A DNA stretch of 64,000 nt, taken from contig CM056744.1 in assembly GCA_029851415.1 (NCBI GenBank), forward strand, positions 101,589,338-101,653,337. The letters run 5' to 3'. The DNA is from Eretmocerus hayati. Taxonomy: Eukaryota > Arthropoda > Insecta > Hymenoptera > Aphelinidae. Position 1 is the first letter of the stretch; the number at the start of each line of letters is the position of its first letter. The translations under genes were made by a program, and so were the position numbers. This document shows, in pieces, positions 1 through 64,000 of the stretch. The notes under the pieces are model-generated. The model had not been told where the DNA came from, searched no databases, and saw only the letters and a program-made list of their open reading frames with translations.

Positions 1-346
1 GAACATTCGAGGTTTTTGGGCTAGAAGTGAGGACTATCAAGAGACATATTCTTCATCCGATTTGTTTTACTAAAATGATGATTCCGAGTTTCGGGATCAT
101 CGTATAGGAATCCTTATAGCAAAGATTCATTCCACGTAGACGAATTGTCGATTGTTTGAAATTATTCCCACTCAAAAAATGCTCTCCGCAATTCTTTGTA
201 TATTCGACGGGACTCAGATGCATTAAAAAATGATCGTACTTGATAAATTTCCTATGAAAATTTTCGCCTAATTTACAAAAATAACAAATGTACTTTTGTT
301 CACATACTATTTTGAATTGTATTCGGTATGATTCATCATTTTTCAG

Positions 347-3300
347 GAGAATATGAAGAGTGCTGAAGGCCCAGGGAAGTTTCATGCTGTAAAATGTGAC
401 ATCACAAAGGAGGAAGATGTTCTTGCAGCTTTTGATTGGATCAAAAAATCTTTAGGAGCTTTAAATATCCTCGTTAATAATGCAGGTGTTGCAAACCACT
501 CGAGTGTTGAAGGTTAGCACATTTCGCAGTTCATATTATTCTAGACAGTTTCAAAAATTTGGTTATTTAACTCTTTCATATATCGAACCATCAAAAAAGC
601 ATGCGTGTACGGTGAATTTAAAAATGAAATTTATTCGCAAATTGACTGAAAGAAAGAGGTGGGTATCGCTTCACCTTAGGATTTATTCTACGTTATTAAG
701 ATAGATTTGATAAGGAACTTTCAATTTGTCAAAATCAGAAATGATCTGATGCATTCATCTTGTCTACAAAATAATTACAACAGTTTCAAAAACATCCTAT
801 ACAATGTTTTCGATAAATATATTTTGTTAGCTGTGACAAATGGTCAAATTGGATTGATGAGAAAACAGATCCATGTCTGCGTAGAATTCTAGTAATTATG
901 AATTTTTTCAACATAATAATTAAAATTCGACCGATGAAACATACATTCGATGTCATTCTAATACCATTGGATACTCATTTGGATATTTTGCTGATATGGA
1001 TGAGTATATTTTGGAATTGACATATTTACGAACATTTTGATTTGCAATTACTTAACCGAAGATGATCATTTGACGGTAGTGAGGATATAATTCAAAAAGT
1101 GTATCATTTCTGAACCAGTTTTCACTTTTTGCAGATACTGCCACAGCCGATTTGGAACAAGTGATCAAGGTCAATTTCATGGGTCTTCTATACTGCTCAA
1201 AAAATGCTATAAAACTGATGAGAGAAACTGAAGCTGAAGCTCACATCGTGAATATCAATAGGTGAAAAGGATTTTCTTTGAATTTCTTAACAGACTCTTC
1301 AGACCATTTTGATCAGGGTTAGGCCATATCGTAAACAGCGTTTGATTGACTGCCAATCACCGATGTAACGTCTTCAGGAATCCACTTGCTTGATCAGATG
1401 CTTTATTTATTGCAGTAACTATACATTGATTTTTGATAAAAAATTCACTAAAGACAATCTTCTCGTTGTAACAGAATCATACTATAATGAATTACGGTTA
1501 TGTCAAGCACCCCAAATTTCGAAAAACGTTCCGGTCATTCGAAGCAAAATTCCAGATTGAAATATTTTATGAGCTCTCAATTCCTTCCGAAAACTTTATG
1601 AATAATTAGTGAAACGGTTCTTTAAAATGTATCATTCGAATTGTCAACACTGTCACTCGTTCCTATTCATCATCAAAGTTCATTGGGACACGCGCTGCCG
1701 CCACGAGAGTTGGGGATACCATTCAACGTTTATCCTGCAACGAAATTTGCTGGTAGAATTTTGATGGATACTTTGAGGGATGAACTTCATGATAGCAAGA
1801 TACGTGTCACGGTAAGAAAATATACCCTCAGCATCTCTATGATTGCTCAAATATCTTTTAGTCTCTAGTTCTTCTCATATTTCTGTACTATATTGGAGAA
1901 CCACATTTTTTTATACGTCCAAAACCGACCATAAAAAATATAATGGGGTCTAACTGACCCCAAATAGAAAATTTGATAACTCTTGGATTGCATCAAGTAT
2001 ATCGCTTTGGAATTTTTTTAAATGGTAGGGATCCTCAAAACAAGATGCTACACCGACAGAGCCTGATTCACTCAGAGACTACTGGTTCATTTTTGCCCCG
2101 AGAAACGCTGCTCTGGCGTTGCGCCGCTCATGGGGCAAAGGCGAACCAAATTTGAGCGGGAGGCGAACCATCGTGGTGTGCAAACGCACCACGTAACCGC
2201 CGCGATCCGCCGGACAAAATCGAGTGCGTGGTGCGTTCTGGCTCCACGGCGTGGCGCAGCGTCTCCCCAAATGTAGGGTACGGCTTCTCCGTTCCCCTTA
2301 CTCTGTGGCTCTCTCTCCCCTCACTTGCCTTCTCCCCGCATCTCCCGGCATGCGCCAGCTCGCTGCGTCGAGTATCAGATCTTCCTGGCCCTCGGCCATG
2401 TACACATATATTTGAATACATAGCTTTACATTAAACTATGGTGTACATAACCTTGCTTTACACCCCAATCACTGGTCACAAGTGACTTAATAAATAATTG
2501 TGGAGCCTCTAGAGCCCACAACTTGGTGACCCCGACGTGATATCGTTGGTCATTTGTGCATAAGTGAGTGTAAAAATATTTTTTGTGATAATAAAACAAA
2601 AAATGAGTGAATCCAAAAGACTCACTCGCCAGGCTGCAAAACAGTTAGGGATACAAATCCCGGCGAACCCAGAAGAGGCAGCTGCACTCACCCAAATGCA
2701 GTCAAGAAATCAGCAACAGGTGTTGGATCCAGATTCAACTCGTATTCAACTCGAGCAGCAATTGCAAAAGCAACATAAGGAACTCGAGCAACAGTTGCAG
2801 CAGCAACGAATAGAGAATGAACAAATGAGTTTAATAGACCTTGATTTGGATCAAGGAGCCTCATCACCGACTCCTGCTGATAAAGGGGTAAGTCCGTCGC
2901 TAAACAATAGTGTAGCGAATTCGCACGTGGTTGAAGTAGAATCACAGTTAAAAGCTACAGCAAAATCATTTGAGCCTTCAACAACAATTGGAGCATCACA
3001 TAATGATGTGGAGCAGTCAGTGAAAAACATTTTTCAAAATACAGAGCAACTTTACAGCATGTTTGTGGAATTTTTAAAAGTTCAAGGGCAACAATTCCAA
3101 AACTGTTCGCCCGGCTCTGAAAAGATGGCTGTTTCCGGCCAGACCACGTGTGAAGGCGATCTGCCTACTCAACCTAACCCTTTCGTTCAACAAAGGGATA
3201 TACAAGCGTGCAGCACATTGCGCGAGGTGTACTACACACCGACAGCGAGCATACCGAGTCCCGAGTTGCAGCAGACGACGCCAAAGCAGCGCGCGCACTC

Positions 3301-6300
3301 GGACAGCGAGAGCGCGGTAGATCAAGCAGCGCCAAAGTCGCTGCCGTCAGCTGCTGCCCCCCAAGTAGGGGAAGCTTCTCCCGCGGCTAGAGCTGCCACA
3401 GCTGCACACCCACCCACCAGCAACATGGTGGGGATAGCTCATCAAGCTCAACCCGGCTATACTTTCACTCAGCCGCACATACAGCAGCCACAATACGTTC
3501 CATATTACGGCCCTTACGTGCCGTATGGGAATGTGCCATATTGGGCTATACCAAACGTCGCGGCTGACTCTCAAGCGATTCAACCTAGAGAAAAGAAATT
3601 CTTCATGCCTAAGCTATGGGCGGATAAGCCGGTGGCATGGTTTGCTGCGTTGGAGGATCAGTTCTCCGAGAATAACGTCAAGACCGACTCCAAAAAATTC
3701 ACCCTGCTACTCCATTATCTGGATGGACAATTTATAACCGAAAAAATCGGGAACTTGATTGCAATGACACCTTTGGGCAACAAATATGAAACCATAAAGA
3801 AAGCCGTTCTTGATGAATTGAGAGGCACTGTGAGCGAAGCTTATCGCAAGCTCATACAAACGAAAATAGCCCCTAATCAAAAACCGTCCCAGTTTTTGGA
3901 ACAAATGAAGTCTGCCAATACAGACTTGAGCCCGCAGTTCATAAGGGATTTATGGAGTACGCATCTGCCGCCACACGTGCGTTTGACACTAGCTAGCATG
4001 CAGAATGCCTCTGATGAGGAGGCAACGCGTGCTGCCGATAGTGCGGCAGAACTGCGCGCTGATGCATTCCAAATCAACGCGATATCAAAGCCCAAAGATG
4101 AGACCAAATCTCTAACGCAAGAGGAAATCCTGGTTAAAATTCAGGAACAATTGAACGACCTTACGAAGAAGGTAAAGAAAATGTCTCGCCGCTCTAGCTC
4201 TCGCTCCAAATCCCCATCGGCGAAAGACAAGGGTGGTGACCAGCGCAAACTCAAGCACCCGGGGACAACCTTGATAAACGGTAAAAAAATTTGTTGGTAC
4301 CATGATCAGCATAAAGAAACTGCACGTTTCTGCGGAGCACCGGAAGAATGCGAATGGACAAAAAACTAGTGGCGTCGCTCGAATTAGCGGCGATCGGCGA
4401 CGCACATGCGTTCCGCCGCATTTTCTTACCAGACTTGGAGACTGGAAATTTATATCTAGTCGATTCTGGAGCAGACATCTCGGTCATACCTGTGACCAGT
4501 GTGTCTAAAAAAGAAAATGTCGCTGACCACAAATTATTCGCGCCAAATGGGACTGTAATCCCATCTTATGGTGAGCGTCATGTAACTCTCGATTTAGGTT
4601 TCAGAAGACCACATGAGGGATATTTCCATGTAGCAGACGTCCCGTACGGTATCCTAGGAGCAGACTTCCTAGGACGTTGGCAGCTGGTCCCCGATATCAG
4701 TACCTGCACCGTCATGGACAAGGAGACCAAATGGGTCCGAAGAGGACACGCAGCTCCTGCAACAGTACATGGAGTTTCTGTCATAGACAAATCGAGTAAG
4801 GCTGCGCCAATTCTTGCAGATTTTCCTGAAATCACAGGAGGTCCGCGGGACATCAAACCGCGTGTTAAAGCCAAAACGCTCCACCACATAAACACTGTAG
4901 GACCGCCTATTGCTGCTAGGCCAAGACGCCTCCCACCAAAAAAGCTGAAGATAGCTCAAGAACTGTTTAAGCAGATGATGGAAGATGGTGTCGCGCGCAG
5001 GTCAAAAAGTCAGTATGCAAGTCCACTACATATGGCCCAAAAAGCAAATGGCGAATGGCGCCCGTGCGGTGATTACAGAGGTATAAATGCCCAAACGGTC
5101 CCAGACAAATATCCAGTGAAAAACTTTCTGGATTTAAGCAGAGTAGTTCGAGGTAAACGCATTTTTTCCAAACTTGACTTGAAAAAAGCATTCAATCAAA
5201 TAGACAACGCACCGGAGGACATACCAAAAACAGCGGTGATAACTCCATTTGGTTTATTTGAATTTTTGAAAATGATGTTCGGAATGATGAATGCTACACC
5301 AACTTTTCAGAGACATATGGATGAAGTGTTTCTTGGTTTAGAAGATGACGTTTTCTGCAGTATTGACGATGTCTTAGTGGCATCAAAAGACGAAGAGTCC
5401 CACGAAAAAATCTTGAGAATAGTCTTCGAAAGATTGCGTGACTATGGGTTGCGGATCAATGCTGACAAATGTGTATTCTTCGTTCAGGAAATAGACTTCT
5501 GGGGCCATCATGTATCAGAGAAAGGAGTAGAACCATTGAAAAACAAGGTAAAGGCTATTCTCGAATTCGAGAAACCCAAAACCTTATCAGATCTCAACAG
5601 GTTCATGGGAGTAATCAATTACTACAGGCGGTTTGTCAAAGACGCTGCCACTGCCCAGTCCCCTTTATACAAGCTGCTCCAGGGAGTCAAGAAAAAAGAC
5701 AACCGTCCTGTACCATGGGACGAGGAAACAAACGCAGCTTTCGAAAAATGCAAGCAAAATCTTGCAAATGCAACGCTGTTAGCTCATCAAGACCCGGAAG
5801 CACCTCTGCGCATATCTTCAGACGCATCTGCCATGGCTATGGGAGCAGTGCTGGAGCAAAAGGTCAATGATGAATGGCAACCTCTTGGATTTTTCTCTAA
5901 AAAATTCAACAAAGCGGAACAAAATTACAGCACATATGACCGTGAGTTAGCTGCTTTGTACCATGCTGTAAGATTTTTCAGAGGAATGATTGAAGGTTGT
6001 GAACTACAACTGCGTGTGGATCAAAAGCCAATCACTTATGCATTCGTGCAGAAAGCTGACAAGGCTTCACCGCGGCAACAGAGGCACCTCAGCTTCATCA
6101 GCGAATTCTGCACTGACGTCAGATACGTAAAAGGTGAGGATAATGAGGTGGCAGATGCTCTATCGCGTGCAGCAGTGGACGCCATCAGAATGCCCTCAAT
6201 CATAGACTTCAGCCAACTGTCCCAAGCTCAGAACGATGATGAGGAATTGCAGCATCTTCTTCAAAACAAAGATAACACATCGCTCAAGCTGCACAAACTA

Positions 6301-9300
6301 AGCTATGGTCCGGATCATCAAGGTATCTATTGTGACGTGAGTACAGAAGATATTCGACCTTACGTACCCGTTGCTTTCAGAAAAAAAGTATTTGATGCTC
6401 TGCACGGACTAGCCCATCCTGGCCCTAAACCTTCTGTTAAAATCATCTGCCAGCGATATGTCTGGCCCAGGATGAACAAACAGATAACCAAATGGACCAA
6501 AGAATGTGTGCCATGCCAACGTTCCAAAACCGCACGCCACAACGTGCTCCAACCAAAAGCATTCAAAGAACCAGATCAGCGCTTCGATCATGTGCATATA
6601 GACATTGTGGGACCCTTACCTAGATCTCAAGGGTATGAGTACTGTTTGACAATGATTGATCGTTTCACGCGCTGGCCAGAAGCAATTCCAATCAAAGATA
6701 TCACAGCACAAACAGTTGCAGATGCATTCTACACGCATTGGGTATCTCGATATGGAACTCCAAAAGTCATTACGCATGATCAAGGTTCACAATTTGAATC
6801 AGCTCTCTTTGCAGCACTGGCAAAAATGATAGCGAGTGACAGGAAACACACGACTCCATATCATCCTGCTGCCAATGGAATGATTGAGCGCTGGCATCGC
6901 ACTGTCAAGGCAGCCATCCGCTGTTATGCATCACAAGACTGGGTGCCACTTCTCCCACCAATACTGTTGGGACTTCGCAGTGTTTACAAAGAAGAATTGG
7001 GAGGCTGTCCAGCTGAATTTCTCTATGGAACAAACTGGCGTTTGCCAGGAGAGTTTTTCACACATGAAGACCCGCCTATGGATCCTCAATCGTTTTTGGA
7101 GCCACTCCGACTTCATATGCGGGAGATACGTCCAGTTCCAGCTGCACATCACTGCAGAAGGAAAGTCTTCTGGTACAAAGACCTATATACTTGCTCACAC
7201 GTGTTCATGCAAAAAGGAGCAAAGAACACTTCATTGGATCAGCCGTATGCAGGACCATTCAAAGTCATACGCAGAGTAGACGACAGAGTTTTTGTAATTG
7301 ACGTCCAAGGTCGGGAAGTAACCATCAATGTTGAGCGTCTGAAACCAGCACACATAACTTTTCCAGAGCTAGAGCAAGCAAACTCTACACCATTCTCAAA
7401 TGATCACAGTTATGCTAGAGCTCCGTTGTCGTCCAATATGTTACAAACTCAGCCATCAATAAGTTCTCAACCTCAGTCCGTGGTATCAACGAATGCTCGG
7501 AATCCTGCAACGAGCAATTCATCTTCATCAGTTCCTGTTCCAGTTCCTGTTTCAAGCGACGCCACACGTAGCGCTCCTCTACGTACTTACGAAAATAAGA
7601 AGAAGAAAGTGTCGTTCAAGTGAAATGTTATCATTCAAGTGCTTTTGAATGCAATAGTGTATTGTGGTGCTCAGTGACATACCCAAAATAGAAAAGAAAA
7701 TAGAGACTGTAAGCGAATATTTCCATGACAAGAATATGATTTCCCGACAGAAAATCCAAAGGCAATTCAAAGTTTTTCATCGTCCTATCTTCAATCTAGC
7801 AAGTATAAAGTCATTTTAGATTCTTAAGGTGCTATAGCACAACCAAATACCTCAGTGGTCAGACGGTTCAAAATTTGATTGTTTTCAAATGAAAATATTT
7901 ATTTTGTACCTAAAGTTACCAATTTGAGAAGCATTCACCACGTACTTAACGTGAAGTATTTCCTAAGTTCAGTATTTCCAAAGAAATAGCAGCTGAAAAG
8001 TTGTATTCCTGGAACTCAATAATGTTCCTGACCAAATATTCCTAACAAAGAGTATTTTTTAACAAAGATCAAAAGATCTTCGGGCGAGTCATTTGATAAA
8101 TACAACAGAGAAAGCGTAAAATCGATTTTGTGCCTCTTGAAGTTGTAAAAGAAATTTTCTGGTCACCAAGACCGCTTGACAATGTTCAAAATATTGTTTA
8201 TCAAATAATTTTCCCCATTGCCTTCACTGAGGGGGGCCTGTGTAGGGTACGGCTTCTCCGTTCCCCTTACTCTGTGGCTCTCTCTCCCCTCACTTGCCTT
8301 CTCCCCGCATCTCCCGGCATGCGCCAGCTCGCTGCGTCGAGTATCAGATCTTCCTGGCCCTCGGCCATGTACACATATATTTGAATACATAGCTTTACAT
8401 TAAACTATGGTGTACATAACCTTGCTTTACACCCCAATCACTGGTCACAAGTGACTTAATAAATAATTGTGGAGCCTCTAGAGCCCACACAAAGTCGGCG
8501 GCATTGGCACCCATCATTGTGCTGCATCGCAATGGTCCCAAGAATCTCATAAAAATATTCAGTCTCCAAACTTTTCAAGAATCTGAAGAGCTTTATTTTC
8601 TCACTGTAAAATGAATAACTTTCTTCCATTTTTGTATAAACAGCCAAAATTTGGTGGAAGTTGGTATCGAATACTATGTTTTGAGATGAGTCTATTACCA
8701 ATAGTCACCCAAAAAAATATTTATTCTGAAAAATGACGGAGAATGGAGTTTTTCCATCCGCGGAAAAGGGAGGTCATGTTGATACCATACTCGTATATTG
8801 TAAAGTTACGGAATGAAAAATGGGTAGATCGATTCTAAGGACAGCTGGGTTCGGCTCAGGATTAACCCAGGCTCGTAAAATTCTTACTGTGCTTAGCTCA
8901 AATACAAATCTCTGCAAAGTTTGATCAAAATCTGATCGACTCCCTTCAGGGTTAACCGAAATAATTATTCATTTGGACAGTAAGAATTGTTCAACTATTT
9001 CATTAGTTGTTTCAAATCAAATCACAATATAATCTCATCATTTCTTAGGGGTTTAGTTATTGTGTACATCTACCATTACCAAAATGTCTTGGTTTGGCCT
9101 ACTGCGAATCTTGAGAAAACCTTCCAATACAAAATTCATATTCCCCTCTGCTTCTTGATGAAAGAATTCTAAAGAAGATCCTAAGGTTTCAACACTGATA
9201 AGTTTTGTCAATCATTTTTTTACGGAATCGCCCTCTTTTTCAGAATATCAGCCCGGGCCTAATCAAGACAGAGATGATGACTAACAATCCAACATTTGCA

Positions 9301-9417
9301 CAAATGCCAGCATTGGAGGCTAGTGATGTCTCCGACGCCATTGTTTATGCACTGGGAACACCACCTCACGTTGAAATTAATGAATTGAAACTGACTGTGA
9401 GAAGTTTGAAAGTATAA
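347..9417 (+). CDS. Short-chain dehydrogenase/reductase (SDR family member 11 / farnesol dehydrogenase-like), 5' end outside the window
   Basis: Four exons can be joined in phase: 347-512, 1135-1261, 1679-1811 and 9244-9417, giving 199 residues and a TAA stop. The usual length is about 250, so the first exon with the TGxxxGIG cofactor loop lies before position 1. Visible SDR motifs are CDITKEED (adenine-ring Asp region), NNAGV, a catalytic Ser in NINSSLGH, the active site YPATK (YxxxK), and SPGLIKTEM after it. The family is cytosolic and NAD(P)(H)-dependent, oxidising or reducing alcohols, sterols and isoprenoids; the farnesol dehydrogenase-like subgroup is common in insects. The substrate here is an inference. 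All splice borders are GT/AG and the phases agree (1, 2, 0). The last intron is 7.4 kb because a gypsy element sits in it in the sense orientation. A second possible exon start near 1313 (AG then GLGHIVNSV and a stop) would truncate the protein and was not chosen. Confidence 0.88.
1812..2271. other. Left part of the last SDR intron, with a GC-rich patch
   Basis: No gene is visible. Bases 2090-2271 are clearly richer in G+C than their surroundings and contain short hairpins built on GTGGTG/CACCAC. The retrotransposon cut this patch: the sequence resumes after the second LTR at 8490. It may be a fragment of an older mobile element, but nothing identifies it. Confidence 0.4.
2272..2520 (+). repeat. 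5' LTR of the gypsy element
   Basis: 249 bp, bounded by TGT...ACA and identical by eye to 8241-8489. It contains an AATAAA signal at 2489-2494. The exact start is set by the first base shared with the 3' LTR and by the CAAA duplication just before it. Confidence 0.95.
2524..2537 (+). promoter_or_regulatory. Primer binding site for minus-strand DNA synthesis
   Basis: TGGTGACCCCGACG begins three bases after the 5' LTR, the normal place for a tRNA-complementary primer site, and starts with the usual TGG (complement of tRNA CCA). I did not assign the tRNA species. Confidence 0.8.
2603..4369 (+). CDS. gag: Gag polyprotein of the gypsy element
   Basis: The ATG at 2603 (MSESKRLTRQAA) gives 588 residues; the open frame starts a little earlier without an ATG. 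The first 90 residues are rich in Gln and Glu and look like coiled coil (repeated EQQLQ). A Pro/Ala/Thr-rich linker follows, then a conserved block beginning near FFMPKLWADKPVAWFAALEDQ, the capsid-like region of insect Ty3/gypsy Gag. A basic Ser/Arg stretch (RRSSSRSKSPS) leads to a C-terminal Cys/His motif (CWYH...RFC...EEC) instead of a classic CCHC knuckle. It should form the cytoplasmic particle that packages element RNA. It ends in TAG directly after a slippery heptamer, so most ribosomes should stop here and a minority should shift into pol. Confidence 0.9.
   Translation: MSESKRLTRQAAKQLGIQIPANPEEAAALTQMQSRNQQQVLDPDSTRIQLEQQLQKQHKELEQQLQQQRIENEQMSLIDLDLDQGASSPTPADKGVSPSLNNSVANSHVVEVESQLKATAKSFEPSTTIGASHNDVEQSVKNIFQNTEQLYSMFVEFLKVQGQQFQNCSPGSEKMAVSGQTTCEGDLPTQPNPFVQQRDIQACSTLREVYYTPTASIPSPELQQTTPKQRAHSDSESAVDQAAPKSLPSAAAPQVGEASPAARAATAAHPPTSNMVGIAHQAQPGYTFTQPHIQQPQYVPYYGPYVPYGNVPYWAIPNVAADSQAIQPREKKFFMPKLWADKPVAWFAALEDQFSENNVKTDSKKFTLLLHYLDGQFITEKIGNLIAMTPLGNKYETIKKAVLDELRGTVSEAYRKLIQTKIAPNQKPSQFLEQMKSANTDLSPQFIRDLWSTHLPPHVRLTLASMQNASDEEATRAADSAAELRADAFQINAISKPKDETKSLTQEEILVKIQEQLNDLTKKVKKMSRRSSSRSKSPSAKDKGGDQRKLKHPGTTLINGKKICWYHDQHKETARFCGAPEECEWTKN
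4348..7623 (+). CDS. pol: Pol polyprotein: protease, reverse transcriptase, RNase H, integrase
   Basis: The open frame is 1091 codons and is entered by -1 frameshifting near 4366, so the first few codons are probably not translated from their own start. Domains by residue in this frame: aspartic protease with DSGA at 39-42; reverse transcriptase about 200-370; RNase H about 480-600 with SSDAS and YDREL; integrase zinc finger with HGLAH near 684 and CVPC near 720; integrase core with D752, D811 and E847, an exact D-35-E spacing, plus GMIERWHR. The C-terminal tail is Ser/Pro-rich. All domains are present and uninterrupted. One oddity is that the reverse transcriptase YxDD box reads SIDD (residues 338-341). 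The products would copy element RNA to DNA and integrate it. Confidence 0.93.
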   Translation: MRMDKKLVASLELAAIGDAHAFRRIFLPDLETGNLYLVDSGADISVIPVTSVSKKENVADHKLFAPNGTVIPSYGERHVTLDLGFRRPHEGYFHVADVPYGILGADFLGRWQLVPDISTCTVMDKETKWVRRGHAAPATVHGVSVIDKSSKAAPILADFPEITGGPRDIKPRVKAKTLHHINTVGPPIAARPRRLPPKKLKIAQELFKQMMEDGVARRSKSQYASPLHMAQKANGEWRPCGDYRGINAQTVPDKYPVKNFLDLSRVVRGKRIFSKLDLKKAFNQIDNAPEDIPKTAVITPFGLFEFLKMMFGMMNATPTFQRHMDEVFLGLEDDVFCSIDDVLVASKDEESHEKILRIVFERLRDYGLRINADKCVFFVQEIDFWGHHVSEKGVEPLKNKVKAILEFEKPKTLSDLNRFMGVINYYRRFVKDAATAQSPLYKLLQGVKKKDNRPVPWDEETNAAFEKCKQNLANATLLAHQDPEAPLRISSDASAMAMGAVLEQKVNDEWQPLGFFSKKFNKAEQNYSTYDRELAALYHAVRFFRGMIEGCELQLRVDQKPITYAFVQKADKASPRQQRHLSFISEFCTDVRYVKGEDNEVADALSRAAVDAIRMPSIIDFSQLSQAQNDDEELQHLLQNKDNTSLKLHKLSYGPDHQGIYCDVSTEDIRPYVPVAFRKKVFDALHGLAHPGPKPSVKIICQRYVWPRMNKQITKWTKECVPCQRSKTARHNVLQPKAFKEPDQRFDHVHIDIVGPLPRSQGYEYCLTMIDRFTRWPEAIPIKDITAQTVADAFYTHWVSRYGTPKVITHDQGSQFESALFAALAKMIASDRKHTTPYHPAANGMIERWHRTVKAAIRCYASQDWVPLLPPILLGLRSVYKEELGGCPAEFLYGTNWRLPGEFFTHEDPPMDPQSFLEPLRLHMREIRPVPAAHHCRRKVFWYKDLYTCSHVFMQKGAKNTSLDQPYAGPFKVIRRVDDRVFVIDVQGREVTINVERLKPAHITFPELEQANSTPFSNDHSYARAPLSSNMLQTQPSISSQPQSVVSTNARNPATSNSSSSVPVPVPVSSDATRSAPLRTYENKKKKVSFK
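4360..4403 (+). promoter_or_regulatory. Programmed -1 ribosomal frameshift signal between gag and pol
   Basis: The heptamer AAAAAAC (4360-4366) is read as A AAA AAC in the gag frame and is followed at once by the gag stop TAG. After five bases comes a perfect 7 bp stem, GCGTCGC (4372-4378) with GCGACGC (4397-4403), which an inner CGA/TCG pairing can extend. Slippery site, short spacer and GC-rich hairpin are the three standard parts of a -1 signal, and pol lies in exactly the -1 frame. Confidence 0.85.
8229..8238 (+). promoter_or_regulatory. Polypurine tract (plus-strand primer)
   Basis: GAGGGGGGCC lies just before the 3' LTR start at 8241. The 600 bp between the pol stop (7621-7623) and this tract holds no convincing gene. 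Confidence 0.75.
8241..8489 (+). repeat. 3' LTR of the gypsy element
   Basis: 249 bp, the same by eye as 2272-2520, followed by the CAAA target duplication at 8490-8493. Its AATAAA (8458-8463) could end transcripts of the element and possibly those of the host SDR gene, since both run on the plus strand. Confidence 0.95.
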
Positions 9418-9976
9418 CCATCAAGTTAAATATATAAAACTATCTCTTATAACTAAATAGAAGTGGATTTTTTATTTTTATTCTTTATTATTTAGTATAG
9501 AAGTGGATTGATCATGTGAAAGTATTATACTATATTGATGCACCGCATTTACCATAACGAAAACCTGAACACAGGCCTATGGTGGGGGCCACCATCAAAA
9601 GGCTCCCACCATCGGACGAGCGAAAAATTTTTTAGAGGCTCCGAAAATTTTTCAGAAACTGGAAAAATTTTTTATGCCTTATCTGGGTGAATCCTGATGA
9701 CGCGCGGTCAATCCCTGAACCTACAAGTACGGGAATACAATCGCACCGGGAAATTTTCATTTTATCAATTTTGATTCTCATAAGAAGGATTGCATACCAA
9801 CTCAATGCTCAAATAATCAGACCGACAATGAGGTCGTGGAAAAATCATCTCCAAAACCAAGAGATTAAGTGAGTAAACCCGCAAATATCCTGGCGTTCGG
9901 ACTTAGAATTCTGCCGAGAAAAAAAAGTCACTTCCAAATCCTAGGAGAAGTCCTTCCAAATCATTGAGTGATAATA
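9418..9976. other. 3' flank of the SDR gene
   Basis: This is AT-rich sequence after the SDR stop. No further gene is visible. There is no canonical AATAAA close to the stop; AAATATATAAAAC near 9430 may serve. The stretch 9560-9680 has short internal repeats (GAAAAATTTTTT) of unknown origin. Confidence 0.4.
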
Positions 9977-10769
9977 AGGCAAGTGTGCCTAATTTGCCCC
10001 CACTACTTTTGTTTTACTCGCCATTTCAACTCATCTCTATATTTTTCAACGTAGTTTAGCTCATTTTGTAGCTTGTTTTAAGACCTTGAAAATGAGCTAA
10101 GGTACGTTCAATTTGAACAAATTAGAGCCGAGATATCTTGATTTTCGCGAAAGAAGATTTTTTGCGAGTTTTTGTCAGTGTGTTCCTAATTTGCCCCCAC
10201 AGGGAAAAGAGGCCTATTTTCATGGGATTATACAGGTTTTTCGTGAAAGCGAGATATCTCGGCTCCCAGACTTCCAAATGAGACGTACTTTAGCTCATTT
10301 TGTAGCTTTTTTTAATGCCTTTAAAACTTTTTGAGGTAAATTGGTGCATCTTAATGGACCGAGGGATGAGTTTGGAAAAATACTATAGGGGCAAATTAGG
10401 AACACTGCACTCTTTCTAGTAATATGGGCGTAGAATCGGCTAAAAATCGAATTTTGCAATTCTGCAAAAAGCATTCTAAAGTTGGGACAAAGACAAAGAA
10501 AATGAGTTAAAGCACGTTAAAATTGATTCCATCAATTTTGTTTGGCATAACTTTTAGTGAATAACAAAAAAGAAGTCGGAAGTAGCGAAATCAGTTCTTC
10601 TGTTCTAAGAAAGGCGCGGGTCATCTAGGATCGGTCCAAAACATTTACTTTCTCATATTTTAACGTAACAAACATGAAAAAAATGCGGGGCAAGGTCTGC
10701 GGGCTCGTACATGTGAGAACTTGAATGGGGGCAGATTAGGGAATGGGGGCAAATTAGGCACAGATACCT
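9977..10769. mobile_element. MITE-like element, copy 1 (tips AGGYAAGTGTGCCTAATTTG, TA flanks)
   Basis: The 793 bp element is bounded by TA on both sides (9975-9976, 10770-10771) with terminal inverted repeats reading AGGCAAGTGTGCCTAATTTG and, from the other end, AGGTATCTGTGCCTAATTTG. The motif CCTAATTTGCCCC recurs inside in both orientations (near 10190, 10390 and 10733). Pieces built on GAGCTAAGGTACGT are also inverted inside. A second copy lies at 44442-45235 in the opposite orientation. It has no coding capacity. TA duplication suggests mobilisation by a Tc1/mariner-type transposase (inference). Confidence 0.85.
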
Positions 10770-10771
10770 TA

Positions 10772-12913
10772 TGTTATAACATGTTATCACTCAATATGCG
10801 AAAAAAATGGAGAAAGTTGAGATAGACATGCGGGGCATCAATTTTCAATTTCTGAATTTTTGGGTCCAAAATGTGTGAGTTTTCCCGATAAAACTCATAT
10901 GTATCATTTCGAATCATTTCAAGTTCTGGTTTGGCGTATCCTCATTCAAAATCAGGTATGTGATCTCTATTTTGAACAAGGGTCATAATTCTCACTTCTC
11001 CGATTTAAAGCCGAAACCAAATAGCTTGCTCTTGCTACAAATTGATTTGTACCAGTAAAGGATAACAAAGATCATGACTGAACCAAAAATAAAATTTATT
11101 CAAAAACTTTGTTGCGTACAAATCACAAAGTACAATAAACTCTCTTGATCTCAATGAGATTTTCAAAAACCAATTGGAAAATTGATTCTACAGATCAATT
11201 TTTCCAACAAAAGGTAATCAGTGCTACAAGATATCTACCGCTAGGCGACGCCAGTATCCAGTATTTTTGCATCGACTTACGTTGAAGGAAGCCCGGTTTG
11301 ATGATGCGCCACCGGTGCAAGCAGTAATCATCGGAAGAGCCTCCGCGTTTGTTCAACTAGCGCTCAAGATTTGACTCTACAATAATCATGGCTTTGACGA
11401 GAGATCCGTTGATTGAAAGAGAAGGAGGATAGAGTAACAATCAGTGAGTAATTTCTGTCGAAATTATATCATTTCAAAATAACGTGGAGTTACATGATAA
11501 AATTTTAGATTGAGAACATTGAAAAGTATCCTTATGCTTACTGTTATCATGATATTTTATGCATTTTCTGGAGAAAGGAAATTACTTCTATGAAACTATG
11601 ATGTCGGTATTTTTGAAAGTATCGCATATTATGATAAGTCGTCATTATGTCCTATCATAGTTCAGTTACGTAGAAAATACTAAATCCGAAAGTCTGACGA
11701 ATAATGCGAAATCTTTTGAGATTTTTGGGAAAAGTAAGACAATTTCTACAGCATGGGAAATCTCAAACGAATTTTGTTGTTTGAATGTCGAAGAAAACCG
11801 AAATTCATTAACTTTAAAATAACAACCGGCTTCCAATCCTTCGAAAGCAGTGAACATGAGTTCGATTAACTTCCTCAATATAATTTATACTCGAATGATG
11901 CAGGTTTAAACTTTGAATAGAATGAAATTCATGAGATGATATTAACGATATCATGAGACTAATTTTATCAAAATCCATCTTTGTAAAATTGTATACAATC
12001 TGTCTTTATAGCAGTGAAACAGTCCCTGTAAGATCAGAGCTGATTGAAAAGTAGATGACAACCCGTTTTCAGATTTCAAGGTAGTTTTAAAGGTTGACGT
12101 CATTCAATGTGCCTCGATTTCAGAAAAGATTTCGTTGCGTAAAGATCGCATAGTCGTTCCTATTCACGATATTCGTTCATTCGTGTATTATAGAACGCGT
12201 GCCGGTAGCGAGCTATACAAAAAAAAATTCTGCTGTGATTTATCTTTATTGTTGAATCGTATTAACTTCTAACGAGAATTCTAATTTTCACGTGTCAGGA
12301 CAACGTATAATCGCTGACTTCGGTCGAACATACCTAATTTGAATGCACAAATCGCATGGAAAATGGTTTTCTGCATTTACTTTTGCAAAGTGAAGCTGTT
12401 GACGCATTATTGGAAAAAAGACGTGATAAAGTTGAATGATGATTATTATGGGAGAAGGTTAGAGTGCAAATTTTTTATGAAAATTTTTGTAATATGTGAA
12501 AATGGTTCGGTTTTTTCCTTGTTCTGTATCACATCAAATTTCCACTGACGTGGACTGGTCAAGGAATTAAATCAAGTAATTAATATGCAATCGATTTTTT
12601 TTTCAACCGGAAGAGAGATTGAAGTGGAAGATCTGGTTGAGTAGATTCGTATCCGATTAGGCTCTACACATGTCATTAAAGTAGTATATTCTTCTCTAGA
12701 AACTGTTGAGCCTCGCTTTGCCAAAACTGGAAGAGATGTTCAAGGTTCGTCAGTGGGCCGCATAAAACAACTCGAGAGGTACTTTTGCAAATCTGGCGAG
12801 GTTCCGATCATTTTGATACAGGAATAGTAGAAAAATGCTATTTTTTCTCCATCCATTATCTCAACCATCCCCAACCAGAAATGGATTGGATTAAAGTTCT
12901 AAATATCACCAAT
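10772..12913. other. Intergenic stretch without a supported gene
   Basis: No exon, RNA gene or bounded repeat could be supported on either strand. A GC-richer island at 11210-11400 can be read on the minus strand as a short Ser/Ala-rich peptide next to a GTAAGT, but nothing joins it to other exons. Confidence 0.4.
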
Positions 12914-13061
12914 TTAACACGTTCACTGCGACAACGAAAATCGCATTCGGGTCCTGTGTGCGATGGGCCCCACCGGTGGGGCCCATTTAATGAGATATTT
13001 AATGAGATTTTGATCACCGCCGCACACAGAGTTGGACGCGTGGGCCCCACCGGTGTGTTAA
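12914..13061. mobile_element. TTAA-flanked MITE, copy 1 (right tip deleted)
   Basis: It begins TTAACACGTTCACTGCGA and ends in GTGTTAA. The centre has a perfect 24 bp palindrome of GGGCCCC/GGGGCCC type (12965-12988 region), followed by ATTTAATGAGAT repeats. Aligned with the copy at 31239-31405 it is the same element in opposite orientation, lacking about 20 bases near its right tip. TTAA target sites are typical of piggyBac-type mobilisation (inference). Confidence 0.8.
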
Positions 13062-13170
13062 TTTTCGGTTCAATCTGACAAGACCTACAGAAAATTGAAT
13101 CAATGATCAATGAATAGTTTTCTCCCAATACACATTGCTCAATCTTTGTGTTTTCAACCAGAATTATATA

Positions 13171-13176
13171 TATAAA
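13171..13176 (+). promoter_or_regulatory. Probable TATA box of the UGT gene
   Basis: TATAAA ends a longer TATATATATAAA run, about 170 bases before the UGT start codon. A good 3' splice site (TTTCTTTACAG, ending at 13315) lies between, so the 5' UTR may contain an intron. Position and consensus are the only evidence. Confidence 0.4.
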
Positions 13177-13346
13177 CATCAGAAAAATTGGATTATCATT
13201 AGAACTAATAAAATGCACACTCTACTACGTGGAAACCGTGTAATCAATATCTTGAGAACATCAATGACCCAAGTATCAACCTACGCTACTTATAAATTTC
13301 TAAATTTCTTTACAGGACTTCGAAGTTGTCGACACAACCAATTACA

Positions 13347-16130
13347 ATGGATTCCCGAATTTATCCATTCCCTAAAAATATTTCCCTCTTCACAATACTC
13401 CTACTACTAATTCTAATTCCAAAAAATGAATGTCTCCGAATTTTGGCAATATTTCCTCTAAACGGTCGCAGTCACTGGGTGATGTGTGAACGTCTAGTCA
13501 AGGCTTTAACTTCAAGAGGTCATCAACTCGATGTCTACAGCCATTTTCCTCTAGATGAGCCTACCTCAAATTTGACAAATTTTAACCACTTCAGTTTGGA
13601 AGGAAGTCTACCTAAACTCAGTAACAATATGACATACGCTGAAGCAGTGCAATTCCAAGCTCTGAATGCAAAGAAGATTCTTGAACTTGCAGGAACTCCA
13701 GTTTGTGAGCTTATGGGACTACCAATTTTTCGGAAACTTATCAAAAGTCCACCGAAAGATCCACCATATGATCTTGTCATCGTTGAGGTGAGGTAATAGT
13801 GATTAATATAGATTCGGTCGATTGGTCTATTATGAATAAATTATGTGATCATTAATTTTCAATCATCCCGATTCCTTTTCTTTTCATCAATTATTCATTA
13901 TATTTTCCCAAATAGAGTAGATCAAATGAAAGTCTTCAAATTATTTCAAATTGCTGTAGATCAGTAATGATTTTTGACTCGGGCTTTTGAAAAATATTCA
14001 CGAGTGACGTAACCGACTTGGATCAGTTCAAAGATCTGTCTTTCTTACAGTATTTAAAAACTCTTATAGATGACACGTGATACAGTCAAATGTTGTACCG
14101 GACGCATATTTGTACAAATATTTACCCCCCCCCCTCCGCTGGTTCAGCTATCGAATTTCTTGACTTGGCAACTTTTGTGTACATTCACGTAAGATTTGTA
14201 GTAGCTAACTTTGATCGGTATAGGTACTTGCGATAAGCGATCAATAATTCGATTGGACTATCTTCACATATCACTATCTCACGCAAAATACTATTTTCAA
14301 TTATGAATTGATTATCATACTTGAGAGCTATGTTATGGTTTGATATGGAATGGTTGAGATACGAAGTATAGTATACTTTCGTACTTTGGCCCTTTTCGGG
14401 CATTAGAGCAGTTGGTCGACTAACACTGACATATCCTCCACTGCCCGAAACGGGCTTGCAAATGAGGAGTGTGAATATGTTTTTTCATTACAAAAGCCCT
14501 AGCATCGGGTTTGAACAAGGCATTTGATTAACATAAAATTAGATTCGACCTCTTGGATTCCTCGATTATTGCTCAACAGAAATTTGTAAAGATTTTGGAA
14601 GTAGAAAAAAATATGTATGAAATTCGTTCAAGAGATAAAAAATTCGCGATAATAATCCAAACTTTTTATCATTGGGAAAAATTAATTGTAAAGCTCTACT
14701 ATAGTAGATTTGAAATGATTCTACTTTTGACATCGCTTAATATGTTACCCATTCTTTGGTCAATCTTCTTTTCTCCAAGACTAAATGTGGAGTTAACTCT
14801 CGTTCACACTCTGGTAAGGTGCCATCCATAGATGATATCATGCTCTGGGGGGAGGGGGGTCAGCCAAATGTGACAAAGTGTGACAAGGGGGGCGGGGGGG
14901 GGGGGGGTATGCTCAAACGTGACATCACGTTTAATAAAGTGCAGTTTGCAAGAATTTTCAAAAATTTCGGGAGTGGTATATAGGCAGATTATCTTGGGCA
15001 TCTCAAGGCATTAATATCAAACATTTTTTCAAATAAGAGTTATACCCCAAAGTTCAATTAAGAAATGTAATCAAATGTATGTATTGAAATTGAGTAATAA
15101 AGTTAAGAATTAGTGTCGTAATATGTGATTTCTCCTCGGATAGAGAAAATTTCCACCCACCAATAGTCAGGGAAGGGGGGGGGGTACCTATTTGTGACAT
15201 CATGGCAGGGGGTCTTCAAATTTGTGACAAAGTGTGACAAGGGGGGGGGGGTCAAAAATGGTCAATTTTGGCATGATATCATTTACGGATGGCGCCTAAG
15301 CGAAACTCGTCCGAACAATATACTTTGACAAAGAATCACGAGGAAGCAAAAAACACTCCGGTCATGAATCAAAGTTGGCTCCTCGATCTTTTATGAGTCA
15401 AAAGGAAGCTGATAGTAAAACTCACTCCGATATTTTCGCACACAAAAAACCACAAAGTATTGTAGAAAGAACAATTTCGTCTACTCAAAAAAAGTTCGAT
15501 TAGCGAAAGTTACTCAATGATTCAAAATTTCGAGCTACTAATTTTTAAAAAAAAGTCTCACAGAATTTTAAAATATGACTCATTTTCAGCTGTTCGTGTC
15601 CGACTGTTATCTAGCCTGGGGTCGTCGCCTAAATGTACCCCTAGTTGGTATAAAAACCACAGCTTTATCAAGTTGGCACAACGAAGCTCTCGGCAATCCT
15701 GTAAATCTTGCCGTTCAACCAGGTGCTGGAAGTCGTTTTTTCGGACCCATGGGTTTCTGGCAGCGTTTGGCAAATTTTCTACAAAATCTCGTCGTAAGCG
15801 GGCTATTCAAACAACACATTCGAGCTGATCAGAATGATATCGTGGAGAGACTTTTTGGCAAAGGTTACCCTGATGTTGTTGCGATGCAAAGAGATCTCGA
15901 TCTCGTACTTGTCAATTCTCATAGTTCGTTGAATGGTTTGACACCTACGGTACCGTCTATAGTTCATGTCGCTGGGATGCACATCGATGATGGAGATGGT
16001 AATGGATCGAAGCTACCGGAGGTTGGTATCATTTTTCATTTGACTTTTGAGATATCCGTAGAGCTGTGAAGAAACTTGTAGATAAATGTGGAAATTTTAC
16101 AGAAGAATTAGTTGTAAATATACTATTGAG

Positions 16131-16184
<54 letters not shown>

Positions 16185-19100
16185 CAAAATGGACAAAGAC
16201 TGAAACAAATTTTGAGAAAAAAGAAGGCATAGACCCGGTCAAGTCATTCCCCGATTTGCGACGCGCAGGTCACACTGAGTACACAATACCCGGCTCAAAA
16301 GATCATCAATTATTCGGAAAATATCGTGGATATCAAATTGAATCTCATTTCCACGTCTCATTGTACACAATTTGGAGAGTCTCCAACAGTCTTCACGCCG
16401 AATCACGCAAAATTGTGCAAAGAATCCACTTGTTTCGCGGGAAAGTTCATGCGATTCCGAATTTTCAAAATGTTTGAAAAATGCCGACAAAATTTTACTC
16501 GTAGAGTAGAGTCTTTTCGGATGAAAAAGTTTCCATGTTGACTTTTATTAGTCACATTCATTCTCGAGTTTGAATTCAAGAATTTCATCGAAATTTCAGC
16601 AATATTGGTGGAATCGGTGAAGGTTATCTATAAATTTTTATTCGCTCCCCAAGTATTTATTGGGACTAATTGAGCCATTCACGAGACCCTGTTATACATA
16701 TGGTTCTGTTTCTCAGAGTCCGTGTTTTTTGATCTTCTACGAAAAAAGACTTCGGCTACATTTAGGCCACGAGTGACCCGGCAACGGTTCGCGCCCATAA
16801 TCACCGACTACCGAATTTTTGGGCCAGCCACCAGCACATGGCCGATCTTGCTCCTCGATAGGGAGCTACCCTTGGAGGGGCCCATCTTAGGCTTTGTTGG
16901 AGCCCAGGGAGCGGGCCCTAAAGCGAGTCACCCACGGGCAGCTCTACCACGACGCCCAGCACTCGCCCATTTCCTAGGTTTTGCGGCTGCCCCGGCATGT
17001 TCCGTGGCCACCGTATGGAGCTGTGAGAATTTCACGACCCGACTGACTTAACTACTCTGTTCTGCAAAAGTCAACCAGTGAAACTCACTGGAAATCCCGT
17101 CGAGATCCGTTCATTGAGCGGATCTGGACTGGATATAAGCAGTAAAAGTTGACTGGTTTCCAGTGAATTTGACTGCTTGACTTCTACCACGGTCGTATAA
17201 ACAGGTCTGGAAACTCCTATTGCGAACATGGTTCCGAATTCCGGGCTCAAAAGTTTCCACTTTCACTCACTTTTCCTCGTGGCACTGCGATCGAGTAGTA
17301 AGTACACCTGGTGATGTTGACAAATCAATCTTATAATGTCAACATCAGTTCCCTAACCTTTGTGTCATGCCGTGTGCGTGTGACCATTAAGTGCCCAACG
17401 AATAATTATAAATCGAAAGAGATTCGGTCAACCTTCGAGCCACCAAAATATTTTGGTCTGCTGTAGTTGCAGTTATGGTTAAAGAAGCTCAACTTAAAGA
17501 AGCTGCGTTCAACACAAAGAGTGTGTGACAGACACTTTGCTGAAGAAGACGTGATTCGGGAAATCATACAACGCAATGCGAGTGGTCGAATTATCGCGGA
17601 GGTACGCGATAATTTCACACACATACACATAGTTTTGATTGTAGCACCATGCGATTGGAAAGCTCATCTTTATTTTTGTTGAACCCAACATTTGGGGGAA
17701 CGAAAGTTTGATAAAATATTTCATCATCAACAGATGGTTCTGATTAATAAGTGAGAATAAGTTGTTAGATCAGCCTTAATCTAATTTCTTGCTTAAACTC
17801 TTCAACGTTACTCTCACAAAATCAATAAATCAACCAATAGATCAGTTATGTTGGCATGTTTACTTTTTTGAACATCATACTACTCGATGGCAGCGCCCCG
17901 CTCACCGCGGTCAACTTTGGCACTACACCTCGCTCCAACCAACCTTTAGCATTGAGTTTCTAGGCCTGTTTATACGACCGTGACTTTTACAGAGGAAGGC
18001 TGTGAAACTGTCGCATCCCAGGGTCAAGACACCTGAGCGAGTCGGCCTTCTTTGAAGAAGCGGAAGGAGCCATTGCAGCTCCGAGCATCATCCTCGGGGC
18101 CAGGTTCCGCCTTATACCAGATTGGGTCTCAAGGCTCGACTGCGGTGTCCCTCCCTGAGGCCGGAGTGTCACGATGACCCGGGGCTCGAAGACCTTCTTT
18201 ACGAGTAGATTCCTGTCTACCGGCCAAAACTCATACCGAGCTAGCGGAGTTGTGATCTGTTGTAGTACGTTTCAAAAATCACCCGGTGGTTGTGGTACCA
18301 CAATTCCAATCCCCGTAAATTATGACTTCAAATTTGGGCTCAAAGTTGACCCGGGGCATATGGGATACTTACAGTGGCCTCTATGGGTCAAATCACTCTC
18401 TTAACCTTCCCGAGTGAACCCCCCTTTTGTGGCAACTCGGAAAGAGTGAGATTCACTCGGGCCCGAGTGGAATTCTCACTCCGAAAGAGTGAAACTCACT
18501 CTTTTCGGAGTTGCCACGAAGGGGGGGTTCACTCGGAAAGGTTAAGAGAGCACGTTAGGTTTAACTCAGGCCAGTCTTTTAAAGTTTGCATATTGATCTG
18601 CTTGATCATAGTAATTTTGCATCGTCATTTTGTTCGAATGCACGGAGTCCTATTTTGTGTATTCGTCATCTACAAAAATAATTTAAGTCAGTTTTCTATA
18701 AGTAAGGGATTCAGAGTATCTCTCGATCCATGAATTCGCACAGGATCACAGTATATCTGTTGGAGTCGTTAAAAAGGCCTTCTCGTGTCAGAAGCTCGGT
18801 CAGGTGGCAGTTTTATTCATTCGTCACATACAATTGATTTCCCGGTATGATTATAGAGTATCGTGAATCGTATATGAAGATATGAAAATTCCATGAATGA
18901 AACATTTGAAGAAAATTTATCCCCTTATATTCTTGCTAATATAATATGATGGCTGATATATCGAACAGTTTTGATCTCAAGAAGTGAATTACGAATTACA
19001 GGAAGTGCAGAAATGGCTGGACGACAGCAAAGACGGATGCATCTACTTTTCATTTGGGTCAATGATACGGATCGAAACTTTCCCGGAACCTATCATGAGA

Positions 19101-21699
19101 GTGTTCTATACAAGCCTCGAAAGCATTGCACCCGTCAGAGTACTAATGAAAGTAGCTAGGCCGCAGGAGCTACCATTTAGTTTACCCTCTAATGTCATGA
19201 CCCAATCATGGTTTTCCCAAGTGCAAGTTCTCAGTAAGTATGAATCTCAAGAATTCAAAGTTTATTGGCTCATAACATCATGGCTTCTCGTTAAAAAAGT
19301 TGGTATGACAATTCATCATGAAATCATGAAGTTGGCAAAGATTGTAAGTGATGAGATAGATTGATAGCCTCATAACGAGTGATTATTCAATAGATCAATC
19401 ATTACGAATGCGCAAGTTCAGTTTAGCGCAAAAAATTGAGGAGATCTTAGATGTTTTTGCAAAGTGGCTATTGAGTGTGGAATCTGAGTAAAAAATGAAA
19501 AGTGATGTGAGTTCAGTTCACATATATATACGCAGTTGTTCTGATAAGTGAGGAAGTATTGAATAATCGAACGCATTTGTGCGTGAATTGAATTCTAATC
19601 ATAACAAATTGAGATGGATCCTATCATAATCTGTCGAGATGTCATCTAAGATGCAACGACTTACCGTCGATGTGAAAAATGATGACAAATTTGCTTCATC
19701 AGTCGAGATATTCTGCCGATTTTTCCATCAACTGCGATGGATGACGCAAGGTACAAATGATGAGGACACCAGGTTTTGATGGAGCACAATAAATTCAGTA
19801 TCATCGAGTTCATTGCAATGGGTTTTCAATTTTAGCTGTCTTAAAACACTGAATCCAAATCCAAAAACTCAGTAACCTAGTTTTTGATTTATCAAAGCAC
19901 ATTTTTCAGTCTCTTTAGTTTTTACCCGTTCTGGAGAAAGTAATAACATTATGACATTGGAAAAAAATATTGAATACCCTTTTCACTCAATCTCGTACGA
20001 AAGGACTGCAATCTAAAATGTTAGCTAAAATCTAAGATTCTTACATTTCAATTCATTCATCAAAGATTCGTCTCTGCTTCACACGAGGCTTCACACCAAC
20101 GATTTGAAAATAGCTCCTATCTTGCACATTCGATCCGCAAAGTTGCGTCAAAATTATGATTATATTTACACCGTAATGATTAGCTTTTGTTCAGAATAAT
20201 GTCATAAGAATTTTCCAAGAGTAACAATAATTAATTATGACAAAAACCTCTAGAGCTAGAGTGTCATAGCAATTTTTCAAAGTTACAAAATTAACATATG
20301 ACGCCCCGGTCAGGAGCAATCTGTATGTTATTTGCCTTTCGAAGGGCGATATTGCTAACGTTCTACCCAAATTTAGCAAATAAAGACTAACTGGTGGTTT
20401 TGGCAAAAAATCTATCTTCGCTCCATAATGATACCTTAGAACTGCGAAAATAGGAAACGCAGAGAGCAGTGGATGGGTTCAGGGTAGAATTCAATTCAGA
20501 AAAATGAGCCTTTTCACCTATATTTTCAATTACGTTGGTGTACATGCGGTCGGTCTCCAAAATTTGTGTTAGCATTTGATTAGCGCATAGTAGAAAATGG
20601 GGAGAAATCAGATGAATTCGCAGCGATTTTGGAAACACCTGACAACAAGAATGAAGTATTCATTAGATGTTTTTCTTCTTGATAAAATGGAAAAAACTAC
20701 AATAATTTTCAATTATTAGTTCTGATATTCTTTGCCGTTTTACGAATAGTTATTGATTTTTTCGTCCCAGAAATTTCTTCAAACTCCAGAGTATGAGGGT
20801 TAAAATGGGATGGGATCGAACTCTAATCTGAAATCCAAATTCGATCGTTTCAGAGCACAAAAACGTTAAAGCATTCATCACTCATGGTGGAATGATGAGC
20901 GCACAGGAAGCAATCTACACAGGTGTACCGATGATCGGTATATCAATTTTTGGTGATCAGCACCTTAATGTCCAAGCAAATGTTGAGAGAGGAATTGCCA
21001 TAGCTGTCAAATTGCATGGCATCACCGAGGAGAAATTGACTTACGCAATCAAGGAAATTATACAGAACAAGTTGTACAGGTGAGCCTCAATGTTCATTCA
21101 GAAAATCAGATGGAGTTTCAAATGGTGAGAGTCGGAATAATGGATCATAAAGTTCGAAAAAAATATCGAAACATGGTGGCTCTTAGTGATTAGTTCAATC
21201 CCAATATCCTTGTACTTCAAAAAATTTGGGAATAATCTTTCATATCACCCAAATTCAAGAGCAGATTTTTTCATATATACCTCAATTTGAGGCTTGCCGA
21301 TGATTTTTTCATGAAATTGATCATCTGTTACTTTTTCCCAGAGAAAAGGCGGAAAAGCTGTCGAAATTATTCAACGACAGACCAATGAAGCCTCTAGATG
21401 CTGCCGTTTTCTGGGTGGAATACATAGCTCGGCATGGAAAAAAGGCGCTGAGGTCACCTATTGTCGATATGCCGTGGTTTCAGGCTAAACTACTCGACGT
21501 CTACGCTTTCCTTCTGATAATTGGCTTCATCATTTTTTCAATTCTTAGAACGGCTTATGATAAAGTATACTCTCTACTCCGTTTACCCGTGAAAAAAAGC
21601 TCACGGTCTAAATCAAAATCTAAAAAATATCGATGGTACCAGCAACTGTTACTCAAAACTAGCCCGGAATGCTCTCTCTATTCTTTCATGGACGATTGA
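13347..21699 (+). CDS. UDP-glycosyltransferase (UGT), complete, five exons
   Basis: Exons 13347-13787, 15590-16021, 19002-19233, 20854-21079 and 21342-21699 join in phase (0, 0, 1, 2) to 562 residues, slightly longer than the usual 500-530. A signal peptide (about residues 5-30, FTILLLLILI) sends the N-terminal sugar-acceptor domain into the ER lumen. The C-terminal half carries the UGT signature around residues 361-404, including AFITHGGMMSAQEA, GVPMIG and GDQHLNV, with the His and Asp/Gln that hold the UDP-sugar. A single membrane helix (about 496-514, FLLIIGFIIFSI) anchors it, leaving a short basic cytosolic tail (KKSSRSKSKSKK). UGTs attach glucose or another sugar to small lipophilic compounds for detoxification, pigment or hormone control; the acceptor cannot be read from sequence. 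One deviation is that the usual W-x-P-Q before the signature reads WFSQ. All four introns contain mobile elements, repeats or simple sequence, or are plain. Confidence 0.95.
14818..15296. mobile_element. Harbinger-like MITE with long G runs, in UGT intron 1
   Basis: The 26 bp terminal inverted repeats read GGTGCCATCC...ATGATATCATGC and, from the other end, GGCGCCATCC...ATGATATCATGC. TAA flanks both sides (14815-14817, 15297-15299), fitting the 3 bp TWA duplication of PIF/Harbinger elements. Inside, TTTGTGACAAAGTGTGACAA followed by 9-14 G occurs twice in the same orientation (near 14868 and 15223). It has no coding capacity. Confidence 0.75.
16137..16180. repeat. (GT)22 microsatellite in UGT intron 2
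   Basis: An uninterrupted GT dinucleotide run of 44 bases. It lies about 115 bases after the 5' splice site of intron 2. Confidence 0.97.
16740..18200. other. GC-rich foreign-looking block in UGT intron 2, split by a P-like element
   Basis: Outside the inserted element (17188-17982), both sides are much richer in G+C than the rest of the intron (for example 16780-17040 and 17991-18180). This suggests an older mobile element or a transferred segment. Its open stretches have no recognisable protein motif. An imperfect inverted pair around 17065-17175 (GTCAACCAGTGAAACTCACT against CCAGTGAATTTGACTG) sits at the left border of the P-like element. Confidence 0.35.
17188..17982 (+). mobile_element. 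P-element-like relic with a decayed THAP zinc-finger exon
   Basis: The 795 bp element has terminal inverted repeats of about 28 bp (CACGGTCGTATAAACAGG and its complement) with CA...TG tips. The flanking 8 bp are ACTTCTAC and ACTTTTAC, a target duplication with one change, matching the 8 bp duplication of the P superfamily. Inside, 17367-17640 carries a broken THAP-like finger: an ATG followed by CAC and an early stop, then RSTFEPPKYFG, a stop, LKKLRSTQRVCDRHFAEED and IIQRNASGR. P-type transposases start with a THAP domain (Cx2-4C...CxxH), so this appears to be the 5' exon of a deleted copy. It is not functional. Confidence 0.72.
18397..18549. repeat. Palindromic foldback MITE in UGT intron 2
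   Basis: The 153 bp sequence folds on itself almost completely: TCTCTTAACCTTCCCGAGTG at the left pairs with CACTCGGAAAGGTTAAGAGA at the right. The arms continue through GGCAACTCGGAAAGAGTGAG-type sequence to a centre at CGGGCCCG. It has no coding content. Confidence 0.85.
19234..20853. other. UGT intron 3
   Basis: A 1.6 kb AT-rich intron. I see no bounded repeat, RNA gene or exon on either strand in it. Confidence 0.5.
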
Positions 21700-23064
21700 T
21701 GGAAAAACTTGAGATTTGTATAGCATTTGATCGAGTTGATTGGATTTCAGCGGAATTAAAAGGCAAGGAAAATATTGACAATTTGGTGATGTTCTTTGAC
21801 AAAAAGGTCTTATAGTAGAAAATTGTGACAAAGAATGTTGGAAAAGAAAGCATCAAATGGAGGAAGAAATCATGACCAATTTTGAACCCTTAGTCGAAGA
21901 TACAGCTCAAAATAAGTATTTCAGAGGTACGAAAGAGCATTCTCGTAATGATACGAGGATTTCGCAAAAATTCATGTAATATGTACCTTTCAAGTGATCT
22001 CTGTAACCAAAAACTTTTACCATAAAATTAGCATTTGGCATTCATCAACCAATACGCATTTTGATCTCGACGTGATTAGACTCGAGATTATGGGAAATGC
22101 AATGGAATTCAAATTTCATTTTCGACAAATTTCCGTGAAAGATGAATAATGGGGCTATTTTGATGCAATATATCATACGTGATCTGATTTACATCTTTTG
22201 GAATCCGAGAAGAAATATAGTAAGTCCATTCCAAAATTTATGGTCTTAGAAGAAGCGAAAGCGAATTTATAAATTGGACTTTTATCCCACTCCTGCTTGC
22301 AACTACATGTATATGATTCCTCGTTGACATTGACTAGCTAAATCCCATTGATATCACTGGTTTTGAATCTCTCAGATTGGCCTCCTATTTCAAAATGTCC
22401 ATGATTTAAATTTTGACTGCATGTACAACTGTGACTCATCATTTTAATTTCCGTCAATTTTGAATAGTTTTTAATTATTTCGTGAGAAATAATGAAAACA
22501 GTGAGAGACCGAGAAGTCCCTATCGGTGCAAGAAATGCACTGGGCCCTCGACTGGGCCCTAAACTGAGACCAAATATTGGACGCTGAAAAAGAAAAATTA
22601 ATAAAAACCAGAATTGAAAAATCCTTGTTTGCACATCCTCTACCCACCTAAGAAAAAATATGAATCAACATGAGAGAAGGTAATTGTGATATGAGGGACA
22701 CTGAGGAAGGCAATGAGCCAATGGAAGAGTTATTTCAGAAATCTTCTAAATTTGTCTCAAGACTGAAACTTTGCCTATCTCATCCTTTCAAGGTGAAACG
22801 TAATACATCCCCTATTCATTTCTCATTATTGTTTTTTCAAGACGATGTGATTTACGGGGAATTGAAATTATTGAATGCTTGCAGAGATTGTGAAAACACT
22901 GTTCGGTCAGAGTTACATTAACGAATTGCTACAATTTTTATCGGTTACTAAAGTACATTATGTCATGTATTTTTTTACTGCAAATTTCTGAACCACTCCG
23001 GAGTATTGTTTCACCTGTCTATGGATTTTACTCTGGGTGGTTCTGTCCACAATACTCTCATTCG
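21700..23064. other. UGT 3' flank
   Basis: No gene is supported. A short GC-rich pair GGGCCCTCGACTGGGCCCT (near 22541) recalls the GGGCCC motifs in nearby repeats, but no element borders are visible. Confidence 0.4.
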
Positions 23065-25020
23065 ACATCGTTCGATTGTATATCAGTCATTCTGGAGCAA
23101 CTTGGGCAGAACTGTTACCGGGGGGCTAGGGGGCTGGGAAGGAATGAAAAAAAGTTCCCTAGTCAGTACTATGTTGAAGTGATACGAAAATGTTTATTTC
23201 AGCTTTTTTCGACCCTCCCAGTGGGCTCTAGCGCTCGTGAGAAGGCCATTTCGGGCCCTTGTCGAGCCTATTTCAGAAAAATCATAACCCCAGCGGGATT
23301 CAATATTTTCCGACGAATTTCGGCGTATTTTTCTCGTTGATGCAAGTACTTTTCAGGAAAAAATGTCCGAGACCGATGACTGCGTGTGGCGATTTCTGAA
23401 AGCTATATTTATTGAGAGCGAATAACGTTTGAAATTTTCGCGTAATGAATTGGGCTATTTTCGACAAAGTCGAAAATTTCGGACTCGCAAAAATGTCTTC
23501 ATTCTTTTCCACCAAACTTGAACAAAAATATTCTTCGAGATATTTAGTTTCAGGGGGAAAAATTTGGCGGAGGTTATTTTTTAAATTTTTTTGCCAAGAG
23601 TTACAAAATGTCGAATTATGTCATTTTAGCAAGAATGTCGGCAACAGTCGGATGTGCTTGCATCTGAACTGATGGGTGACATTCTGTATGGCAATACTCC
23701 TCAAAGTACCCCAAAATATGTGCAAAAACTTTCGGTAATGAGCTTCGAGCCAGGAGCGAGCTGTAGGTTCAATTTACCGAATTAAAATTGAGCATTATTT
23801 TGGCACACGCGACCGTGGGCATAATTTTATTTGTTCTAACTCATGGTTGAGATAACGAGCGAGAACGAGAATCCAAATACATTTTACCGACTCAAATTGG
23901 CCATCCAAACCCAATTCTGAGGGTTCAGCTCTAGAACGTTGTCTAAACGATGCAAACTGTTTACGTCTTCTTTCGCATTGATGAACTACATCTCTCAATT
24001 GTTCGTCATCCAGGAATTTTCAATTTTATGACGAGACCTACACGCAGAGTCCTTGGTACTCTGTTTTAGCCTCTCGAATGACCAGACGCTCCATACCTGT
24101 TTTGACGCCCCTGTAAACGATGTCCAAACCCTTCAACAGAGTCTAAGTCCTTTTAAGGCGTATGACCTTCGAGGGTAAGAGTGGCCACAAAATCGTATTC
24201 AGATCATTTCGAGTCAGACAAGTATGTTTGAGTCCTCATTCTCGCCCATCATTCCGTTTGTAAGCTAGAACGAATAAAATTATGCCCAAGGTCACGTGCG
24301 TTCAAATGGCCAAAATAATGCTCAATTTTGACTCGATAAATTTGAACCTACAGCTCACTCCTGGCTCGAAGCTCATCACCGGAAATTTTTGCGCATATTT
24401 TGGGGTAGTTTAAGGAGTATTTTTATACAGATTTGTGCCCATCAGTTCAGATGGAAGCAAGTAACGACCGTGACTATCATTCTTGCTAAAATGACATAAC
24501 TCAGAATTTTGTAAGACTCGTCAAGAAAATTAAAAAAATAGCCTGCGCCAAATTTTCTCCCCGGAAAGTAGATATCTCGAAGAACATTTTCGTTCAAGTT
24601 TGGTAGAAAAGAATGAACACATATTTTTGCAAGTCCGGAATTTTCGACTTTTTCGAAAAAAACCATCAATTTATTACGCGAAAATCGCAAACGTTATTCG
24701 CTCTCAATAACTAGCTTGCAGAAATCGCCATGCGCAGTCATCGGTCTCGGGCATTTTTTCTGAAAAGTACCTCCACCAACGAGAAAAATACGCCGGAATC
24801 CGTCGGAGAATGTTGAATCCTGTTGGGGCTATGATTTCTCCAACATAGGCCCAACAGAGCCCCAAAATGGCCCTCTCAAGGGCCCTCGGGCCCACTGGAA
24901 GAGTCTAAAAAATCTGAAAATAAATTTTGGTAGTATTTCAAAATAGTATTGACTGGCAGGATTTTTCTTCGATTCTTCTTACGCCCACCTGGGAACGGTT
25001 CTGTCCAGCTTGCTCTAGAG
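23065..25020. repeat. Very long inverted repeat (arms about 850-900 bp)
   Basis: The left arm, about 23065-23905, reappears in reverse complement at about 24200-25020 with many small differences, by eye roughly four fifths identical. Landmarks shared by both arms include GGGCAGAACTGTTACC/GGACAGAACCGTTCCC, GCGTATTTTTCTCGTTG, GAGACCGATGACTGCG, TTATTGAGAGCGAATAACG, GAGCTTCGAGCCAGGAG and GGGCATAATTTTATTCGTTC. The spacer is about 300 bp. No arm encodes a recognised protein. It may be two head-to-head copies of one repeat or one giant foldback element. Confidence 0.88.
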
Positions 25021-26339
25021 TGACTCGTATGCAAATAGATAGTGAGGATCAAGAAATCGTATTCAATGAGTCACTTTGATCAATATTGCTGATACAAAAT
25101 TTTCACATGTTTTAGATGTCGACGAAAACATGCCAGCGACTCTTGGCCTTGAATTGAACGTGTTAATGATGTACTCATCTGAGAAGTTGATGAGTGCTTC
25201 TTAAAACTGAGAACCAAGCAATGCTGAAAAAATCTTTTGAAGAGGACATTCTAATGAAATCAAGAACTTTTCTATCCTTGATCCGCTTTTGAATCCAAAA
25301 CTGATCAACTCTGGGAAATCATTTAATTCGAGACATCAGAATTTTTGGTTCAGGAGAATCTCATTTCTTGACGAGATACAATATCACCGCAATTTAGATT
25401 GGGAATCAATAGGTGCGAGAATCACCGCAACTGTGCTGTAGTTCTGAACGAGATCGGGAATAGCTTTCGAGGAGAGACCAATAATAGACTAATACAACAT
25501 ATAAATTGCTGAGTAAATTGAGAGAAATTTCATTTTATTCAACTTAGTACAGAAAGATTCATTATTTGCTGATGATAACGTAGTGTGATTCTAGATAATG
25601 ATATCTAAAGGATGCCAAGTTTCTCTTTATTCTTCGTCCCTTAGGTGTTCAGCATGCTTTAACTTTTCGAGTCTGAGAACAAATATAAATCAAAATCAAT
25701 ATACGTGCGATAACTGAGAAGGATTCATCATCTTGATAAGATTAGGCGGTAATTTCGATTTCAATGCCTGGATATAATCATGCTCATTCAATTTTCAAAT
25801 GATACGTTTTATGCTAGTAGAGTAAGACCATTTATGGTGTCTAGAATCTAGGAGAATCTGGAAACCTGGAGATCCCCAGAATAATTTTCCCGCTCCGCAG
25901 AAACTTTTCTAAATGAATAGCTCGACTTCAAGAGAAGCTCAGAGCTGACACCTCAACTGAAGGTCTGATGGGAAGTTCCAGGTTTTTACAGATTCTGGAC
26001 GCTCTTATATTACATTTGATGGCTTCACTTCTGTTTGCAGTCATAATCCCGATCATCATCTCTTATAGTGAAAAAGACAGTTACCCATAATAGCTCATAC
26101 ATTGGGAAGTTTTTCTTTGTACACGGTGTTCGGGAAGAGAAGATAGGTTTGAAAAAATGTTGAGAAAAACTGAGCACGTGGCGATTTAGTGCTATTTTCA
26201 AGGATCAACATTCCATTGGAATTGAAATAAAGCAATCTACTTTTTGAAGATACGAGCTCGATCTGTACTTTTACATGTTCATCAAATGTAGCACTTCTGA
26301 GCTCTTCTAAAAGGCTCCTAAAGTCTGGGTCTCAAACCC
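25021..26339. other. Intergenic stretch without a supported gene
   Basis: AT-rich sequence, with no exon, RNA gene or repeat border that I can support. Confidence 0.4.
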
Positions 26340-26620
26340 ATCTGAATATTTTTTAGTATCCTAGCTCATTTTGAAGCCCATTTCGAGATAATCAGAATGA
26401 GCTTAGATATGTTTGGTTTCAATGAATCAGGTCCGGGCTATCTTAGGATTCAGAAATTCAAAAAGTCTCAAGTCTTTATTAGGAGAGGAAATATCAGGCA
26501 TCAACTCATGATGAGGAGATAGCTCGACTTTGGTTTGGTGAAATCAGAAGTTCTTCAACTCGTTTTGAAGGTCTTGAAATGAGCTCCAAAATAAGTTTAG
26601 GCGCGTTGAAAGGTATTGAG
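26340..26620. repeat. Degenerate relative of the AGGYAAGTGTGCC MITE
   Basis: The block contains AGCTCATTTTGAAGCCC, GAATGAGCTTAGATATG, CGTTTTGAAGGTCTTGAAATGAGCTCCAAAA and GCGCGTTGAAA. These match the internal module of the elements at 9977 and 44442 (AGCTCATTTTGAAGGTCTTGG...AATGAGCTAAAGTACGTTGAAA). No tips remain, so it is an old internal fragment or a related element. Confidence 0.5.
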
Positions 26621-26882
26621 ATGCGTTCGAGTTATTGACATCGGAAACCATTGTTGTGTGCTCCACAAGATTCACATGCAAGAACAAGAATCAAGCTCGA
26701 ATTTCCAAGAAGGAAATTGTTCCATTTCAATCCCAAAGGGATGTTAATCCATGCACCTAGTACCGAGTCACCAAGTTGCTCAATTTTTCTAAACGTTATT
26801 GTCGAACCTATTGCCCTTCCCCCGTGCGTAGAAGGCAACTTTTCCGAGCCTCTCATCCAACCTTCAATATTTCGATGAAATG

Positions 26883-26888
26883 TTTATT
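26883..26888 (-). terminator. Polyadenylation signal of the small secreted-protein gene
   Basis: AATAAA on the minus strand, about 35 bases after the proposed stop codon of the gene starting at 27860. Confidence 0.5.
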
Positions 26889-26921
26889 GTTCAAAACATA
26901 GTCCGACTAAAATGAACGTAC

Positions 26922-27860
26922 CTAGTCCTTGAATTGCAATCTCCAGCAATGACATCGTCAAAAATTGAATGAATATTACTTACCCAGCATTCGGTGGCAA
27001 CACCAGTGGCCCATTTCAATACTTCCGACTTAGATAGCTTCTGCCCGCTCGCAACGTCTTCTTCGGCTTTCTTTTTAGCCTTGTCAACTGCTTCAGGGGC
27101 GCACGAAGCTGTGGCTTTCCAATGGCACTTTGGTTGAACAAATCCCTTAGCAAGTTTGAATTCTTCGCTGTTCAGCTAAGGAAAAGGTAAACGTGAAATA
27201 TATTATCATCAGTGTTGGTTTCTTGTTTGTGAGTACACTCCCGAGGAAGGTGAACTGCACAGCCGTGACGGTCAGTTACCGTTCGAGATCTTCTGTCTCA
27301 CTCGCGCTCGTACCATAACCTATGAGTGCGAGCAAGACGGAAGATCTCGAATGCCACTCTGACCGTCACGGCTGTGCAGTTCACCTTCCTCGGGAGTGTA
27401 CATCCCATCACACAATCTTCCAAACTTCATGTAGAAAATCTCGATGATTTCTGTGCCTGATGAGCAAAAGTGTTGACATGGCTCTTTTACTAGATTTTCG
27501 AACTAAAATATCTGTCCTTTTATTTTAAAACCTGTTTCTTGGGTCTGTTACTTTTCTATACTTGTATGAGATTACAAGGCCCACATGGGCGAGGACGTTT
27601 TGAAGAAAAAACGTAGAGACAAAATTTCATCACAATGAACTATCGACCCTATCATAAAGTTATTTATTGTTCCTTACAAATTTGGTTAGATGCTCTTTCA
27701 GATGATCTGGCTGAAGGAAATCGTGAACATCCTTCATGGCAACTTTAACCCAGTTTTCAGTGTCGCTAGCTGCACCTTTAATCCAGTCCCAAACATTTGG
27801 GCTAGCTTGAGATGCACCAAGGAGCAGAACGATATAAACGAATGAATAGAAGAATTTCAT
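26922..27860 (-). CDS. Small secreted protein of unknown function (about 126 residues)
   Basis: Exon 1 (27860-27678) encodes a clear signal peptide, MKFFYSFVYIVLLLGASQA, then a short Trp/Asp-rich segment ending EHLTKF. A GTAAGG donor joins in phase 0 to exon 2 (27175-26984, after TTTTCCTTAG), which encodes LNSEEFKLAKGFVQPKC, ATASCAPEA and TGVATECW. Exon 1 alone also runs to a stop five codons later, but the phase match and the next exon favour splicing. A third mini-exon (26927-26922, adding Asp and stop) is possible; otherwise exon 2 reads through to a stop at about 26892 with one more Cys. The mature protein is small, charged and has three Cys. I do not recognise the family. A TATA-like box and AATAAA bracket it, so it looks like a complete compact gene. 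Venom, haemolymph or chemosensory roles are only guesses. Confidence 0.65.
27234..27400. repeat. 167 bp near-perfect palindrome inside the secreted-protein intron
   Basis: The left arm TACACTCCCGAGGAAGGTGA...GACGGTCAG (42 bases) is exactly repeated in reverse complement at 27359-27400. Inner arms (GAGATCTTC, TCTCGC) continue the pairing with a few differences. It looks like a foldback MITE. It has no target duplication that I could define. Confidence 0.9.
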
Positions 27861-27950
27861 CTTTTGTTCCGATGAGAAAACTGTAGGTTGATATAGTTAA
27901 TACAAGAACCGCCCGATCAAACTTTGGACATCTTATTGATCGAGATCCGT

Positions 27951-27957
27951 ATTTAAA
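27951..27957 (-). promoter_or_regulatory. TATA-like box of the secreted-protein gene
   Basis: TTTAAAT on the minus strand, about 95 bases before the start codon at 27860. Position only. Confidence 0.35.
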
Positions 27958-27960
27958 GCT

Positions 27961-28947
27961 ATATCCTCACTTCAACTAATGGTGCAGAAGAAGTCCACAC
28001 ATAGGCGGGGGTGTCATCATAGCTCATAAATTGACTGTCTTAATTTTTCCTGGTTTATCTGCGGTTAATCGGTCGAAAAATCACGTGATATTAAGCTTAT
28101 GAATTATATCAACTCAATCAAATCATGTTCACTCAAAGTATTCTAATGTTCATTTCGTAGACCCTATAAGTGTTCCCTAATAGGTCATTTAAAGGTTTTT
28201 GTATCAGAAGAGTTATATTCTCATCATACTGTCCTGTGCAAGGAAATTATTCCCTGTTTGAAAATGACCTGTTGATATAAGTCATTCGTTTTAGTATCAC
28301 CAGCTTTCTGGACGATGACCAGGGTTCTGTAACTTTAGGTACCGTCTTCCATGGAAGAGTCGTTATCACGCAAGGCAGTTTAACCTTCGGGTCTTGTGGG
28401 ACCCACCCTTAAAATCTAGATTGCCAAGCTCCATGGCGATATTACGGCAATTTTGCCGAATTGAACATGGTAATTACTTTTTTCTAAGCCACAACTGATT
28501 GTATGAGACGATCCGAGACCCTGATAACCCGTCCATAGTTTTTGGGAGCACACAAATGAAAAAAAATGTCCGATACCTTGGGCGTTGAACCTTTTTGGGC
28601 AATGTTTTGCGCTGGCAAGAGTGTCTCCATCATCTAAGTGTCCGTTTTTGAAAGACTTTCTCAAAAGTATATTATCAGTCCAACAAAAAGTCTCTCGAAA
28701 GAAGTAGTGTGGCTGCAACCTTTGCAGGACGACTCATATATAGGTAACCGAGCCAGATTTCACTTATCTATACAGATATTTTGCCGAATTCACCATTAAA
28801 TTGTGGTTTTTTTCTCCCCAGCTTTAATTCTGTAGAGTAAAAAACTGAAGAGTGTATGTATTTTCTGCATACTAGGATATTTCTGGAACACCATTTTAAG
28901 CCCACACGTCGATCCACAACGGGCGCCGAATATAGTTTTATACCCGT
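27961..28947. other. Intergenic stretch without a supported gene
   Basis: No gene or bounded repeat is visible on either strand. Confidence 0.4.
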
Positions 28948-29290
28948 GAATCGAAAACTGAAACTGTAAGCTTTCGATTGACCACAGACACAATGTAATT
29001 CTGATGCGAGACGTATAAGTTACATGAAGTTGAAGGAATGCCAAAAAAGAAGTGCGACATTTGTCCCAAAATGACCCCAGTTGACTGTAACCGTGAAGTC
29101 CTCTATGTGATGTATGCTGTCCCAAAGTTACCCCAAACCGGTGTAACTTTGGGACTTGATTTTGATCGCTCATATCTCCATCCAGAAATGTCCAAATTGA
29201 CTTTATCAGACCCGCAATCGAAAGCTAAAACTGTAAGCTTTCGGTTGACCACAGACATAGCGCGATTCTCGTGCGGGATGTCTTACCCTA
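28948..29290. repeat. Imperfect direct repeat, two units about 265 bases apart
   Basis: The unit AATCGAAA(A/G)CTRAAACTGTAAGCTTTCG(A/G)TTGACCACAGACA occurs at about 28950-29010 and again at 29216-29280, both followed by related GATTCTSRTGCGRGA text. Between them TCCCAAAGTTACCCC and GGTGTAACTTTGGGAC form a short inverted pair near 29120-29155. Probably the remains of a mobile element. Confidence 0.6.
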
Positions 29291-30620
29291 GTGGGCGGTA
29301 TATGTTGTAGATGGTAAAAAAGCACAGAAAACACACTTTCAGGCCCAGAAAGACATCTCTGTGAGTTTGGTGCCCTATTTTGGATTTTTTTAATTGGATC
29401 TTTGAATTTCTTGATCGATTTCTCACCAGTATAGCACCCGATAAAAAAAATTATGCGAAACATATGTTTCGACGTGGAAGAAGCTGAATTTCATGAAAAT
29501 ATACTTTCAAGACCGGAAAGGGTCCACATGACCTCCGAAAAGTTACTTTGTTGCAAAACACTGATTTTTCAGTTCTCAGTTATCTGTCATTTGACAGGAT
29601 TCCTAATACATTGGGTAATAATACAGGAGTTTTTCAGTCTTAAATTTCATGGCAATATCACAGTCCATAAAAGAAACGATGAAATATATAAAAATCATTC
29701 TTGATATGTGATTATCACAAGAGTCTTCTGTAAATTCTGAGTCTAGAGGACTGGGTCAGATTCTCCATAAATGCAATGAAACATCTTACTTCTTACAATT
29801 CTCCTCGAACGTAAGTGTCGGAGACTCTCGATCGCTACACGGGGAGATTATAATAAAATTGAAAGAGAAGCAGGAGGGATGGATACAGGATGCGTGTTCC
29901 AGGGATTGGGGGATCACAATTCTTCAGCCAGAATTCCCCGAAGAAAAAACTTTCCGAGAAAAAAACTCCACAGTTCGAAATTACCGGCCGGCCTCATTCC
30001 TTATATTAGGCTTGAAATTCCCCGGTGTTAATTTCCCCACAACAATGACTCCCCTTGCGAGTTTTCTCAACATCTCCATTCACGGAGACGTTAAAATAAG
30101 AAGGGCAGATTTGAATGATTCACTGTGTATCTGAGCTTAGTTTTTGCATTCTTCATTTGATTATAGTTTGTATAAATATGGTTATTTTGGTTCAAATTCT
30201 ACGCATCAAAAGTGCGACTAGTCTTCTGAAGTATATATGAGTAGTTCTTAACGTAAAATTTTGTATAAGAAATGCAATTATGGACAAAACCATGAATTAT
30301 TCCCCATAATTGCCACAGAATTTTTCAAGTACCGCTCGTCCAAATAGTGAATTGTGGATATTCCTTGCACCTCCAATTCACGGCTCGTCGATTCTTTAAA
30401 ATTTTATTTAGAAGTAACAAAAATTTTACTAGAGAAGTTGCGAATACATAGCTGAGCTGAGAGGATTTGAATTTAAAATAAGGTTACAAGTTAGAACAAC
30501 ATATCGGGTTTTGCTTTCTCTAGAGAAAAAGATTTGTTTTTATCCAAGCCAAATTTTCATCAAATTTTCCACTAAATCCAATATTTCCTTCACAGGAAAA
30601 TCCCATGAATATTCATTTCA
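29291..30620. other. Intergenic stretch without a supported gene
   Basis: Several short open frames occur but none shows a protein motif or usable splice context. Confidence 0.4.
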
Positions 30621-32016
30621 GGTCCCACGACAGTGGTTGACACATGAGAAGTAAAGAATAGATGTTATGTGGATTCTGATCTCGATCTCTGAATGATTGC
30701 GGGTATGAATAATTGAAATCGACAGATACTCCAAGAGTGTAAAAAAAATCAAGCATCGAGAATCAATCCCTTCACTTTTCTCAAAATGTGCCTTTAGCCG
30801 AGAGAAGATGCCTATGATGTCGTCACGTGTCAACAGATCAGATGAAGAACAATGCTCAGAGCGACACATGACGTGGGTTTCCATTCCGAGAACGTGTAGA
30901 TACTGAGTCATTTAATGATAAGAACTCGTAGCAATGATGTTTTATACATAATCTTAGGTTCTTGAGAATTTTTTCACGCAAATTAAACGAGTTCTCATGA
31001 TGGGATTGGAAGAAGAATTCAAACTTTCTTTCATGGTCTGGTTTATTCACAAACATATGTATATTCTCCTATATTCACTTCCGTCTGATCATAATCGATG
31101 TAGAGTATTGATCAAGTAGCTGTACTAATTGCTAACAACAAGGACAATATCAAATCCAAATCCCATGGACTTTGGTTTTTGAAGCAAATTTATTGTATGA
31201 GGGGTGAATGAACATGTTATATAGAGAACTTTGCGGCATTAACACCTTCACTGCGATGGGCCCCACTGGTAGGGCCCACGCGTCCAACTCTGTGTGCGGC
31301 GGTGATCAAAATCTCATTAAATATCTCATTAAATGGGCCCCACCGGTGGGGCCCATCGCACACAGGACCCGAACGTGATTTTCACCGTCGCAGTGAACGT
31401 GTTAATTATCCTACCCGATCATTCATGAAGATCATGGAAGCCTCATTCACAAATACTTTTGGGGACGGGTGGTCACTAATTACTAGTACGTGAGTGCCGA
31501 GTCCTCCTCATCCTCCTAGAATGATGTATCACCTCGTCACTTGAGTGTTGAGAGTTGAACATTTCGTTGGATTTTAGATATTAAGCTTCAATTGCAAAAA
31601 GGGAACACTCGGTGTATAAAGCAGGGGACATTATGAATTTCGAAGTTGGTCGACAATACTGCATCTTACGGAATCCCTTGAAAAAAAAGTTCATGTACGT
31701 CACGTCGTTTCTACGAGTCCTTATCATTAGATGACTCAGTATTTACATGTTCCGAAATGAAACCCACGACATGTGTCGCTCTGAGCATTGTTCTTCACTT
31801 GTTGTTGACACGTGACCACATTATAGGCATCTTCTCTCGGCTAAAGGCACATTTTGATAAAAGTGAAGGGATTGATTCTCGATGCTTGATTTTTTTACGC
31901 TCTTGGGGTATCAGTCGATTTTAAATATTCATATTATCCGTAATCATTCAGAGATCGAGATCAGAATCCACATATAGCACCTATTCTTTACTTCCCATGT
32001 ATCAACCACTTCGTGG
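30621..32016. repeat. Inverted repeat with arms of about 315 bp around a TTAA MITE
   Basis: The left arm (about 30621-30938) and the right arm (about 31705-32016) are reverse complements with small changes. Shared text includes GTTGACACATGAGAAGTAAAG/CTTTACTTCCCATGTATCAAC, TCAAGCATCGAGAATCAATC and AACAATGCTCAGAGCGACAC. The 770 bp between the arms includes the MITE at 31239-31405, which inserted later. No coding content was recognised. Confidence 0.85.
31239..31405. mobile_element. TTAA-flanked MITE, copy 2 (both tips present)
   Basis: The element is bounded by TTAA at 31239-31242 and 31402-31405 with inverted tips CACCTTCACTGCGATGG and, from the other end, CACGTTCACTGCGACGG. It contains the perfect palindrome ATGGGCCCCACCGGTGGGGC with its continuation, and a diverged second GGGCCC hairpin. 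It is the same family as 12914-13061 in opposite orientation. Confidence 0.85.
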
Positions 32017-32534
32017 GCCGGAGGAATAATGTTCGAAACTTGTATGCTGCACGTCTGCGGTGCCAAATTTTGCAAATCATAGAAATTAGATATATTACCA
32101 GGGCCAGGTCCCACAAAGTCCCATGAGCTCCCACGAAATTATTTTCAGCAGGGACCCTATATGTTATTACGTATTTTGACATGCTGAACACGATGGCCTC
32201 AAATTTGAAAGGGCTAGGATGCCTTCGAGACGAGTGACAAAATGTTCCTTCGAGTTGCCATCAGCAGGATTTGACCATTCCGCAATCAATCTCAAAGTCT
32301 TCACGAATTTGACTAGAAACATTTTTTGAAGCTCACGAGGGTCTTTCATCGTCGTATTTGATTATGCATTGAGAAGGAAGTATTTGCAGTAGCCTAAAAA
32401 TAGATGTATCTAATGTACATGTATTATTCCGAAAAGAACTTTTCGACCATTTCTGGAAAAAACTCAAGCCTCGAAGTAATGTGTCAAATTGGGCAGTTTC
32501 CTAGTCTGACGTACTTCGTAAACTATAGGGATAA

Positions 32535-34487
32535 CCTATACGTTTCTGCGCTGTTCCAACCCCCAAAGAGAGTCTGACAATTTCATAAAGTTACTACAAT
32601 GTTTTGGATTGATCTCTCGTATTGATCAAATGTATGATTGATCGAAAATCGAACCTAAAAAATCTTTTAAGAACTACTCTATAGATACAAGATGGGATGC
32701 TCTCATAATGGCCAAATTGTTCAAATCATGCTTGGTTTATCTCATTCTCCCGGTTACTAATTTTTTTATTGAATACCGAATGTAATTAGAATGAATACAA
32801 AAAATACAACCATCAAAAAATGCTGGAGTCTTTGATGTGTCCGACAGGTATAAAAAAATATTGATGTTCACAAAATCGCCTCAGTATCTTGGCTCTCCGA
32901 AGTAAAGACTTTCTGGACAATGAGGAAGTAAAATTTAATCTCGAACTTCTCTAATATATTAAGTATTTCCCTAAAATAAAGATTTCCCTGAGATGTTACA
33001 GAGGTGGTGAAAATGTGCTGAAAATGTAGCATTTCCTAAAAGAGATGACATTTTTCGAAAAAGCAGGGCAAAGGAAGAAAACTGCTTAGTTATGAAGTGA
33101 GGTCTTGAATGCAAAAGGCACTCTGAGTTAGCGTCTTGTTTTTCAAGAGGCTCAAGACCCGTTTTGGAAACGTGAAAATTATTTCTTGGCTGCTTGTTTT
33201 CAAAGAGTGCATATGAGGTCAAATAGGACAAAGAGGGTTGTCAAGGATCAAGTTGGGTACACGAGCTGGCAATGCGCGGGCTATGGTCTCCAAGATTTGT
33301 TAGGTACTCAATCATGTGATGAAGGAGCAGCTTGTTCGACGAAACTAATTGTTTTGGGACGATTAAACATAATAAATTATTTGTCAACGATCAACTACTT
33401 TCAACCACACGAATTCAGGTAGTATAAATTATGTGTTCAATGGATCAAAGTAACTAGGGAATTCAACGTTGTACATAATACAAATATTTTATGAACATAA
33501 ATTCAGGCAAATGGATCCTGTGCAACTCATCATTATTACGTTATGATAGTTGATACAACCTTGAAAATGCGCAGAAACTTAGAAGATAATGATTAAATAT
33601 TGATGAATCTTCTACATAGTGTTGAGTGGAGATACTTTTCCACGCAATCTAACGAGCGAGCAAACACGTATCATTTTCATCAGTGTCAAAGACCGCGATC
33701 GGTAATTCAGCCAATTAAGGGTGAGACTAATGCGACGATTTTCTCGTTCGTCTCAAATAGTCTGTCAGTCGGGATATGTATGGCTGTAAAAAAACTTTCG
33801 GAAAATGTTCACTCAATGATTTTTTCCGGTTTGGTTTTCCAAACTATATTTTAAAAATTTCCTCGTAATATTTGCGCATCATAATAAATCTCCCCGCAAT
33901 TCATCGTTAAATTTGAAAAAACGAGTCTTCCAAAAACCTCATCTTACTTGAACAGTTGTTTTGCCTTCGCTCTGCTTTTCAAAAAATGTTATCTCTTTTA
34001 GGAAATGTAAAGTTTTCAGCACATTTACTATCTTTGTAAAATATTAGATAAATCTTTATGCATGGCAAAACCTAATTCATCTTAAAAGTCCGAGATTAAA
34101 TTTTACTTCTTCGTTGTCCAGAAAGTCTTTACTGCGGAGAGCCATGATACTGAGGCGGTTTTATAGACATCGATATTTGCTCATACCGTTCTGACACATT
34201 AGCGAGACGTTCATCATTTGATGGATACATTTTCTATCCATTCTAATTACACTCGGTATTCATCATAATTACTTTAAGGAAAAATTAAGCTACTAAAAAT
34301 GATTTGAATTGTTTCGTCATTATGAGAGCATCCCGCTCTGTATCTATAGTCTAATCCTTCAAAGATTTTTGGCGTTCAACTTTTGATCCATAATTGATTT
34401 GATTCAAGTGATTAATCCAAAACATTGAGGCAACATTCTGGAGTTGTTAGACTCTCTTCGTAGTTGTAACGGCGCAAAAATGTAGCA
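32535..34487. repeat. Foldback element of about 1.95 kb with arms of about 560 bp
   Basis: The left arm (about 32535-33105) returns in reverse complement at about 33935-34487. Matching landmarks are AGAGAGTCTGACAA/TTGTTAGACTCTCT, CAATGTTTTGGATT, GGGATGCTCTCATAATG/CATTATGAGAGCATCCC, CGAAGTAAAGACTTTCTGGACAA, and CCTAAAAGAGATGACATTTTT/AAAATGTTATCTCTTTTAGG. The 830 bp centre has no recognised coding sequence. No target duplication was found. Confidence 0.87.
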
Positions 34488-35076
34488 GATCATGATCCAG
34501 AAATTTTTACAGTTGAACTCATTTTACTTGCAAAAAGTCGAACCTGTCTAACTTTTCTAAGATGATTGGGGAGCGCTTATGTAAGGATAGAGGGGGTACC
34601 AATATCTATGGTGCAGCAAAAAGATCCAAAATCTAAACCATAACTTGAAGTTTATTCATACACAACATTCACAGAATGTCATGAATCCTCAGATGATACA
34701 CAAGTATCACGATCAATGAACTTAACTAATTTCTTGCATGTCACGTTCTATGTTTACATGAGATAAATAATATCAAAATAAACAGCTCTACTTTTATCCA
34801 GAAAAATCTCGAGGCGCGGCATTCTTCCAACATTAAATAAACGAAACAATGCTTAAAATCTATTCTAGTGAGAAAGTTGTATCCAATTTTCAAAGATATT
34901 CATTTTCTCCATCATGTACTACTACATATAAGTTGATTATTGACCAGATGCCACAAAAAAGATTCATAAAATATTAACAATTATATATTTATACAAGCCT
35001 TACACATTTACAAATTTCATTTGGTTTGTTGAATGAGTGAAAAGTACGAATCCCAAATGAAATAACAAGCAGTTCT
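34488..35076. other. 3' flank of the ankyrin/PRANC gene
   Basis: AT-rich; it probably holds the 3' UTR of the minus-strand gene that ends at 35077. No other gene is visible. Confidence 0.4.
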
Positions 35077-36549
35077 TCATGCATTCAGAATGAAAGAGAA
35101 TAGCTCTGCATTGCTTAAATTACTCAGAATTTCACGAACCACTACGAGGGGAAGTTCTAACCATTTCAATACATCAAACAAAACAATTTCAGCTCTTTCA
35201 AGGAGACCTTGTCTCATACTACTGAGATGAAATCGATGTTGAATCAATGGTCCATATACTTCAAATTCTTGGAGAATGTTGTCACTCATTTGAATTGCAT
35301 TGATAAATTCTTCACGCTTGGTATATACAGCAATTTGATTGTAATTTTTTGTCAAAAAATCGAAATATGATAGTTCTGCTATCCTCCTTTCTTTCAATTG
35401 CTCAATTTCAGCTTCACACTGTTCTATGTATGAGTAAATTGACAAATAATACTGCATTACCACCAAATCCTTATTCATCATAATCAGGAGCTCTTTCACA
35501 GTTTTCAAATTTTGAAGTGTTATGTAATAATTGGCTGTTATTAACTTAGAAACATGAGTTAAAAGTATTACAGCTCCAATTTTCAAATCAAGTAATGTGT
35601 AGAAGCACTCAAACTCTGAATCAAAGTGTTTTTCATTATTGATTGCTTCGTTGTCGTGATTGCTTTCAGGGAATTCATTGATACGGTCATTTACATAATC
35701 GAGCGGGGTTTTTCCATTGACATCCATGGCATTTATATCTAAATGCATATCCAATAATGCTTGAATAACGGGTACATTACCAACTCTAGCAGCCATGTGT
35801 AGTCCCGTTCTGCCCAACTTATCACATATAGGGCTTCCACCATCATAGCAGCACATCAGTACATCCTTAGTTATAGCAACTATATCTGACTCTTCATTTT
35901 CATTCAAATTACCTCCAACGCTCAAAATATTGACATTTATCAGCTCTATATCCAGCTCTGAAAGCAGTATCTTGAAAAGTTCCATATTGTGGTTTTTTTC
36001 AATCCTCAATTCATCTTGTCCCATATGAAGATTGATGATTTTTGTAATAATTTTCATGGCTTCAGCTTGATTCTCTTTGAAAGGCTGGGTATGTAACAAA
36101 AATGACCTATACCATGTTTCTACACATGGAATCAATGATTTTTGATTCTCCACCAAAGAGATGGCAAAGTCTTGCAGTCCAAGTAACACCGATGACCACA
36201 CCATTGTTGCTTGAATTTTGTCTGAGCTTTTAACAGAGAAACCATGCTTGACCATAGACTTGACGATTCTTTCATCATCTGTAGAAGAGCTGAGTAGGCA
36301 CACGTAGAATTTATCTCTCACTATGTCCATATCAAAATCTGGATTGTACTTCAATAAAAGTTCGACCATTGTGGGAGATCCAGAATCAATAGCTAGTGAG
36401 AAAGGAGTATTGCCTTCATTATCTTTAACATTTACATCGCCGCCTGCGTTGAGTATTGAGGATCCAATTTCAAAATCCCTCATTCTGACAGCCATGTGTA
36501 ACATTGTCTCGCCTGAGGGATTTCCTTGGTTTATGTTGGCTTCTTCCAT
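35077..36549 (-). CDS. Ankyrin-repeat protein with C-terminal PRANC (F-box-like) domain
   Basis: 490 residues in one coding exon. A 3' splice site (TTTTTTCAG, ending at about 36562) just before the ATG implies a noncoding first exon. Ankyrin repeats are readable at residues 12-75 (GETMLHMAVRMRD, NTPFSLAIDSGS) and 245-290 (RTGLHMAARVGN, INAMDVNGKTPLDYV), with degenerate helical repeats between. Residues about 388-490 match the PRANC pattern: ERRIAELSYFDFLT, YTKREEF, EFEVYGPLIQHRF, then an F-box-like end LELPLVVVREILSNLSN. Poxvirus and Wolbachia ankyrin proteins use this module to dock on the SCF ubiquitin ligase; in parasitoid wasps such proteins form a gene family of uncertain job. A cytosolic E3-adaptor function is an inference. 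The frame is intact. It is transcribed divergently from the chimera at 37846. Confidence 0.85.
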   Translation of the reverse strand: MEEANINQGNPSGETMLHMAVRMRDFEIGSSILNAGGDVNVKDNEGNTPFSLAIDSGSPTMVELLLKYNPDFDMDIVRDKFYVCLLSSSTDDERIVKSMVKHGFSVKSSDKIQATMVWSSVLLGLQDFAISLVENQKSLIPCVETWYRSFLLHTQPFKENQAEAMKIITKIINLHMGQDELRIEKNHNMELFKILLSELDIELINVNILSVGGNLNENEESDIVAITKDVLMCCYDGGSPICDKLGRTGLHMAARVGNVPVIQALLDMHLDINAMDVNGKTPLDYVNDRINEFPESNHDNEAINNEKHFDSEFECFYTLLDLKIGAVILLTHVSKLITANYYITLQNLKTVKELLIMMNKDLVVMQYYLSIYSYIEQCEAEIEQLKERRIAELSYFDFLTKNYNQIAVYTKREEFINAIQMSDNILQEFEVYGPLIQHRFHLSSMRQGLLERAEIVLFDVLKWLELPLVVVREILSNLSNAELFSFILNA

Positions 36550-37845
36550 TTTTTAGTATCCTGAAAAAAGATAATACGGTAAACCAAAGTATACGATAAT
36601 TAAACTAATGTGTACATCCTTTGTATTGCTTGCTCAAAATTTATACATTCAAGCAAAAAGAGAAAGAGAGTTGATTGAAAAATGTATAATCAGATTTGTC
36701 ATTAGCACTTAGTGTATCAAATTACACTGATGAAAAACCAACATGAGACGTTCAGGTTAACGAATCTCAACTTACTCTCGGTATAACGTCACTCGAGGAG
36801 AGGAAAAAGCAGATTTAATGATGAGAAATTGTAGACCAATCACTCATACTCACTTATAATTTTCCGAGTGGACTAAGAGTATCAAAACAAAATATTTAGA
36901 TGCTTTGTAAACACTTCAACTTTCATTTATATTATTTATATCTGTCATGTGTTGTGTCAAACACAGTCAAACAGACGACAGACAGACAGAGACAGAGATA
37001 GATGCGCATCGATTGAATGTTTTCTGAAATACCATCTGCAAGTTCACTAGGTATTTTCATTTTCTTCAGTCTGGCTGGACTCTGATTGACTCTGATGCGC
37101 AGCACAATAATAAAAAAAAAATATATATATACAGAATATACAGAATGAAATTTACAGATGAATATTGCTACAGAAAATCATTACATCACATCTGATTGGA
37201 TTCACTTTTCCACTGTCTAAGAACCTCGCGTTATTTGTCATATTCATGCATTCCCAAGGGAGCTGTAAGCTATTGCGACGTCTCATGAGATTTTGAGGCC
37301 CATGTATCAACTTATGATAGAAATTAGATCGCAGGATCTCACTCGAATTATTATTGCGCAATCAAGGAATAATTGATATAGGTGAGGAGATTCGATCTTT
37401 GACTTTGATAGCGTTTGAAATATTTTAATCATCTCATAAATAATAAGGTACATTCTCAACAGCTCGAGACTGGTTTGGTACTTGTCAAATGACTATGAGG
37501 ACATGTTGTGAGCACACCTTATAAAAAATAAAAGCGCGATTCTCACTGTAGTGCGGCTCCTCGATCTCACATTTCCACGCCACAGCTCACCACAGCTGGC
37601 CACAGCTGAAAGCAAAAGGCAGGCGTAAAGTATTGGGGACTTCATCTCACTTCATCTGACTTCATTTTATCATTCCAAGTTGTTTGTTTTGAAATTCCAA
37701 TCGAGAAAATCTTCAATTTCGTCGAATCCGATCAGTGTTTCCAGTTGCCATTACAGCGAGATAGAAAAGCGTTTCTAGTTTGGTTTGTATGAAGCTGGCA
37801 TTTGTTTTGCTAGTGATGCTGTAATTGTTGTCACGAAGCACCAAA
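36550..37845. other. Intergenic region between divergent genes
   Basis: It holds the promoters of the PRANC gene (minus) and the chimeric gene (plus). A short (GACA)n-like run lies at about 36963-36995, and an A/TA-rich run at 37110-37135. No other gene is seen. Both 5' UTRs probably occupy part of it. Confidence 0.5.
37520..37527 (+). promoter_or_regulatory. Possible TATA box of the chimeric gene
   Basis: TATAAAAA, about 320 bases before the start codon at 37846, followed by a GC-richer stretch typical of a transcription start. Position and consensus only. Confidence 0.35.
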
Positions 37846-40800
37846 ATGCGTCCTGGAAGGAAACCAAGGATCAGAAGTGATTTGATTTTTGAAGTTCTGA
37901 GAGAATTTCCTATATTTCAAGAGAACGGTACCTTGAAACCCAGAAAGGATCCAGTATGGGTTGAAGCTCTGAATCGCTTGGATAACCAAATAACTCTACA
38001 CAATTTGTACATATTTGTACATCAAGACCGACATGATATACTACAAAAACTGCTCAAACATAACAATCTCAATGTCCCCTTGAAACCTAAGAGAGCGAAG
38101 AAGAAACCTCCAGCACCCATTTATGATACCAAATGGGATGAGTATGAGTACTATGACGAGCTTGATGGTGAATCCCCATATGAGGGATTAAATGTGATGG
38201 ACTCAATTGTATCAATGAGGAATCAAGCTAAATTTTACAATGTTTTACGAAAAATCTCTGTGGTACCATTTATAGTAACCTATTGGCATCCTGATCAAGT
38301 TACTCTGTGGAATGAATACTCAAAACATGAATCGGTTGTATCTTTAATAGTATTGGATAGCGTAGTATCCAAGATAACTGGAGGTCTGTATGAAACAGAG
38401 AACATTCTACTTTTTGCTCTCTCAGCAAGAGTAGAAACTTCTACCATATTATTCACACAGATGATCAGTGATTCAAGTGATCCTCTGGACTTGGAATTTT
38501 TCCTTACCTCGTGGCTTCAAGATGGTGCGCCTCCACCAGCCCAAATAACTGTTGGATACTCTTACAACCTACTAGATGCAGTATCTTTGGCTTTCAATTT
38601 CTGCTCTTTTGACCAATACAATCTGAGGTATGTTGATGAAACAATTGTTTTGCATGTTAGTCAACACTTGATTAGTGCTACTCTTGAATAAAGATGAATG
38701 GTTGGAGGCTCAGTTCTGGCAAGACTAAAGTGCAAGAATGCCTAAATTGATTATGCTGAAGTCAATCCTGAAATAATTTCTGAAAATTCCTTTTTGTTTG
38801 GGGTTAAACATTTTCAATAATTTTCAAACGTAATCCTCCTAGTGATTGAAAGATTTGGGACCTAAGGAGTCATCTATGATCTAAAAGTTGAACAAGAGTA
38901 GCATTCAACTTATTCACATTTTCATTATAATAATCATTAATAATTTTTGCTTTTCATTACAGGTGTTTCAAATATCTATCAAATGAACTAGAAGAGCTAC
39001 CGTCGACTTTACTTCAAATTGATATAGTGACCCTGATTAAAGTGATCAACCAATGGCCATGTTATGAAAATTTGTTACAAAGTGTCAAAGATTTTTACCT
39101 TTGCAGCATAATGTATTTGAGTACTGTTCAAGATATCAATGTGTTCAGAGAAACAACTGTGACAGTTCTGATCTTATGCCAAAGCCCTTATCTCAATGAA
39201 GCAGCGGAAAGCAGAAAAGGAACTTTATGGGATCATCTCACATCAGACACAATTCAAAAAATGAATCAGCAGTACATTGATTTTATGACTGGAAAAAGTG
39301 TGTCTAAGAGTTTCTCTTACTATGATCCAGTTCGTAATCAAATAGTTGTAAATCCAACTCACGAGCTACATGATTACATTAATGCTTGCAAATTAGAGGC
39401 ATTCAATCTCTGTGATTTCAATACAGAAGTTGAGAGACCTGCTAATGACTTCTATTGCCCCATTATTTTGGAAAATTTGATTCAATTGCTCTCGGAATTC
39501 CCTTCATGGACCCAAATTATTCCAAAGAAAGTCGAGTGCTCCATGTTAGTGTCTACTAATGTTACCAAGCACTTGGCTGCTTTTTCTGGTTTGACAAAGT
39601 TGGTAACTCCTGCTAAGTACTTAGAATATCACATTGGGAAGGTAACAGCAATGAATCAGTTGATGAAGAATATTATGAGCCGCAATAAGAAATATAAGAA
39701 CGATGGCCCTAATAAAAATACTCTGGATAGTGTCAGTGTTTCAGCTAAGCAATCCATCTTGGATCATCAGTATGACAGCAGGATTGAGATCACTATTCCC
39801 AATGAAGAAATAATTGTGGAAGAAGTCAACACACCCACAAATGTTATAGGGATTGCAAATGAAGGAATTGCAGTCATAACAAAGGACATTGAGCCAATTG
39901 CTACAGATGTCACATTAGTGAAGACACCCAATAAAAAAGCAAAAACTGATGCAATATCGGACTTGGATCTACAGAACTTGAAAACCACTGTTAAATCTAC
40001 TCTCCATTTGTTATCAGATTTTGATGTATTTGTTAGAGACACTGTGGAACAAGTTCTACCTGGACAAGAAACATCAATCTGTAGAACTCTCCTAGATTGT
40101 TGCACAGAAATGAAGAAGTATGAAAAATTTTTTGGAATGCTGGTTGAGGTAATATGAACATCAATATTGGGATAAATCACTCATTTTTTTTATTTTTATT
40201 CTATTTTATTTAGGAAAATCGAACGGGCAACAAGGCCCTATGTACATAGATAATATAAAGATTCTTTGAGAAATATCATCTCAGATAAGAATAACAACAT
40301 ATAGAGATATAAATTATCAAGGAAAATACATAATTATCAAATAAATCATAAATTATTATTCAGCAAATGAAAAATTCTAACTAACAACAAAATTTCCATC
40401 TCTATGGGTTATGAAGACACAATTTTGTTCTTCACCAAAAACTTAAAATTGGGACTATCATGATTTTGAACCACATGGTTTGGAAGCTTATTCCATAGTT
40501 TTATACAACGACGAAATGTCGACTCATGTTTTCCATGTGCTTAAATCTTCACTATATAGTAAATACTTTGATCTTCCATACCGTTCTATTTCAAGTTTAT
40601 GTATGACATTTTTCAACTCAGAGTTCGAATTAGTTCTGGAAATTTCTTCAGTTTTCGAAGATTCAAGACTCGTAATAGTAGAAAGCATTAAAAAATATAC
40701 TCGTCAATGTTTCAGCCATTGGACAGTCCTCGAAATTTTCCACAAATCAAAGTATTAGAACAAAATAATACACATTATCTACTCTTTTTCTCACCACAAT

Positions 40801-41689
40801 TGGACATTCTCAATCAAGAAATCGTCAGCAAATTAACATGTATGTGTTCTTTCAGAAATTTTGCTACGAAAGTGATGCCATTGCCTGCTCCTTTGCTAAG
40901 ATGTTTGGAGACATTTATGTCACTCTAGAAGTACTTGAAAAAAACGAGCTCAAAAATATCACAAGATTATTCGCGTACCTCCTATCATCTGATTCCATTT
41001 CATGGGAAATTCTCTCTGCCTTGAAAGTGAATGAAAAAGCTATGACAAATGCTAAGAAATCATTCTTGAAAATTCTTTTGAATGATATGTCAGAAATTAT
41101 GAGCCCTCAGAAGTTGGAAGAAAGGTTCTTGAATGTGTAAGCATATTTATTGTTTTTTATATTCAAAATTTCTCTCCCATATTATATGTAGAATAATCTC
41201 ATTTGTATCTGTTTCCATAGAGGCCATAATTCATCATATGAGGGTCTCTTCCCCTTTATCAATGAGAAGGACTCACGTTTTGCTCAAAACTTTTACAAAT
41301 CTATTGGATTGAGAAATCTTGCGTAAGTTGTAACATACAAGATTGGATCATCATACTTCTTCTTCACTGAAATCTTATATTTTTGTTCCAGAGATTTATT
41401 TAGAGATGATTATAGGCAAGAGAAGTATGCTCTGATGTCTGGAGATCTACGTCCGCCCGTTCTCAAGAGAAAAAAAAATGAACCCGTTCTCAAACGAGTC
41501 GGAAGTGACTCTAGTATATCCTCTAACTCATCATGTGAATTCCTCGTTGAATTAAAGTAATGAAGAATCGATGAAGCTCTATTTTTAAATTCTGTAGTAT
41601 GCTTTAATATTAACTTGATTTTGTTTTCCAGGGTATCCAAGAACCATGGCAAAAAAATCGAAACGAAAAAAGTTTTCAAAATTAAATGA
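37846..41689 (+). CDS. Chimeric protein: inactive transposase-like region fused to a CWC22-type MA3 domain
   Basis: Exons 37846-38627, 38963-40148, 40856-41136, 41221-41322, 41392-41556 and 41632-41689 join in phase to 857 residues. If the AA|GTAATG donor in exon 5 is ignored, a stop at 41558-41560 gives 839. Residues 1-80 (MRPGRKPRIRSDLIFEVL, FVHQDRHDIL) form a basic N-terminal domain, followed by an acidic linker. Residues about 131-482 follow a transposase family common in insect genomes (TYWHPDQVTLWN, SWLQDGAPPPAQITVGYS, VSLAFNFCSFDQYNLRCF, EFPSWTQIIP). Residues about 597-790 are an MA3 domain like that of the spliceosome factor CWC22: LLDCCTEMKKYEKFFGML, NITRLFAYLLSSDSISWEIL, EGLFPF, RFAQNFYKSIGLRNLADLF. 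The transposase end and the MA3 start share one uninterrupted exon. The MIF4G domain of CWC22 is absent. A nuclear role is likely from basic NKKAKTD and KRKK stretches; function is unknown. Confidence 0.8.
40180..40560 (-). mobile_element. 5'-truncated LINE (non-LTR retrotransposon), 3' end
   Basis: On the minus strand it reads FRRCIKLWNKLPNHVVQNHD followed by NFKFLVKNKIVSS and a stop, the usual C-terminus of a LINE reverse-transcriptase protein. GGGCCTTGTTGCCCGTTCG and an AATAAA-type tail near 40190 follow. It lies antisense in intron 2 of the chimeric gene and matches the longer copy at 50270-52450. Confidence 0.75.
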
Positions 41690-41975
41690 TATGGATTGAC
41701 CGAACTGATACTTTTATGGACGATCATCTCATTATTAGATGTTGAAGAACCGCACTTATTCTTTCGTATCTGCTCAAAATTTTATATATTGTACTCTGCT
41801 CTGACGCACCAAGTTTGCCAATTCGTGTGTCATAAAAGAGTGCCAAACTTTTCAAAATCTTCAACACTTGTAAATATGTCTAGCTTGTACATTTTTATCC
41901 TTACATAAGATAGACTAAACAATTTTGTAATGTTAGAATTTGAATTTTTGGCTATCAAATTGAATTACCAGCAGG

Positions 41976-42200
41976 ATGATTAGTGATTATGATGAAAAGC
42001 AGTGTAAAACGTCATACATACCCCCCAACCACGGCACAGATTTGGATTCCCTATTACAGAAAAGCCTTCCTTTGTGCTTTTGCTTGATCTTTATTGATAA
42101 GAATGATGAATTTGACCCTACTGTATTGATATCCAATATTAGAAAGAATATTGTAGACATTCGAACACTGCAGGCTTTTATTAGATATGTCTCTACATAA
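41976..42200 (+). CDS. Short open frame after the chimeric gene, doubtful
   Basis: An ATG frame of 74 codons (MISDYDEKQCKTSYIPPN at the start) lies in what should be the 3' UTR of the chimeric gene. It has no recognisable motif. It could be an alternative last exon or chance. Confidence 0.2.
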   Translation: MISDYDEKQCKTSYIPPNHGTDLDSLLQKSLPLCFCLIFIDKNDEFDPTVLISNIRKNIVDIRTLQAFIRYVST

Positions 42201-42251
42201 GGAGTTTCGGAGTTGTAATGTAATGTGAATTATATTTATGAGAGTATTGAG

Positions 42252-42257
42252 AATAAA
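42252..42257 (+). terminator. Polyadenylation signal, probably of the chimeric gene
   Basis: AATAAA about 560 bases after the proposed stop codon, followed by T/GT-rich sequence. It is the first good signal downstream on the plus strand. Confidence 0.45.
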
Positions 42258-42259
42258 GA

Positions 42260-44441
42260 ACGTTCAACATGATATTATTGCCCTCCTCTCGACGATTTTT
42301 GTATGTACCTGTTTAGCCACATTATGGGTGAGCTATATTCTGCCACATAGAATTTTTTTCCTGGAAATCGGACGGCAATTTTGACGACTCATCCCACGAA
42401 ATACCTTACAGATACTTTCTTTTCAAATTAAGAAGTGACCAATATCATTCCGATCAAACTTGATCATCATTGAAATTACGAAGAGAATGTAATTAGAATC
42501 AAATATTTTATAAGCAAGAATCGAGGTCATTGATACCGAGATACCACGTTTCGTCACCCAACTTTTCGTAAAGAAATGCTGTGTCATCACTGCAAAAAGT
42601 TCTGAAGAAGATCTTGAACGAGTCGAGTTCATTCATAATCAGTTGGTTTACTTGCAAAATTGAAATCAATTTTCCGGTGCTAACTATTGACACTGGAAAA
42701 TATATTCCCAAATGAATATTTTTCAGTACATGATGACACGTCTCATCACTATTCACGGCTCTCGATACTTGTGCTTGCCACTGGCTCGTCTAAATTTCCC
42801 GGGTCTTAGGAGAAGCTACGGAAAATTTCCAAATAATCTATAGCCACGGAATCTTTCCTGACTAAAAATATTGGTTACACTTCAATCAAGGGCCTAAGAA
42901 TTAAGTTGAAAAACTTTTCTGACAATGTTTCCTATGTCTATGCTATCAGGAAATTCTAAAACTCCAATCTCGATTTTTTAAGTATTGAAGGCGTCATAAT
43001 CCAAGAATAGCCATCACAAACATAATAATATTGATGAAGAGTTAAGGTATTCGTCACGTTATATATTATTTTGGGGTCACAACATTATCATAGTCGTAAG
43101 CTTTCAAGAGTAAAATAAAAATGAGAGCAGGTGTGTACGGGAAAAAAGTGGGCCGAGGAGGAGCTTGCGGCAGTGCAAGGGGTATAGAGCAATAACCGTC
43201 TCAATCTCAAGCTTTTCAAGCTCATCTCATGCTTATGTCGCGCGTCTCTAATGGCTCAGCTATGCGTCAAACTCTATACCGACTCGGAAATATTTATAAA
43301 GCTTCTGGCTTTTTTTTTCGTCATGCTCGTAAAGTGTAACGCGTACTTTTTTCACACATACACTCGCACATATGTGCAACCGTAAAAGTGCGGCGATGAA
43401 AGCTCAGACCGATGACTCTTCAAAAAATCTTTAGTGTGTCTAAAAATCTCTGGTAAGAGTAAAAGTACTATAAAAGCAGAATGCTCTAGTTGCATTAGGA
43501 ATGATGTATGCGAGTTTTTGGAGAAGTGAATATGAAGCTTTGGAAGTCGCCTGAAAGTGCGTCGTCTTGTTGAAAGTGCACGATGTGGGTTATATCATGT
43601 ATATATGTTCTTTTGAGGTGGTTCTCTTTGTTCACACTTTTATGAGTTTCCTTTTGATCAATCACACATTTAGAAGAATACATTTGCAAAGGTTTAAAGT
43701 CAAAAATGTATATATACCTACCACTGTGAGGGATTCTGGAAAATTCCGACTATTCTCTTTTCTGATTCGAAGGTATTTCCAAAGAGTCATATTTTTAGTT
43801 TTCATACATCACTCGAACCGATCATGAATACGTATTGAAAGTTTTTAATGAACTTTGCCTTTAGCAGCAAACAAAATTACGACCTTAAAACGATACAGTG
43901 ATTCCGGTCCCCTCATACCTATCCATCTCCTGCTGTAGACAGCCGATCTTCGACACTTGAATACACTACGACGCATAATAGACAGGAAAATCTCCCCATG
44001 GGTAGCTATGCACCTCAAATTTTAATAATCCAATTGACATAATCCACCACTTTGCTGATCAAATTTGAAGTCTCAGATCGCGCATTATTGAAGTATTTGG
44101 TTGCAGTGGATAAAATCTATGCGGAAAAGAGTCTACGATTAGTTGCCGATCCGTGGGAATCATTTTTGAGTAGAAATGTCCGTTCCGTCCCTGCCAATTC
44201 CGTCCCCCCTCCGCAACCTCTTCTTAAACTTTGCATAACTTCATCAAAAAGTTCGGGAAAATGCATGTTTTCATTGTTTATTTATGCCTTCCCCGAATTT
44301 TTGAACAATAATTCTTAATTAATATCAATTATTGGATGTGCCACCTATCATTTGAGCTTAAAATTGGACGGTTTGGAAGAGTTTGGTCACTTACACCTAG
44401 AGGGAAGCGTCTTATCGAAGCTTACTTACCTGACTCATATA
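42260..44441. other. Intergenic stretch without a supported gene
   Basis: A minus-strand frame at 42756-42508 has acceptor-like sequence before it (GAAATTTAG) but no motif I can name. The rest is AT-rich with short T runs. Nothing else is supported. Confidence 0.35.
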
Positions 44442-45235
44442 AGGTAACTGTGCCTAATTTGCCCTCATTCCCTAATTTGCCCCCATTCAAGTTCTCAAAT
44501 GTATGCACCCGCAGACCCTGCCACGCATTTTTTTTGATGTTTGTTACGTTGAAATATGAGGAAATAAACGTTTCGGAACGATCCTAGATGACCCGCGCAT
44601 TTCTGACAACAAAAAAAGTGGTTTTCGGTACTTTCGACTTCTTTTTTGTTAGTCACTAAAAGCTATGCCAAACAAAATTGGTGTGATCAATTCCAACGTA
44701 CTTTAATTCATTTTGTTTGTCTTTGTCCCAACTTTAGAATGCTTTTTGCAGGATTGCAAAATTCGATTTTTAGCCGATTCTACGCCCATATCACTAGAAA
44801 AAGTGCAGTGTTCCTAATTTGCCCCTATAGTCTTTTTCCAAACTCGTTCCTCGCTCCATCAAGATGCATCCATTTACCTCAAAAAGTTCTAAAGGGGGTA
44901 AAAAAAGCTACAAAATGAGCTAAAGTACGTCTTATTTGGAGGTCTGGGAGCCGAGATGTCCCGATTATACGAAAAACCCGTATAATCTCATGAAAATAGG
45001 CCTTTTTTCCTGTGGGGGCAAATTAGGAACACACTGTTGGAAACTCGCAAAAAATCTTCTTTCGCAAAAATCAAGATATCTCGGCTCCAATTTGTTGAAA
45101 TTAGACGTACCTTAGCTCATTTTGAAGGTCTTGGAACAAGCTTCAAAATGAGCTAAAGTACGTTGAAAAATATAAAGATGAGTTGAAATGGCGAGCAAAA
45201 CAAAAGTAGTGGGGGCAAATTAGGCACACTTACCT
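44442..45235. mobile_element. MITE-like element, copy 2 (tips AGGTAASTGTGCCTAATTTG, TA flanks)
   Basis: 794 bp, flanked by TA (44440-44441, 45236-45237), with inverted tips AGGTAACTGTGCCTAATTTG and, from the right, AGGTAAGTGTGCCTAATTTG. It is the reverse-oriented sister of 9977-10769 and shares its internal CCTAATTTGCCCC and GAGCTAAAGTACGT modules along the whole length. Confidence 0.88.
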
Positions 45236-45237
45236 TA

Positions 45238-47448
45238 CATAGATTCAAAGGCGGATATTCGTGTACTGGCTGTAGTTCGAGTTGGTATTAGAGTTTCTCA
45301 TAGACTTGCTCATTCAGGAGCCCCTATTACATCAGTCGATATATCATTTCTAGGTCACTTATCACTTTCTGTATCAATCGCTTCCACATCGATCTGCGAT
45401 CGTATAAGATTGGAAAAACTGTAGATTTAAACACTACGAAGTACGTACACATTTTCATGATTTTTAATTAAATAGATAAGCCAACGGTTCATACATTCTA
45501 AGATGTAAGTTTCAGAAAAGAGTCACTTCGTTCAAGATTTGTTCAGAATTTTGACCAAATACTTTTGATCTTCGCTGATATGATAAGAAATCTGAGATAT
45601 CATAGAAAGAAATGATATGAAGATTGAAAGAAATCTACTGCAGTATTCTGTCACTCGTGTTGAGGCATGAGAACTAGAATTACTGAAAAACCATCGCGAA
45701 AGCTTTCACCATTCCTACTTACGGTTGAAAAATATGCAACTACTTGGGTTACTTGATGGTGCGTCTATGACGGGATTTCGGCCATCAATTAATATTTTTT
45801 GGAAGGAAAAATTCTTCCAGTGAACAAAAAACTCTCCCTTTAGGAATTCAAAAGCAGTGCAAATGCCATGTAAGTTGCTTGACATTGTATAGCTTTCTCA
45901 AATTAGAGTGTTACAAATAAGACCTGCAAAACAATTACCAATAGAATATATAGGTATCTTGGGATTGTGCATAAAACTTTGACGGTTGAAAATACAAGGT
46001 GTTTTCTATAATAGGTTCAAACAGTCAAAGTAGACTATTTAGTCAATTTTTTCGGGGGCCTCTGTGAAAGGATTAAAAAATGAATATTTTGGAAACCAAT
46101 TCATGAGCCCATAACTCATTTTGTATGGTTCTGTAAGGAATACAGATGGTTTTTTTTTTTTTTTTTGATAGTTCCAATGAGTTCTTGATGAGTAGGGGCG
46201 AGCATGAGTCACCTTTGGTTTCTCAAGATCAACATAAAAATACTTTTCTCACGTACAGACTTTTCATCCTAGATAAAGATTCGATTCAGAGTCTAAATAG
46301 CCTGCTGCGCCTCGATAAAGATGAAAAAAAAAAAAAAAAATGGAATCACGCATCGGAACCACGGCACAGATGCGCCCACTTCAATACGACGATCGTTACT
46401 TACGAAAATTTTCGGTGTCGAGATGTTATAAATGTGACACAGCAAAAGAGGAATGAGGAGGAAAAAATGGGAAGAAGGGTAGGTAGCTCTCCGTCGACAA
46501 CAAATGAGTTGAAAAAGCCGCCGTCAACGAAACGAGTAAGGAGATTCCCTCCCTGCAGTCAAAGAGAGAGAAAGAGTCGGGAGTATATAATAGACAAGTG
46601 CACACGTACATACATACATACATATTACCTACACTCTAGATGAAACTTTCTCGTTGACACTCAAAGAAGCTCTCCAGAGATCTGCTCATCTCATCATCAG
46701 AGACAGACTGAGACGACCCTAAAGCATCATCAGAAACTCTTGACTTGATTCCGCATCTACATATCTATACCAAGAGCGAGAAGACGGACAAGTAGTAATG
46801 GTACGAGTATGGTCAGACCGTCGTAACCCCTCACCCTTATTATAACAGTGGAGGATATAATTTCAGTAGTAAAAGTTACGTTTGGTCAGACGGGCGTAGA
46901 TTTTGGGCTTGGTATGAGCGATTTGGAAAGTGTAATGCGGATAGGAAATCTTGGTGAAGCTATTTTGATGGTAACAACATCTTGAGCGTATGGGAAATTT
47001 GATAGTTTGATGGGTGTTTGGGTCGATACTCGTGGATAGGGGTTATACTGGAATGCGTTGGATGCATCAGATGCATACGAAATTAATTGTTTTATTGAGG
47101 GTCACAGGTGGTGAGGAGAGCATTATGGTGAGCTGTAGGTTTGTCTTTGAAGATATAAGTAAAATTATCAGAGTCGAGCTACAGAATTTGAAAACGATAG
47201 AGGATGAATATCACGATTGAGACTATAGATCTTTGTTAAATAGTATTTAAATCATTAGCATGTGGCAAATGGCACACTTACGAGATCTTTTAGGGGCTCA
47301 CTTTTGAGCTCGGAATAGCCCTCAGAAGGATTCAAAATTCATGTTTACGACGTAAAGTCATCTGAACTTTCGAAATATGTGATCAGAATTCTTGTTCGAG
47401 GCGATCCTAATAAGCTACCTTAAATTTTTTCCAAAAAAATACGATCAC
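45238..47448. other. Intergenic stretch with simple repeats
   Basis: Poly-T at about 46149-46166, poly-A at 46325-46340 and a short (ACAT)n run at 46607-46623. A TATATAATAG at about 46582 after a GA-rich stretch could be a promoter, but I find no gene after it. Confidence 0.35.
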
Positions 47449-47690
47449 AGTATGTACCTTTCATAAATAATGGATCATGTAGGGTCTCACTAAAACAGTG
47501 ATATTTTTAATATACTTCGTCGTACGGGAATTTTGAAGAAAGCATCTTAAAGATCACAGAAAAATCTATCGATTCATGTGCTTAAAAATTCATTGCGTCA
47601 CAGTAAGAGCAATATTTCAATCTGATATATATGAGTGATGATTCAGAACTCACTTTAAAACGTCTTGAAAAGGATAGTATTAGTCACTCC
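47449..47690. repeat. Single arm of the ACAGTACC foldback family
   Basis: It starts ACAGTATGTACCTTTCATAA, then TAATGGATCATGTAGGGTC and GAAAGCATCTTAAAGATCAC. This is the same order as the left arms at 48276 and 53192. The opposite arm is missing, so it is a broken copy. Confidence 0.65.
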
Positions 47691-48275
47691 AAGATATTCG
47701 TAACGATAATAATACAATCGACCTTCACTTGCTATATTACGGTCTGGATTTGACACTATTCTTTTTCCAACTGACAAACTCATTAATTATGAGACGAAAG
47801 ACGATTCTTCTTTATTCATTGTACATCAAATCACGGGTGCGTTCCTTTCATGAATATTCCACGTATGTATCACATCGAGAGGGGGTTCTTGCTTTAGAAT
47901 CAAATTCCGTCTGATGAAAAATGCAACAAAATTGAAAAAAAAAACGAAGTACTAGTGTTTAGAATGCTCACTGTCTTACTGTATTTTCTTATAGCCAGAT
48001 TTTGAATACCATAAAAAGGGCCATTATACCATCTACTCGACCTTGACTAATTTTCCAACATTAGTCGAGGCATCAGGGTTTGTAACTTTACGTTGGAATT
48101 TCTTAGACTGGATCCGACTCTTTATTTCACCTGTAACTGATTTGTCTGTAAAAAAAATGAGTCATTAATCACAATCTTACACGATTGATGGCAACAATAT
48201 AATTTCGTACCCTATAGCTTAGTGCATTATCAAAATTTTTTATGATTCGAAACGAAAACCCGAAGTATAAAAGGC

Positions 48276-49369
48276 ACAGTACCTTCCAAAATTAATGGAT
48301 CATCCATGGTCTCATTAGATCCATGATTACTCTGACCTACTTCATCGGGCGAAGATTTTGAAAAAGCATCTCAAAGATCACGAAAAATCTATCAACTTAT
48401 GTGTTTCAAACATTTTTTACGCACTTTTCAAGTAGCCGTGATCGAAGTTGGAAATCTAAAACAGTTCTTCGTTAGTGGGTCACCTACAACTTTAACGAGA
48501 GTGATCTGATCACAAAAATTCTCAGTGGATCTTATAGATTGTTTCAAAACCTACAATTTCCCCCTTTTTAGAGTTTCCTGTACGACCTTTCCTGTCCGAG
48601 TAACGAGCTTGAAAAGAAAACTCTGTCTCACCTAGGGTGCTTACGGAGATACCGAGGCTGGCATCTGTTTTGTTTCATCTTGCTCTATTCTAGAGCAAAA
48701 ATTCACGGAAAAAATATCACGCCACATAATTTTGACGAAAAATGACCTTATTTTTCCAGAATACTTTATCAGATCTTATCTTACATGTGACTTGTACGGA
48801 CAAAACAAGAAATGAATCAATTTTCTCAATGAAACTTGAGAAATCGTTGTTACCTGAAATCTGAGACGAAATCTGATAAAACATTCTGAAAGATGAGATC
48901 TTTTTGCGTCCAACTCACGTGATGTGATATTTTTTTCATGAAGTCTTGTCGGAGAATAGAGCAAGACGAAACAAAACAGGTGCCAGCCTCGGTATCTCCA
49001 TAAGCACCATATGTTTTACAGAGTTTTCTTTCGAAGCTCGTTACTCGGACGAGGAAGGTCGTTAGAGGAAATTTCAAAAGAGGAAATTGTAGGGTTTGGA
49101 ACGATCTACAAGATCCCGTAAGAATTTTTGTGATCGGATCACTTTCGTCAAAAAAGTAGGTGGTCCACTGAAGAAGAATTTTTTTTAGATTTCTGACGTC
49201 GATCAAAGCCATATAAAAAGATCATTAAAAATGTTTGAAACACACGAATGAATACATTTTCTCGTGATCTTTGAGATGTTTCTTTCAGATTTTTTTACAA
49301 TAGAGTAGGTTGGAGTGATCGTGGATTTAGTGAGACCATGGATGATCCATTAATTCTGGAAGGTATTGT
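48276..49369. repeat. 1.1 kb foldback element, arms of about 510 bp
   Basis: The left tip ACAGTACCTTCCAAAATTAA and the right tip, reversed, ACAATACCTTCCAGAATTAA begin arms that pair almost to the centre (48780 against 48855). Both arms carry GATCATCCATGGTCTCA, GAAACAAAACAGGTGCCAGC-type text, GATACCGAGGCTGGCA and CTCGTTACTCGGAC. The loop is only about 70 bp. It has no coding content. Confidence 0.88.
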
Positions 49370-50269
49370 ATATGTTTTTATACTTGATGTAGAACCCGCT
49401 CAACCTCTTGAGTTTGGTGAAAAATTGGCATTTTACGAACTGAGGCATCTAATATGTATGGCAAGTACATTCATTCGATGGGATTCTTTGCTATTATAAG
49501 AGATTACTTATATTTTGTGACACTAATGAAAGTATGCCCGGTGAGCCGCAAAGTGATTGCATCTCCAACTAAATTTCTAAGTGTGTGCTCTAATTAGTAT
49601 AGCTTGATTGATGATTGATGCTGTGATTTTTTAGTTCGATTGTGACAGTGATGTGATTGATTAATCGACTAATTGGGATTTGGGTCATGTATCAAAGCTT
49701 AAAATTGACACCGGGAAAAACTATTCGATTCTGATGCATTTTGCTAGCTCACGGGTTCTAATCAAAATGTTGTGAGATTTTGAGAAGCGCGAAACCTCAA
49801 GAACGAGGTGCAAATACTATTTTATGCAATTTTACAAGCACCCAAACATCGAAGAATTGCATAAAGTATATTTTAATCACTTCTAGCAACGATCAATCAT
49901 GTGAATATTTCATAAAGGTCATGCTAAGAAAATGCATTGTTATTAAAAGCTACCTGGAGAACTACTGTTTGGAAAAGTAACGATAAAATATAGAGATTAC
50001 ACTGAACGAGACTAACCCTTAATTAACACTGTGAAATTTTGTGACACTCCAATTACCGTGGTGAAATTTTGGCACACGGCCCTAAAATTGTCACCTTTTT
50101 GAGAAACGTTGAAGATGAATGTATAAAAGGATTATCTTGATGGGCACCAACCACTTATGATACAGTATGAATGACGAACCAGTCTTTGAGTGGTAAAGAA
50201 GTGTTCAGGTTTCCATGAAAAATTCCTGAAAAAAAACCACTTCTGTGAAATAAGCTGATGAAAAAGTTG
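49370..50269. other. Intergenic stretch without a supported gene
   Basis: AT-rich sequence. No gene, RNA or bounded repeat seen. Confidence 0.4.
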
Positions 50270-52450
50270 ATGATATTTTATTCCATTCTATTTCATTTCA
50301 CTTTAAAAAATTGAACGGTCACAAGGCCCTTATGTAATTACAATTACTCATTCATAAGTATATAGCAAGCACTACGAATTACAGGAACGTTAGGATCATC
50401 TCCAAAACTATTAACATAGTTGCGCACCAATAGAATACACTCCAGAAATTGCTACACTGCACAATCCCGGCCCTTAGAAAGTTGGAGGAACATGGAACAT
50501 GGGAAATCCTACTTTCGGTGGAATCACTTATATGCATTTTGATCCATAAGCAATGGCGAAGCTATGAAGAAGTGTGATAATAAATGTAAATGGACAGATT
50601 TCAATATGAATAACAAAAACATAAACCTGAAACAGATCAATTTGAAGGAGAACATCATTCAATAAAAATCAACGGAAGAAGAATATAACCATCAATCATG
50701 CTTAAGAATGGAATTCTTCCCCAGAACCTTGAAATTAGTGTTAGCATGATTTACAACAACATGGTTTGGGAGATCATTCTATCATTTGACACATGTACGT
50801 ATGGTCGAATCTTTTGTTACTGAAAGATTCTGTGATGGCAGTCTAAATGAAAGATTGGGTAGACCTACAGTCCCACTTGCGAGTGATTGAAATCCAACAG
50901 TTTAGACTGAATGCACGTGTTAAAATGAGAAAGAAATCTCAGCGTCAAGATGTCATGATAATGATATAATTCATTTACAATTGCAATGCAAACTTTTTTT
51001 TGTACTGGCACTCATAATTACCATCGAACACATGCATAGAATGCAGACTCTTGGAAGACAAATATCTTTTAAGAGTCTGTGCTGAATTTTTTCAAGTGCA
51101 TAGATATTCGATTTGGACTTACGTAAGTTAAAGGCAAATCAACGAAATGTACAAGTATCTTATACTCTCAACATTGATGAAATCACTCAAATTTTTCTTG
51201 ATAAAGCGTTGTAAACGACTACATTTCTCCACTATAAAGATTCTACATGTTCACTAAAAAAAGTTTTCTTCAAAAAATCCTAGATCTCTCTGATCATATC
51301 GAATCGCGACAACATCTGATCACCGATTCAGTAATCAAATTCGATCAGCTCTCGATTTCTCATGAATGACATGATGTGACACATCAGACAAATTTAATTT
51401 AAAGCTCGTTTATGATAGACCACATGAAGAGAGCATCACGATCCTTTCGCACCCATAAAAGCATTGCGAGCAGAGTTGACTTTATAGAATTCGTCAGCGC
51501 TGGAAATCATTGACATCAATAGCACAAATCAAAACTCAACAATATTTACAAGCAAATGACGTATCATCTATATAAATGATAAAAAATATTGGCCCAAGGT
51601 ATAGCTTTAAGAGGCCCCTGATTGACAAGTGAAGAATTTCAAAATTCATTGATTCTGACCGACTATTCAAGATCTGCTCGATACATATAACGAAATCGGC
51701 TCAATTAAACCAGGATCGAACCATAATCCCTTGATCGACAGAATCGAAAGCTTTAGAAAAATAAGTGTAGTTAGAGTCCATTTGAAAATGTTCCTCGAGC
51801 ATCTTGAAGATATTCTCCGAGTAAATCAAGAGGTTTGAAACAATCGATTTTCCCTAAATAAAACTATGTTGTTCCTGAGCAACAAACTGACATCATGAAC
51901 TTTCCTGCCATGATAGAATCAAAATTTTTTGATACAATACTTGAGATTAAAACAGATCTATAATTGGGGATTTGTGACTTATCACCTTATTTCAAGATGA
52001 GCATGACATCAAATAACTTCCACTTTCTCAGAAAATCTCACTCTGTGAAGATTGATCATATAGCTGGGTAATATCAGAAAAGTCATATTAAAAGTTGCAA
52101 GGTTCTTTTTGAAATTGATTCTGTGAGTGCGAGTAGGTCTCAAATTTGCCATCAAAGCTTGAGAAAGGTTAATATTGTCAAAAATGAACGTTTTGACCCT
52201 TGAGAATGGCGGACTTTGAGTACTCGATTCATCGATATCTTTGAAAAAATCGATAAGAACATTTGGAACAGTCGAATTTGAAATAAACAAACCATGATAT
52301 ATGGGTTTACATATATAGCTCGCGAGGCACTGGTAAGAAGTATCAGCGTTTTAGCCATTGAACAAATTTTGGTTGCACCAAAGTTTCACCAGAGTGTTGA
52401 TTAAGGGTTGTAATAGAAAATATGAGATCATCCTTGAAACATGCACGAAA
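50270..52450 (-). mobile_element. Decayed LINE with reverse-transcriptase motifs
   Basis: Reading the minus strand from about 52450 down, frames interrupted by stops and shifts contain FSKAFDSVDQGIM (about 51790-51740), LGPIFFIIYIDDTSFACKYC with the YIDD active site (about 51600-51540), and NDLPNHVVVNHANTNFKVLG (about 50790-50710). They end in AAGGGCCTTGTGACCGTTC and an A-rich tail near 50280. Order and spacing fit a non-LTR reverse transcriptase of Jockey/CR1-like type. The 5' border is uncertain. It lies just downstream of the nrf-6-like gene. Confidence 0.72.
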
Positions 52451-52554
52451 TAATCTACACTAATATTTTATCGATGATCTTAGAGATCATCGACAAAATT
52501 TTCGAGTTCTCTTTCCAAGTAGCTAAGTGAAATGTCGAGAATTTATTTGTATGA

Positions 52555-55500
52555 TCACTGATACCGTGCTAGATCCCTACTTCTTTCGTCATCCTTTTCT
52601 TTTCTCCGTGAAGATTTATTTGTATCTGAGAAAATCATTTTCTCTAAGACTAGAACAGGTTTTTCATAAAATATACTGAAGAAGAATGCTGCAAAAATAG
52701 CCTGGCTCAAATCACTCAGGAGTAGTGGAAACTAGAAATGAAAGAAAAAAGAATAATTCCATCTCAAGTTATGTGTAAAGTTTATTTTGAACATCCGTCT
52801 GTAGAAACTTACAATCTTGTTATCGTTGAGATATGAAGATGATCTTGTTGTACCAATTCTTAGAATAGGGAACAAAGCGTGTACAAGATAAATACTGTAA
52901 GATATTTTGCTGAGTGGTGAAAAATATTTCCACGTAAGTATCATGCGTATAGGACCTGGAATATTACAAATTCATGAAATAACAACTCAAACCTTTATCA
53001 GAAAATTCTAACAGTTACGCATGGATCAGTGTAAAATTCAAACTAAATAAAGGAATCTCTCGTTATTCGCGGTTTTCGTATCCACTGTTTTTTGAAGTGC
53101 ACTATTCCATAGTTATCCGCGGTTTATCCCTCGATTACCTGTCCTAGTTTCCCAATGGTGACGCTGTGAAAAAAGTCGTTTGCCAAAAATTACAGTACCT
53201 ATCAAAATGATTGGAGCACGGGTTACTTCTCTAAAACAGCGATTACTCGGACGTCCTTAGGTCTACGTCAATTTTACAGAAAGCATTTGGGAGATGATAA
53301 AAAAAGCTATCAATTCATGTCTTTCAAAGATTTTTCCAACCCAAAGCTCATGTTGTTGATTGGCTCCGAAAAGTGAAAAATTCTCCACTTCAATCAATCA
53401 TCGATCGTATATCGAGAAATAACGATATCGTAGAAATCCTTGCAGGATTTTGTAGCTCTTTTCAAGATCATCAGAATTGTTTTTTTATACATGACTCTAC
53501 GGCTTTTTGCACCCGACTCACGAGCGATCAAATGAGAGCAAATTCACACGCGTTGAGGGTAGCGGAGATACAAAGAAATGCGTAACCAAGGATTTCGACG
53601 TGAAATCTTCTAAAAGTCATAAAATATGAATCAGTTATTGTTCAGAACTCGCTCGAAACGACCTCAGACAGCTAAAAGAAGAAAATGCTTATACCTCTAG
53701 ATCACCAGTACCCTCAACCCGCACCAACTCCTCTTTGCCAGATCACTCGTAACTCGAGTGAAAAAACCCGTGGAGTAATGTATAAGAATACGATTTTGAA
53801 GGTCGTAAAAAGAGCTACAAGATCCCGCAAGAATTTTTGCGCTATCATAATTTCCCGACGAATGATCGATAATTGATTGAAATGAAAAATTTTCCGCTTT
53901 GCGGAGCCCATTGGAACCATGAATTTCGCGGCAAAAAATATTCCAAAGGACATGAATTGATAGCTTTTTCTCTCGTCTTTCAAATGCTTTTTGTAAAATT
54001 GCCGTAGACCCAAGGACGTCCGAGCGGCTAATCGCTGTTTTAGTGAAGAAACCCCTGTTCCATTCATTTTGATGGGTACTGTATGCTTGATTCATTTCGT
54101 GTTTTTGAACGTGACTAATTTCGAAGATAAAAAGTCAGGGATCTCTTGTTTTGCTCGAATCCAAATCCTGGTATAGGTACAAATTCGATTTTTGCTCTCC
54201 TCTTAGTGTGCTCTGTTTTGTTTGAATTCATCCATTCAAAATTCTTGCTTACAACCAATTCAGCAATATATTAGGACTCTTTCAGGAACGAGAGTATAAA
54301 AATTTACAATAAAAGAAGGTAAAATGTGACAGGATTCATACGGAAACTACAGCTTTGATATGTTCAATATACAACTTTTTGGAATATTATATCTACAGAG
54401 TGTATGTACAAACGGTCACCTTCACAACTAGGTGTTTTCTTAAAATTTACTCGCTAGAATGTGAGCTTTCTGACGACGATCTAGACATGTCGGAACGCAT
54501 TACCCTTCAGTGCGATTGCTCATAAGAACAATACTTCTTTATCCGCGGTGGTGGTATCCGCGGTACTCTTTCGTAACGAATTAGCTGCGGATAACGAGAG
54601 ATTCCTCTATCTCCATCTGGTTTATTTAGGGTGATGACAGAGAACCCGCCACGACGCGATTCTCATGCCATTTGACGACACGACACCTCCCGACACGACA
54701 CGTAATTTATTCCGATGAAGCCAACCATCGATGGATTTGATAGAACCAGTCACGGGTTGTGAAAATGAATCCAATCCATCGATAGTTGGGTTCACCAAAA
54801 TGAATTATGTGTCGTGTCGAGTGGTGTCGTGTCGTGAAATGGCGTGAGAATCGCGTCGTGGCGGGTTGTCTGTCATCACCCTTACATGGAAATCTAAAGA
54901 GAATCTGAACAAGATGTCCAACTAAATACACAGTACCGTGACAAAATTTGTGAAAGGTCGTATGGAATTCTCTCTTGCTTCTACTTAACGGCAACTGCTC
55001 GGGCCCAGATAGACGAGGAAAAATACTACTTTCCTGTGGTTTGGATCTTTTTTGCAGCTCCTCTTAGTGGCTAAACAGCTGATGTAATTTCAAGTATTTG
55101 GAAGAAAGAACATTTTCACCCGATCAGCTGATGTAGTTTGGATGCGGGTTATCATTAAACAAATTCACAAAAAGCATCTTAAAGAGCAGAAAAAATCCTA
55201 CTTGCAATGATTATTCAAGTATTTATCACGTCGTGTGAGCAAGAGTTTGAGGTCTCTCACATTAGCCAAATTCTTGGATTTTCAATGAAAAACGGTGAAA
55301 AACGTCAAAAATCGATGGTTTTGGCTACATTGACAGCTCTCTCACTCTTGCTCACACGGCGTGATAAATACTTGAAAAATCAATGCAAATGAAATTTTTT
55401 CGCTTTCTAAGATGCTTTCTGTAAAATTGTTTAATCTTAACCCACGTCCAAATTGCAGTTGTCCAAGTAAGAATGTTTTTTATTTGAAATTCTTGAAATT

Positions 55501-58500
55501 ACATCAGCGTCTAAGCCACTAAGAAGGGCTGCAAAAAAACCACAGCCCCCCAAAATCAGTATTCTTTCATCTTCAAAATACTCTTCAGAAAATTTCGCTG
55601 CGTTGATCTGGTCCCGAGCAACCGACGTTATATAGAAGCAAAAAAAAATCCCATACCATCTTTCACGGATTTTTGCACGGTAAGTTGTAAGAGATGAGCA
55701 TTTAAACAGTGTCGCAATGTTGAATGCAAAGTGTAAAATTTATTATTGGATTATTTTTCTGAGTTCGAACGACTTACGAAGTAAATATATATATCAATCT
55801 CATTTTTATACCTGCACAATCGTGGATGCTTGAATAGATTATCCAGCAAAGTGCTATAGACCAATTCAGTCTGAGCATCAACATCAATGGAATATCCCGG
55901 ATTGCATTATAGTTTGGAGATGCTAAAACAGACGACCCCAAGATCGCAGACCATATTGTAATCGCAAGTGTCAAGATCCATCCAAGAGGAATAACCCACT
56001 GAAAAGAAATAACTTCCAATCATTTTTCATAAAAAATTGTGCCTACACCACTGTGTCGTACGTAATGTATTATACTCAATATTGATTCGTTATGCATAAT
56101 TTTAATACACCAGTTTGGATACTCAAAACATGAATATTTCTTCCGGTATATAATTTACAAATGGAAGTGTATGAACGTAAGCTCTCTCAAACGAGGAAAA
56201 TTAAGGTTATATTCATGACAATTGAGAGTCCGAATGCGGTTTTAAAATTTTCTCTGCAACACCTTGAAAGAAACTCACGGGAGTTAATCATCAGTTAACG
56301 CGAGTTAACTGATGATAACAGTTAATTGTTATCACAACTGCTACAATTTGCTGTTAGTAGATATAGCTCGCGGACGTCACCATAGGCCTATAACCAATCA
56401 CCCGGGTGAGTGATTGGTTTCGGACTAGTATATTATGTATCGAGTTGCCGAAAATGCACCCATTTAACAAAACGTAACAGCACGAGTTTTGTTAATAAAC
56501 GCGTTTTCGGGCCGAGATGCATACAGAATTTTGTCGCTATTCATCGGGGAAGCCGACTTTCGACGATGGACGCCATAAAATTTTTTCTGGGACGTATTTA
56601 CGTTGGAAAGAAAAATGTCAATTTTTGCAAATAGTCTGAAGAAAGGGCATGAAATAACTCTTTTACGGTCATTGAGGCTTCCAGGGAGGGTCAAAAGGAT
56701 TGAGAAAGGATTTTTTGACTATTTTAACCCTTAGCTGGCACACCTCCGCCAAATAACATAGCTGGCCAACTTGGCTCGATTCGACCCACGCCTAAAAATT
56801 GATGCTGTAGCTATTATATTGAATCTTTTGACTAAATTTTTTTGTAGCTTCTTTGATATGTTTTTGATCGGTCAATGTATCCAGATATCCTCCAAAGTCG
56901 AATAAAAAGTTCCAAAAAATACATAAGTCCAGAATTATGCAAAAAATCACCTCTTTCACTAAAAAAATTGTAGATGGCGCAATTTTCATCCAAATGAGCT
57001 GAAAATTCAACTGAATCATCTCAAGATGAGGTCAATTCAAGAAAAAAAAGCGCAAGAGTGAATCTTGGAAAAAAGGTATTGATTTCGACTTATTTCGCCC
57101 GATGAATTGAGAATTTTTATTCTCACCCAATATGCCGGAATGAAGACCTCCATTGGAAGATCGACCCCTGGACTATTTTTTTCCCATATCTATTTGATCT
57201 TGACATAACTCAGTTGAATTTTCAGCTCATTCCATTGAAAATTGCGTCCTCTAGAATATTTTAAGTGGAAAGGCCTTTTATGCAATTTTTTGCAATAATT
57301 TATTATTGCAACAATAAAATGCAATGAAAAATAGCGTGCATAGCTGGCACACCTGGGTACTTTAGACCCAGCGGCAATTTCGCTTGGCTGTGGTGGGAAG
57401 ACGCGCGCGCCAGACCTGTTACTATATGCACGGTCGGTACGTGGCACATCTTGACTACCAACAAATTTCACCCTGAGCCCAGGAAACTTCGAATTACGAG
57501 CGTGGCGATCTCATAAAAAAGGCCTTCGGTCGAATAGACCCACGAGTGCCAACCGAGGGTTAACATAGTGCTAACTGGAAAGATTGTTTTCAATTTTTTT
57601 CAGACCCCCCTGGGGACGCTTTAGACCAGGTTGCACCAGAACTACTCATATCAATTTTTTTTCAAACGGCTTCGTTGGTTTGCGGCTGAACTGTGGATGT
57701 GTGGATTGATTAATCTCGAAATCCGATGTGAAATCACGAATAAGTCAAGAGTAAGAAAAAAATACATTGGAAGCCGCCGCGGCCTCGTAGATAAGGACCT
57801 TGCCTTCAAGCAGAAGGCTTGGGTTCGAATCTCGGCCGGCATCAATGTGAATTTTCATTAGTGATTTTCGATGGCTTCGGTGGTTCGGGACCCACTTTAA
57901 ACTGTAGGTTCCGCTCAATAACTTCGAAACAAGGTTGGAAATGCGTTAGTAAATAAAAAAAATACTCCCGTTAGCGAAATACCTTTGGTCATAATAGATC
58001 AAAAAAATCACACGAATTTACCCTCACCCTGTAAAACCGCTCCAGAGTCTCGATGAATTTAAGAACTTTTGAATAAATACACAAGATTGCCATAAATTGT
58101 AAAGTACTTGATAATCAACTTAGTTCTAAGGGAACGGTTACAAGTAATCAGAGAATTCTTACCTTTTTTGGTTTTACTCCTTCAGTCACAAGGTATGCCA
58201 TAAAAATACCAAAAAGCCATGGAGTTGCTCTTGTCTGAGGAATTGGATAAGTTGCTGCGAAAGATTCTTTCATCAGAGTGAAACTGTAGAAAAAAATAAT
58301 ATTCAACTAATATTTCAGTCAAAGCATTGATTTTCCATTACAAAATGGGTTTTATATAAAATTCATACTTCCACTCTTGATTTAGATAGAAAGCTGGATA
58401 CTTGTTCACAGCCACCATCGATGCTGTGAATATTTGACAAGCTACCATTAAAAATAGCATTATTGCCAAACCAATTTTTGGCTTTTTCCACAGTGCAATA

Positions 58501-61500
58501 AGAATAATTGGAGATATCATGTATAGTTGCATATCTACACATAGAGACCAGAAGTGTAATAATCGCTGTAAATAAAAGAGAAATTTCGTTGGAAAACCTT
58601 CGGGTTACCATCGTTGCCGAGTAAAAATATTATGCGAGGGTATTGAATTCATGTAATACGTACAAAATCATATACATCCACGAAATTTTGAAGGTAAAGC
58701 AAAGAATACATCCAATTTGTTCTTAATCCTGAAATGAACATATCACACACCCATTCCCAACGAGGTCCTGATGCTATCTTTGGGACTACTATCATACAAG
58801 TAAATAAAGCAACAACTGCAGGGGGTGTCAATCTGAACAAAAATCATTCAAAGTTACAAAGATTTGCATTAAATAAGGTGAGATCGTCCAATACTTTTCC
58901 CTTCAATATTCTGACGAATCAAAGTTTTGAGGAAATGTGATGTCTCAGGAAAGAAAAATCGTTATTCAACGAACGAAACTCATTCTGGCAATCCCCAGAT
59001 AAAATTCAAAATAATATCTGGAACGTTCAGTCTGATTTTTCAATTCAGGCTCGACGCAGAATTTTGAAACAATGGTTCGTCAATGAAAGTAGATTGGGTG
59101 CACTTGAACTCAAAAACTCATATGATTGAAGTTTTATTACAATTACCTGATCAGCCGATGCACGTAATGCATAGGAACGTTGAATTTATTCGTCTTTTGA
59201 ACCTTTTTGAAGAAAGTGTAGGTCATCAGAAACCCGCTCAGGATAAAAAATGTATCAACAGAACATCCAAAATAAATAATTATTAGGGTCCTCCAAGAGA
59301 AAATCATCTGGAAAAAAATCAGGTTAGTAACTAATCAAGTATTGGTCCCAAATCACTAATAGTGAGCATTTTATATATTAAGTGGGAAGCATCATCGCTC
59401 TGAATTCAAAAATTCAAAATGGTCATGCTGTTATCAAGATGCAATCGTACTGTAACATACTTTTTTACACGCTGTGGGGAAAAAAGTCTTTTCCACAGTG
59501 ATTTTTCACTTTCTCGCACAGTTCATCGAAAAACACAGTTCAATACACGGATGTAAAACCTATTTTTCGCATCCTCGTGACAATTCCGACCTTTGTCTAC
59601 GGCTAAGTCCGGAACCTCATCACTCAGATGCGAGAAAAAGTTTTTCCACCTTGGTATCGAAATGTACTATTTTGATCGATTTACTTTCTAGAGCATTCAA
59701 AAAGCTTACAGTACAAATGTATAATACAACTTTTAAGATGGCGGTACATGATTCCAGGGTTTTGATAGTTTTTTCATTCGTCCATTCGTTACATGGGTGA
59801 TTCCGCCAAAACCGTTAACTTTGGGGGTCAAATCTGTCCGTTTGGCATATTCTCTACCCTTTTAGTTATGCGATTTTCGTACATTCCTCGGTCATTTTGA
59901 AGTCTAAATACTGAGTGTACCAGGTGGGATATCGTTATGATAAAGTATTTTGAACCTACCAATGCCCCTATCATTCATGCGACTGACGCTAGATCAACAT
60001 TACGTTTTCTTGAGTCATAGAGTATGTTTTTTTGCGTATTATAGACTGTGACAAATCCACCGTCAAATTCAGCTCACAGGCTCGTATGGTTTCGAAAGCT
60101 CGTGCTACGGTCATGAGCTTTTTATGAGGGACATAAATGACTGGAATGTCCGTATTGTAAATGAAGGACTTGCTTTCAGAGAATTAGACCCTAATCAGCT
60201 TATACAAGACTTATTTCCTTAGGTAGACGAATGTTTATTGTGTGCATATATTTATGCTTATATTTACATCAAATAGTAGTAGTAAACAAGTTAGTTGTAT
60301 CAGAAATGAAAGAGTGGTTGAAAGTTAAACTGAAGATGTGGACAAAGTGAAAATAAAAAATAGTCTTGCACTTGCAAATGATGTGAAATAATATAGTAGT
60401 AAAACTGCAACCGCGAACATGCACTGCCTATAGTGCTAAATCAATGCTCTCATGTTTTGTACAAAAATTTTTCGATTGTTTTTCTTAGAATAAGAATTTT
60501 TTTTTAGTTTGTATTTCATTGTATTATTCGATCACACCAGACGGGGTTCTACCCCAAGGTGAAATAAAGTTCAATCAAATCAATCAAACTACAGTAGAAA
60601 CAAACCAAATCGAATGACACAAGTTATTACTGCGCTCTAATTCAAAAGTCACGGATGTGAAATATTTTTTGTACCCTTAGAAAAATCAGCAGATTTTGCC
60701 TTTTCTCGCGGAATCACTTCAAATTAATGGCGGCGCTGCACCGAGAAAGCCTAGCTTAATCCAAATGGGACTCCCTACATTAGTTACACCACAAAAAACA
60801 CGAACGGGGATGTACATGGAATTACTAATCCAAATCTGAGCTCTGGAATGATGTGTCGCGGAAATGCAATATCTTCCATGTTGGAGTTGTGAGGCTGGAC
60901 GGGTGGTTTTGATAAAAAGGACAAATGAAAAACCTCTTCTCAGGGTATAAATCCGCGTACAGAGTATTGAAAATAGCGAATATTGTCACATGTCAGCCGA
61001 AGAATGCGATTTTTACATTGGACCTATCTCACAACATCTGAAAATGGCAGCTTATAGGACATCAAATTCAACAGTTTTTGCGGAATCACTCATACATTAG
61101 ACTTACTCAGACAACATTCTCTCTTAAATTTGATTCCTCACTAAAATTGAATAAATACCTCAGTCGTAGCCAGGAAGTTAACGTGGATGTCTAAATAATG
61201 CGAGAAATACGAATGAAGAAGAACAATAGAGGCAGTGCTAACAAAACGCATTCCATTAATTGCAGCCAATTCGCCTTCATTTGAGTCCATGCTCAAGATA
61301 TTTTTCCCCATTCTTATGAGAGAAAATTCTGATAACGTCCTGAGAGTTTTAGATTTGATCTTACAATCTGCGATACCTCTTATTGAATCTATTATGGTAC
61401 AAATAATCAAGATGCTCGAGTATACTGTGCTGATTGACCTGGAAGAAAGAAATTTTTAGTTTGCAAAATGTTGAAATGAATTTGAAGACTGAGTTTTTTT

Positions 61501-62870
61501 TCGATTATTGGCCCCATACTTCCAGACGAAATCGATACATTTTGCGGGCAAGTATGGGGTCAAACATATTTCAGGGCCAGAGACTGTGATTCACAATAAC
61601 GTCATCGGAGCAAAGGTATTAAATTATCTACAATGCAGTCAAATGAAATTGGATAAAATTAAAAGTAAGTTACTACAAAGGTAAGTAAGCATATTGCATC
61701 AAATTTATATCCAAAAATTTTGTAAACTTTCCCTCAGAATCTGACTTTAAATCCAAACCATTCAAGTGTATACTTTACGTAGGTATACATCATTAAAGTC
61801 GATCACATGAGTGCAAAATCTCTAAAAAATACCTCGAGAAGTAAATACCAGAATGAGTCATATTAGTATGATTTTCACTTCACACCATGATAGTATTTAT
61901 TTCGGAAAATGATGCGCTCAACATCTTACGCTGGATAAAGTGAATGGATTTTTCGGCGGTGAGTCATGTCCGCCAAAAAAATATACGTCTGTTGCAGATT
62001 GCTGCGATTTAATCATAGAGAGAACGAGTATACATTCTTGCCGTTCAAGTTCAGTGTCATGATTATCTCACTTCTCAACGACAAATTCAAAAATCTAGAA
62101 TATGGAAGTCTCAATGTGATGTCTTCAATAGAATTGAAAAACAAAATATGGTGCATGGATTAAATTGCAGTAATGAAAAAAAAATTATAAATGAAGAAAT
62201 TTGGCATTGATAACTAACTTGAAGATCCATAAATACGCGAGAAATAAGAAAATGAGAAGAGAATTGATAAATGGCGGTGATCAAATGAATAAATATTTGT
62301 GTTACCCAGAAAATTTTCATTGACGAACCAAGCTGCAAGACAACTATGGAAACTGAAAAAATCGCATCAAAAAATTGACTTTCCCAGACTCTATATCTAC
62401 ATTTCTCTAAATTGAATGCACTTCGTAATGATGAAGAATCACAAATTCCAAAAAAGAGATATATACTTGATAACCCGTTCAGACCAACTTTTGATCCCCT
62501 CGTTATTTTGGAACAACTTACATCAATATTACAAGGCCGTTGTCCCAAAATTCATCATCATTTTTGGTACATGTACTGGAGGCAATCGAGATGTCTAATT
62601 TTTTTAATTCGTCACTTTTGTTGATGGCTGTCTCAATCAATTGAGTAAGATCGTTGTGTGAGCAACTCATTGGTAAACAAGCTGACATGGTAGGTTTTAA
62701 GGGAAATCTGTTATCATCTCCGACTAGATTCATAGAGTACATACAATGTTGGGCGTATACTTTGGCCTCAGGATGTTCCTCTTTTATATTTACACATTGA
62801 TCGAACATTCCCAAATCGATGATGTTTCCTTGAGCTATTCCTGACGGAATTTTTGATGATGCATCCAACA
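52555..62870 (-). CDS. Nose resistant to fluoxetine (nrf-6)-like membrane acyltransferase, 5' end missing
   Basis: Nine exons join in phase: 62870-62522, 61438-61159, 59307-59147, 58832-58664, 58565-58369, 58283-58163, 55998-55812, 52955-52813 and 52731-52555. They give 593 residues to a TGA. The first exon carries the extracellular NRF domain (LDASSKIPSGIAQGN, FDQCVNI, Cys pairs CMYS, CLPMSC, TCTK). The acyltransferase_3 domain follows with about ten membrane helices: INGMRFVSTASIVLLHSYF, CSVDTFFILSGFLMTYTF, HYVHRLIRLTPP, HFWSLCVDMQLYMISPI, ATPWLFGIFMAYL, FSPLSKISYSIYLVHALF and YEKPVLVLEKMIF. The tail is short and charged. Worm nrf-6 affects transport of lipids, yolk and drugs across epithelia; substrates of insect members are unknown. 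The signal peptide exon probably lies beyond 63000 or outside the window; alternatively translation starts at an ATG near 62931. Introns are loaded with mobile elements. Confidence 0.92.
53050..54607. mobile_element. Tigger/pogo-like element with a foldback nested inside
   Basis: Inverted tips AAGGAATCTCTCGTTATTCG and, from the right, GAGGAATCTCTCGTTATCCG are flanked by TA (53048-53049, 54608-54609). Near both ends the text repeats TATCCGCGG and CGCGGTTTTCG, typical of pogo/Tigger termini. The inner 53192-54082 is a separate foldback. What remains has no transposase frame. Confidence 0.65.
53192..54082. repeat. Foldback element of the ACAGTACC family, nested in the Tigger-like element
   Basis: TA-flanked. 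The left tip ACAGTACCTATCAAAATGAT and the right tip, reversed, ACAGTACCCATCAAAATGAA begin arms of about 380 bp. Both arms show CTAAAACAGCGATTA, CTCGGACGTCCTTGGGTCTACG-type text and TCAATTCATGTC. Loop about 130 bp. Confidence 0.82.
54629..54881. mobile_element. Harbinger-like palindromic MITE (253 bp)
   Basis: Flanked by TTA on both sides (54626-54628, 54882-54884), a TWA-type duplication. Tips are GGGTGATGACAGAGAACCCG and, reversed, GGGTGATGACAGACAACCCG. The arms continue with GCCACGACGCGATTCTCA and CGACACGACACC and meet at CATCGATGG. No coding content. Confidence 0.82.
55035..55550. repeat. Foldback of about 0.5 kb related to the ACAGTACC family core
   Basis: Left-arm text TGTGGTTTGGATCTTTTTTG, GCTGATGTAATTTCAAG, AAGCATCTTAAAGAGCAG and TATTTATCACG-GTGTGAGCAAGAG returns in reverse complement on the right (CTCTTGCTCACACGGCGTGA, CTTGAAATTACATCAGC, CTAAGCCACTAAGAAGGGC). 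It lies in a nrf-6-like intron. Confidence 0.78.
56287..56334. repeat. Two adjacent perfect short palindromes
   Basis: ATCATCAGTTAAC-GCGA-GTTAACTGATGAT (56287-56316), followed at once by an overlapping TGATAACA...TGTTATCA hairpin. Both centre on GTTAA. They could be a protein-binding site or part of a repeat tip. Confidence 0.7.
56728..57559. mobile_element. piggyBac-like nonautonomous element (832 bp)
   Basis: TTAA flanks both ends (56724-56727, 57560-57563). Tips are CCCTTAGCTGGCACACC and, reversed, CCCTCGGTTGGCACTCG. CCCT tips with a TTAA target are the piggyBac signature. A subterminal GCTGGCACACCTGGGT repeat lies at about 57347. No transposase frame. Confidence 0.78.
57772..57841 (+). 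repeat. tRNA-like sequence, probably a SINE head
   Basis: It carries a B box (GGTTCGAATCT), an A-box-like GCGGCCTCGTAGATAAGG, and a GCCTT/AAGGC stem with a seven-base loop. The acceptor stem has two mismatches of seven and the loop lacks the invariant T33, so it is not a convincing working tRNA. Sequence continues past the 3' end without a terminator. Confidence 0.45.
59308..61158. other. Intron of the nrf-6-like gene between its second and third visible exons
   Basis: A 1.85 kb intron. It contains a short imperfect hairpin at about 59562-59640 (TTTTTCGCATC...GATGCGAGAAAAA) and the LINE tail listed separately. No other exon is needed to join the neighbouring coding phases. Confidence 0.5.
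60480..60597 (+). mobile_element. Possible LINE 3' end with (TCAA)n tail
   Basis: GGGGTTCTACCCCAAGGTG followed by AAATAAAGTTCAATCAAATC and further CAAT repeats is the type of 3' terminus seen on insect non-LTR elements. No coding part could be recognised before it. Confidence 0.45.
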
Positions 62871-64000
62871 CTAGATAGAAAAAGGATACGATTTTTTTAG
62901 GAAAATATTTTTGATCAGCGAATTGGGATGCTTTTAGCATCAAAGTGGCACTATTTATCAAACAATATTATTCTGGAAGACTCTACAGAGTCTTCTTCTT
63001 TTTCTTCTCCTAGAGCTATTCTACTTTGATCTTTGCCAGCTGGCTCTTTTTCGCAGGCTTTGTTGATATTTATTCTATCAAAGGTTCTGTGTTGAAAATG
63101 GTGCGGTATGATTTCAAAGGATTATTAGCTTGACGGACTTTAATCGAAGAAAGTCGAAGATTTTGTTTTCTTTCCTAATAGGTTAGTTCAATCACTTTTG
63201 GGTTTTGTCTTCTCGAATTATAGAAAAACTCTCGAATCATTGTGAGAATAAGCTCTAGAATTTCACGTCTTTTGACGATTCATGAGCACTCTATAAGTGC
63301 GAGGGTGAAGGATAATAGCTTTCCTCAAAAGAAATCCCCAAAACTCTGTACGGCGTTATATTTTTAAGTAAATTTTTCGGGTTGTATCGCATAGAGTTTC
63401 AGAAAATTTTCCATTCAATGAGGAGATCGTCATCGTTTACTATATGATTTCCCATGGACTATCTACATGTCTACACTAGTTCACTGTATCAGGTTTTAGG
63501 ACAACAAATCTGTATAGATAACGTGAGGATAAGAAACTTTCCTCACATAAAATTTTAGTATGCAGAGCCAACTTTGATCCGTCCACTATTATAAATAACG
63601 ACACGCACAGTCGATTTAGCTACATTTCTGTCACTTTTTACGCCCTTGCCATATCTACCCTCCACACAATCTCAAAATTTTCCATATCCTGCATGCTCAT
63701 TTTAATCCTCAAGTATATTGTTTGCTGGTGGAGAAATTTCTCGCACAAAATCGTGAAATATATCGTAAATGACTCTGAGATGAAGTTTCTTGCATACTCG
63801 CAGTTTTCTTCAGGACCGTTTTTTTTTTTTTTTTTTCATGCCTGTCATTGTTGGAAGATAATTTCAACCTCGTCTCTGTGCAGATTAAACAGGAAACACC
63901 CAAAAATTGCGGGAAATTTCCCGATGGACCGAAAAATACATAACTCTGTAGCCGGACAGTATATGACCTAATTCCAGATTTTTGAGAAGCTGAGTATTTT
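62871..64000. other. Right end of the window, upstream of the visible nrf-6-like exons
   Basis: The 5' part of the nrf-6-like gene should lie here or beyond. I found no signal-peptide exon with a usable donor on the minus strand. A poly-T run lies at 63820-63836. No other gene is supported. Confidence 0.4.

What the first reader, a model, noticed from the sequence alone, without database searches (positions are those of the whole stretch)
37846..41689. Transposase-like protein fused in frame to a CWC22-type MA3 domain
Seen: one 395-codon open exon (38963-40148) holds both the C-terminal part of a transposase-like region and the first helices of an MA3 domain, and all further exons stay in phase to complete that MA3 domain. 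Known: CWC22 is the spliceosome factor that brings eIF4A3 to mRNA for exon-junction-complex assembly, and a CWC22 paralogue (Mdmd) is the male determiner of some house flies. Inferred: a duplicated CWC22 3' half was captured by, or captured, a transposase gene, giving a new nuclear protein that may bind DNA or RNA and touch the splicing machinery while lacking the MIF4G half. I know of no described gene of this kind.
Basis: partly seen in the sequence, partly recalled or inferred. Interest (0 to 1): 0.92.

Follow-up and report, generated by a model that had tools for sequence, protein, structure and literature searches.

The report
Dead-transposase–CWC22 fusion gene in wasps
An old gene of chalcid wasps was made by joining a disabled jumping-gene protein to the back half of a copied splicing factor (CWC22), and related fused proteins occur in several wasp families, so it looks like a real gene of unknown job rather than a prediction error.

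Summary
The finding is real. The six-exon model (37846-41689, 857 aa) equals the deposited Eretmocerus hayati protein QAD02_009408. Fused relatives occur in Copidosoma, Ceratosolen (deposited as "CWC22 homolog"), Trichogramma kaykai and unnamed sources; four of those read through the transposase part and the MA3 start without a break and stop just past the exon-2 end.

Residues 1-500 match open frames of Mutator-like elements (MULEs) in the same genome. One lies in a 26.8-kb element with ~390-bp inverted ends, a perfect 9-bp target duplication and two divergent ORFs; its degenerate ORF is the best match. The catalytic D, D, E columns of the MULE proteins hold I, G/P and H/Y in the fusions.

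The MA3 half comes from CWC22 by DNA-level copying: three of three introns inside it share codon and phase with the wasp's separate CWC22 gene. It folds like CWC22 MA3 but keeps only 20-31 of 68 CWC22-invariant residues and lacks MIF4G, which weakens a role at CWC22's place in the spliceosome.

Best reading: a settled host-transposase fusion, probably a DNA-bound adaptor. Origin well supported; function inferred; no expression data seen.

The parts
37846..38627 (+). Exon 1: N-terminal helical domain, basic patch, first part of the dead DDE-like core
   Evidence: splice model; alignment with MULE ORFs
37867..38070 (+). Residues 8-75: four-helix N-terminal domain shared with MULE A- and B-type proteins; likely DNA-binding (inferred)
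   Evidence: block pLDDT 77-87 over residues 11-80
38083..38115 (+). Residues 80-90: basic patch (within KPKRAKKKPP), possible nuclear localisation signal; a basic stretch stands there in the 5 other rows printed too
   Evidence: the reading as NLS is by eye
38245..38627 (+). Residues 134-260: RNase H-like (DDE) core remnant. Column of the first D holds I168; D171 lies three residues on. Column of the second D holds G237 (38554-38556)
   Evidence: strands 165-203 in a low-confidence part of the model
38963..40148 (+). Exon 2: end of transposase-derived region (column of the catalytic E holds H), linker and first MA3 helices in one open exon
   Evidence: P0008-P0011 read through the same parts
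39669..39956 (+). Residues 497-592: fast-evolving linker in which the MULE/CWC22 junction lies (16-30% identity over residues 491-592 to the five other rows with a whole MA3)
39957..40148 (+). Start of CWC22-type MA3 domain (residues 593-656)
40856..41136 (+). Exon 3: MA3 middle; its 5' intron is phase 0 as in CWC22
41221..41322 (+). Exon 4: MA3; flanked by phase-2 introns at the same codons as in CWC22
41392..41556 (+). Exon 5: end of MA3 and serine-rich tail; its 3' intron (phase 2) does not match the next CWC22 intron (phase 1)
41504..41554 (+). Residues 822-838: tail motif SDSSISSNSSCEFLVEL, similar in Copidosoma, Ceratosolen and Trichogramma; SUMO-interaction-like (by eye)
41632..41689 (+). 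Exon 6: basic C-terminal end (KKVFKIK), similar in Ceratosolen and Trichogramma

Best explanation
SHOWN by sequence: the gene is an old host-transposase fusion of chalcid wasps. Its first ~500 residues are homologous to MULE proteins of the same genome, by BLAST score most to the degenerate second protein (B) of a two-gene MULE. Its MA3 part (residues 593 to about 800) derives from CWC22 by DNA-level copying with introns. The catalytic triad columns are changed, so transposition chemistry is not expected. The frame has stayed open across wasp genera and the gene was multiplied in Eretmocerus. INFERRED: MULEs are known to pick up host gene fragments, so a MULE probably took the CWC22 fragment in behind its B gene, the MA3 domain replacing the protein's own C-terminal part (protease-like in several relatives), and the joined gene was fixed. 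INFERRED, less sure: it acts as a nuclear adaptor. The transposase N-terminal domain binds DNA, perhaps MULE ends or host sites derived from them; the rest of the transposase core gives dimers; MA3 and the serine-rich tail recruit a partner, most likely to silence or regulate the bound DNA.
For: Fused relatives: 43% identity over 871 columns in Copidosoma, 45% over 646 in Ceratosolen, 38% over 92% of the query in Trichogramma kaykai. P0008-P0011 read through the junction. Three of three MA3 introns match CWC22 in codon and phase. 15 of 15 ORFs taken from 14 other loci match P0001 by pairwise BLASTP at 1.5e-17 or lower, best 3.2e-34 to ORF B (some of the 15 are near-copies of each other). MULE identity: inverted ends, 9-bp TSD, D, D and E in every A-type ORF that covers the column, one sub-threshold Pfam MULE hit. 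NG86 dN/dS 0.10-0.25 in both halves between the intact copies. Fusion clade 99/99; seven A-type proteins split off at 98/96. ORF B as query finds fusion exon 1 back at 2.1e-17 (C2:89.79 Mb) and 3.3e-11 (window). Gene capture by MULEs: abstract start of PMC6446971, passages of PMC13359780.
Against: No expression evidence for this gene was seen. DNA binding is not shown; the model has mean pLDDT 54, pTM 0.32, and about 24-41 per block over residues 82-282. YN00 gives higher ratios for P0002-P0003: 0.27 in the transposase part, 0.47 in MA3. No element ends are recognisable at the window gene, so capture by a MULE cannot be read there. The unrooted tree does not by itself make B rather than A the donor, and L025 falls on the A side (84/81). 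Two of five E. hayati copies are decayed and the two intact C2 copies lack the tail motif as deposited. The fourth fusion intron does not match CWC22. ORF B's own C-terminus was not shown to be a protease: L020's matches only L025's (1e-6), which matches L026 A's weakly (1e-4).
Confidence: 0.55

Rival explanations
1. A splicing-side regulator: the fused MA3 still enters the spliceosome or competes with CWC22, for instance as a dominant-negative or gene-specific splicing factor in the way of the house fly Mdmd.
For: MA3 is clearly from CWC22. In the human B-AQR spliceosome the CWC22 MA3 domain helps bind BUD13 together with PRP2 and PRP8 (PMC10208982 passages).
Against: Fused MA3 keeps 20-31 of 68 residues shared by four CWC22 proteins; the wasp's CWC22 keeps 61. 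The stretch roughly matching the yeast repeat needed for Prp2 keeps 16 of 48 cells. No MIF4G, without which human CWC22 lost spliceosome binding in vitro.
Confidence: 0.15
2. Two neighbouring genes (a MULE relic and a CWC22 3' fragment) merged only by gene prediction.
For: The two halves have different origins; no cDNA was seen.
Against: The junction lies inside one exon here and is read through in P0008-P0011; other wasp genera carry the fused protein; both halves show dN/dS below 1.
Confidence: 0.03
3. A still mobile MULE variant that carries a captured MA3 domain, rather than a settled host gene.
For: Five copies in E. hayati on two chromosomes. An 800-bp inverted pair at 90% (window 9975-10772 and 44439-45237) flanks a 34-kb stretch that holds the gene.
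Against: That pair has no TSD by the test made and encloses other genes too; copies diverged (dS 0.70 to 1.9); triad columns changed in the rows that cover them; introns kept.
Confidence: 0.08
4. A special form of the best reading: a repressor of the MULEs it came from, acting at their ends and kept by conflict with the element.
For: ORF B, its best TE match, is itself degenerate at the triad and sits beside the transposase gene in the element; stretches with MULE-like ORFs are present in near-identical copies in this genome.
Against: Target sites unknown; no small-RNA or ChIP data.
Confidence: 0.25

Closest known systems
Host-transposase fusion genes (term in PMC8700633 passages; GTF2IRD2 and CSB-PiggyBac appear in its reference list)
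   Same: Transposase-derived domain joined in frame to a host domain, conserved, immobile as far as seen
   Different: Donor is a MULE protein with a changed triad; host part is a spliceosome factor's MA3 domain; lineage is chalcid wasps
CWC22 (pre-mRNA splicing factor)
   Same: MA3 domain fold and three intron positions
   Different: No MIF4G found; most CWC22-invariant MA3 residues changed; transposase-derived N-terminus
Mdmd of the house fly (CWC22 paralogue; named in PMC7257214 passages; domain details recalled)
   Same: A duplicated CWC22 that gained a new role in insects
   Different: Mdmd is recalled as keeping MIF4G and MA3 with no transposase part; no link to sex was tested here
MULE transposases of arthropods (PMC13359780: abstract and passages seen)
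   Same: N-terminal domain and core; that paper names E. hayati among species with complete MULE copies
   Different: Fusion has changed triad columns, lacks some 170-180 residues between the N-terminal domain and the core, and gained MA3
MUSTANG genes of plants (named in PMC8700633)
   Same: MULE-derived host genes
   Different: No host domain fused that I recall; plants

Membership tests
Host-transposase fusion gene | Coding region homologous to a DNA transposon protein | tested here: met
Host-transposase fusion gene | In-frame fusion to a host domain | tested here: met
Host-transposase fusion gene | Conserved between species under purifying selection | tested here: met
   conservation; selection, measured between E. 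hayati copies only
Host-transposase fusion gene | No transposon ends at the locus | tested here: inconclusive
   four short chance-like pairs in 36600-43000; one 800-bp inverted pair far out (9975-10772 / 44439-45237) without TSD
Host-transposase fusion gene | Transcribed as one mRNA | not testable with these tools
   no reads held; the genome paper's annotation pipeline used RNA-seq (PMC10482854 passages), which does not prove this gene
Active DDE transposase | Complete DDE triad | tested here: not met
   first-D column I in 6 of 6 fusion rows covering it (D171 three residues on, so this one is uncertain), second D G or P in 9 of 9, E column H or Y in 11 of 11
MULE superfamily (element around L026) | Inverted ends and 8-11 bp TSD (lengths recalled) | tested here: met
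   389-column inverted match at 96.9%; 9-bp TSD CTGGCTGAT
MULE superfamily (source proteins) | Pfam MULE PF10551 above cut-off | tested here: not met
   1 of 13 MULE-like ORFs scanned hits at E up to 0.1, with 16.2 bits against 27.6
CWC22 | MA3 domain | tested here: met
   Pfam MA3 38.3 bits against 23.2
CWC22 | MIF4G domain | tested here: not met
   residues 1-593 have no such PDB hit, no MIF4G in the Pfam rows of P0001, and align with MULE proteins
CWC22 | Residues shared by CWC22 MA3 domains | tested here: not met
   20-31 of 68 kept
Mdmd-like sex determiner | Sex-limited expression and effect on sex-determination splicing | not testable with these tools
   no expression data

The most novel reading that the evidence does not exclude
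A MULE-derived DNA-binding protein that brings a CWC22-type splicing module to chosen genes, so that chalcid wasps control splicing of nascent transcripts, perhaps in sex determination or against MULEs, by DNA sequence.
Probability: 0.1. Interest if true: 0.88.

Novelty: new variant of a known kind. Interest (0 to 1): 0.62.

Why it matters
It is a clear case in insects of a transposon protein and a spliceosome factor fused into one long-kept gene, with relatives of both parents still present in the same genome and a donor-type element recognisable by its ends. It shows DNA-level capture, introns included. It also corrects an annotation: the Ceratosolen 'CWC22 homolog' P0005 is this fusion, its deposited model starting inside the transposase part. 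A CWC22 copy has already become a sex determiner in the house fly, so a second CWC22 derivative in wasps is worth a functional test.

Tried and rejected
Pfam on single exons gave only sub-threshold MA3 hits and a weak SF1-HH hit, which no other member of the alignment repeated. PDB search with residues 1-593 found nothing relevant. Structure prediction left residues 82-282 unresolved, so the RNase H fold rests on sequence alignment, not on the model. Scans of viral and prokaryote contigs, on two peptide patterns each, matched 58 and 53 stretches, none a relative. I expected the PRP2/BUD13-side repeat of MA3 to be specially conserved; it is not (16 of 48 cells; the mapping of the yeast repeat is approximate). 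YN00 failed for many pairs; where it ran it gave higher ratios for P0002-P0003 (0.33 overall). dS above 1 is saturated. The MA3 census gave 5 matches at E up to 0.1: 4 over the cut-off in 3 places (C1:71.18, C2:13.34 and the CWC22 gene at C2:173.74 Mb, twice) and one weak at C4:36.02 Mb; a control rang in 1 of 14 genomes below the cut-off. The fused genes are not listed there, being split by introns, so it does not count them. The 800-bp inverted pair around the gene was looked at as possible element ends: no TSD, no copy in the other fetched loci. One paper search on chalcid phylogeny gave no usable date, so no age is claimed.
Full report
WHAT IS THERE. The window lies at G000 C4:101,589,338-101,653,337. 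The spliced frame 37846-41689 gives 857 residues, all introns GT-AG, and equals QAD02_009408 of Eretmocerus hayati, whose contig has the same length as C4.

THE FUSION IS OLD AND SHARED. With the MA3 part as query, 5 of 683 scored candidates passed E 1e-3: the window protein, two E. hayati paralogues, Ceratosolen solmsi P0005 and Copidosoma floridanum P0006. P0006 (857 aa) aligns with P0001 over 871 columns at 43% identity, tail included. P0005 (deposited as 'CWC22 homolog') aligns from residue 206 on at 45%. A profile search found 13 proteins among 7989 scored candidates: besides these five, Trichogramma kaykai P0007 (38% over 92%), two more E. hayati proteins, and five from unnamed sources. 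From memory the genera belong to Aphelinidae, Encyrtidae, Agaonidae and Trichogrammatidae; these families stand under Chalcidoidea. P0008, P0009, P0010 and P0011 read through the transposase part and the MA3 start and stop 2-8 residues after the codon where exon 2 ends here, the first of these residues being V in all four, as when a GT donor is read on; P0004 stops just where exon 1 ends. I saw these five as proteins, not as DNA. Identity to P0001 is alike in both halves (P0006: 0.47-0.50 and 0.46; P0007: 0.41-0.45 and 0.36), with a fast linker. No Nasonia protein was listed, but only the candidates sharing most words were scored, so absence is not shown.

THE MA3 HALF CAME FROM CWC22 WITH ITS INTRONS. 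E. hayati has a separate CWC22 gene at C2:173.74 Mb (L013). One upstream exon of it matches the MIF4G region of human CWC22 (5mqf chain T, residues 226-333) at 5.9e-44. In its MA3 part three introns fall at FFGLLAG|RFC (phase 0), in the codon after KLKD (phase 2) and in the codon after GGL (phase 2). The fusion has introns at FFGMLVE|KFC (phase 0), in the codon after RFLN (phase 2) and in the codon after RNL (phase 2): three of three the same (aligned columns). A retrocopy is thereby excluded. The next intron, beyond MA3, is phase 1 in CWC22 and phase 2 in the fusion, so the tail's origin is open. Among the 27 places of the exon-2 search this gene is the only one matched by the MA3 part alone at a site without the transposase part.

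THE OTHER HALF CAME FROM A MULE. The exon-2 search gave 27 places at E up to 1e-3: 11 in the fusion family or CWC22, and 16 remote ones at 22-34% identity in open frames of 247-1173 aa. I fetched 20 regions, covering 15 of those 16. TBLASTN with P0001 matched all 15 remote loci, E 5e-7 to 1.5e-31 for the best piece of each, mostly within residues 1-500; L025 reached 6-691 at 22%. Pairwise BLASTP of P0001 with 15 ORFs from 14 of these loci gave 1.5e-17 or lower for 15 of 15, best 3.2e-34 for ORF B of L026 and 9.6e-25 for ORF A beside it; L016-L018 and L024-L025 are near-copies, so the 15 are not independent. On the alignment the triad columns read: A-type ORFs D in 6 of 6, D in 8 of 8, E in 7 of 7 that cover them; fusions I in 6 of 6, G or P in 9 of 9, H or Y in 11 of 11; B-type ORFs and L025 C or L, D or E, and G, Q or D. 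D171 of the fusion lies three residues after the first column and could be the old D after a small shift; it is N in both intact C2 copies. L026 A ends in a Pfam UCH match above its cut-off, L023 and L015 below it; L014 ends in a Peptidase_C48 match just above its cut-off.

THE DONOR-TYPE ELEMENT. Around L026 a 26.8-kb element (C2:127,927,272-127,954,048) has inverted ends matching over 389 columns at 96.9%, flanked by a perfect 9-bp direct repeat CTGGCTGAT, as for MULEs (TSD length recalled). Its two ORFs above 200 aa, A and B, are divergent. In some searches, B-type places at C2:127.94, C2:2.90, C1:106.10 and C4:60.45 Mb each have an A-like match within 10 kb in divergent orientation (the one at C2:2.90 Mb is a 994-aa frame seen only as a weak match); one at C4:55.46 Mb has one 26 kb away; fragments at C3:50.85-50.87 Mb and a 24% match at C1:34.88 Mb have none listed. 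On the tree seven A-type proteins are split from fusions and B-types by a 98/96 branch, and the fusion clade has 99/99; the tree is unrooted, L025 joins the A side at 84/81, and L025 and L023 are long branches. The fusion shares with L020, L025 and L026 B the lack of some 170-180 residues between N-terminal domain and core. From score, missing region and changed triad I take a B-type protein as the likelier source.

COPIES AND SELECTION. E. hayati has five copies: the window's; C2:58.4 and C2:89.8 Mb, which look intact; C2:98.6 and C2:101.7 Mb, which show frame changes and stop codons inside matches and, for the second, no match to exons 3-5 in the fetched stretch. P0003 lacks about 58 N-terminal residues. 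NG86 dN/dS: P0002-P0003 0.24 over 722 codons (transposase part 0.21, MA3 0.25; YN00 0.33, 0.27, 0.47); P0001-P0002 0.19 over 792 and P0001-P0003 0.15 over 722, with saturated dS. The two decayed copies also give 0.22 against P0001, as expected if decay is recent, so the ratios alone do not prove present function.

WHAT THE MA3 STILL DOES. In the fold search 20 of 488 PDB matches have E up to 0.001; the first 23 rows are spliceosome entries, whose chains I take to be CWC22. Yet the fused MA3s are 32-44% identical to the MA3 of E. hayati CWC22, which is 71% identical to the human one. Of 68 positions shared by human, Chlamydomonas, S. pombe and a thermophile (9l5s), E. hayati CWC22 keeps 61 and the six fusions 20-31. 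At the 61 positions that all five share, retention is 93 of 186 cells for hydrophobic residues or glycine and 53 of 180 for polar ones: the fold is kept, much of the surface is not. In PMC4482076 (section 19 read, other passages seen) CWC22 lost spliceosome association in vitro when N-terminus and MIF4G were removed. I therefore favour a new partner for MA3 over the old one, without proof. The tail motif SDSSISSNSSCEFLVEL recurs in Copidosoma, Ceratosolen and Trichogramma as a serine run followed by a short hydrophobic-acidic core; it looks like a SUMO-interaction motif by eye only.

NOVELTY. Searches for CWC22 with transposase and fusion (5 papers), CWC22 with Nasonia (13), CWC22 with parasitoid and transposon (0), MA3 domain with transposase (3) and CWC22 with Chalcidoidea (2) showed no such gene in titles or abstract starts. 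Passages of PMC7257214 mention plain CWC22 duplications in Braconidae. Of PMC13359780 I saw the abstract and passages: its main text does not hold 'CWC22', and it names E. hayati among species with complete MULE copies. The library lacks most subscription journals. I file the gene as a new variant of host-transposase fusion genes.

Noticed in passing
G000:C2:127927272-127954048 (L033, L026, L032): A 26.8-kb MULE with ~390-bp inverted ends, a 9-bp TSD and two divergent ORFs of one family: A with D, D, E and a UCH-like end, B degenerate. Similar B-A pairs seem to recur at C2:2.90, C1:106.10 and C4:60.45 Mb.
   Followed up: partly
L016, L017, L018 (C1:195.35, C2:18.76, C3:127.80 Mb): Three stretches 99.8-99.9% identical over 16-19 kb, with a MULE-like 593-aa ORF; a 915-aa frame weakly matching ORF B lies about 11 kb away at the first two sites.
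   Followed up: partly
window 9975-10772 and 44439-45237: An inverted pair of about 800 bp at 90% identity enclosing 34 kb with the fusion gene; no TSD found and no copy in the other fetched loci.
   Followed up: partly
window 35077-36552 (-): Open frame of 491 aa with ankyrin repeats and a C-terminal PRANC domain (26.7 bits, cut-off 25.8) next to the fusion gene.
   Followed up: no
window 2564-7620 (+): LTR-retrotransposon-like ORFs: DUF7041, then RT, RNase H and integrase domains, with weak protease match.
   Followed up: no
window about 18975-21696 (+): Exons of a UDP-glucuronosyltransferase gene; the first match is below the cut-off, the second above.
   Followed up: no
[quoted passage not shown]
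   Followed up: yes
P0008, jgi source, longest contig 47,028 bases: A fusion fragment that by eye is close to the Ceratosolen protein, in a JGI-sourced record; probably insect DNA in a metagenome.
   Followed up: no
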